Of a stretch of DNA of 38,048 nt, positions 1 to 38,048 are shown piece after piece. The notes beneath the pieces are model-generated. The model was not told the DNA's origin. It worked only from the letters and a program-made list of their open reading frames with translations, and made no database searches. Numbering within the stretch: the stretch's first letter is position 1; each line of letters begins with the position of its first letter. The position numbers and the translations under genes are program-made. Origin of the DNA: Methylophilaceae bacterium (lineage in GTDB: Bacteria > Pseudomonadota > Gammaproteobacteria > Burkholderiales > Methylophilaceae); assembly GCA_011391175.1 (NCBI GenBank), contig JAABQZ010000010.1, positions 1 through 38,048 of the forward strand. The letters are read 5' to 3'.

Positions 1-2
1 AT

Positions 3-268
3 GACATACCACTGACGGTCGAAGGGAAAATGCGGGTTACGTATCCTATCAGCCAGAAATGGCACGCCATCGGTTACTTAGATGTAGGTGGTTTCGGCGT
101 CGGCTCAAATTTCACCTAGCAGGGATGGTCGGTCTGAACTAGGCTTTCTCTAAGTCAATATCAACCAATTTTGGCTACCGTTATATGAAAGTTGACTACG
201 ACAATGATGGATTCCGACATGATATGGCAAATGACGGGTTCTGTGCAGGCGTAGGTATCCGTTTCTAG
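3..268 (+). pseudogene. Decayed C-terminal part of an outer-membrane beta-barrel protein
   Basis: Frame 3 reads DIPLTVEGKMRVTYPISQKWHAIGYLDVGGFGVGSNFT then tag (117-119). The reading continues in another frame (from about 119) as AGMVGLN*AFSKSISTNFGYRYMKVDYDNDGFRHDMANDGFCAGVGIRF* ending at 268. The terminal GxGIRF plus GYRYxxVDYD is typical of OM barrel C-termini. One frameshift plus an in-frame tag at 140-142. Confidence 0.65.
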
Positions 269-454
269 TGCGCCCTCACTGTTTGATAAAGATGAAATAA
301 GCTAGTGTCCCGAGCTCAACACTGGTTGATGCCCGCGAGCGCCAGTCGGGTTCGGTAATTACAGTAGCAATAATTGAGTAAAAACAAGGCTTGAGTTAGG
401 TCTAGTTTTGTGGACTGGCAAGGATGTTATTTTATCAACTTGTTAGGAGATTTC

Positions 455-500
455 ATGAATCGTATTCCCAGCCGTATATTTACAGAAGAATTTAAGGGCA
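455..500 (+). mobile_element. Possible remnant of an IS3-family transposase OrfA N-terminus
   Basis: AGGAGA ribosome-binding-like sequence then atg at 455 encoding MNRIPSRIFTEEFKG, resembling the IPRRxxTEEFK start of IS3/IS911-type OrfA proteins; similarity ends after about 15 codons. Confidence 0.45.
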
Positions 501-520
501 TGTTTTGTCATTTTAATTCT

Positions 521-1894
521 TCAATCTATTGCTTTTACAATCGCTTCAACTACATGTTTGGCATCACCAAACACCATCATGGTTTTATCTAAATAAAATA
601 ACTCATTATCCAACCCCGCATAACCTGCGGCCATGCTACGTTTGTTCACAATAATGGTTTTGGCTTTATATGCCTCTAAAATTGGCATGCCATAAATGGC
701 GCTGCCAGGCTTTTTCGCGGCAGGATTCACTACATCATTGGCACCGATGACAAACACAACGTCAGTTTGCCCAAATTCATTATTCACATCTTCCATTTCT
801 ACCACTTGCTCATAAGGTACATCTGCTTCTGCTAACAACACGTTCATATGCCCTGGCATGCGTCCCGCCACTGGGTGAATGGCGTATTTTACATTGACGC
901 CTTTGGCAATTAATTTGGTGGTGAGTTCTTGCAAGGCATGCTGCGCACGCGATACTGCCAGACCATAACCCGGCACAATAATCACCGTATCTGCATTGGC
1001 CATTAAAAACGCCACATCATCTGCAGAGCCAGACTTCACCGCTTTTTGTTCGCCAGCCACCGCATCTGTACTTGCCTCTGCCCCAAAGCCACCTAACATC
1101 ACGGCAATAATCGAGCGATTCATGGCTTTGCACATAATATAAGACAAAATTGCGCCAGATGAACCCACGCACGCACCTGCGATGATGAGCACCGGGTTGT
1201 TTAAAGTGAAGCCAATGCCAGCCGCTGCCCAACCTGAATAACTATTGAGCATGGAAACCACCACAGGCATATCGGCACCGCCGATGGGAATAATCAGCGT
1301 GACACCCAGTATCAGCGCCAAAGCGCACATCACTAGAAATGCCGTTTGGCTGCTTTGCAGGAAATACAAAGCACCAAAGCCCAGCATTAGTAAGGCCAGC
1401 ACAAGGTTAAGTAAGTGCTGGCCTTTAAAGCTCACTGGTTTTGCACCAAATTTTCCTGACAGCTTGCCAAAAGCAACAACAGAAGCGGTAAAAGTGATTG
1501 CACCAATAAACGCACCAATAAATAACTCAATGCGCTGAACCGATGTATGTGTCTCTGCCGTGTTGTAAACAGCAGCAATAGCAATTAATACTGCAGACAA
1601 ACCCACAAATGAGTGCATCAGCGCAACCAGCTCTGGCATTTTGGTCATCTGCACACGCTTTGCCGCCAAACTACCTACAATTGCACCTAGAACTATCGCG
1701 CCGCAAATAAATGAAAATATAAGATGGTGGCCAACGAAGAAGGTGGTCGCCACTGCAATTGCCATTCCCACCATTCCCAGCGTATTTCCCAAACGTGCAC
1801 TAGTGGGCGAAGCCAGCCCCTTTAGCGAAAAAATAAACAAGACCGCAGAGATCAAATAAGCGGCTGAGATGAAATTGGGATTAATCACATTCAT
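521..1894 (-). CDS. pntB: NAD(P) transhydrogenase subunit beta
   Basis: 457 aa; multi-TM N-terminus followed by NADP-binding dIII domain ([60 protein letters not shown]). Confidence 0.96.
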
Positions 1895-2241
1895 TTATGT
1901 GTCCCCTCTACTCCGGACTCTGAAACTTTTGGCTCTGAAACTTTGGTCTCTTTCTTTTTAAACATTTCCAGCATGCGTCGGGTGACCATAAAGCCACCAA
2001 AAATGTTAATCGAGGTTAAAAACACTGCGATTGCACCCAAAATACTGGTTAAATTTAAAGTTTCAGCATCAATGCTTACTGTTTGCAGCATAGCACCCAC
2101 AATCACAATGCCCGAAATGGCGTTGGTGACCGACATCAGCGGCGTATGCAACGCAGGCGTCACTGTCCAAACCACGTGATAGCCGACAAAAATGGCCAGC
2201 GCGAAAATGGTAATATTTTGCATGGTGAGTAAATCAGTCAT
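1891..2241 (-). CDS. pntAB: NAD(P) transhydrogenase subunit alpha part 2 (membrane domain)
   Basis: 116 aa with TM helices, [24 protein letters not shown] motif; overlaps pntB start by 4 nt (ATGA). Confidence 0.93.
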
Positions 2242-2268
2242 ATGCGTTTTCCTATTTCTATTCAGTCA

Positions 2269-3423
2269 CTATTTTTTAATTAATTGGCCGTCTTTGCACA
2301 TCAAGCTCGCCGTCACTAACTCGTCATCAGCAGGGATATTCAATTTGCCTTCACTCAAGAGTAACTTCAAAAACTCTAAAATATTACGGGAATAAAAAGC
2401 AGAGGCGTCTGCCGCCACCAAACTGGGCAAATTGGTATAACCAACAATGGTGACCCCACGTTTCACCACCACTTGATTCGCCTCAGTGAGCGGGCAATTG
2501 CCACAGCCCGTGTTTCCCAATATCATGCTGCCAGACCCAGCTGCCATGTCAATAATCACAGAGCCAGGTTTCATTTTTTCTACGGTTTCCGCATGCAGCA
2601 AAATAGGTGGCTCGCGGCCAGGAATTAACGCAGAAGTAATCACAATGTCTGCTTCTGCAGCGCGCTGAGCGACCAATTGCGTCTGACGTTGCATCCAAGA
2701 GGCTGGCATTGGGCGAGCATAACCACCTGTGCCTGCAGCAATTTCTCTTTCTTCTTCAGTCTCATAAGGCACATCTAAAAACTTAGCCCCCAACGATTCA
2801 ATTTGTTCCTTCACCGCAGGCCGTACATCAGATGCCTCCACTACTGCACCTAGTCTTTTTGCTGTGGCAATGGCTTGTAGCCCGGCAACGCCTGCCCCTA
2901 AAACCAATACCCGCGCGGCTTTTACCGTGCCCGCGGAGGTCATGAGCATGGGCATAAAACGTTGGTAAAAATGGCTACCGAGCAACACTGCTTTGTAGCC
3001 TGCCACATTCGCCTGCGACGACAGCACATCCATGCTTTGTGCTCTTGAATTTCTGGGGAGTGCTTCGAGTGAGAATGCAGTAATACCCTGTGTTGCTATT
3101 GCTTGTAGTTGCGGCAGATTAAAAGGCTCTAACATGCCGATTAATAACGCACCCGATTTCATGGCTTTGATTTCGCTCGGTTCTGGCGCACGTACCTTGA
3201 GAATTAAATCGGCTTTAAACACCTCTTTTGCGGAAACAATCTCAGCGCCAACTACTTGGTAAGCTAAATCGGTAATGCAGGCACGCTCACCAGCACCTTT
3301 TTGTATGAGAACTTGGCAACCTAAGCCAATCATTTTTTTTACAGTTTCAGGTGTCGCTGCGACGCGACGCTCCTCACTTTTTGTTTCGAGAGGAACACCA
3401 ATGAGGATTAAGTCAGTTTTCAT
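2269..3423 (-). CDS. pntAA: NAD(P) transhydrogenase subunit alpha part 1
   Basis: 384 aa; N-terminal AlaDH/PNT domain (GVPLETKSEERRVAATPETVKKM), VLVLGAGVAGLQAIATAKRLGAVVEASDVRP nucleotide-binding motif. Confidence 0.95.
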   Translation of the reverse strand: MKTDLILIGVPLETKSEERRVAATPETVKKMIGLGCQVLIQKGAGERACITDLAYQVVGAEIVSAKEVFKADLILKVRAPEPSEIKAMKSGALLIGMLEPFNLPQLQAIATQGITAFSLEALPRNSRAQSMDVLSSQANVAGYKAVLLGSHFYQRFMPMLMTSAGTVKAARVLVLGAGVAGLQAIATAKRLGAVVEASDVRPAVKEQIESLGAKFLDVPYETEEEREIAAGTGGYARPMPASWMQRQTQLVAQRAAEADIVITSALIPGREPPILLHAETVEKMKPGSVIIDMAAGSGSMILGNTGCGNCPLTEANQVVVKRGVTIVGYTNLPSLVAADASAFYSRNILEFLKLLLSEGKLNIPADDELVTASLMCKDGQLIKK

Positions 3424-3433
3424 TTATCAACCT

Positions 3434-4204
3434 TTATGCCATCAGGCACTCTTGATTAGCTGCCTTGCAAATTTCTACAAAGCTATTCACTTCTAGTGAG
3501 CTTCGCCCAACCAAACCACCGTCAATATCTGGCATGGCAAACAGCGCCGCTGCATTGCTTGGGTTTAAACTGCCTCCATACAAAATCTGCACTTTTTTGG
3601 CTATATTTGCATCACATTTTGCCACACGATTGCGAATAAATGCATGTACTTTTTGGGCTTGTTCTGGGGTGGCCGCTAAGTCTGTACCTACTGCCCATAA
3701 GGGCTCATAAGCCAACACAGCCTTACTTAATACAGCTGCGCCAAAGCGTCGAATAATCGAATCAAGTTGTCGCCCAACCACATACTCTGTCCAATCCGAT
3801 TCACGCTCATCCGCCGATTCGCCCATACAAAAAATGGGTGTTAAACCAGCTTTTTCAGCTGCGTCAAAGCGTGTTGCAGCCGTGTCATCAGTTTCGTGAA
3901 ACTGTATGCGCCGCTCAGAATGCCCAACAATGACGTAGCGACAGCCATAATCGGTCAGCATAAACGCCGACACTGCACCCGTAAGCGCTACATTTTCGTT
4001 GGCGCATAAGTTTTGAGCGCCCCAAGCCACATTAGAACCTTGCAGTAGCGATTGAGCTTGCGCAATATAAGGATAAGGCACACACACTACAAAATCCGCA
4101 TGCTTTAAATCTTTCACACCTAGCTTCAAAGCTTCCAATAAGGCTTGGTTTTGGGCGATACGTCCATTCATTTTCCAGTTACCGACTACTAATTTACGTC
4201 TCAT
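3434..4204 (-). CDS. tpiA: Triosephosphate isomerase
   Basis: MRRKLVVGNWKMNG, YVIVGHSERR, LAYEPLWAVGT, ILYGGSLNPSNA motifs. Confidence 0.96.
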   Translation of the reverse strand: MRRKLVVGNWKMNGRIAQNQALLEALKLGVKDLKHADFVVCVPYPYIAQAQSLLQGSNVAWGAQNLCANENVALTGAVSAFMLTDYGCRYVIVGHSERRIQFHETDDTAATRFDAAEKAGLTPIFCMGESADERESDWTEYVVGRQLDSIIRRFGAAVLSKAVLAYEPLWAVGTDLAATPEQAQKVHAFIRNRVAKCDANIAKKVQILYGGSLNPSNAAALFAMPDIDGGLVGRSSLEVNSFVEICKAANQECLMA

Positions 4205-4242
4205 GTTTTACTCATCGGGTTAATTAAGCTGGTTTAAGTTAC

Positions 4243-5307
4243 CTACTTGATGATTGCAGCATACTCGCCTTTTGCGTAGCGTGATGCCATAGTATCTAAA
4301 GAAATCACTTTGATTTTGGCAGCTTGCCCTGCACTGCCAAATGCCTCAAAGCGGCTTTTACATACACTTCTCGCAGCAATCGTGGCTGCCTTCAAAAAAG
4401 CGCGTGGATCAAATTCTGCAGGATGATGTGCCATTTCTTTGCGGATAGTGGCAGTCATGGCTAAACGAATATCCGTGTCGATGTTGATTTTACGCACGCC
4501 ATTTTTAATACCCTCAACAATTTCAGAAACGGGTACACCGTAAGTCTCTTTTATTTGGCCACCATATTCCCGTATCATTTGCAGCCATTCTTGCTCTACA
4601 CTGGACGAGCCGTGCATTACCAAGTGCGTATTGGGAATGCGCGCATGAATGGCTTTGATTCTATTGATAGATAAGATATCGCCGGTAGGTGGACGACTGA
4701 ATTTATATGCACCGTGACTAGTACCGATGGCAATCGCCAATGCATCCACCTGCGTTGCTTTTACGAAGGCAGCGGCTTCATCGGGGTCAGTGAGTAATTG
4801 CGACTCACTTAACATTCCTTCGGCGCCACCACCATCCTCTTCTCCTGCTTGCCCAGTTTCTAGTGAGCCAAGTACGCCCAGTTCACCTTCAACAGAAACG
4901 CCCACTGCATGCGCGGCCTCCACCACTTGGCGCGTCACCTGCACGTTGTAATCGAATGTGGAAGGCGTTTTGGCGTCATCCATCAGTGAGCCATCCATCA
5001 TCACACTAGAAAACCCGCTTCTTAATGCCGTTTGGCAAACAGCGGCAGAAGCGCCATGGTCTTGGTGCATGCACAAAGGAATATGCGGGTATTGCTCAAT
5101 GGCTGCCTCAACCAAATGACGTAAAAACGGTTCACCAGCGTAACCTCTAGCGCCAGCAGAAGCCTGTAAAATGACGGGACTATCTACTTCATTGGCCGCT
5201 TGCATAATGGCATGAATTTGCTCCATATTATTAACGTTAAATGCTGGTAAGCCATATTGATGGTCAGCCGCGTGATCGAGCAATTGTCTTAATGAAACTA
5301 ATGCCAT
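4243..5307 (-). CDS. fba: Class II fructose-bisphosphate aldolase, Calvin cycle subtype
   Basis: 354 aa; [35 protein letters not shown]; lies in cbb cluster. Confidence 0.94.
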
Positions 5308-5373
5308 GTATAACCTTTTTAGTGTGCTCTTATTTGAATGTAAATCAGAGTTTAAGTTTTAAAGTTTACCCTT

Positions 5374-6030
5374 TTAAAGATTAAAAAATCCAGAAACCTG
5401 GCTGATGTTATCAATCATTTTATCGGGATTCGCCGCTGCAATATCACGTCCTGCGTTATAACCGTAGGGCACTACCCAACAAGTCACGCCAGCGTTTTTT
5501 GCAGTAGTAATATCGATTTCAGAATCGCCGACAAACAGACTATTCTTTTTAGTTTCACCTAATGCTTCCAAACAGTATTCAACCACTTTAGGATCTGGCT
5601 TTTTGTAAGGTAATGAATTACCAGAAATCAGCAAATCAAATAAGCCTTTCATGTTGTGTTGCAACAATATTTTGCTGGTATAGGGCTCTTCTTTATTGGT
5701 CACAATCGCTTGTTTAATCCCCTGCTTTTTTAACTTAATTAAAGTTTCTAACACAGTTGGGTATGGCCTACTCATCGTACCCACCATATGCTTATAGTGT
5801 TGCATAAAATTTTCCATCACTTTGTTCCATGTAGCTAGTACATGAGTATCGCGCTTATCTGGCCATGCCTCTTGCATGAGCCAAACAGTACCATGACCAA
5901 TCCATGCTTTAACCTGATGCTCAGTTACGACATTAAACTCGTATTGCATTAATGTCGCATTAACAGCCAAGGCAATTTCACTTGCCGTATCTATTAAAGT
6001 ACCATCCAAGTCATACATAACCAATGCCAT
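5374..6030 (-). CDS. cbbZ: HAD family hydrolase, probable phosphoglycolate phosphatase (CbbZ/Gph-like)
   Basis: 218 aa; DLDGTLIDT, VTNKEEPYT, KKPDPKVVEYCLE, FVGDSEIDITTAKNAG; context next to RuBisCO genes. Confidence 0.8.
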   Translation of the reverse strand: MALVMYDLDGTLIDTASEIALAVNATLMQYEFNVVTEHQVKAWIGHGTVWLMQEAWPDKRDTHVLATWNKVMENFMQHYKHMVGTMSRPYPTVLETLIKLKKQGIKQAIVTNKEEPYTSKILLQHNMKGLFDLLISGNSLPYKKPDPKVVEYCLEALGETKKNSLFVGDSEIDITTAKNAGVTCWVVPYGYNAGRDIAAANPDKMIDNISQVSGFFNL

Positions 6031-6054
6031 ATAGTGAATTCAGATAGCAGTCTG

Positions 6055-6924
6055 CTATCTATCTCGTAATTGCATCAAGCGTAAAATCATCGGCGTAAAA
6101 ATCAGCTGCATCGCTAAGCCCATTTTGCCCCCGGGCACCACCAGCGTATTTGGCCGCGACATCATCGAGCCGTGTAACATCGAAAGTAAATAAGGAAAAT
6201 CAATGCCCTTAGGCTCCGCAAAACGAATCACCACCATACTCTCATCAGCACTGGGAATGTGCTTTGCAATAAACGGGTTAGAGGTATCTACTGTTGGCAC
6301 GCGCTGAAAATTAACATGGGTACGCGAAAATTGTGGGCAAATGTGATGTATGTAATCTGGCATGCGTCGCAAAATCGTATCTACTACTGCCTCAGGTGAA
6401 TATCCACGCACTTTTTGATCACGATGCATTTTCTGAATCCACTCAAGGTTAATAATCGGCACTACACCCACTAGCAAATCTACATGCTGCGCCACGTTCG
6501 CATCATCGCCTACGTAACCACCATGCAGGCCTTCGTAAAATAGCACATCAGCATCTTCCGCACTTTCGCGCCATGGGGTCAGCGTTCCAGCTGACTGTTT
6601 ATAAGGCGCACCTTCAGCATCACTGTGAATATATTTACGTACTTTACATCGCCCTGTCTGGCCAAAGGTGCTAAATGTATTCTCTAGTTGAGCCAGCTCA
6701 TTGGCTTCTGGACTAAAATGACTAAAATAACTGCCTGGTATTTTGTGATGTTTTTCAAGTAAGTTATCCATTTCTTTGCGCTCATATCGATGCATCGAAT
6801 CGCCTTCGATAACTTGTGCGCAAATATTTTCACGTCTAAAAATATATTCAAAACTCTCCATGACTGAGCTAGTGCCAGCGCCAGACGAGCCTGTAATTGC
6901 AATAACGGGGTATTTTTTAGACAT
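6055..6924 (-). CDS. prk: Phosphoribulokinase
   Basis: 289 aa; VIAITGSSGAGTSSV P-loop, IEGDSMHRYERKEMD, proteobacterial-type PRK. Confidence 0.95.
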   Translation of the reverse strand: MSKKYPVIAITGSSGAGTSSVMESFEYIFRRENICAQVIEGDSMHRYERKEMDNLLEKHHKIPGSYFSHFSPEANELAQLENTFSTFGQTGRCKVRKYIHSDAEGAPYKQSAGTLTPWRESAEDADVLFYEGLHGGYVGDDANVAQHVDLLVGVVPIINLEWIQKMHRDQKVRGYSPEAVVDTILRRMPDYIHHICPQFSRTHVNFQRVPTVDTSNPFIAKHIPSADESMVVIRFAEPKGIDFPYLLSMLHGSMMSRPNTLVVPGGKMGLAMQLIFTPMILRLMQLRDR

Positions 6925-6955
6925 ACTATCCTCTAGTAACTATCCTTAAGTATAT

Positions 6956-8017
6956 TTATCTGTAAAAAGTACGCTCATTAAACAGCGGGAAAGGCTCATC
7001 CGTACCTTTATCAAAAGCAGCATGGTAACGCTCCACATGCTCAACCTCATTTTTAGAGCCAATCAAAATCGGGATGCGCTGGTGTATATGTTCTGGCGAC
7101 ACGTCTAATATGCGCATTCTACCTGTCGAAGCGACTCCTCCTGCCTGCTCTACTAACATGGCCATCGGGTTAGCTTCATACATTAAACGCAAACGACCTG
7201 GCTTGGCGCTATCTTTATTATCTTTAGGATAAAGATAAATACCGCCTCTGGTTAAAATACGGTGAATATCAGCCACCATGCTACCTATCCAACGCATATT
7301 AAAATCCTTCTCTCTCCGCCCAGCTGCACCAGATTTACACTCGGTAATATAGCGTTTAATTGGCGACTCCCAAAAACGCTGGTTGCTGGAGTTGATGGCA
7401 TATTCTCTGGTGTCTGCTGGCACCTGCATATCGGGATGCGTTAGCAAAAATTGTTTACTGGCACGATTAAGCGTAAAGCCGTGGGTGCCTTGGCCGGTGG
7501 TGGTGACCAACATGGTACATGGCCCATAGATGGCGTAACCTGCGGCCACCTGCTGTTTGCCTGCAATCAGGTAGTCAGCTTCAGATAAGTCAGTTTTAAT
7601 TGGTGATTTAAATACAGAAAATATCGAACCAATCGACACATTCACATCAACATTGGATGAACCATCTAGCGGATCAAAAAATACTAAAAATTCAGCCTTG
7701 TTAGTTTTATCTTTAACTGCAATCGGCAAATCGACTTCCTCAGACACCATGCCAGCCACCAGGCCAGTCGTGGCCAAGCGGGCGGTAAATATCTCATCGC
7801 AAATCACATCTAAGGTGGCTTGTGTTTCACCTTGCACGTTTTCACTATTTAATTTGCCGTAAATACTTTCGCCATCTTTATTTTCAATGGCGCCATTTTC
7901 AATCAATGCAGAAATAGCTTGAGAAGTGTCTGCTATGGCGCACAGTAAAGTAGCCAAACTCTCATTGGTAAGCGTATCTTGCAAAAAGTCTTCTAGGCTA
8001 ATTTGAGCTTTTTTCAT
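6956..8017 (-). CDS. fbp: Fructose-1,6-bisphosphatase class I
   Basis: 353 aa; VFFDPLDGSSNVDVNVSIGSIFSV, GGIYLYPKD, LRLMYEANPMAMLVEQAGG. Confidence 0.96.
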   Translation of the reverse strand: MKKAQISLEDFLQDTLTNESLATLLCAIADTSQAISALIENGAIENKDGESIYGKLNSENVQGETQATLDVICDEIFTARLATTGLVAGMVSEEVDLPIAVKDKTNKAEFLVFFDPLDGSSNVDVNVSIGSIFSVFKSPIKTDLSEADYLIAGKQQVAAGYAIYGPCTMLVTTTGQGTHGFTLNRASKQFLLTHPDMQVPADTREYAINSSNQRFWESPIKRYITECKSGAAGRREKDFNMRWIGSMVADIHRILTRGGIYLYPKDNKDSAKPGRLRLMYEANPMAMLVEQAGGVASTGRMRILDVSPEHIHQRIPILIGSKNEVEHVERYHAAFDKGTDEPFPLFNERTFYR

Positions 8018-8032
8018 ATTGCGCTTTTTTGG

Positions 8033-8938
8033 CTACCCTGTTTTATTGTCTGTTATTTTGTGATTTGTAAATACGCGCGAGGCACGGATATCCGCTTCGG
8101 TAATTAGCGATAAATCTGCTGCTGTTGCATGTTTTTTATTTTGAATTGCATCATTAAATAGTCGATTAGCCTGCCGCAAGCGTGCCCTATCCAAAGCATT
8201 ACGTATCGAGCGTGCATTAGCAAAATGCGGTTGCTGCTTACGCCTTTGAATATACTCTTGCATCGCTTTTGAAGCATTCGTATCTAAGTTGTAATGCATC
8301 GCATCACTCATCAATTTTGTAATTTGCAATAGTTCATCTTCATTATAGTCAGGAAAATCAATATGATGCGCAATACGTGATGACAGACCTGGGTTAGATT
8401 TAAAAAACGTACCCATGCGGTCTTGATATCCCGCCAAAATAACCACCAAGTCGTCTCTGTGATTTTCCATCGTCTGCAATAAGATTTCGATGGACTCTTG
8501 GCCATAGTCGCGCTCGTTTTCTGGCTTATAGAGGTAATACGCCTCATCGATAAACAGTACGCCGCCCATGGCTTTTTTAATCACCTCTTTTGTTTTTGGC
8601 GCGGTATGCCCAATATATTGTCCCACCAGATCATCCCGCGTAACACTAATGACATGATTCTGCCGAATGTAACCCAAGCGATGCAACATCTCCGCCATCT
8701 TAAGTGCTACCGTGGTTTTTCCAGTACCAGGATTGCCAGTAAAGCACATATGCAAGCTAGGTTTGGCCGCCTCAATACCAAGCTGCAATCTGGCTTTGGT
8801 AATGAGCAAATAGGCTGCAATTTCTCGAATGCGCTGCTTCACGGGCACTAAACCGACTAAATTTTTATCAAGCGCATCCAACACCTCATTAATATGAGAC
8901 TCTTCCAACAGCGCCTGGATGTCGATTTTGTCAGTCAT
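8033..8938 (-). CDS. cbbX: CbbX, red-type RuBisCO activase (AAA+)
   Basis: 301 aa; Walker [22 protein letters not shown], Walker [12 protein letters not shown]; adjacent to cbbLS. Confidence 0.94.
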
Positions 8939-8971
8939 ACTTTGGTAGCGCTCGAATCAATAAGGCTCAAA

Positions 8972-9406
8972 CTAATATCTTTCCCCTTCGGGTTTATCAG
9001 TTGCGTAAGAATGAATCGTATAGCGTATATTACGCCCATCGGTTTCTTGACGCACTAAGCCAAAGCCAGGCTCATTTTTGGGGCGATTCACGATATACGA
9101 CATAGTCGGACTTTCCACACCACGCACAGAGCTAAAAGCCATCACGCGAATGTAGTGATTAGGGAAAGTTTTACGGCAGTTATTCACCTCCATCAAAATC
9201 CCTGCTGGGTCTTTTAGATCGAACATCGGTGCGCCAAACATTTCCCAATAGGTGTTGCGTGGGTGCGGGTCGTCAGTGTATTCAACTGATAGCGCCCAGC
9301 CTCGGCTAAGCGCGTATTTAATTTGTGCTGTAATTTGTGTGTCAGTCAAAGGCGGCAAAAACGAAAACTGCCCTTGTGTGACAATTCCATTCGGGTTGGT
9401 CATCAT
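8972..9406 (-). CDS. cbbS: Ribulose bisphosphate carboxylase small chain (form IC/red-type)
   Basis: 144 aa; [49 protein letters not shown] and C-terminal extension typical of red-type small subunits. Confidence 0.95.
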
Positions 9407-9421
9407 AATTATTTCTCCTAA

Positions 9422-10933
<1,512 letters not shown>

Positions 10934-11001
10934 TTAAATATACGACCCCACTTTAAAAGTGTTTAATGTTAAGGTAAAGTAATTATTATTTTATGGTTGG
11001 A

Positions 11002-11014
11002 TAAGTTTTACTTA
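11002..11014. promoter_or_regulatory. Candidate CbbR (LysR-type) operator
   Basis: TAAGT-TTT-ACTTA, a T-N11-A inverted repeat in the cbbL/cbbR divergent intergenic region. Confidence 0.35.
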
Positions 11015-11028
11015 ATTATTGGAGCTCT

Positions 11029-11949
11029 ATGCGTAACCTCACACTACGTCAAATTAAAATTTTCTTAAGTGCAACCAAACATATGAGCTTTACCCGCGCC
11101 GCAGAAGAATTACACATCTCTGCCCCAGCAATATCCATGCAAATTAAAGAAATGGAAGATGATATGGGGGTGGCTTTATTTGTACGAGAGAACAAAAAAA
11201 TTGCCCTCACCACGGCTGGAGAGTATTTTTTAGTTTACGCACGGCGCGTTTCTAGCACGCTCATTGAAGCAAGTAATATGATGGAGCGGCTACGCGGCAC
11301 AGAGATAAAAGCGCTTAAAATTGGATTGGTAAGTACAGCCAAATACTTTTTACCACAAATGTTAGTGGAGTTTAAAAAAGACTACCCTAACCTACAGATT
11401 AAAATCGAAGTCAGGAATCGCCAGCAGCTGATTGAGTTGCTGCGCGATGGCGAGTTAGATATTGCGATTATGGGTCAACCACCCAAAGAGATGGATACAC
11501 GCATAGAAGCTTTTGCTAGCCATCCGCACGGGTTTGTTGCCAGCTCTCAAAATTCGCTTGCAGAAAAAATTAACGTTTTACCTGAAGCACTCAATAACTT
11601 CGAAATCATTTCCAGAGAGCCAGGCTCAGGCACGCGCGCACTGATGGAAAAGTTTTTTGCCGAACATCGCATCTCACCTATTATTAGCATGGAAATGTCG
11701 AGTAATGAAACCATTAAGCAAGCCATTATTGCAGGATTAGGCATCTCGTTTCTGTCGTTGCATACCATCGGCAATGAACTCGCCAATAAGCAACTCACCA
11801 TTTTGGACGTGCAGGATACGCCGATTATTCGCACTTGGCATGTGGTGGCATTGGCTAAGCGCAACGCCTCGCAAGCAGCAGAAGCATTTAGATATTTTAT
11901 GCTAGAAAAAGGGGCGGAAATATTAGCCAAATCCTTCCCTAGCATGTAA
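11029..11949 (+). CDS. cbbR: LysR-family transcriptional regulator CbbR
   Basis: 306 aa; N-terminal LTLRQIKIFLSATKHMSFTRAAEELHISAPAISMQIKEME HTH; divergent from cbbL. Confidence 0.92.
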   Translation: MRNLTLRQIKIFLSATKHMSFTRAAEELHISAPAISMQIKEMEDDMGVALFVRENKKIALTTAGEYFLVYARRVSSTLIEASNMMERLRGTEIKALKIGLVSTAKYFLPQMLVEFKKDYPNLQIKIEVRNRQQLIELLRDGELDIAIMGQPPKEMDTRIEAFASHPHGFVASSQNSLAEKINVLPEALNNFEIISREPGSGTRALMEKFFAEHRISPIISMEMSSNETIKQAIIAGLGISFLSLHTIGNELANKQLTILDVQDTPIIRTWHVVALAKRNASQAAEAFRYFMLEKGAEILAKSFPSM

Positions 11950-11988
11950 ATCATTCACCCACTAATTTTTTTGATAATTTAGTGCATT

Positions 11989-12005
11989 TGCACTTTTTTT
12001 GTGCA
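11989..12005. promoter_or_regulatory. Candidate NtrC enhancer site upstream of nasT
   Basis: TGCAC-TTTTTTT-GTGCA, a perfect palindrome in 5-nt arms with the 17-bp geometry of the NtrC consensus, centred about 120 bp upstream of the predicted sigma54 start site. Confidence 0.6.
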
Positions 12006-12092
12006 CGCCATAGTTTGATGCACAAATAAAGCACCCTAGCCAAACGTAATATTTACTCAATAAAATCAATCATATAATTTAATAAACACACA

Positions 12093-12108
12093 TGGCACGG
12101 CATTTGCT
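12093..12108 (+). promoter_or_regulatory. Sigma54 (RpoN) promoter of nasT
   Basis: TGGCACGGCATTTGCT matches the TGGCACG-N4-TTGCW consensus, with exactly 10 nt between the GG and GC dinucleotides. Confidence 0.8.
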
Positions 12109-12119
12109 AGCGCTTAGTC

Positions 12120-12698
12120 ATGTTAAAAGTGATGATTATTGATAATGACATCAAACGTAGCAAACCGTTGAAGCAATCACTAATTGATAATGGGTTTGAG
12201 GTAGTGGCTCATGTTGAAAATACGGTAAATTTAGAAGCGAAGTGTTGTGAGGTAAAGCCAGATATTGTCATTATCGATACAGAGTCGCCTTCTCGCGACA
12301 CTTTAGAGAATATTTGCGTGATGACCATGAATGATTCGCGTCCAGTGGTGATGTTTACGCATGATGGTGATAAAGAGAAAATTAAAATTGCTACACAGGC
12401 TGGTGTAAGTGCTTATGTAGTGGGCGATATTCCTAGTGAAAGGCTAATACCAGTGATAGATGCGGCAATAGCGAGGTTTGAAGAGTTTAAAAGTTTACGT
12501 TCTGAACTCAACATGGCAAATCTTAAGTTGGATGAGCGTAAAGTGATTGAGCGCGCAAAAGGCTTGATGATGCGACAACGCCAAATTGATGAAGAAGAAG
12601 CGTACAGTTTATTGCGCAATATGGCGATGAAAAAAAATATGCGATTAGCAGATTTATCGCACCAACTAATTGAAGCAGCAAAAATGTTAATTGTTTAA
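12120..12698 (+). CDS. nasT: ANTAR-domain response regulator (NasT-like antiterminator)
   Basis: 192 aa; receiver domain LKVMIIDND...PDIVIIDTESPSRDTLENI and C-terminal ANTAR ERAKGLMMRQRQIDEEEAYSLLRNMAMKKNMRLADLSHQLIEAAKM; immediately upstream of nrtABD. Confidence 0.92.
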   Translation: MLKVMIIDNDIKRSKPLKQSLIDNGFEVVAHVENTVNLEAKCCEVKPDIVIIDTESPSRDTLENICVMTMNDSRPVVMFTHDGDKEKIKIATQAGVSAYVVGDIPSERLIPVIDAAIARFEEFKSLRSELNMANLKLDERKVIERAKGLMMRQRQIDEEEAYSLLRNMAMKKNMRLADLSHQLIEAAKMLIV

Positions 12699-12714
12699 AT
12701 GCGTTAAGTAGTAA

Positions 12715-12769
12715 GCTTGCCGCCCAACGATGGGCAAGCAAGTTGTAATTACCGTGCCAAAGCTGGCAT
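12715..12769 (+). ncRNA. Two-hairpin ANTAR target RNA in nrtA leader
   Basis: P1: GCTT(gcc)GCCC-AACGAT-GGGCAAGC with hexaloop AACGAT (12726-12731). P2: GTGCC-AAAGCT-GGCAT with hexaloop AAAGCT (12759-12764). Both loops have A at position 1 and G at position 4, the published ANTAR-binding signature; 14-nt linker. Confidence 0.8.
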
Positions 12770-12789
12770 AAATTTTTGTAATAAAAGAC

Positions 12790-12840
12790 AAAGGTGTCTT
12801 AGTAACGAGGTTAATCCCTCGTTGTTAAGGCGCTTTTTTT
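12790..12840 (+). terminator. Regulated intrinsic terminator (attenuator) before nrtA
   Basis: AAAGGTGTCTTAGTAACGAGG-TTAATC-CCTCGTTGTTAAGGCGCTTT folds into a continuous stem of about 21 bp including G-U pairs, running directly into a T-tract. Confidence 0.85.
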
Positions 12841-12872
12841 ATGTGTAAAAACTTTGAGTAAAAGGAAACAAT

Positions 12873-14177
12873 ATGCGAGATCAAGATAAAACCGATATTA
12901 CAGCTGTTAACACAATCGATACTTCCAGCACTGTCGATGCTAGCCGTCGTCAGTTTTTCAGACAAAGCATTGCAGGTGCTTTTGGTGCCGCAGCTGCCTT
13001 AAACATCATGCCAACAGGGATTAAAAATATGGCTCATGCAGCAGGTTCAGATGCACCAGAAATCACGGAAGTTAAAATCGGCTTTATCCCGCTGACTGAT
13101 TGCGCGCCAATTGTAGTGGCTGCCCAAATGGGATTTGATAAAAAGTATGGCATTAAAATTACCCCGTCTAAAGAAGCCTCTTGGGCGGGCGTGCGCGACA
13201 AGCTTATCAATGGTGAGCTGCAAGGCGCGCATGTGTTGTACGGCATGATGTATGGCTCTCAGCTTGGTATCGGCGGTCAGCAAAAAGACATGGCGGTGCT
13301 CATGGCGCTTAACAACAATGGCCAAGGCATTACGCTTTCTAATCAACTTAAAGACAAAGGCGTAAAAGATGGTCGTAGTTTAAAACGTTTAATCAGTAAC
13401 GAAAATCGTGATTACACGTTTGCACAAACCTTCCCTACTGGCACCCATGCCATGTGGCTGAATTATTGGCTTGCAGCTAATGATATTGACCCAATTAAAG
13501 ACGTTAAAAACATTGTGGTGCCGCCACCGCAAATGGTGGCCAATATGCGTATTGGCAATATGGATGGCTACTGTGTAGGGGAGCCTTGGAATGCGCGCGC
13601 TATCAATGATAACGTTGGATTCAGTGTTGCCACTTCACAAGATATTTGGGTTGACCACCCAGAAAAAGTACTGGGCACTACCGCTGAATTTGTTGCCAAA
13701 AATCCAAACACAGCACGCGCCATGGTTGCCGCAGTGTTAGAAGCATGTCGTTATATTGATGCAACTGAAAATCGTGCCAAAGTTGCTAAATTAATTTCTG
13801 GAAAATCTTATGTAAATGCGCCAGAGGATGTCATTGGTGGCCGGTTTGTAGGCAATTACGACAACGGCATTGGTAAGAAATGGAAAGATCCGAATTTCAT
13901 GAAATTCTACAATGATGGCGAAGTGAATTTTCCCTATCTGTCAGATGGCATGTGGTTCTTAACACAGCATAAACGTTGGGGCTTGTTGAAATCCGATCCA
14001 GATTATTTGGCAGTAGCTACTAAAGTGAATCAAATTAAATTGTATAGCGAAGCTGCCGCCATGGCTGGTGTGCCAGTCCCTAAAAACAACATGCGTAGCA
14101 GCAAGTTAATCGATGGCGTGGTATGGGATGGCAAGAACCCAGCTGCCTACGCGGCAGGATTCAAAATTAAAGCTTAA
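12873..14177 (+). CDS. nrtA: Nitrate ABC transporter substrate-binding protein, Tat-type signal
   Basis: 434 aa; SRRQFFRQSIAGAFGAAAAL twin-arginine signal; VKIGFIPLTDCAPIVVAAQMGFDKKYGI, NrtA/CmpA-like. Confidence 0.92.
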   Translation: MRDQDKTDITAVNTIDTSSTVDASRRQFFRQSIAGAFGAAAALNIMPTGIKNMAHAAGSDAPEITEVKIGFIPLTDCAPIVVAAQMGFDKKYGIKITPSKEASWAGVRDKLINGELQGAHVLYGMMYGSQLGIGGQQKDMAVLMALNNNGQGITLSNQLKDKGVKDGRSLKRLISNENRDYTFAQTFPTGTHAMWLNYWLAANDIDPIKDVKNIVVPPPQMVANMRIGNMDGYCVGEPWNARAINDNVGFSVATSQDIWVDHPEKVLGTTAEFVAKNPNTARAMVAAVLEACRYIDATENRAKVAKLISGKSYVNAPEDVIGGRFVGNYDNGIGKKWKDPNFMKFYNDGEVNFPYLSDGMWFLTQHKRWGLLKSDPDYLAVATKVNQIKLYSEAAAMAGVPVPKNNMRSSKLIDGVVWDGKNPAAYAAGFKIKA

Positions 14178-14194
14178 GCCTAATGTGAAGACGG

Positions 14195-14213
14195 GGTTAA
14201 CAAGCTGTTAACC
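14195..14213 (+). other. Intercistronic hairpin between nrtA and nrtB
   Basis: GGTTAAC-AAGCT-GTTAACC, perfect 7-bp stem followed by GTTTTAC. Confidence 0.6.
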
Positions 14214-14258
14214 GTTTTACGTCGATACATTTTTTAGATAATACGGAAAGGAAACATC

Positions 14259-15236
14259 ATGAATACGATGCGCTTAAGCAAGAGCTTAATAGACACGTTG
14301 CCGCGTAAGAAAGTGGTAGCGAATGCTACAACTGCGGCTGCCGAAAATGTTCACAAAGAACCTAGCGCCACCTCTACAGAAGCAGAGCTTGTAGAAACAG
14401 AAGTCAAGGCAAAAGTTGCTGACAAACCTTTACCCAAACCTACTGAGCCTAAATCAAAATTAGTGGTCAATATTGAGCAGTTATTAAAGTCCGTGTTGCC
14501 TGCAATATTTGGTTTACTGCTTTTTGTGGGTATCTGGACGTTGATTTCGCACCAATCTCCTAACTTGCCAGGCCCAATGAAAACTTGGGATGCAGCTGTT
14601 ACATTGTTTAGTGATCCATTCTATGACAACGGTCCTAATGATAAAGGCATCGGTTGGAATATTCTCGCCTCGCTTCAACGTGTTTCATTAGGGTTTGGCA
14701 TGGCGGCACTGGTTGGCATTCCTTTGGGATTCATCATCGGTCGTTTTGAATTCGCCAATAAAATGTGTGCTCCCATTATTAGCCTACTGCGTCCTGTATC
14801 GCCTTTGGCTTGGTTACCAATCGGATTATTGGTTTTTAAAGCCGCCAACCCTGCTGCAATCTGGGTGATATTTATCTCAGCAGTTTGGCCGATGATTATC
14901 AACACAGCCGTTGGTGTTAGCAAAGTACCGCAAGACTATATGAACGTGGCCAAAGTGTTGAATTTAAGTGAGTGGAAGATCGTCACTAAAATCTTATTCC
15001 CGTTCGTACTGCCGTACATGATGACAGGTGTGCGTCTATCTATTGGCGTGGCCTGGCTGGTGATTGTAGCGGCAGAAATGCTGACAGGCGGTGTGGGTAT
15101 TGGTTTCTGGGTATGGGACGAATGGAACAACCTTAACGTAGAACACATCATTATTGCCATTTTCATCGTCGGCATTGTCGGCTTGCTACTAGAGCTCATG
15201 TTGACGCAAATCGCAAAACGTTTCAGCTACGAATAA
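14259..15236 (+). CDS. nrtB: Nitrate ABC transporter permease
   Basis: 325 aa; BPD-type permease with EAA-like loop (NVAKVLNLSEWKIVTKILFPFVLPYMMTGVRLSIGVAWLVIVAAEML); N-terminal extension of about 80 aa. Confidence 0.92.
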   Translation: MNTMRLSKSLIDTLPRKKVVANATTAAAENVHKEPSATSTEAELVETEVKAKVADKPLPKPTEPKSKLVVNIEQLLKSVLPAIFGLLLFVGIWTLISHQSPNLPGPMKTWDAAVTLFSDPFYDNGPNDKGIGWNILASLQRVSLGFGMAALVGIPLGFIIGRFEFANKMCAPIISLLRPVSPLAWLPIGLLVFKAANPAAIWVIFISAVWPMIINTAVGVSKVPQDYMNVAKVLNLSEWKIVTKILFPFVLPYMMTGVRLSIGVAWLVIVAAEMLTGGVGIGFWVWDEWNNLNVEHIIIAIFIVGIVGLLLELMLTQIAKRFSYE

Positions 15237-15258
15237 ATCGTCAATTAAGGGGATTGTT

Positions 15259-16095
15259 ATGTCTATCATTGAAAAATCAAATGCTGAAAAATCAGGCAAA
15301 GCCAATACAGAAAAGTATGTGCAGCTTGAAAATGTTGAAATGACCTTCAGCACGAAAAAGGGCGATTTTAATGCGCTCAAAGACGTTAATTTAAGCATTA
15401 AGCAGGGTGAGTTTATCTCCATTATTGGGCATTCTGGATGTGGAAAATCAACTGTGCTTAATTTAATAGCCGGCTTGCTGGTACCGAGTAGTGGCTTTTT
15501 ATTCTGTGCTGGCCGCGAAATTGCAACGCCAGGGCCTGAACGTGCAGTGGTATTTCAAAATCACTCATTATTGCCATGGCTCACTTGTTTTGAAAATGTC
15601 CACTTAGCCGTAGAACGTGTCTTTGGTGGCGAAACAAAAGCGCAACAAGTAGCACGCACTTATGCCGCGCTTGAATTAGTTGGGCTAAGTCATGCAGTAG
15701 AAAAGCGTCCAAATGAAATATCTGGCGGTATGAAACAGCGCGTGGGTATCGCTAGAGCGCTCGCGATGGAACCCAAAGTGCTATTGCTAGACGAGCCGTT
15801 TGGTGCGCTGGACGCTTTAACCCGCGCAGGTTTGCAGGATGAGCTGATGCGTATTATGCAAAAATCTGGCGCAACTGGCGTCATGGTCACGCACGATGTA
15901 GATGAAGCCGTGCTGCTGTCTGACCGGATTGTGATGATGACCAACGGCCCGAGTGCCAGCATAGGTGAGATTCTCACGGTCGACTTACCCTACCCGCGCA
16001 AACGCCTTGAGCTAGCAGAAAACGCTGAATACAACCATCTGCGTTCCGAAGTATTGAAATTCCTATACGAACGCCATGCTAAAAAAGCTGCTTAA
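15259..16095 (+). CDS. nrtD: Nitrate ABC transporter ATP-binding protein
   Basis: 278 aa; Walker A GHSGCGKST, signature SGGMKQRVGIARAL, Walker B VLLLDEPFGALDALTR. Confidence 0.92.
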   Translation: MSIIEKSNAEKSGKANTEKYVQLENVEMTFSTKKGDFNALKDVNLSIKQGEFISIIGHSGCGKSTVLNLIAGLLVPSSGFLFCAGREIATPGPERAVVFQNHSLLPWLTCFENVHLAVERVFGGETKAQQVARTYAALELVGLSHAVEKRPNEISGGMKQRVGIARALAMEPKVLLLDEPFGALDALTRAGLQDELMRIMQKSGATGVMVTHDVDEAVLLSDRIVMMTNGPSASIGEILTVDLPYPRKRLELAENAEYNHLRSEVLKFLYERHAKKAA

Positions 16096-16122
16096 CATTT
16101 TTTTAAATTTAGAAAGAACCTC

Positions 16123-17553
16123 ATGAAAAACGCTAACCATAAATTAAAATTAATCACTGCCTTAATCGCATTATCTGCGGCGGCTCCTATCACCCATGCT
16201 GAAGAAGCGAATGATGTTGTAGAAGATTACACATTGTTAAATTCGATTAAACAAGGCAAATCGCTAAGTAGCGTACGGGCGCGTTATGAAATGGTTGACC
16301 AAGATGGCTTTCAATCAGCGGCAGCCAATGCACCAAAATTGGACGATGCTTATGCCTTTACCACACGCACACTGATCGGTTGGCAAACCGCACCGTTTAA
16401 AAACTTCAGTTTTGGTGCGCAAATTACCGATGTACATGAATTCAACGACGACTTTAATGACCGCCGTGATAACTTGCCAGAGCACAATAATGGTACAGCC
16501 AGTTCAAATGCATTTAAAAGCCAATTTCCAAACATTGTAGATCCAGGCTTTACTGACATCAATCAGCTATTTGTAGAATGGACGGGGATTAAAAATACCA
16601 AACTGAAATTAGGTCGCCAAATTGTTAACTTAGACAATGTACGTTTTATTGGCGACATTGCTTTCCGCCAGAATACGCAAGTATTTGACGGTATTTCTGT
16701 AGTGAATAAAAGTATCCCGAATACTGAAATTTTTGCCTCACAATTTAGTAAAGTACGGCAAGTAAATACCAAATCGCGGGATGGTAATATCAGTTTGCTC
16801 AACGCAAAATATCGTTGGGCACCAACCGAATCACTAGCGGGCTACGCGTATTTGGTTGATGTGGATAACTTAAGTCAAAACAATGGCAATCCTGCTGCAG
16901 TTGGCACTGCAGCACAAGGAGGCAATGGCTTGGGTGCTAGCGATGATTTAGTAAAAACAGCCACCACCGATGCCAGCAGCAAAACCTTTGGCTTGCGTTT
17001 AGATGGCGTGCACATTTTTAACCCAACCTGGAAAGGCTTGTATACAGCCGAATACGCCAAGCAAGACGATTACCGTGGCGGCAGCCCATTGATTGATGCG
17101 CACTACTTTAAAATTGGTGGCGGTGTAGGCTACGACGCATGGTCGCTGCGGATTGATCACGAAAAACTTTCTAGCAACGATGGTCAATATGGATTTCAAA
17201 CACCATTAGGCACGAATCACCTATTTCAAGGCTGGTCAGATCACTTCTTAGCCACGCCACGCCAAGGCATAGAAGATACCTTTATTACGCTTGCAGGTAG
17301 CATCGAAAAAGCCAAGTTACATGCTGAATATCACGTGCTTAAATCGGATGAAGAATTTCAATCGATTGGCAAACTGGGCGATAAATACGGTACAGAGTTT
17401 GATGCCAGCGTCATGTATCCATTTACTGATGCAGTATGGGGCAAGGTTGAGTATGCCAAATTTAATGAAAGCGATGTATACGGCGGTCTGCGTAACGCAG
17501 CACGCAAAGGTGACAAGGAGATCATTTGGGTAACAGCTCAGTTTAGTTTTTAG
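16123..17553 (+). CDS. Outer-membrane porin, alginate-export family, putative nitrate channel
   Basis: 476 aa; signal peptide KLITALIALSAAAPITHA, beta-barrel pattern, KLGRQIVNLDNVRFIGDIAFRQNTQVFDGISV, C-terminal WVTAQFSF. Confidence 0.75.
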   Translation: MKNANHKLKLITALIALSAAAPITHAEEANDVVEDYTLLNSIKQGKSLSSVRARYEMVDQDGFQSAAANAPKLDDAYAFTTRTLIGWQTAPFKNFSFGAQITDVHEFNDDFNDRRDNLPEHNNGTASSNAFKSQFPNIVDPGFTDINQLFVEWTGIKNTKLKLGRQIVNLDNVRFIGDIAFRQNTQVFDGISVVNKSIPNTEIFASQFSKVRQVNTKSRDGNISLLNAKYRWAPTESLAGYAYLVDVDNLSQNNGNPAAVGTAAQGGNGLGASDDLVKTATTDASSKTFGLRLDGVHIFNPTWKGLYTAEYAKQDDYRGGSPLIDAHYFKIGGGVGYDAWSLRIDHEKLSSNDGQYGFQTPLGTNHLFQGWSDHFLATPRQGIEDTFITLAGSIEKAKLHAEYHVLKSDEEFQSIGKLGDKYGTEFDASVMYPFTDAVWGKVEYAKFNESDVYGGLRNAARKGDKEIIWVTAQFSF

Positions 17554-17582
17554 CCCCTAACTACTAAAGCATTAAAACACCT

Positions 17583-17628
17583 GCTCTGTAAGCCAATATC
17601 CATCAGGCTTACAGGGCACTAATTTTTT
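17583..17628 (+). terminator. Intrinsic terminator after the porin gene
   Basis: GCTCTGTAAGCC-AATATCCATCA-GGCTTACAGGGC, 12-bp stem with one G-U pair, followed by ACTAATTTTTTAT. Confidence 0.75.
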
Positions 17629-17673
17629 ATCGTGATTAATGTGCGTTATTGTTTAAACAATATATTCAAGCAA

Positions 17674-17721
17674 TGCACCGTTTTAGGTCACAGGCACGGC
17701 ACGCCTGCCTTTTTTGGTGCA
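17674..17721. promoter_or_regulatory. Candidate NtrC half-sites upstream of nirB
   Basis: TGCACC (17674-17679) and GGTGCA (17716-17721) as inverted half-sites 42 bp apart, about 90-140 bp upstream of the predicted sigma54 start. Confidence 0.4.
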
Positions 17722-17785
17722 AATTGTTTAGGCTGTTGATACACAAATAGCATAAGACTTTATTTATATTGATTATTTTATATTG

Positions 17786-17801
17786 GCACACATATTGCAA
17801 A
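17786..17801 (+). promoter_or_regulatory. Sigma54 (RpoN) promoter of the nirB operon
   Basis: TGGCACACATATTGCA; 10-nt GG-to-GC spacing matches the RpoN -24/-12 element; ATG of nirB 37 nt further downstream. Confidence 0.75.
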
Positions 17802-17838
17802 AGTAATACGAAATATTCTTAAGTTTGGATCGACAACA

Positions 17839-20283
17839 ATGCAAAAAATGAAGTTAGTAGTGGTTGGTAATGGCATGGCCGGCATGCGTGTGGTAGAAGA
17901 ATTACTGAAAATCGCGCCAGATATTTACGACATTACCGTATTTGGTGATGAGCCCTACCCTAATTACAACCGTATTATGCTGTCACCGGTGTTGGCAAAC
18001 GAGCAAACCATTAACGATATTATCTTGAATACGCGCGAGTGGTATGCCGAGAATAATATTACGCTGTATACCAGTGCACGCATCAACAAGATTGACCGTA
18101 AGAATCGTGTGGTTTATGCGGAAGATGGCGCCAGTGCGGAATACGACAGGCTTTTATTAGCCACTGGCTCTAAGCCGTTTATGTTGCCGATTGAAGGCGC
18201 TAATTTAGAGGGCGTGATTGGTTATCGTGATATTAAAGACACCAATGACATGATAGACGCCGCAAAGAAACATAAGCATGCGGTGGTAATTGGTGGTGGC
18301 CTACTTGGGCTTGAAGCCGCCAATGGCTTAAAAATTCAAGGCATGGAAGTCACGGTAATTCACCGTAACGAGTGGTTGCTAGAAAAGCAACTAGACAAAA
18401 CTGCAGGGAAAATGCTGCAAAAAAACCTAGAAGCCAAAGGCTTGAATTTTCAGTTAAAACAGAATACTAAAGAACTTACAGGTGACGGTGCTGATGGAAA
18501 ATCAGGTCGCGTCAACACTATCCACTTTACTGACGGCTCTAGCTTGCCTGCTGATTTAGTGGTGATGGCGGTTGGCATTCGTCCAAATTTTAGTTTAGCT
18601 GAATCGGCAGGTATTTACTGCAATAAAGGTATTGTGGTGAATGACACCATGCAAACCTACGACCCGCGCGTGTATGCAGTGGGCGAATGCGTTGCACACC
18701 GCGGCATCTCTTATGGCCTGGTTGCACCCTTGTTCGAAATGGCCAAAGTATGTGCCACCCATTTGGCCAATTTTGGTATTGGTCAATATAAAGGTTCAGT
18801 CACTTCTACCAAATTAAAAGTGACTGGTGTTGATTTATTCAGTGCAGGCGACTTTGGCAACATTGATGATGGTCGCGAAGAAATTGTTTTGCACGATGCA
18901 GTGGGCGGGGTTTACAAAAAACTCGTCATCAAAGATGACAAAATCATCGGTAGCGTGCTTTATGGAGATACCGCCGATGGCGCTTGGTATTTCAAAATGC
19001 TGCGTGATGGTAAACCCATCCACGAAATTCGCGATAGCCTGATGTTCGGCCAAGACTCACTTGGCAACACTGGCCATCAAGGCCAAGACAAAGCAGCGGC
19101 CATGACCAACGAAATGGAAGTATGCGGCTGTAATGGCGTGTGCAAAGGCACTATTGTGAAAGCCATTCAAGACCAAGGCTTATTTACCATTGACGATGTT
19201 AAAAAACAAACCAAAGCTGGCTCCAGTTGTGGCAGTTGCGTTGGCTTAGTTGAGCAAATTTTAGCCTCAACACTAGGCGGCGGCTATGCGCCACCCTCTA
19301 GTAGCAAAGCTGTTTGCGGTTGTTCCGATAAAAACCATGAAGAAGTACGGGCAGAAATTCGCACACACAAATATTTAAATATTCCCGATGCCATGAAAGG
19401 TATGGGCTGGCGCACGCCAAATGGTTGCGCCACTTGCAGGCCTGCATTGAATTATTACTTGCTCTCCACTTGGCCGCATGAGGCGGTGGATGATCCGCAA
19501 TCTCGCTTTATTAATGAGCGGGTGCACGCCAACATTCAAAAGGATGGTACCTATTCAGTGATTCCGCGCATGTATGGCGGCGTGACGAGTTCTGACCAAC
19601 TACGTAAAATTGCTGACGTGGCCGACAAGTACGCCGTACCGATGGTAAAAGTCACCGGTGGGCAACGGATTGACTTGTTAGGCGTGAAGAAAGAAGACTT
19701 GGTCGACATGTGGAAAGACCTCGACATGCCATCCGGCTATGCCTATGCCAAAGGTATTCGTACGGTTAAAACCTGTGTAGGTTCGGAATTCTGTCGCTTC
19801 GGTACACAAAACTCTACCCAAATGGGCATTGATATTGAAAAAGCATTTGATCATATGTGGGCGCCCCATAAAGTGAAATTCGCTGTCTCGGGCTGCCCTA
19901 GAAACTGCGCCGAATCTGGCATTAAGGATGTGGGCATTATTGGTGTAGATTCTGGATGGGAAATTTATGTCGGCGGTAACGGTGGCATTAAAACTGAAGT
20001 TGCGCAGTTTCTGTGTAAAGTCAAAACCTCAGATGAGGTACTGGAGTATTCAGGTGCGTTTATCCAAATATACCGCGAAGAAGCAAGGTATTTGGACAGA
20101 ACCGTACATTGGATAGAACGCGTGGGCTTGGAATATGTAAAACAACGCATATTAGAGGATGCTGAAGGCCGCAAAGCCGCTTATGAACGTTTACTCTATG
20201 CACTACAAGGCGCGGTAAACCCTTGGGCCGAGCGTGTAGAAAAACGCGAGCAGCACAAAGAGTTTGAAACGATTATCGTCTAA
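17839..20283 (+). CDS. nirB: Nitrite reductase (NADH) large subunit
   Basis: 814 aa; N-terminal FAD/NAD oxidoreductase (VVVGNGMAGMRVVEELL), BFD-like Cys cluster (CGCNGVCKGTI...SSCGSCVGLVEQIL), sulfite/nitrite reductase motifs (TCVGSEFCRFGTQNS, AVSGCPRNCAESGIKDVGI). Confidence 0.96.
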   Translation: MQKMKLVVVGNGMAGMRVVEELLKIAPDIYDITVFGDEPYPNYNRIMLSPVLANEQTINDIILNTREWYAENNITLYTSARINKIDRKNRVVYAEDGASAEYDRLLLATGSKPFMLPIEGANLEGVIGYRDIKDTNDMIDAAKKHKHAVVIGGGLLGLEAANGLKIQGMEVTVIHRNEWLLEKQLDKTAGKMLQKNLEAKGLNFQLKQNTKELTGDGADGKSGRVNTIHFTDGSSLPADLVVMAVGIRPNFSLAESAGIYCNKGIVVNDTMQTYDPRVYAVGECVAHRGISYGLVAPLFEMAKVCATHLANFGIGQYKGSVTSTKLKVTGVDLFSAGDFGNIDDGREEIVLHDAVGGVYKKLVIKDDKIIGSVLYGDTADGAWYFKMLRDGKPIHEIRDSLMFGQDSLGNTGHQGQDKAAAMTNEMEVCGCNGVCKGTIVKAIQDQGLFTIDDVKKQTKAGSSCGSCVGLVEQILASTLGGGYAPPSSSKAVCGCSDKNHEEVRAEIRTHKYLNIPDAMKGMGWRTPNGCATCRPALNYYLLSTWPHEAVDDPQSRFINERVHANIQKDGTYSVIPRMYGGVTSSDQLRKIADVADKYAVPMVKVTGGQRIDLLGVKKEDLVDMWKDLDMPSGYAYAKGIRTVKTCVGSEFCRFGTQNSTQMGIDIEKAFDHMWAPHKVKFAVSGCPRNCAESGIKDVGIIGVDSGWEIYVGGNGGIKTEVAQFLCKVKTSDEVLEYSGAFIQIYREEARYLDRTVHWIERVGLEYVKQRILEDAEGRKAAYERLLYALQGAVNPWAERVEKREQHKEFETIIV

Positions 20284-20349
20284 TCTCACATCAAATTACC
20301 ACATTAAATTACTACTTTAAGTTTATAGAGCATCAATTTAGGAAAGTTT

Positions 20350-21561
20350 ATGAAATCTAGTTTTTGGAAAGCTGGCCACACCCCAACCTTACTGTCCTCT
20401 TTTTTATACTTCGATTTAAGCTTCATGGTGTGGGTGCTATTAGGCCCACTAGCGGTACAAATTGCCACTGATTTAAACCTAACGCCTGCGCAAAAAGGCT
20501 TGATGGTTGCCACTCCTGTGCTGGCGGGTGCACTATTGCGTATTGTAATGGGCGTACTGGTTGACCAAATCAAGCCGAAAAATGCAGGCACCATCGGTCA
20601 AATTATTGTAATTACCAGCCTGCTCATCGCTTGGCTGCATGGCCTACAAACCTTTCAGCACACATTGATGCTGGGTATTGGATTAGGGTTTGCAGGTGCA
20701 GCATTCGCTGTTGCATTGCCTTTAGCCAGTCGCTGGTATCCGCCAGAACACCAAGGCACCGCTTTGGGTATTGCTGGCGCAGGTAATTCAGGCACCGTAT
20801 TTGCTGCTTTATTTGCGCCTAGTTTGGCGGTTGCTTATGGTTGGAATAATGTATTTGGTCTAGCGCTAATTCCACTGGGAATTGCATTGGCGGTATATAT
20901 GATATTTGCTAAGGATAGTCCAGACACCCCGCCTGCTAAATCTTTAAGCCAATATTTAGCTATTTTGAAAGATAAAGACGCTTGGTGGTTTATGTTTTTT
21001 TACAGTGTGACTTTTGGTGGATTTGTGGGTCTGGCTTCAAGCCTCACCATCTACTTTAACGATTTATATAGCCTAGGCCCTGTGGTCGCGGGTTATTGTA
21101 CGGCGGCATGTGTATTTGCAGGCTCATTAGTGCGCCCTATTGGTGGCATGATTGCCGATCGTATTGGCGGCATTCGCACGCTACTTGCCATGTATGCAAT
21201 TGCAGCTATATTATTGGTAGTGATGAGCTTTGGTCAACCAACTTACCAATTAGCACTGGCTATTATTGTGCCAGTCATGGCCGTATTAGGTATGGGCAAT
21301 GGCGCAGTATTCCAATTAGTGCCGCAACGCTTTCGTAAAGAAATCGGCGTAATGACTGGTTTAGTGGGCATGGCCGGTGGCGTGGGTGGTTTCTACTTGG
21401 CAGCAAGTTTGGGTTACATCAAACAAGCGACGGGTAACTACCAAATTGGTATCTTGATTTTTGCAGGTCTATCACTACTGGCTATGATTGGCTTAAGTGG
21501 CGTAAAAACACGCTGGAGAACAACCTGGGGTAGCGCGACAGCAACATCTGCAAAAGTGTAA
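20350..21561 (+). CDS. narK: MFS nitrate/nitrite transporter (NarK/NasA type)
   Basis: 403 aa; FDLSFMVWVLLGPLAVQIATDLNLTPAQKGLMVATPVLAGALLRI; GNGAVFQLVPQRF and GGVGGFYL signatures. Confidence 0.93.
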   Translation: MKSSFWKAGHTPTLLSSFLYFDLSFMVWVLLGPLAVQIATDLNLTPAQKGLMVATPVLAGALLRIVMGVLVDQIKPKNAGTIGQIIVITSLLIAWLHGLQTFQHTLMLGIGLGFAGAAFAVALPLASRWYPPEHQGTALGIAGAGNSGTVFAALFAPSLAVAYGWNNVFGLALIPLGIALAVYMIFAKDSPDTPPAKSLSQYLAILKDKDAWWFMFFYSVTFGGFVGLASSLTIYFNDLYSLGPVVAGYCTAACVFAGSLVRPIGGMIADRIGGIRTLLAMYAIAAILLVVMSFGQPTYQLALAIIVPVMAVLGMGNGAVFQLVPQRFRKEIGVMTGLVGMAGGVGGFYLAASLGYIKQATGNYQIGILIFAGLSLLAMIGLSGVKTRWRTTWGSATATSAKV

Positions 21562-21587
21562 ACTAGCAACATGTCGCTTAAGTTTGT

Positions 21588-23282
21588 ATGTCTTTAGAAT
21601 TTGAAATTGGCCAATCCAGCCAAACTGGTCCTCGCGCACGTAACGAAGACTATGTAGGCGTTGTCACGCCTAGCAATGAGCAGCTCCGTATTAAAGGTGC
21701 ACTGATTGCTGTGGCTGACGGCGTAAGCGGCAATGCCGGTGGCGGCGAAGCCTCAGAGATGACGGTACGCACAATTACTGCCGACTACTACGCGACTCCA
21801 GACACTTGGGAACCTCCTACCGCACTTGAAAAAGTAATTATCGCGGCGAATCGCTGGCTAATTTCACAAGCAAGTGCCAATCGTGATTTGGCGGGTATGG
21901 CCACAACACTGTCACTGGTTGTTTTACGTGGTCAGCGCTATTATTTAGCACATGTAGGTGACACACGTATATATTTGTTGCGCGATGGTGTGCTTAAGCA
22001 ACTTACCACCGACCATGTCTGGGATAGGCCTGATATGCGTCATGTGTTAAAACGCGCAGTCGGGCTGGATGCACACTTAGCCATCGATTTTGCTGAAGGT
22101 GCACTGCAAGCAGGTGATGTGTTTACGTTGCTTAGTGATGGTGTATGGGAAACCTTAGGAGATAAGGCGATACATGAAAGCTTATTAAAGTTTAATAGTA
22201 CGCAAATGGTAGCAGACCACTTAACCAAAACTGCGCTAGACAAACAAAGTGCAGATAATTCTACTGCAGTCGTCATTAAAATTAACGCACTTGGCGCAGA
22301 CACACTGTCTGAGCGCATTGCTGGAGGAAAACATCTAGCCTTGCCAGCAAAACTTAGCAACGGTGAATTGATTGATGATTTTGAAGTGGTTGAATTACTA
22401 CATGAATCGCGTGCGAGTTTATTGTATAAAGTTCGCAAAACGGATACTAAACAGCTTTTTGTACTTAAAACTTTACAACCTTTGTTAGCCAATGACGTAG
22501 AAAGTATTAACGGCTTGCTTAACGAGGAGTGGCTTGGTAAGCGCGTAGTTTCACAATTTATTCCGCAAGTGTTACCACTGTCAATGGAGAAGCGTAGCAA
22601 GCTTTACTTTGTAATGAGTTGGTTTGAGGGTGCAACTTTGCAGCAACGCCTGAACAGTGGTCATTATTTTACCGCAGCTGGTACAGCAAAGATTGCCATT
22701 GATATGCTGCGCGGCATCGGTGCGTTACATCGGCTTAGCATTATTCATCGAGACATTAAACCTGCCAATATTCATCAGGCCAACGACCAACGCTTACGTA
22801 TTTTAGATTTAGGTGTGGCGCTGAGTACCAGCAGCGAAACTTTAGCTGTGACACAAAATCCCGGTACGCCCAGTTTTATGGCGCCAGAACTGTTTGAAGG
22901 TAACAGCGCCAACGCTCAGACCGATATTTACGCAGCGGGCGTGACACTTTATCATTTGCTAACGCGCAAATACCCGTATGGCGAAATTGAACCGTTTCAG
23001 CACCCAAAGTTTGGAGAGCCCACGCCACTGACGCGATATCGCCCCGACATCCCATACTGGCTAGAAAATATCGTGCTTAAGGCGGTTGCGCGTGAGCCAA
23101 AAGCAAGATTTGAAACCGCAGAGGAAATGCTGCATGCGCTAGAAGTGGGGGAACTCAAGCCCATTCTAGCACCCGCACGCACCCCCTTAATTGCACGTGC
23201 AAGACTGGTAAAATGGCAGTGGATAGCCATTTTTTCTTTTGTTATAAATGTATTATTGATTTATTTATTGTTAGTTTCATAA
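21588..23282 (+). CDS. Bifunctional PP2C-type phosphatase / Ser-Thr protein kinase with C-terminal TM helix
   Basis: 564 aa. PP2C motifs: RARNEDYVG, VADGVSGNAGGGEASE, HVGDTRIYLLRDG, LLSDGVWETLGD, DNSTAVVI. Kinase motifs: VLKTL Lys, IIHRDIKPANI, LDLGVAL, GTPSFMAPELFEG, TDIYAAGVTLYHLLT. TM: WIAIFSFVINVLLIYLLLVS. Confidence 0.92.
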   Translation: MSLEFEIGQSSQTGPRARNEDYVGVVTPSNEQLRIKGALIAVADGVSGNAGGGEASEMTVRTITADYYATPDTWEPPTALEKVIIAANRWLISQASANRDLAGMATTLSLVVLRGQRYYLAHVGDTRIYLLRDGVLKQLTTDHVWDRPDMRHVLKRAVGLDAHLAIDFAEGALQAGDVFTLLSDGVWETLGDKAIHESLLKFNSTQMVADHLTKTALDKQSADNSTAVVIKINALGADTLSERIAGGKHLALPAKLSNGELIDDFEVVELLHESRASLLYKVRKTDTKQLFVLKTLQPLLANDVESINGLLNEEWLGKRVVSQFIPQVLPLSMEKRSKLYFVMSWFEGATLQQRLNSGHYFTAAGTAKIAIDMLRGIGALHRLSIIHRDIKPANIHQANDQRLRILDLGVALSTSSETLAVTQNPGTPSFMAPELFEGNSANAQTDIYAAGVTLYHLLTRKYPYGEIEPFQHPKFGEPTPLTRYRPDIPYWLENIVLKAVAREPKARFETAEEMLHALEVGELKPILAPARTPLIARARLVKWQWIAIFSFVINVLLIYLLLVS

Positions 23283-23292
23283 GGTTGAATAT

Positions 23293-23622
23293 ATGAGTAA
23301 TTGGGTTAAAGTTGCGCCGTTTGATGAGATTCCTAAATTAGGTGCCCGCGTGGTACGCACCAAAGATAGCGAACAAAAAGAGTTTGATATTGGCGTATTT
23401 CGTACGGAAGATGATCGCATTTTCGCGATCAATAACACGTGTCCGCACAAGGGCGGGCCTTTATCACAAGGCATTGTCTATGGTGACAAAGTCGCTTGCC
23501 CAATGCATTCTTGGAAAATAAGTTTGGTGGATGGTAAAGCGGAAGAACCCGACGTAGGTGAGACTGCCTGCTTTAATACCAAAATTGAAGATGGTTTTGT
23601 TTATTTGGAATTAAAAGCTTAA
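23293..23622 (+). CDS. nirD: Nitrite reductase small subunit NirD (Rieske-type)
   Basis: 109 aa; NTCPHKGGPLSQGIVYGDKVACPMHSWKISLVDG with complete C-x-H ... C-x2-H motif. Confidence 0.92.
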   Translation: MSNWVKVAPFDEIPKLGARVVRTKDSEQKEFDIGVFRTEDDRIFAINNTCPHKGGPLSQGIVYGDKVACPMHSWKISLVDGKAEEPDVGETACFNTKIEDGFVYLELKA

Positions 23623-23630
23623 GCTATTTT

Positions 23631-26396
23631 ATGGTTGTAAATTTAATAGAAAGCAAATTCACAAAATCCACCTGCTGCTACTGTGGTGTTGGCTGCGGCG
23701 TGATTATTGAATCCAAGGAAGAATCAGGGCTCGACAAAATTATTCATGTAAAAGGTGACCCTGACCACCCTGCCAATTTTGGTAGGCTTTGTACTAAGGG
23801 CTCAACTTTACATTTAAGCGTAAAGCCAGACAACCGTGCGCTTTACCCTGAAATGCGTTTAACGCGCGAAGCACCGCGCAAGCGTGTTTCGTGGGATGTA
23901 TCGCTTGACTATTTAACAGAGAAGTTTGCGCAAACCATTGAAAAATATGGCCCAGATTCAGTCGCATTTTATATTTCAGGGCAACTGCTCACCGAAGATT
24001 ATTATGTGTTTAACAAGCTTGCCAAAGGCTTGATTGGCACTAACAATGTTGATACAAACTCAAGGCTATGCATGTCTTCTGCGGTGGCTGGCTACAAGGC
24101 CACGCTGGGTGCAGATGCACCGCCAGCCTGTTACGAAGATATTGACTACACTGATTGCTTATTTATTGCAGGTAGCAACACAGCATTTGCGCATCCGATT
24201 ATCTTCCGTCGCATCGAAGATGCCAAAGCTAAAAATCCGAATCTGAAAATTATCGTGGTTGATCCACGTAAAACCGACACCGCACAAACAGCAGACCTAC
24301 ATTTAGCCATTTTGCCTGGCACCGATGTCGCCTTATTTAATGGCATGTTGCATGTGATGCTATGGGAAGGCTTGCTAGATATGGCTTACATCAATGCACA
24401 TACCAATGGCTTTGATGTGTTAAAAGATACTGTGCGCGAATACACCCCCAAAATGGTGGCCGATATTTGCGGCATCAAGGAAAGTGACATCATCACTGCT
24501 GCCAAATGGTTTGGTAAAGGGCCCAGCCTGTCTATGTATTGCATGGGCTTAAATCAAAGTATCCACGGTACCGAAAAAAATGCTGCGCTGATTAATTTAC
24601 ACCTTGCGACTGGGCAGATTGGCAAGCTTGGCGCAGGTCCATTTTCACTTACTGGACAGCCCAACGCGATGGGTGGTCGCGAGGTTGGCGGCATGGCAAA
24701 TTTACTCTCTGCACATCGAGATTTAGCGAACGCCGAACATCGTGCAGAAATCGCCAAGCTTTGGGGGGTAGACGATGTGCCTGAAACCCCAGGCAAAACC
24801 GCAGTAGAAATGTTTGACGCTGTAAAAAATGGGGAGATTAAAGCGATTTGGATTGCTTGTACCAATCCGGCGCACTCAATGCCAGATTTGAATGGCGTGT
24901 TGGAATCGTTAAACAATGCGGAGTTGGTTGTGGTGCAAGATGCATATAACAATACCGATACTTGCGCTTATGCCGATGTACTTTTACCCGCCAGCACTTG
25001 GGGTGAAAAAGAAGGCACCGTGACTAATTCTGAGCGACGCATTACACGGGTTAATCCTGCTATCACAACTCCTGCAGAGGCGCGCCACGATTGGGCGATT
25101 ATGGTGGATTTTGCGCAACGTTTAGAAAAGCGTCTATCAAAAAAACATACGAACCTATTTCCCTTTAAAACGACAGAAGATATTTTTAATGAACACCGCG
25201 AAACAACGCGTGGCAGGGACTTGGATATTACTGGTTTAAGCTATGCGCTACTCAACGAAAAAGGCCCACAACAATGGCCTTTTAAAGAAGGTGAATCGAC
25301 AGGCTTAGCACGCTTATATGCCGATGGCGTATTTCAAAAAACAGATGGCAAAGCGCAATTTATTAATACAGTATACAAAGGCACTGCAGACAAAACTGAC
25401 GCACGCCACCCGCTACATTTACTCACTGGGCGTTTACGCGATCAATGGCATGGCATGAGCCGTACCGGCAATGTAGCGCAGCTATTCAATCATGCAGAAG
25501 AGCCAGCAATACAAATGAGCAGCGATGACATGATGCGTCGTAACATTAAAAATGGCGACATTGTAAAAGTCCAAAATAAGCGCGGCAACTTGGTATTACC
25601 CGCGCAAATGAGTGATGAAGTAAAGCCCGCGCAAACCTTTATTGCCATGCACTGGGGTAGCCAATTCATGCACGGCTTAGGCGTGAACGCGCTGATGCCG
25701 CCCAATTTTGATAAAACCTCTAAACAACCAGAGTTAAAACACACAGCCATTAAGCTTGAAAAACTCGAATTGCCTTGGCGCATGACCATACTGCGCAGCT
25801 GTCAGGACTTAACTTTATTAACCAAAGTGCGCGCGCTAATGAAGCAATTTACTTACGCAAGTTGTGGGCTATTTGGGCGTGAAACTGACGCTAACAAAGC
25901 GGGTTTGTTGATTCTGCGTGCCGCACATGAAACAGCGCCAGCGCGTGAGTTAATTGAGAAAATTGATGCTATTTTAGGCATGACAGATGATTCACCGTGC
26001 CTGAATTATAATGATGCCAAGCGTGACATTAGTAAGCGTATTTTAGTAGAAAACCATGACGGCAAAGCTGAGGTAACAGGGGTGCGCCTGATGGGTGAAA
26101 CGCTGGCGACAGATTGGCTAAAAGAAGTCATGACCACGGGCCAGTTTGGCGATGAAGCCCATTACAAAGCATTCAGCCGCTGGGCGTTAGCACCAATATC
26201 TGCACCGCCTTCAGGTCAAGTTGGGCGTGGGAAAATTGTGTGTAACTGTTTGGACATTTCGCAAAACGAAATTGTAGAAAACATACAATTGGGTGCCGAT
26301 TTAATTACCCTGCAAAACAAACTTAAATGTGGCACAGAGTGTGGGTCGTGCATGCCTGAGCTAAAACGTTTAGTGCAAACGCACGGTAAATTCTAA
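23631..26396 (+). CDS. nasA: Assimilatory nitrate reductase catalytic subunit
   Basis: 921 aa; CCYCGVGCGV 4Fe-4S motif, GRLCTKGSTLH, molybdopterin oxidoreductase core (FIAGSNTAFAHPI, GGREVGGMANLLSAHR), C-terminal BFD-like CNCLDISQNEI...CGTECGSCMPELKRLV. Confidence 0.94.
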   Translation: MVVNLIESKFTKSTCCYCGVGCGVIIESKEESGLDKIIHVKGDPDHPANFGRLCTKGSTLHLSVKPDNRALYPEMRLTREAPRKRVSWDVSLDYLTEKFAQTIEKYGPDSVAFYISGQLLTEDYYVFNKLAKGLIGTNNVDTNSRLCMSSAVAGYKATLGADAPPACYEDIDYTDCLFIAGSNTAFAHPIIFRRIEDAKAKNPNLKIIVVDPRKTDTAQTADLHLAILPGTDVALFNGMLHVMLWEGLLDMAYINAHTNGFDVLKDTVREYTPKMVADICGIKESDIITAAKWFGKGPSLSMYCMGLNQSIHGTEKNAALINLHLATGQIGKLGAGPFSLTGQPNAMGGREVGGMANLLSAHRDLANAEHRAEIAKLWGVDDVPETPGKTAVEMFDAVKNGEIKAIWIACTNPAHSMPDLNGVLESLNNAELVVVQDAYNNTDTCAYADVLLPASTWGEKEGTVTNSERRITRVNPAITTPAEARHDWAIMVDFAQRLEKRLSKKHTNLFPFKTTEDIFNEHRETTRGRDLDITGLSYALLNEKGPQQWPFKEGESTGLARLYADGVFQKTDGKAQFINTVYKGTADKTDARHPLHLLTGRLRDQWHGMSRTGNVAQLFNHAEEPAIQMSSDDMMRRNIKNGDIVKVQNKRGNLVLPAQMSDEVKPAQTFIAMHWGSQFMHGLGVNALMPPNFDKTSKQPELKHTAIKLEKLELPWRMTILRSCQDLTLLTKVRALMKQFTYASCGLFGRETDANKAGLLILRAAHETAPARELIEKIDAILGMTDDSPCLNYNDAKRDISKRILVENHDGKAEVTGVRLMGETLATDWLKEVMTTGQFGDEAHYKAFSRWALAPISAPPSGQVGRGKIVCNCLDISQNEIVENIQLGADLITLQNKLKCGTECGSCMPELKRLVQTHGKF

Positions 26397-26473
26397 AGGT
26401 CAAACGCGCGATAAATATTAAAAAGCACATACGTATTTAAAAGTAAGCACCTGATATAAACAAAAAATGATGT

Positions 26474-26893
26474 TTATTCATCCTCTGCTTGAATATCTCC
26501 ATCGTTAGCTTGTTTTTTAAGTACGCGATACATAATAAAACCACCAACGAGCAACAACAAAAATGGCCCAAACCATAGTATCGCTGTGACATTATTCACA
26601 GGCGGACGGTAACGCACAAAATCACCATAGCGCGCGACTAAATAGTCGACAATCTCTTGATCGCTTTTACCAGCGCGCATTTGGGTACGAATTTCTTTAC
26701 GCAAATCTTCGGCCAAAGGTGCATCAGAATCTGCCAGCGTAGAGTTTTGGCAAACCAAGCAACGTAACTCTTGTGACATCGCTTTTAAGCGCGCCTCTAA
26801 CGCAGGATCATCACTGATTGGCTTGGCTTCGCCTGCATATGCAGTAGCAAAAAACTGCATAAAAAGAAAAATTAGAATCATCAGTTTTTTCAT
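26474..26893 (-). CDS. ccmH: Cytochrome c-type biogenesis protein CcmH/CycL
   Basis: 139 aa; signal peptide, LRCLVCQNSTLADSDAPLAEDLRKEIRTQMRAGKSDQEIVDYLVARYGDFVRYRPP. Confidence 0.95.
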   Translation of the reverse strand: MKKLMILIFLFMQFFATAYAGEAKPISDDPALEARLKAMSQELRCLVCQNSTLADSDAPLAEDLRKEIRTQMRAGKSDQEIVDYLVARYGDFVRYRPPVNNVTAILWFGPFLLLLVGGFIMYRVLKKQANDGDIQAEDE

Positions 26894-26905
26894 TTTAATG
26901 ACACC

Positions 26906-27439
26906 TTAAACGTCCAGCTCTTTAAGTAGCGGCACCACTTTTGTCAGCAAAATTTCTGGTGTAAGCGGACCAATATGTTTATAACGAATAATGCCAGCCT
27001 TATCAATTAAATAAGTTTCCGGCACACCATAGACGCCGTAATCAATGCCTATCTTGCCATCGGTATCGGTAATGACTTTGTTGTAAGGGTTACCCATGGC
27101 AATCAATACCTGTTGCGCATCAGCATCTACATCTTTATAAGCCAAACCATGCATTACAATGCGCTTGGTTTGTGCCATGTCCATCAGTAGCGGGTGTTCA
27201 TCTCGACAGGCCGCACACCAAGACGCCCACACGTTCAGTAGCCAGACTTGGCCTTTCATATCTGCACTGTTAAATTGTTTGCCTGCCTCACCTAATATCG
27301 GCGCGGTAAATGCAGGCGCTGGCTTACCTACCAATGGCGACGGCACTTCACGCGGATTTAAAAATAAGCCTTTGGTCAAAAAACCAACTGCCACTAAAAA
27401 TAAAATGAGTGGGATTAAAAACTTTAGTGTTCTATTCAT
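26906..27439 (-). CDS. ccmG: Thiol:disulfide interchange protein CcmG/DsbE
   Basis: 177 aa; GQVWLLNVWASWCAACRDEHPLL thioredoxin-like CxxC, YGVYGVPETYLID. Confidence 0.94.
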   Translation of the reverse strand: MNRTLKFLIPLILFLVAVGFLTKGLFLNPREVPSPLVGKPAPAFTAPILGEAGKQFNSADMKGQVWLLNVWASWCAACRDEHPLLMDMAQTKRIVMHGLAYKDVDADAQQVLIAMGNPYNKVITDTDGKIGIDYGVYGVPETYLIDKAGIIRYKHIGPLTPEILLTKVVPLLKELDV

Positions 27440-27447
27440 GGTGAGAT

Positions 27448-29421
27448 TTAAAAAACTTCTTCGGCTTTACTGGTTAGGTTTTTATTCGCGATACGATAGC
27501 GCTTATCCAGCAACGCCAATAAACCACCTAACGCCATAATAATGCAGCCAGCCCATATCCATTGCACAAAGGGTTTAATGTAAATACGCACACTCCATGC
27601 ACCTTTTTCTAGCGGCTCGCCAAGCGATACATATAAATCTTTAAATACACCAGGCTCAATGTCCGCCTCGGTCATGGTGGCACCTTGCACAGGATAAAAG
27701 CGTTTTTCTGGGTACAGTAGGGCAATTTGCTTGTCATCTTCTGTCACAACAAACTTACCTTGTGATGAAATATAGTTAGGGCCTTGTACTTTCTGCGCGC
27801 CTTTAAAAATAAAGGACAAATCACCTATTTTTGCAATATCGTTCACTTCCATGCGCAAATCTTGCTCGCTCTCATAGCCTTTAACTAAAGTCACACCCAA
27901 AACAAACACACCTACGCCTAAATGTGCCAATAACATGCCGTAAAAAGCCAACGGAATAGTTTTTAAATTTTCAACCAAACTCACATTAGCCAGTTGTTTG
28001 GTTTTAATTCTATTTTGCAGCAAAATTAAAGTGGTACTTACGATCCAAGCCCCCATAAATACACCTACAGCGGCCATCAATGAGATTTTTCCCAAAACTG
28101 ATGGCACCAGTAAAGCAGATACAATACTTATCACGGCAGCAAGTTTTAAGCGTGTTCCTATCTCCGGAATGCTGGCTTTTTTCCACTTTGCCAGTGGCCC
28201 CAAGCCCATTAAAAATAAACCCGGTGCCATAATCGCGACAAATACCGCATCGAAATAAGGGGGCCCAACTGATATTTTGCCGCCACCCAGTGCGTCAATC
28301 AATAATGGATACATGGTGCCAAGCAGCACCGAGCCAGCAGCTACCGCCAGCACTACGTTATTAGCCAGTAAGAAAGATTCGCGCGACACTACGTCGAACT
28401 TTTCTCCCAAGCCCACATTGGGTGCACGCAAGGCAAATAGCAATAAAGCGCCACCAATCACAATTACTAAATATAGCAAAATGAATAAACCGCGACTTGG
28501 GTCGGTGGCAAACGCATGCACCGATGTCAGCACGCCCGAGCGCACTAAAAATGTACCCAGTAAGCTTAATGAAAACGCACAGATAGACAGTAATACGGTC
28601 CACACTTTAAACGCACCACGCTTCTCAGTAACCGCGAGTGAGTGTATCAATGCCGTGCCCACTAACCACGGCATAAACGATGCATTTTCGACCGCATCCC
28701 AAAACCACCAACCGCCCCAACCTAGCTCGTAGTAGGCCCACTTGCTGCCAAAAGCAATACCCAAGGTTAAGAACATCCACGCCACTGTTGTCCATGGCCG
28801 CGTCCAGCGTGCCCAAGCGTTATCTAGGCGACCATCTAACAATGCCGCAATGGCAAATGCAAATGCAACGGAGAAGCCAACATACCCCATATACAGCACG
28901 GGCGGATGAAACACCATACCAGGGTCTTGTAGTAGTGGATTTAAATCACGGCCATCTAGGGCGGCAGGGATAAGTCTATCGAATGGGTTAGATGTGAATA
29001 AAATAAACGCTAAAAAGCCAACACTGACTAAGCCCATTACAGCAATTAGCCTGATTCTAAAAGTGTCGGGTAAATTATTTGCAAACAGGGTGACCGCAAT
29101 GGTCCATATTGACAAAATAGCCACCCATAACAACATGGAGCCTTCATGTCCGCCCCATACTGCGGCTAGGCGATACATGGTAGGTAATTGCGAGTTGGAA
29201 GTGGAAGCCACATACAGCACTGAGAAGTCGTTGGCATAAAACGAATACATTAAAACAACAAATGACACCAAAATAAGTAATGATTGGGCTCTGGCTGTTG
29301 GTACAGCTAAATTCATCAATGTGGTTTTGTTTCTCCATGCACCCACTAAAGGTAACGTCCCTTGAATGATGGCAAAAATGAATGCGAGGATAAGCGAAAG
29401 CTCGCCAATTGCAGGAATCAT
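27448..29421 (-). CDS. ccmF: Heme lyase CcmF/NrfE
   Basis: 657 aa; WGGHEGSMLLWV, FHPPVLYMGYVGFSV, GWGGWWFWDAVENASFMPWL (WWD motif). Confidence 0.96.
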   Translation of the reverse strand: MIPAIGELSLILAFIFAIIQGTLPLVGAWRNKTTLMNLAVPTARAQSLLILVSFVVLMYSFYANDFSVLYVASTSNSQLPTMYRLAAVWGGHEGSMLLWVAILSIWTIAVTLFANNLPDTFRIRLIAVMGLVSVGFLAFILFTSNPFDRLIPAALDGRDLNPLLQDPGMVFHPPVLYMGYVGFSVAFAFAIAALLDGRLDNAWARWTRPWTTVAWMFLTLGIAFGSKWAYYELGWGGWWFWDAVENASFMPWLVGTALIHSLAVTEKRGAFKVWTVLLSICAFSLSLLGTFLVRSGVLTSVHAFATDPSRGLFILLYLVIVIGGALLLFALRAPNVGLGEKFDVVSRESFLLANNVVLAVAAGSVLLGTMYPLLIDALGGGKISVGPPYFDAVFVAIMAPGLFLMGLGPLAKWKKASIPEIGTRLKLAAVISIVSALLVPSVLGKISLMAAVGVFMGAWIVSTTLILLQNRIKTKQLANVSLVENLKTIPLAFYGMLLAHLGVGVFVLGVTLVKGYESEQDLRMEVNDIAKIGDLSFIFKGAQKVQGPNYISSQGKFVVTEDDKQIALLYPEKRFYPVQGATMTEADIEPGVFKDLYVSLGEPLEKGAWSVRIYIKPFVQWIWAGCIIMALGGLLALLDKRYRIANKNLTSKAEEVF

Positions 29422-29891
29422 TTCGCACCTTCCATAGCATTGCTCACAGTCGCATCTTTTGCTTTTTGAGTCTTGGCAGATTCTAATGCAGCAGCAGCTT
29501 CTGGTGGCATGTAGTTTTCATCGTGTTTGGCTAATACTTGGTCAGCCACAAACAGGCCGTCTTTATTTAGGCTACCCTCAGCCACCACGCCTTTACCTTC
29601 TTTAAATAAATCGGGCAAGATACCTTTATATTGCACTTGCATGGTTCTTGCTGTGTCAGTCACTTTAAACTCCACGCGCAGCCCATCTGGCAAGCGCTTT
29701 AAGCTGCCTTCCTCTACCATACCACCAATTCTAAAATTGCCTGTTTTTGGCGCCTCGCCGCTGGCCACCTGCGTAGGTGTAAAAAAGAAGACCAAATTGC
29801 TTTTGAATGATTTGGTAAACAGCACCACGGCAACCACCAACAGTAACAAGCCTACTGCGATTAACCCGAATCTTTTGTGACGTGCTTTCAT
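29418..29891 (-). CDS. ccmE: Cytochrome c maturation heme chaperone CcmE
   Basis: 157 aa; FRIGGMVEEGSLKR, VQYKGILPDLFKEGKGVVAEG, VLAKHDENYMPPE (heme-binding His region). 4-nt overlap with ccmF. Confidence 0.95.
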   Translation of the reverse strand: MKARHKRFGLIAVGLLLLVVAVVLFTKSFKSNLVFFFTPTQVASGEAPKTGNFRIGGMVEEGSLKRLPDGLRVEFKVTDTARTMQVQYKGILPDLFKEGKGVVAEGSLNKDGLFVADQVLAKHDENYMPPEAAAALESAKTQKAKDATVSNAMEGAK

Positions 29892-29924
29892 ACTTTAAAT
29901 ATACCTTGTTAAAAAATGCTTAAA

Positions 29925-30068
29925 TTAAATTGACGCAATTTGTTTACGGCGTTTGTTGAGCAACCATACTTCAATCGCCATTGCCAAGAATGTCATACCG
30001 AAAGATCCCCACACATAAAAGGCATAACCGCCCATGGCTAAAAACTCACTGACGCTGTTCCAATGCAT
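29925..30068 (-). CDS. ccmD: Heme exporter protein CcmD
   Basis: 47 aa read by hand: MHWNSVSEFLAMGGYAFYVWGSFGMTFLAMAIEVWLLNKRRKQIASI*; single TM, correct position between ccmC and ccmE; not in supplied ORF track. Confidence 0.9.
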   Translation of the reverse strand: MHWNSVSEFLAMGGYAFYVWGSFGMTFLAMAIEVWLLNKRRKQIASI

Positions 30069-30126
30069 ATCGCTATTCCTGTATTAAATTAAAGCTCTGT
30101 AGTTACTTAAAAAATTTTTGCTAAAA

Positions 30127-30852
30127 CTACGCTTGCCTAAATTGCATCAATTTATTTTCGCGTTCTGTAATCTCACTGCGCACCCGCATTAAAATCACCG
30201 CGATACTGTATAACCAAAAGCCAATTGCCATTACCAGCATGCCTTGCAACATAATAGCCGCCATGGCAGGAGCCTTGGTTAGACTGACTGATGAGCCTTG
30301 ATGCAAGGTGTTCCACCATTTAACTGAGAAGTAAATAATAGGCACGTTAATCGCTCCAACAATAGCCAATACTGCACTGGCTTTATCGGCACGGTTTTTG
30401 TCATCAATCGCCGATTGCAATGAAAAATACCCAATATACAAAAATAATAAAATTAATTCTGAAGTCAGGCGAGCATCCCACACCCACCATGCCCCCCACA
30501 TGGGTTTACCCCAAAGTGAACCAGTCACCAACGCTAAAAAAGTAAACATCGCACCCGTAGGCGCGGTGGCGCTGGCCATCATGTACGACAGTTTAGCGTT
30601 AAACACCAAACCCATGCCCGCGTATAGCGCCATGAGTAGATATAAAAACATAGAAAACCAAGCCACCGGTACGTGCACAAAAATGATGCGGTATCCTTCA
30701 CCTTGCTGAAAATCGGTTGGCGCTACCAATAAGCCAAGATACAAGCCGTAGGCAATTAAAACGGCCGCGCCTGCCGCGCACCAAGGAATAATTTTTCCCG
30801 CCAGTGGATAGAACGTTTTGGGCGATGCATATTTAAACCAGTTAATGCTCAT
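30127..30852 (-). CDS. ccmC: Heme exporter protein CcmC
   Basis: 241 aa; IIFVHVPVAWFSMFLY, GKPMWGAWWVWDARLTSELILLFLYIGY (WWD motif). Confidence 0.95.
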   Translation of the reverse strand: MSINWFKYASPKTFYPLAGKIIPWCAAGAAVLIAYGLYLGLLVAPTDFQQGEGYRIIFVHVPVAWFSMFLYLLMALYAGMGLVFNAKLSYMMASATAPTGAMFTFLALVTGSLWGKPMWGAWWVWDARLTSELILLFLYIGYFSLQSAIDDKNRADKASAVLAIVGAINVPIIYFSVKWWNTLHQGSSVSLTKAPAMAAIMLQGMLVMAIGFWLYSIAVILMRVRSEITERENKLMQFRQA

Positions 30853-30903
30853 GTCTAAATTCCATTTTTGCTTCCGCTTTTAATACTTAAATTTGCAAAT
30901 AAC

Positions 30904-31611
30904 TTACTCTAACGCAATCTTGAGCGCCACGGATGACGCCAACGGTGCAAATACTAAAGACAACGCTAACACCCCGCCCAACAGCGAGACTGCACCATTG
31001 GGACTCATGCCAACTGATACTGCATTGACTGCGCCTGCACCAAACACTAATACTGGGATATACAAAGGCAACACCAATATAGCAATCAGCACGCCTGTGC
31101 CGCGTATGCCTAGCGTGAGCGCCGCGCCTATACTGCCAATTAAACTTAAAGCCATTGTCCCCATTAGCAACGACAACGCTAACACCTGCAATTGCTCACC
31201 AGTTAAATTAAACTGCAGACCGATTAAAGGCGCTACCAGCACTAACGGCAAACCAGAAAGCAACCAATGCGCGAATACCTTCATCAGCACAATTAATACC
31301 GTTGGTTGATTCGACAGCAGTAACTGCTCTAAAGTGCCATCTGCATGGTCACTAGCAAATATGCGGGGTAGCGACAACATGCAAGACAGCAACGCGGTGA
31401 CCCAAAGCACGCTGGGTGCCATCGCACTGAGCAATTTAGGGTCAGATCCAGAGCCTAGTGGAAACAAACTAGCGGCTATAATAAAAAAGAAAAACACCGC
31501 AGTGACATCCGATTGGCGACGCAATGCGACCTTAATATCTCGCGCTAAGATGTGATATAGCACTGAAAGTGTACCGATTTGTTTGCTGGCTGAAATGTGC
31601 ACATTAGCCAT
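30904..31611 (-). CDS. ccmB: Heme exporter protein CcmB
   Basis: 235 aa; six-TM; FFFFIIAASLFPLGSGSDPKLLSAMAPSVLWVTALLS. Confidence 0.94.
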   Translation of the reverse strand: MANVHISASKQIGTLSVLYHILARDIKVALRRQSDVTAVFFFFIIAASLFPLGSGSDPKLLSAMAPSVLWVTALLSCMLSLPRIFASDHADGTLEQLLLSNQPTVLIVLMKVFAHWLLSGLPLVLVAPLIGLQFNLTGEQLQVLALSLLMGTMALSLIGSIGAALTLGIRGTGVLIAILVLPLYIPVLVFGAGAVNAVSVGMSPNGAVSLLGGVLALSLVFAPLASSVALKIALE

Positions 31612-32252
31612 TAAGCATCCAGCTTCAACTGCATAAAATGCGGCACATTTAAACTAAAATCTTGGTGCGAAGTCATCACCACTATACCGCCAGCCTTGGC
31701 AAAGTTTTCGATTTTCTGTTTCACCAAGTCGGTCGCAACCGCATCCAGCGCCGTAAATGGCTCGTCCAAAATCCACAATGGTAAATCTTGTAACCACAAA
31801 CGCGCTAGCACGACACGTCGCTTTTGGCCTTGCGATAACATGCGTGTTGGCAAATGCAAGGCTTTGGCTAATCCTAGCGCTTCTAAAACTGATAACACTT
31901 GAGGCTTATCAACTGCTAATCCCAATTGTGCTAACGAAAACTGCAAGTTCTCGAGTGCGGTTAAGTCTTCTTTAATGCCTGGCAAATGGCCAATGTACAA
32001 TATATTTTTACTGTACTCCTCTGCCATTCCTTTAATATTGTCCCCACACCAATCGACATCACCAGCATAAGGGTGTGTCAGCCCGCAAAGCATGCGTAAT
32101 AAGGTGGTTTTACCTGCACCATTTTCGCCTTGTAAATACAACACATCGCCATTTTTAAGAGAAAAATTGAGCTGCTTAAACAACATGCGTTCACCACGCA
32201 CTACCGCTAAATTGGTGACCACTAAAGAATGATTATTGGCTGGTGAAATCAT
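31611..32252 (-). CDS. ccmA: Heme exporter ATP-binding protein CcmA (start probably at the internal ATG, 32252)
   Basis: YLQGENGAGKTTLLRMLCGL, LSQGQKRRVVLARLWL, LWILDEPFTALD. The first 17 aa of the supplied ORF (MPQCLTFAFLLLISSIQ) do not look like CcmA, so the start is moved to MISPANNHSLVV. Confidence 0.92.
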   Translation of the reverse strand: MISPANNHSLVVTNLAVVRGERMLFKQLNFSLKNGDVLYLQGENGAGKTTLLRMLCGLTHPYAGDVDWCGDNIKGMAEEYSKNILYIGHLPGIKEDLTALENLQFSLAQLGLAVDKPQVLSVLEALGLAKALHLPTRMLSQGQKRRVVLARLWLQDLPLWILDEPFTALDAVATDLVKQKIENFAKAGGIVVMTSHQDFSLNVPHFMQLKLDA

Positions 32253-32333
32253 TTGGATACTACTAATTAATAGTAAAAAAGCGAAAGTTAGACATTGCGG
32301 CATTATGCCACACTAGGCATTATTTACGCTGCT

Positions 32334-33698
32334 TTAACGCATGCCTGGCAACTTGCCACCCATCATACTGCCCATGCCACGCATCATTTTAGCCATGCCG
32401 CCCTTGCTAAACATCTTCATCATTTTTTGCGTTTCTTCAAACTGTTTTAGCAAGCGATTCACTTCTTGCACCTGTACGCCACTACCATCGGCAATACGCT
32501 TTTTACGGGTAGCTTTGATAAGTTCAGGTTTTCGACGCTCCAGTGGCGTCATGCTATTGATAATACCTTCAATGCGACGCAGCGATTTATCTGCATCTTC
32601 ATTATTCACCTTGGCAGCCATGTTGGCCATTTGGGCTGGCATTTTATCCATCAGCGCACCCATGCCGCCCATTTTGCGCATTTGGCTCATCTGACTCTTA
32701 AAATCTTCCAAATCAAATTTGCTGCCGCTTTTAATCTTGTCAGCAACTTTTTTCGCCTCGGCCATATCGACATTTTTATGCGCTTGTTCAATTAAGCCCA
32801 ATACGTCGCCCATGCCCAATATACGGCCCGCCATGCGGTCTGGGTAAAACGGCTCTAGGCCATCTACTTTCTCGCTAACACCAATAAACTTAATCGGCTG
32901 GCCTGTCACATGGCGCACACTTAATGCCGCACCACCACGCGCATCGCCATCTAGTTTGGTCAATACAACACCCGTCAAAGGCAGGGTATCGCCAAACGCC
33001 TTGGCGGTATTTACTGCATCTTGGCCTTGCATGGCATCTACCACGAATAAGGTTTCGATGGGTTTTAGGTAATCATGCAGCACTCTGATTTCTGCCATCA
33101 TCGCCTCATCAATGCCCAAGCGACCGGCGGTGTCAAAAATCAACACATCGTAATAATTTTTCTTGGCGAAATCGATGGCCTGCGAGGCAATATCCACGGG
33201 CTTCTGCGAGGCATTACTATCAAAGCAATCAATATCCAATTGCTTGGCTAAGGTTTGTAGCTGGGTAATCGCTGCTGGGCGATAGACATCGGCGCTGGCC
33301 AGCAAGACTTTTTTCTTTTGCTCTTTGAGTAATTTGGCTAATTTAGCCGATGTCGTGGTTTTGCCAGAGCCCTGCAAACCCGCCATCAAAATAATAGCCG
33401 GCGGTTGCGTGGCTAAGTTCAAACCCACATTGGCTTTACCCATGAGCGCGGTCAGCTCGTCATTCACTACCTCAATCACCGCTTGACCCGGGGTCAAGCT
33501 TTGCAAAACCTCTTTACCCTGTGCGCGCTCTTTTACCTTAGCGATAAAGTCTTTTACCACAGGCAACGCGACGTCCGCTTCTAGTAGCGCCATGCGTACT
33601 TCGCGCATCGCGTCGCTAATATTGTCTTCTGTGAGTCGCGCTTGTCCGCGTAAATTTTTGATGACGCCTTGTAAGCGGCCGGTTAAATTTTCTAGCAT
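32334..33698 (-). CDS. ffh: Signal recognition particle protein
   Basis: 454 aa; GLQGSGKTTTSAKLAKLL, DTAGRLGIDEAMM, TKLDGDARGGAALS, C-terminal Met-rich M domain. Confidence 0.97.
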   Translation of the reverse strand: MLENLTGRLQGVIKNLRGQARLTEDNISDAMREVRMALLEADVALPVVKDFIAKVKERAQGKEVLQSLTPGQAVIEVVNDELTALMGKANVGLNLATQPPAIILMAGLQGSGKTTTSAKLAKLLKEQKKKVLLASADVYRPAAITQLQTLAKQLDIDCFDSNASQKPVDIASQAIDFAKKNYYDVLIFDTAGRLGIDEAMMAEIRVLHDYLKPIETLFVVDAMQGQDAVNTAKAFGDTLPLTGVVLTKLDGDARGGAALSVRHVTGQPIKFIGVSEKVDGLEPFYPDRMAGRILGMGDVLGLIEQAHKNVDMAEAKKVADKIKSGSKFDLEDFKSQMSQMRKMGGMGALMDKMPAQMANMAAKVNNEDADKSLRRIEGIINSMTPLERRKPELIKATRKKRIADGSGVQVQEVNRLLKQFEETQKMMKMFSKGGMAKMMRGMGSMMGGKLPGMR

Positions 33699-33775
33699 GT
33701 CGTATTACCTCTTGGAATTGTATAATTTTACATGAAGCTATTAAGTTTGACGCGGTTTTGCGCCATAATCACGTT

Positions 33776-34588
33776 ATGCAAACATTTATTCCGTATTTAG
33801 TTGTCGCGTTCATTTACTTTGCGGTTGCTGCTGATTTTTGGCGTGGCAACAAAACTAGTGCTAACAACAATGCAATCGCATTTAAATTGCACTCCGCTAT
33901 GTTGGTGCTGGGACTGGTGGTGCACGGCTGGCTACTTTATGTAGAGTTATTTTCGCAAGGCTTTAATTTAGGCTTTTACCACGCACTCTCTGCCATCTTG
34001 TGGCTGACCGTGCTGATTTATTGGCTGGCCGATTTAGAGCATCAACTACACAGCTTACAAGCGTTTGTGCTACCGCCCGCGGCGGTTTGCGCATTGTTAC
34101 CGGCATTTTTTGATAGCAGCTATATTTTGCCAGTAAACGCCTCTGGCCTATTTGTTGCGCACATTGGTATAGCCTTGCTGGCTTATAGTTTAATCACTTT
34201 TGCTGCCCTGCACGCGCTACTCATGTACTTTGCAGAGGCCAGTTTGCACAACAAACCCAGCCCATTAAAGTCACTCGATTTTCCGCCTTTGATGGTAATG
34301 GAAAGCTTATTATTTAAAGTGATTGGCTTAGGCTTTATTTTACTCACCGTCACCCTGCTTAGCGGCATGCTATTCAGCGAGCAGATATTTAACCAACCCC
34401 TGCAATTTAACCACAAGACGATATTTTCTATCGCCAGCTGGCTGATTTATGGCGGGCTATTATTTGGTAGATTTAAATTTGGCTGGCGTGGTAAAAAAGC
34501 CATTCGCTGGACCTTAATTGGCTTTGTATTATTGTTGCTGGCTTACGTGGGCAGCAAGTTTATATTGCAAGTCATTCTCAACAAATAG
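33776..34588 (+). CDS. CcsA/YpjD-family inner membrane protein
   Basis: Multi-TM; cytochrome c assembly-type protein; divergent from ffh, a recurring neighbourhood for ypjD. Start set at MQTFIPYL (33776) rather than 33758. Confidence 0.8.
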   Translation: MQTFIPYLVVAFIYFAVAADFWRGNKTSANNNAIAFKLHSAMLVLGLVVHGWLLYVELFSQGFNLGFYHALSAILWLTVLIYWLADLEHQLHSLQAFVLPPAAVCALLPAFFDSSYILPVNASGLFVAHIGIALLAYSLITFAALHALLMYFAEASLHNKPSPLKSLDFPPLMVMESLLFKVIGLGFILLTVTLLSGMLFSEQIFNQPLQFNHKTIFSIASWLIYGGLLFGRFKFGWRGKKAIRWTLIGFVLLLLAYVGSKFILQVILNK

Positions 34589-35761
34589 CTAGTAATTTGC
34601 TGGATTGTATTTACTCGCGACTGCACTTGTGTGTTGCATAAATGCGCTTAGGGTTTTTCTCTGTAGCACTGACGTATGCACTTGTAATGTGCCGTCTTGT
34701 GTCAATTTTTTAAAATCGCGCGCGCCTAATTTACCCGCAGCACCGACTAAAGTTGCCCACTCCTTATGTGCAATAGCCGCCACATCGCCTTTGATATTTT
34801 TGGCGCTCTCCATAAACTTAACGCCCACTTTTGCATCGCCAAGCGCATCTATCATCCAGCGTAACGCAATATCAGATAAGCCCGCCTCTTTGTAACCGCC
34901 ACCGACATCGGCATGCGCGCCAGCAAACAATGCTTGCTGAATACCCTCCCGCTTATCCCATAAAGTTGGCGTAAACAGCAAACGCATTTCATCCAGCGCC
35001 ACCGCATGAAAGCCGTGTTTTACTTTGGGATTGAGTGCATTATCGGCAAAGGCAAAGCCATCCCTAATCTCAGCGCGGTTATCGTCAAACTCAAAATCCG
35101 GAATACCCAGCGCACCCACGGTATCCCATACCGCAACCGCTTCTACACTGATATTTTTAATGAAGTCATCTTCATCAATACTATTTTGCAAAAAATAATT
35201 TTTTAGGCTGGTAAATGCGGTGAGCATGTTCTGTAACCGGCTTTTGTAGGATTTCTGCTTAATGCCTTCACGGTAGCTAAACCAAGCACGTATCGCCATA
35301 TCGTAGGACTGTTCTTCACCTTGGTTAAATTTTCTAGCTAACAACCCCTTATTGGTGATTAAGCCAGCAAGCGCTCTGGCCGTATAGGCGCCACGGCTAA
35401 AACCGATAATAAAAATTTTGTCGCCTTCAACATAATTTCTAGAAATAAATGTGTAGCCGCGTGCAATGCGCTCGATTAAACCAAAACCAAACGCACCACC
35501 CAACATTTGCCGCAGCTTATAGTTGGAATCGCCTACCCCATTGATATATTTAGAAATCTGGAGAACACTCTCATCAACAATTAAGCTTTTTTCATACTCA
35601 GTGACACGGCCAGTAAGTTCGGAGTGGTGAATTTTAGAGACATGCTTACCAGCAAGATAGGTAAACAATTTGAAGACATTGGAGGGCGCGTCAGAATCAT
35701 CCAGCTCATCGCCAGGCCTGTTCCAAGTACCATCTGCGCAAAAAATAATATTTTTAGCCAT
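34589..35761 (-). CDS. DUF2235-domain alpha/beta hydrolase-like protein
   Basis: 390 aa; IIFCADGTWNRPGDE, IIGFSRGAYTARALAGLI (GxSxG), AGAHADVGGGYKEAGLSDIALRWM. Confidence 0.85.
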   Translation of the reverse strand: MAKNIIFCADGTWNRPGDELDDSDAPSNVFKLFTYLAGKHVSKIHHSELTGRVTEYEKSLIVDESVLQISKYINGVGDSNYKLRQMLGGAFGFGLIERIARGYTFISRNYVEGDKIFIIGFSRGAYTARALAGLITNKGLLARKFNQGEEQSYDMAIRAWFSYREGIKQKSYKSRLQNMLTAFTSLKNYFLQNSIDEDDFIKNISVEAVAVWDTVGALGIPDFEFDDNRAEIRDGFAFADNALNPKVKHGFHAVALDEMRLLFTPTLWDKREGIQQALFAGAHADVGGGYKEAGLSDIALRWMIDALGDAKVGVKFMESAKNIKGDVAAIAHKEWATLVGAAGKLGARDFKKLTQDGTLQVHTSVLQRKTLSAFMQHTSAVASKYNPANY

Positions 35762-35849
35762 GACTTCTCCCTGTCAATCAAACAGATAGGTTACTGTTTT
35801 ATACAAGAAGTATAGCGCGAGAAAACTAAAAACTAAATGGACTGCACTT

Positions 35850-36515
35850 TCAGGGTCGTAAGCTGATTTCTGGCCAATGATGTAGTTTAGCGTGTGCAGT
35901 TAAAATGTCGTCCGCATCGACAGCAACGGGATTGGTCACTAACTGCATCAGCGGTAAATCATTATGCGAGTCTGAATAAAAATAACTCGTTTCAAAATCC
36001 TTTAGATTTTTGCCGCGCTCAGCCAACCATTGATTCAAGCGCGTCACTTTACCTTCCTGGAAGCTAGGCACGCCACTTACGCCACCTGTATATTCGCCAT
36101 TCACCATTTCAGGATCGCTACCAATCAGGTGTTCAATACCGTAAGCAGTTGCAATCGGCTTCGTTACAAAGCTGTTAGTGGCCGTAATCACCACGCACAA
36201 ATCCCCGGCAGACTTGTGTTGGTTTACTAATTTTTGTGCTTTATCAGTCATCATCGGGCGAATGACTTTTTGCATATACTTCAAATGCAATTCATCCAAA
36301 AATGACTTCTTGTGCTGGCTAAGTGGCTGCAGTTGAAACTTCAAAAACTCGGCAATATCCAAACTACCATTTTTGTAATCTTGGTAAAACTGCTCATTTC
36401 TATCGTGATGCGTCTTAGCATCTAGCAAGCCCTCGCTGATTAGAAATAAGCTCCAGTTGTAATCGCTATCGCCCGCAAGCAAAGTGTTATCAAGGTCAAA
36501 TAAAGCTAAATTCAA
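35850..36515 (-). CDS. HAD-superfamily IB (SerB/CicA-like) hydrolase
   Basis: 221 aa; LALFDLDNTLLAGDSDYNW, VITATNSFVTKPIA, YFYSDSHNDLPLM. Confidence 0.85.
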   Translation of the reverse strand: MNLALFDLDNTLLAGDSDYNWSLFLISEGLLDAKTHHDRNEQFYQDYKNGSLDIAEFLKFQLQPLSQHKKSFLDELHLKYMQKVIRPMMTDKAQKLVNQHKSAGDLCVVITATNSFVTKPIATAYGIEHLIGSDPEMVNGEYTGGVSGVPSFQEGKVTRLNQWLAERGKNLKDFETSYFYSDSHNDLPLMQLVTNPVAVDADDILTAHAKLHHWPEISLRP

Positions 36516-36563
36516 AATTTACTCCGTTATTTCTTAAGTCTAAACATTGAAAATACAGCAATG

Positions 36564-36626
36564 AGAACAAGGCGGCTGACGTAGGCAGTACGAATTGTAC
36601 GACAAGGAAAGCCAACACAGTTATCA
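36564..36626. repeat. Possible REP-like intergenic element
   Basis: AGAACAAGGCGGCTGACGTAGGCAGTACGAATTGTACGACAAGGAAAGCCAACACAGTTATCA, imperfect dyad centred on GTAC-GAATT-GTAC with flanking GGCT/AGCC; resembles a short repeat family remembered from other betaproteobacterial genomes. Confidence 0.35.
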
Positions 36627-37502
36627 TGCTTTATTTTCATTGTTTGCAGTTAATACTAAAAATACGCCCACTAAAATCACCGCCAGCGCCACATACTCCA
36701 GCATACCAACTTGCTCGCCGGCCAGCCAAATGCCTACCGCAAACGCCACGATTGGGTTTACAAACGTATTACTGCTGGCTACCAACGGACGTACAGTTTT
36801 AAGCAAATATTGATAAGCGCTATAAGCCACTAGCGAACCCAACACGATTAAAAATAACATGGCACCCCAAGATTTTACGCTGATTTTAGTTGGCCAAGTT
36901 TCGCCTGCAAACAGGCTCCAGCCCAACAACACCAAACCACCCACTAGCATTTGACATGCTGCACCCATTAAGCCTTTTGGCATGGCCAAGTGCTTACTCC
37001 AGACAGAGCCAAATGACCAACTAGCAGCAGCAAGTAGCAACAATAATGCACTAGTGACATCACCTTGCAAGCTGCCTTGCGTGTTTAATAACACAATGCC
37101 GACAAAGCCAATGGCGATACCCAGCCATTCGCGAACAGTGATTTTATGTCCCCAAATGGAAGAAAAAATCGCCATCCAAATCGGTGCCGTGGCAATAGAT
37201 AGTGCCGCCACGCTAGAGGATACCGTCAGCTGCACAAAGCACACCGTGCCATTGCCCATGGCTGGCAGCAAAAACCCTACAATGCTCGCCCCGCGCCATT
37301 CTTGTAGGGTTGGGTTTGACGTTCCCATTGCGCGTAATACGGCATACATCAACACACCTGCAATGATAAAACGTAAGCCGCCCATTAAAAACGGCGGAAA
37401 ACTTTCAACACCAAATTTAATGGCGAGGTAAGTTGAGCCCCAAATGAAGTAAGTGCAAAACAGCGCAAGCGCTACTAACATGGTTTGATTTTTTGTGTTC
37501 AA
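36624..37502 (-). CDS. EamA/RhaT-type DMT-family transporter
   Basis: 292 aa; 10-TM pattern; FIWGSTYLAIKFGVESFPPFLMGGLRFIIAG. Confidence 0.9.
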   Translation of the reverse strand: MNTKNQTMLVALALFCTYFIWGSTYLAIKFGVESFPPFLMGGLRFIIAGVLMYAVLRAMGTSNPTLQEWRGASIVGFLLPAMGNGTVCFVQLTVSSSVAALSIATAPIWMAIFSSIWGHKITVREWLGIAIGFVGIVLLNTQGSLQGDVTSALLLLLAAASWSFGSVWSKHLAMPKGLMGAACQMLVGGLVLLGWSLFAGETWPTKISVKSWGAMLFLIVLGSLVAYSAYQYLLKTVRPLVASSNTFVNPIVAFAVGIWLAGEQVGMLEYVALAVILVGVFLVLTANNENKA

Positions 37503-37606
37503 AATGAATGCTTATAGTCGCTTTTTCATTCAAAAAAATAATACGAACGAAAAACAATGCCCTGCAAGCCTTATGGATATTGGGCTGCAGAGCATCGAAT
37601 ATGAAG

Positions 37607-38048
37607 TTACAGCTGCGGATTCATTTTCTCATCTTTTGAATAGAGTTTGTTTAAACCATTCAAGTAGGCTTTCGCGGAAGCGACCACAATATCGGTATCG
37701 GCACCTTGGCCATTCACAATACGTCCGCCTTTCGCCAAACGCACCGTCACTTCACCTTGCGCATCGGTGCCACTGGTGATGTTATTGACCGAATATAATT
37801 GCAATTCTGCGCCGCTAGTCACCATGCTTTCAATGGCTTTAAAGGTGGCATCTACGGGGCCACCGCCATCGGCTTCGGCACGTTTTTCTATGCCGTTATC
37901 TGACAAAGTAAGCACCGCATGCGGGATTTCGCCTGTTTGTGACGCCACTTGCAAGTAGACTAATTTGTAGTTTTCGCTGGCTTCATGCACAAATTCGCCA
38001 CTGACCAAGGCGTGCAAATCTTCGTCAAAAATTTCTGACTTTTTATCC
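37607..38048 (-). CDS. leuA: 2-isopropylmalate synthase, C-terminal part (truncated by window edge)
   Basis: Frame open to the window edge ([20 protein letters not shown]...); LeuA regulatory domain motifs [53 protein letters not shown]. Confidence 0.95.

Follow-up and report, generated by a model that had tools for sequence, protein, structure and literature searches.

The interval between nasT (12120-12698) and nrtA (12873-14177) in a Methylotenera-like bacterium raises the question of how the RNA that it encodes might govern transcription of the nitrate genes beyond it. The window, the 38,048-nucleotide stretch of DNA analyzed here, carries the promoter, the hairpins, the terminator and the genes from nasT to the NarK-type transporter on its plus strand. 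Upstream of the interval, nasT encodes a 192-residue REC-ANTAR protein (Pfam ANTAR, 61.3 bits; Response_reg, 41.4 bits), a putative RNA-binding antiterminator. Downstream, nrtA encodes a nitrate-binding protein with a twin-arginine (SRRQFF) signal (NMT1_2, 360 bits) and is the first gene past the proposed switch; it is followed by nrtB, nrtC (ntrCD), a porin gene, nirB and a NarK-type transporter gene (14259-21561), among which ntrB, ntrCD and nirB scored above their NCBIfam cut-offs and the NarK family and porin below. We infer that the genes from nrtA to the transporter are co-transcribed. Judged from its translation, a PP2C-like/Ser-Thr kinase fusion (21588-23282) also lies within the nitrate gene run. 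A sequence-only reading had proposed an ANTAR target before nrtA, and this proposal is well supported by the adjoining ANTAR gene, the A1/G4 hexaloops, the covarying stems and an overlap between P2 and the terminator. With a probability of roughly 85%, we consider the leader to be an antitermination element of the ANTAR type that NasT reads, with three hexaloops (H1 to H3) of which H2 and H3 form the P1/P2 pair.

The leader contains three hairpins, each presenting a hexaloop with A at position 1 and G at position 4 closed by a C-G pair. H1 (gcccAACGATgggc, 12722-12735) and H2 (gtgccAAAGCTggcat, 12754-12769), both recognized by sequence and covariation, are the two hairpins previously described as P1 and P2, and they are real; H3 (aagacAAAGGTgtctt, 12785-12800) is a near-invariant hairpin that had been overlooked. 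H1 differs in that an internal loop separates its short cap from an outer stem of about 7 bp, so that its minimum-free-energy (MFE) fold spans 12714-12744, whereas H2 has no such extension past 5 bp. The 14-nt linker reported earlier holds when the outer strand of H1 is counted (12740-12753), but the core stems are 18 nt apart. The three hairpins lead to an intrinsic terminator (12791-12840), in which 12791-12810 folds with 12817-12836 as a 20-bp stem, close to the 21 bp first estimated, with several G-U pairs, running into seven T residues (12834-12840). Four C-A..G..-G hairpins of at least 4 bp occur on the plus strand of the window, and three of these are H1 to H3, within 110 nt; Markov shuffles yielded 4.4 such hairpins per strand and no triple in 100 runs. 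Folding of 12711-12845 gave a z-score of -5.5. A looser hexaloop pattern, which matched more than 1,300 places in the same genome, was left out of the analysis. Rfam, which may lack an ANTAR-target model, gave no match to the leader above threshold, and the weak matches were microRNA-type chance hits.

Known ANTAR leaders have a P2 hairpin that shares sequence with the terminator (PMC3369931, PMC3369936). The second loop of the sequence-only reading ends about 21 nt upstream of the terminator stem, in line with the 20 nt or so given there, and its remark that overlap was not obvious is correct for H2. The overlap is instead supplied by H3, whose 3' arm (12796-12800) and most of whose loop fall inside the 5' arm of the terminator; H3 and the terminator are therefore mutually exclusive. 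The segment from H3 to the T-tract folds at -26.5 kcal/mol as a terminator versus -14.9 kcal/mol with H3 forced, a value that includes a remaining, shortened top stem. Among 56 relatives, 51 have a minimum-energy fold in which the H3 3' arm is part of the paired terminator; the five failures stem at least partly from a T-run search that ended early. Since this exclusion matches that of the EutV and NasR leaders, the canonical P1/P2 pair should be H2 and H3, with H1 as an additional upstream hexaloop.

Relatives of NasT occur in 76 of 187 Methylophilaceae genomes; leaders came from 60 loci, or 56 once near-duplicates were removed. A1/G4 hexaloops are hugely over-represented upstream of H3 in these 56 leaders: 94 of 111 C-A..G..-G sites have two further Watson-Crick pairs, as against 7 of 147 sites for the other 15 loop signatures combined. 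At least two hexaloop hairpins upstream of H3, and hence at least three hexaloops, occur in 45 of the 56; in the other 11 a single upstream hexaloop passes the test, which counts against the three-hexaloop account. In an alignment of 23 leaders made from sequence alone, A1 and G4 are invariant in all three loops, and 97.5% of stem cells pair (98.3% for H2) with 38 double changes, a level reached in 0 of 500 shuffles. Seven of the 14 pairs show double changes, distributed as 3/4 in H1, 4/5 in H2 and 0/5 in H3, so that the covariation named earlier as a check was found for both hairpins of that reading. H3 is nearly invariant and the most conserved hexaloop; it thus offers little covariation evidence for its own stem, although such constancy is expected if H3 must fit two structures. 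The outer strands of H1 in 53 relatives pair at a mean of -5.5 kcal/mol with their own partners versus -2.6 kcal/mol when swapped (z = -12.8; 0 of 300 permutations), and their letters vary freely while pairing with the own partner persists. The loop-signature counts and this pairing test lead us to reject H1 as a chance hairpin. In the spacing and outer-stem analyses the automatic choice of H1 and H2 was wrong for some leaders (e.g., L046, L059 and L060); our conclusions rest on the signature count, which involves no hairpin picking per leader, and on the alignment. A model of H2, H3 and the terminator (R1) found leaders in 54 of the 187 family genomes, 53 of them with a NasT hit, and one true site in the window's own genome, where a second match is the reverse strand of the same site.

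The arrangement of promoters bears on which RNA carries the leader. A sigma54 promoter pattern (TGGCACggcatTTGC, 12093-12107) lies upstream of nasT, and a pattern scan found such a site 5' of nasT in every one of the 56 relatives. From its -12/-24 geometry, transcription in the window is predicted to begin at about 12119, on the start codon of nasT, which should make the nasT mRNA leaderless. Across the window's clade the spacing of the site is conserved at -26 to -28; other clades have a longer one, roughly -48 to -64. The same scan, which covered the sigma54 pattern only, found a site between nasT and nrtA in 1 of the 56 leaders. Given these counts, it should be nasT mRNA that is terminated at the leader, giving a product whose 3' end would carry H1 and H2.

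Three other readings of the leader were weighed against NasT-dependent antitermination through H2 and H3 with H1 as a third site. The least credible takes the stem for an ordinary 3' terminator of nasT, with incidental hexaloops and a separate promoter for nrtA; stem and T-tract by themselves do resemble a normal terminator, but the loop signature and the covariation speak against it, as does the single sigma54 site between nasT and nrtA among 56 leaders, by which an nrtA promoter of its own is rejected for sigma54. Very improbable, too, is the two-hexaloop switch of the sequence-only reading, in which H1 and H2 would be P1 and P2, the terminator would be controlled without overlap and a competing stem at H1 (GCTTGCC/GGCAAGC) would act as an extra switch. 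Both of its hairpins are real, conserved and, in the window's clade, evenly spaced; the hexaloop that overlaps the terminator and is the most conserved is nevertheless H3, which makes the pair H2 and H3. The competing register would, if formed, open the H1 hexaloop, but it folds at -12.5 kcal/mol compared with -16.7 kcal/mol for the MFE or -16.0 kcal/mol with the hexaloop held open, a deficit of 3.5-4.2 kcal/mol, and in the MFE its flanks instead extend the H1 stem in another register. As a switch, this stem can be drawn and is rejected on energy.

A stronger contender, though still an unlikely one, accepts H2 and H3 as a canonical two-hexaloop target and regards H1 as a mere stable hairpin that NasT does not bind, for example one protecting the 3' end of nasT mRNA. 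The more constant H2-H3 spacing, the variable distance of H1 and the long outer stem on H1 alone would all fit such a role. The H1 loop, however, keeps A1, G4 and the C-G closing pair while its stem letters vary freely, which argues against a hairpin kept for stability only, since this would not need the A1/G4 loop.

The candidate reader of the leader is NasT, the product of the only ANTAR gene found in the window's own genome. Its best PDB match is EutV (6wsh/6ww6, E = 1.8e-24), for which the roles of residues in the G4 contact and the methionine plug have been described (PMC8934654). EutV R142, E160, Y164 and M172 correspond to NasT R140, E158, Y162 and M170, which are conserved in 69, 68, 69 and 67 of 69 NasT sequences, respectively; NasT thus combines REC and ANTAR domains with EutV-type RNA contacts. 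Its REC domain retains the phospho-acceptor Asp53 but has a substitution at the beta5 Lys.

NasS is the usual partner of NasT and is needed for the nitrate response in known NasT systems. No NasS was found in the window's own genome (83.5% complete), where NrtA is the only NMT1_2 gene product, and nasT is not adjoined by the NasS gene that would mark a NasS-NasT two-component system. The NasS gene is likewise absent from most genomes with a NasT leader, with a single NMT1_2 gene in complete relatives (e.g., G109, G110, G115 and G173). Four genomes have a separate NasS-like gene next to a second NasT; in one of them (L199 in G134), the second nasT is directly followed by the NasS-like gene, a cobA-like gene, nirB and a transporter gene, with no leader between nasT and nasS. 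The missing NasS counts against NasT antitermination at this leader.

From the sequence, we infer binding by NasT, its order, read-through and a nitrate signal as follows. RNA polymerase would transcribe nasT from the sigma54 promoter and then the leader. Without bound NasT, transcription probably stops there: the 20-bp terminator would be the default fold and would release a short nasT mRNA. Active NasT may bind the hexaloops in the order in which they emerge, H1, H2 and H3, and hold H3, which would consume the lower half of the terminator 5' arm and leave only the terminator top able to form. That top would be too distant from the T-tract to act, so polymerase would proceed into nrtABC and the nitrite-reduction genes. 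H1, as the conserved third site, might raise local NasT by early docking before the short window in which H3 decides. A bolder and doubtful extension concerns the circuit without NasS: Tat-targeted NrtA, folded in the cytoplasm before export, could stand in for NasS, while terminated nasT mRNA with free H1 and H2 could be a self-made NasT sponge, the three hexaloops then combining relay and feedback. Titration of NasT by this mRNA is speculation.

Loci with the H3-terminator motif were also collected at the levels of order and class, mostly near nitrate genes. Outside the family, 20 of 46 leaders have at least two hexaloop hairpins within 120 nt upstream of H3, which indicates that the three-loop form is shared beyond this genome; the higher background there (22 of 252 control sites versus 47 of 87) makes individual cases less certain. 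These 20 include six leaders from one family (L142-L147), five of which have a sigma54 promoter, by the pattern used, between nasT and H1. In some relatives, R1 sites precede genes for dCache-CheW, PilJ-Hpt-HATPase (plus CheY-like) and GGDEF/EAL proteins (L190-L193 and L195-L197), and such leaders before chemotaxis-like and c-di-GMP genes suggest a wider NasT regulon. Another ANTAR-type leader (L194 in G043) precedes genes for a formate/nitrite transporter, a cyanase and a PP2C-like protein.

Set against known systems, the leader is, by its predicted structure, a three-hexaloop variant of the ANTAR target rather than a strict member of the dual-motif class, having three hairpins instead of exactly two; most of its relatives (45 of 56) likewise have three or more. 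A literature search that lay outside the key Azotobacter papers returned no mention of three-hexaloop ANTAR leaders or of NasT in Methylotenera. In the Enterococcus faecalis eut leaders (PMC3369931, PMC8934654), A1/G4 hexaloops likewise sit on short stems, the second hairpin likewise excludes the terminator and the regulator, EutV, is likewise a REC-ANTAR protein that shares its contact residues with NasT; the present leader differs in its third hexaloop and the extended stem of H1, and its NasT-like regulator carries another residue in place of the beta5 Lys and could not be matched with a histidine kinase partner. EutX/rli55, which sequesters EutV, also has an extra hexaloop beyond the dual motif and is an RNA able to titrate an ANTAR protein (PMC8934654), but it is a separate small RNA, whereas here the speculative role of sponge would fall to the terminated nasT mRNA. 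The 2022 EutV structure led to a model in which the dimer engages hexaloops singly, with P1 handing it over to P2 (PMC8934654). A conserved leader that has three hexaloops in nature, and whose copies vary in their spacing, provides a direct test of this relay.

Among nitrate systems, Paracoccus denitrificans NasS-NasT/nasA likewise pairs a NasT-type ANTAR protein with a hairpin-forming leader that precedes nitrate genes, but the order there is nasT, nasS, leader (PMC3795266, PMC5424462), whereas here the leader directly follows nasT. The family also raises the question of how NasT perceives nitrate in genomes that yielded no NasS. The Klebsiella NasR/nasF leader likewise serves nitrate assimilation with A1/G4 P1 and P2 hairpins and a terminator overlap; NasR senses nitrate through its own NIT domain (PMC7496416, PMC3369936), in contrast to the present regulator, which has none. 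Some Methylophilaceae carry a NIT-ANTAR NasR at this locus instead of NasT, and at several of these loci (L106, L115 and others similar) H3 and the terminator persist but the middle hexaloop seems to be missing. A self-sensing NasR, the regulator at the same locus in sister genera, offers a natural comparison with NasT.

Follow-up and report, generated by a model that had tools for sequence, protein, structure and literature searches.

A membrane-tethered kinase/phosphatase fusion encoded beside NarK: a candidate post-translational switch of nitrate uptake

In the usual account, bacterial nitrate assimilation is controlled through transcription and antitermination (NasS-NasT). A kinase gene, PA1782, presumably also lies in the nas cluster of Pseudomonas aeruginosa, beside the nitrate transporter gene, and NCBI annotates such proteins as "bifunctional protein-serine/threonine kinase/phosphatase." NarK and the plant transporter NRT2.1 are both members of one broad family of nitrate/nitrite porters. 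PA1782 has been listed as a predicted Ser/Thr kinase (PMC8560001). In the literature searched, which mostly lacked subscription papers, neither PA1782 nor a kinase-transporter pairing was the subject of a functional study, and no substrate, partner, or phosphosite was given for PA1782. In Pseudomonas pseudoalcaligenes, the nas cluster is listed with narT (BN5_2121) and nirBD-nasA (BN5_2123-2125), and the portion of the source available does not mention BN5_2122 (PMC6627978), which, by its position, could be the same kinase as the one described here. In plants, phosphorylation of Ser501 in the C-terminal tail of NRT2.1 inactivates the transporter, and the PP2C phosphatase CEPH reactivates it (PMC10944928).

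The locus described here lies in a window of 38,048 nucleotides (the whole stretch of DNA analyzed) from a Methylophilaceae bacterium, and all features named below are on the forward strand. The ORF at 21588 to 23282 encodes a protein of 564 amino acids, termed PPK, in which a PP2C phosphatase domain, a Ser/Thr kinase domain, and a C-terminal transmembrane (TM) helix follow one another. In Pfam, residues 18 to 204 matched PP2C_2 (PF13672, 57.6 bits) and residues 277 to 508 matched Pkinase (PF00069, 116.9 bits), both above the gathering cut-offs. Together with conservation, these matches placed the PP2C domain at residues about 1 to 234 (21588 to 22289) and the kinase domain at residues about 262 to 519 (22371 to 23144). 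The single TM segment predicted by hydropathy (maximum, 2.66) and by the structural model, which forms a helix there, is at the C terminus (residues about 540 to 564; 23205 to 23276). The AlphaFold model (mean pLDDT, 80) contains both globular domains and the C-terminal helix, with a pTM of 0.56 that makes the placement of the domains relative to each other unreliable. Its best fold matches in the PDB were the PP2C phosphatases tPphA, PppA, and PstP and the kinases PknB and Stk1. No PASTA domain was found in the Pfam scan, no sensor domain was recognized in PPK, and its periplasmic part is almost nil. A chance ORF is excluded, as a near full-length homolog is present in 45 of 100 genomes of the family. 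The genome of the window also carries, far from PPK, adjacent separate PP2C and kinase genes of ~320 amino acids each (G000 contig C30, 4735 to 6089; L003 and L004).

PPK is part of the gene run nirB-narK-PPK-nirD-nasC, in which successive genes are separated by 66, 26, 10, and 8 bp. The run consists of nirB, encoding the nitrite reductase large subunit (17839 to 20283; TIGR02374, 945 bits); narK, encoding a major facilitator superfamily nitrate/nitrite transporter of about 403 amino acids, the proposed substrate of PPK (20350 to 21561); PPK itself; a gene for a nirD-type Rieske protein (23293 to 23622; PF00355); and a nasC-like assimilatory nitrate reductase gene (23631 to 26396; molybdopterin oxidoreductase matches, with 499 bits to the NasC model). 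Upstream, profile matches identified further nitrate genes, for a NasT-like ANTAR regulator, nrtA-, nrtB-, and nrtC-like ABC transporter components, and an outer-membrane porin (12120 to 17553). An Rfam scan of positions 10500 to 27500 found no known RNA elements. The best NCBIfam match of the window's NarK was TIGR00886 (289.1 bits; E = 5e-86), below the curated cut-off of 311.7 bits, so this protein is NarK-like and falls slightly outside that subfamily cut-off; in the PDB, its profile matched Escherichia coli NarK (E = 8e-25). The original prediction, made from the letters of the DNA, had described a PP2C domain, a Ser/Thr kinase domain, and a C-terminal TM helix encoded between narK and nirD, and the ORF, Pfam, TM, and gene-order results all matched this description.

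The same prediction had proposed that the placement of the gene is likely conserved and had named NarK, NrtB, NirB, NasA, and NasT as substrates to check. The placement is indeed conserved, and its constant part is the pairing with a transporter rather than membership in a reductase operon. In public genomes, narK was directly upstream of PPK in all 80 homologous loci (59 to 98% identity). Of 100 genomes sampled from the family, 45 contained strong matches to both PPK and this narK and 55 contained neither, with no mismatches. The reductase genes nirB, nirD, and nasC are absent beside some PPK-narK loci. Most loci have nirD downstream of PPK, with other genes found there in Gallionella, Burkholderiales, and some Methylophilus and Methylobacillus strains. 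Across wider samples, adjacent PPK and narK genes are codirectional (median gap, ~43 bp), divergent (L143, L198, L224, L234, L237, L241, and L242), or convergent (L136, L190, L192, and L240). Since the reductase genes are dispensable neighbors and the transporter is constant, NarK is favored over the reductases as the target, and among the proposed substrates the genomic data single out NarK, with the C-tail residues Thr391/Thr392 as the candidate site. Regulation of a soluble operon product, namely, NirB, the nitrate reductase, or NasT, would fit the position of PPK between narK and nirD within one gene run, but we consider it very unlikely because the genes for such products come and go as neighbors while the transporter stays.

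A broader survey returned 218 PPK homologs, which were thinned to 87 below 72% identity. A transporter gene was found near 80 of these 87, encoding a short NarK in 31 cases, a long NarK in 22, a formate/nitrite channel (FNT) in 24, and an amino-acid permease (APC) in 3; a short-NarK partner was accepted up to 9 kb from PPK, a distance on which a few loci rely. The kinase tree splits according to transporter class. Paralogs of the FNT class lie beside the channel gene, often with cyanase, and those of the APC class lie beside a permease gene together with ethanolamine ammonia-lyase. In some Methylophilus loci (L153 and L172), PPK occurs twice, following narK and again following the FNT/cyanase genes. 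Clusters of an FNT channel (PF01226), a PPK paralog, and cyanase were seen in L131, L151, L153, L157, L160, L161, L165, L168, L172, L258, L260-L263, and L269, and this gene content suggests a kinase-controlled channel, with cyanate or nitrite as its possible substrate. L120, L129, and L133 have PPK homologs near an amino-acid permease gene, with a EutB gene in between in L120. L155 and L156 represent a deep PPK branch with no recognized transporter neighbor and are flanked by inorganic pyrophosphatase-like and phosphofructokinase-like genes.

The catalytic residues of both domains of PPK are intact. The PP2C metal-site residues Asp21, Asp44, Asp184, and Asp223 were invariant in 120/120 NarK-linked homologs. 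In the kinase domain, which has the motifs HRDIKPAN (387 to 394), DLG (407 to 409), and APE (432 to 434), residues Glu313, Asp389, Asn394, Asp407, Gly409, and Glu434 were invariant in the same 120 homologs, and Lys294 was present in 118. The glycine-rich loop, which the original prediction had called degenerate, is unusual: in the P-loop (LLHESRASLLYKV), the first two glycines are replaced. The replaced segment (residues 270 to 284, LLHESRASLLYKVRK; 22395 to 22439) is still modeled by AlphaFold as a beta hairpin, and several of its residues were near-invariant in NarK-linked homologs (Arg275 in 117/120, Ser277 in 111/120, and Tyr280 in 116/120). Because relatives share the odd loop, it is a conserved variant and not a product of local decay. 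These first glycines are missing alike in the NarK, long-NarK, and FNT classes, and most kinases of the FNT and long-NarK clades are of the non-RD type. Both features would suit a pseudokinase that docks the PP2C domain on the transporter, with dephosphorylation as the only real activity. We regard this alternative as improbable, given the conservation of Lys294, Glu313, Asp389, Asn394, Asp407, Gly409, and the Gly-Thr/APE segment. Both domains of PPK look active, judged by their residues, and the predicted union of opposing activities in one membrane-anchored protein gains support from the intact catalytic residues and from domain models resembling solved PP2C and kinase structures.

A candidate site of action was found in the cytosolic C-tail of NarK. 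In NarKs encoded with PPK, TM12 is immediately followed by the motif RWRTTWG (residues 388 to 394; 21511 to 21531) and a short tail; the peptide holding the Thr pair, the candidate phosphosite Thr391/Thr392, is KTRWRTTWGSATATSAKV. Although the model predicts disorder in the tail (pLDDT under 50 starting at residue 391), Thr391, Thr392, Trp393, and Gly394 were invariant in 38 sequences, and such conservation within a disordered segment typically marks a short recognition motif. Where the genome lacks PPK, NarKs of comparable identity instead have RRHWG, RAVWP, RATWT, QNKWG, RARWT, RLHWA, or RKTWP. The motif is degraded in five of seven lineages without PPK. RTTW is kept in the other two, represented by G271, which is closely related to a genome with PPK, and by G470 and G515, which belong to the same genus; these exceptions could reflect recent losses of PPK. 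In G271, the place expected for PPK after narK is taken by an ORF similar to membrane sensor proteins (L148, about 4967 to 6400). G804 has PPK elsewhere in its genome and keeps RTTWG. Within family f213, PPK and RTTWG occur together in G749, and both PPK and the Thr pair are missing from G485, G672, and G731. The variant RWTRTW accompanies PPK in three Burkholderiales-like genomes (G206, G656, and G827) belonging to the order of the window. At E ≤ 1e-8, no PPK-like protein was found in 9 of 10 genomes without PPK beside NarK, and the tenth gave only separate kinase and PP2C-like matches.

The association between PPK and the tail was evaluated in 55 non-redundant NarKs, 44 with PPK and 11 without, the latter being a small sample. 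Thr392 was present in 44/44 NarKs with PPK versus 5/11 without, and the motif (RWRTTW or close variants) in 44/44 versus 2/11. A Pagel-type test of correlated evolution, on a tree built without the NarK tail, gave p = 2.5e-4 for Thr392 and p = 9e-6 for the motif, the latter value being optimistic because the motif was defined after inspection. Multiplied by the 29 columns that are conserved with PPK and variable without it, the single-column value for Thr392 becomes about 0.007. Among loci fetched once the motif was known, 5/5 linked and 7/8 unlinked cases fitted the pattern; G470, the one that did not, shares its genus with G515, an exception seen earlier. This co-loss with the tail motif, adjacency in three orientations, and differing transporter partners make it highly improbable that PPK merely hitchhikes with narK and acts elsewhere in the cell, although operons do hold genes together and the gaps here are short.

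Of the 29 columns, no other Ser/Thr column ranks above Thr392 (second) and Thr391 (third), and Asp208 and Arg329 rank first and fourth. NarK residues 208, 213, 214, and 329 (within 20350 to 21561) lie near the cytosolic face and could form a docking surface. The co-variation of Asp208, Trp213, Phe214, and Arg329 with PPK, about as strong for Asp208 and Arg329 as for the Thr pair, together with the lack of RTTW in the FNT and long-NarK classes, would also fit a model in which the transporter is the target by another route, either because a different cytosolic loop is phosphorylated or because the RTTWG tail only docks PPK. We consider this model unlikely, though worth weighing; the two Thr columns lead all Ser/Thr columns, and the basic residues ahead of them, within a disordered tail, fit a kinase site. 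In the FNT class, no discriminating tail motif was found: TH[VIY][RK]T occurs in all linked copies seen and also in most unlinked ones. An equivalent FNT phosphosite was therefore dropped, as copies lacking the kinase have much the same tail, and the Thr-tail proposal is limited to short NarK. The long-NarK tail has a conserved LPDGTVQMI, with few unlinked copies for comparison.

On balance, we favor, with moderate confidence, the proposal that PPK is the dedicated kinase/phosphatase of the adjacent NarK and acts reversibly on its C-tail, likeliest at Thr391/Thr392, to set nitrate uptake. PPK would be held beside NarK by its single C-terminal TM helix. Its kinase domain would phosphorylate the cytosolic NarK tail, most likely at Thr391/Thr392 in RWRTTWG, its own PP2C domain would strip the phosphate, and the balance of the two activities would set nitrate uptake. 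Sequence and model analysis supplies the architecture, the intact catalytic residues, the coupling to transporters, and the co-variation of the tail motif; phosphorylation, its site, its sign, and the input are inferred from these. The behavior of NRT2.1, which is switched off by Ser501 phosphorylation and on by CEPH, suggested the sign: by this analogy, uptake probably falls on phosphorylation and recovers through the phosphatase. The input to PPK is probably cytosolic, or is the state of the transporter itself, because PPK lacks a recognizable sensor domain and extends hardly at all into the periplasm. Paralogs in the other clades would act likewise on transporters of other nitrogen compounds. 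If correct, this proposal describes a fused writer and eraser that acts as a fast post-translational valve on nitrate entry and is widespread in proteobacteria, and it assigns a likely substrate, with one specific candidate site, to a kinase family that has been an orphan.

Among known systems, three families were compared and rejected as assignments for PPK. It scored 146.2 bits against a cut-off of 450 for the Stk1/PknB PASTA kinases (NF033483), 144.4 bits against 230 for the Stp1/IreP PP2C phosphatases (NF033484), and 125.6 bits against 460 for the anti-phage kinase MAD6; PADLOC matches to anti-phage kinases (MAD6 and PD-T4-6) span the kinase part only, and the context here is nitrate metabolism. 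The PknB/Stk1 kinases and PstP/Stp1/tPphA phosphatases are nonetheless the nearest solved folds to the domains of PPK. They are encoded by separate genes, whereas PPK is a fusion without PASTA or other extracellular sensors and with a different P-loop. PpkA and PppA of type VI secretion likewise form an opposed kinase and PP2C pair, and PppA was among the fold matches, but these are separate proteins in secretion loci, and no such genes were identified beside PPK. PA1782 is the likely closer counterpart: PPK fits a PA1782-like family of PP2C-kinase fusions in carrying both domains in one chain, with full-length homologs, and in keeping the catalytic residues of both, with two P-loop glycines replaced. 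Relative to PA1782, the transporter pairing and the candidate site are new here.

More broadly, we tentatively suggest that proteobacterial membrane-tethered kinase/phosphatase fusions, one per adjacent nitrogen-compound transporter (short NarK, long NarK, formate/nitrite channel, or ethanolamine-associated permease), may constitute a general post-translational uptake switch, which in NarK would be RTTWG and convergent with that of plant NRT2.1. As in the Arabidopsis NRT2.1/CEPH system, the target would be a nitrate transporter with a site in the tail that follows its final TM helix (for NarK, a candidate site) and a PP2C eraser. The sequence at Ser501 is unrelated to RWRTTWG, and the plant kinase and phosphatase are separate proteins, whereas PPK fuses both beside the transporter. 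If the proposal holds, PPK and NarK would be the convergent bacterial counterpart of the plant NRT2.1 switch.
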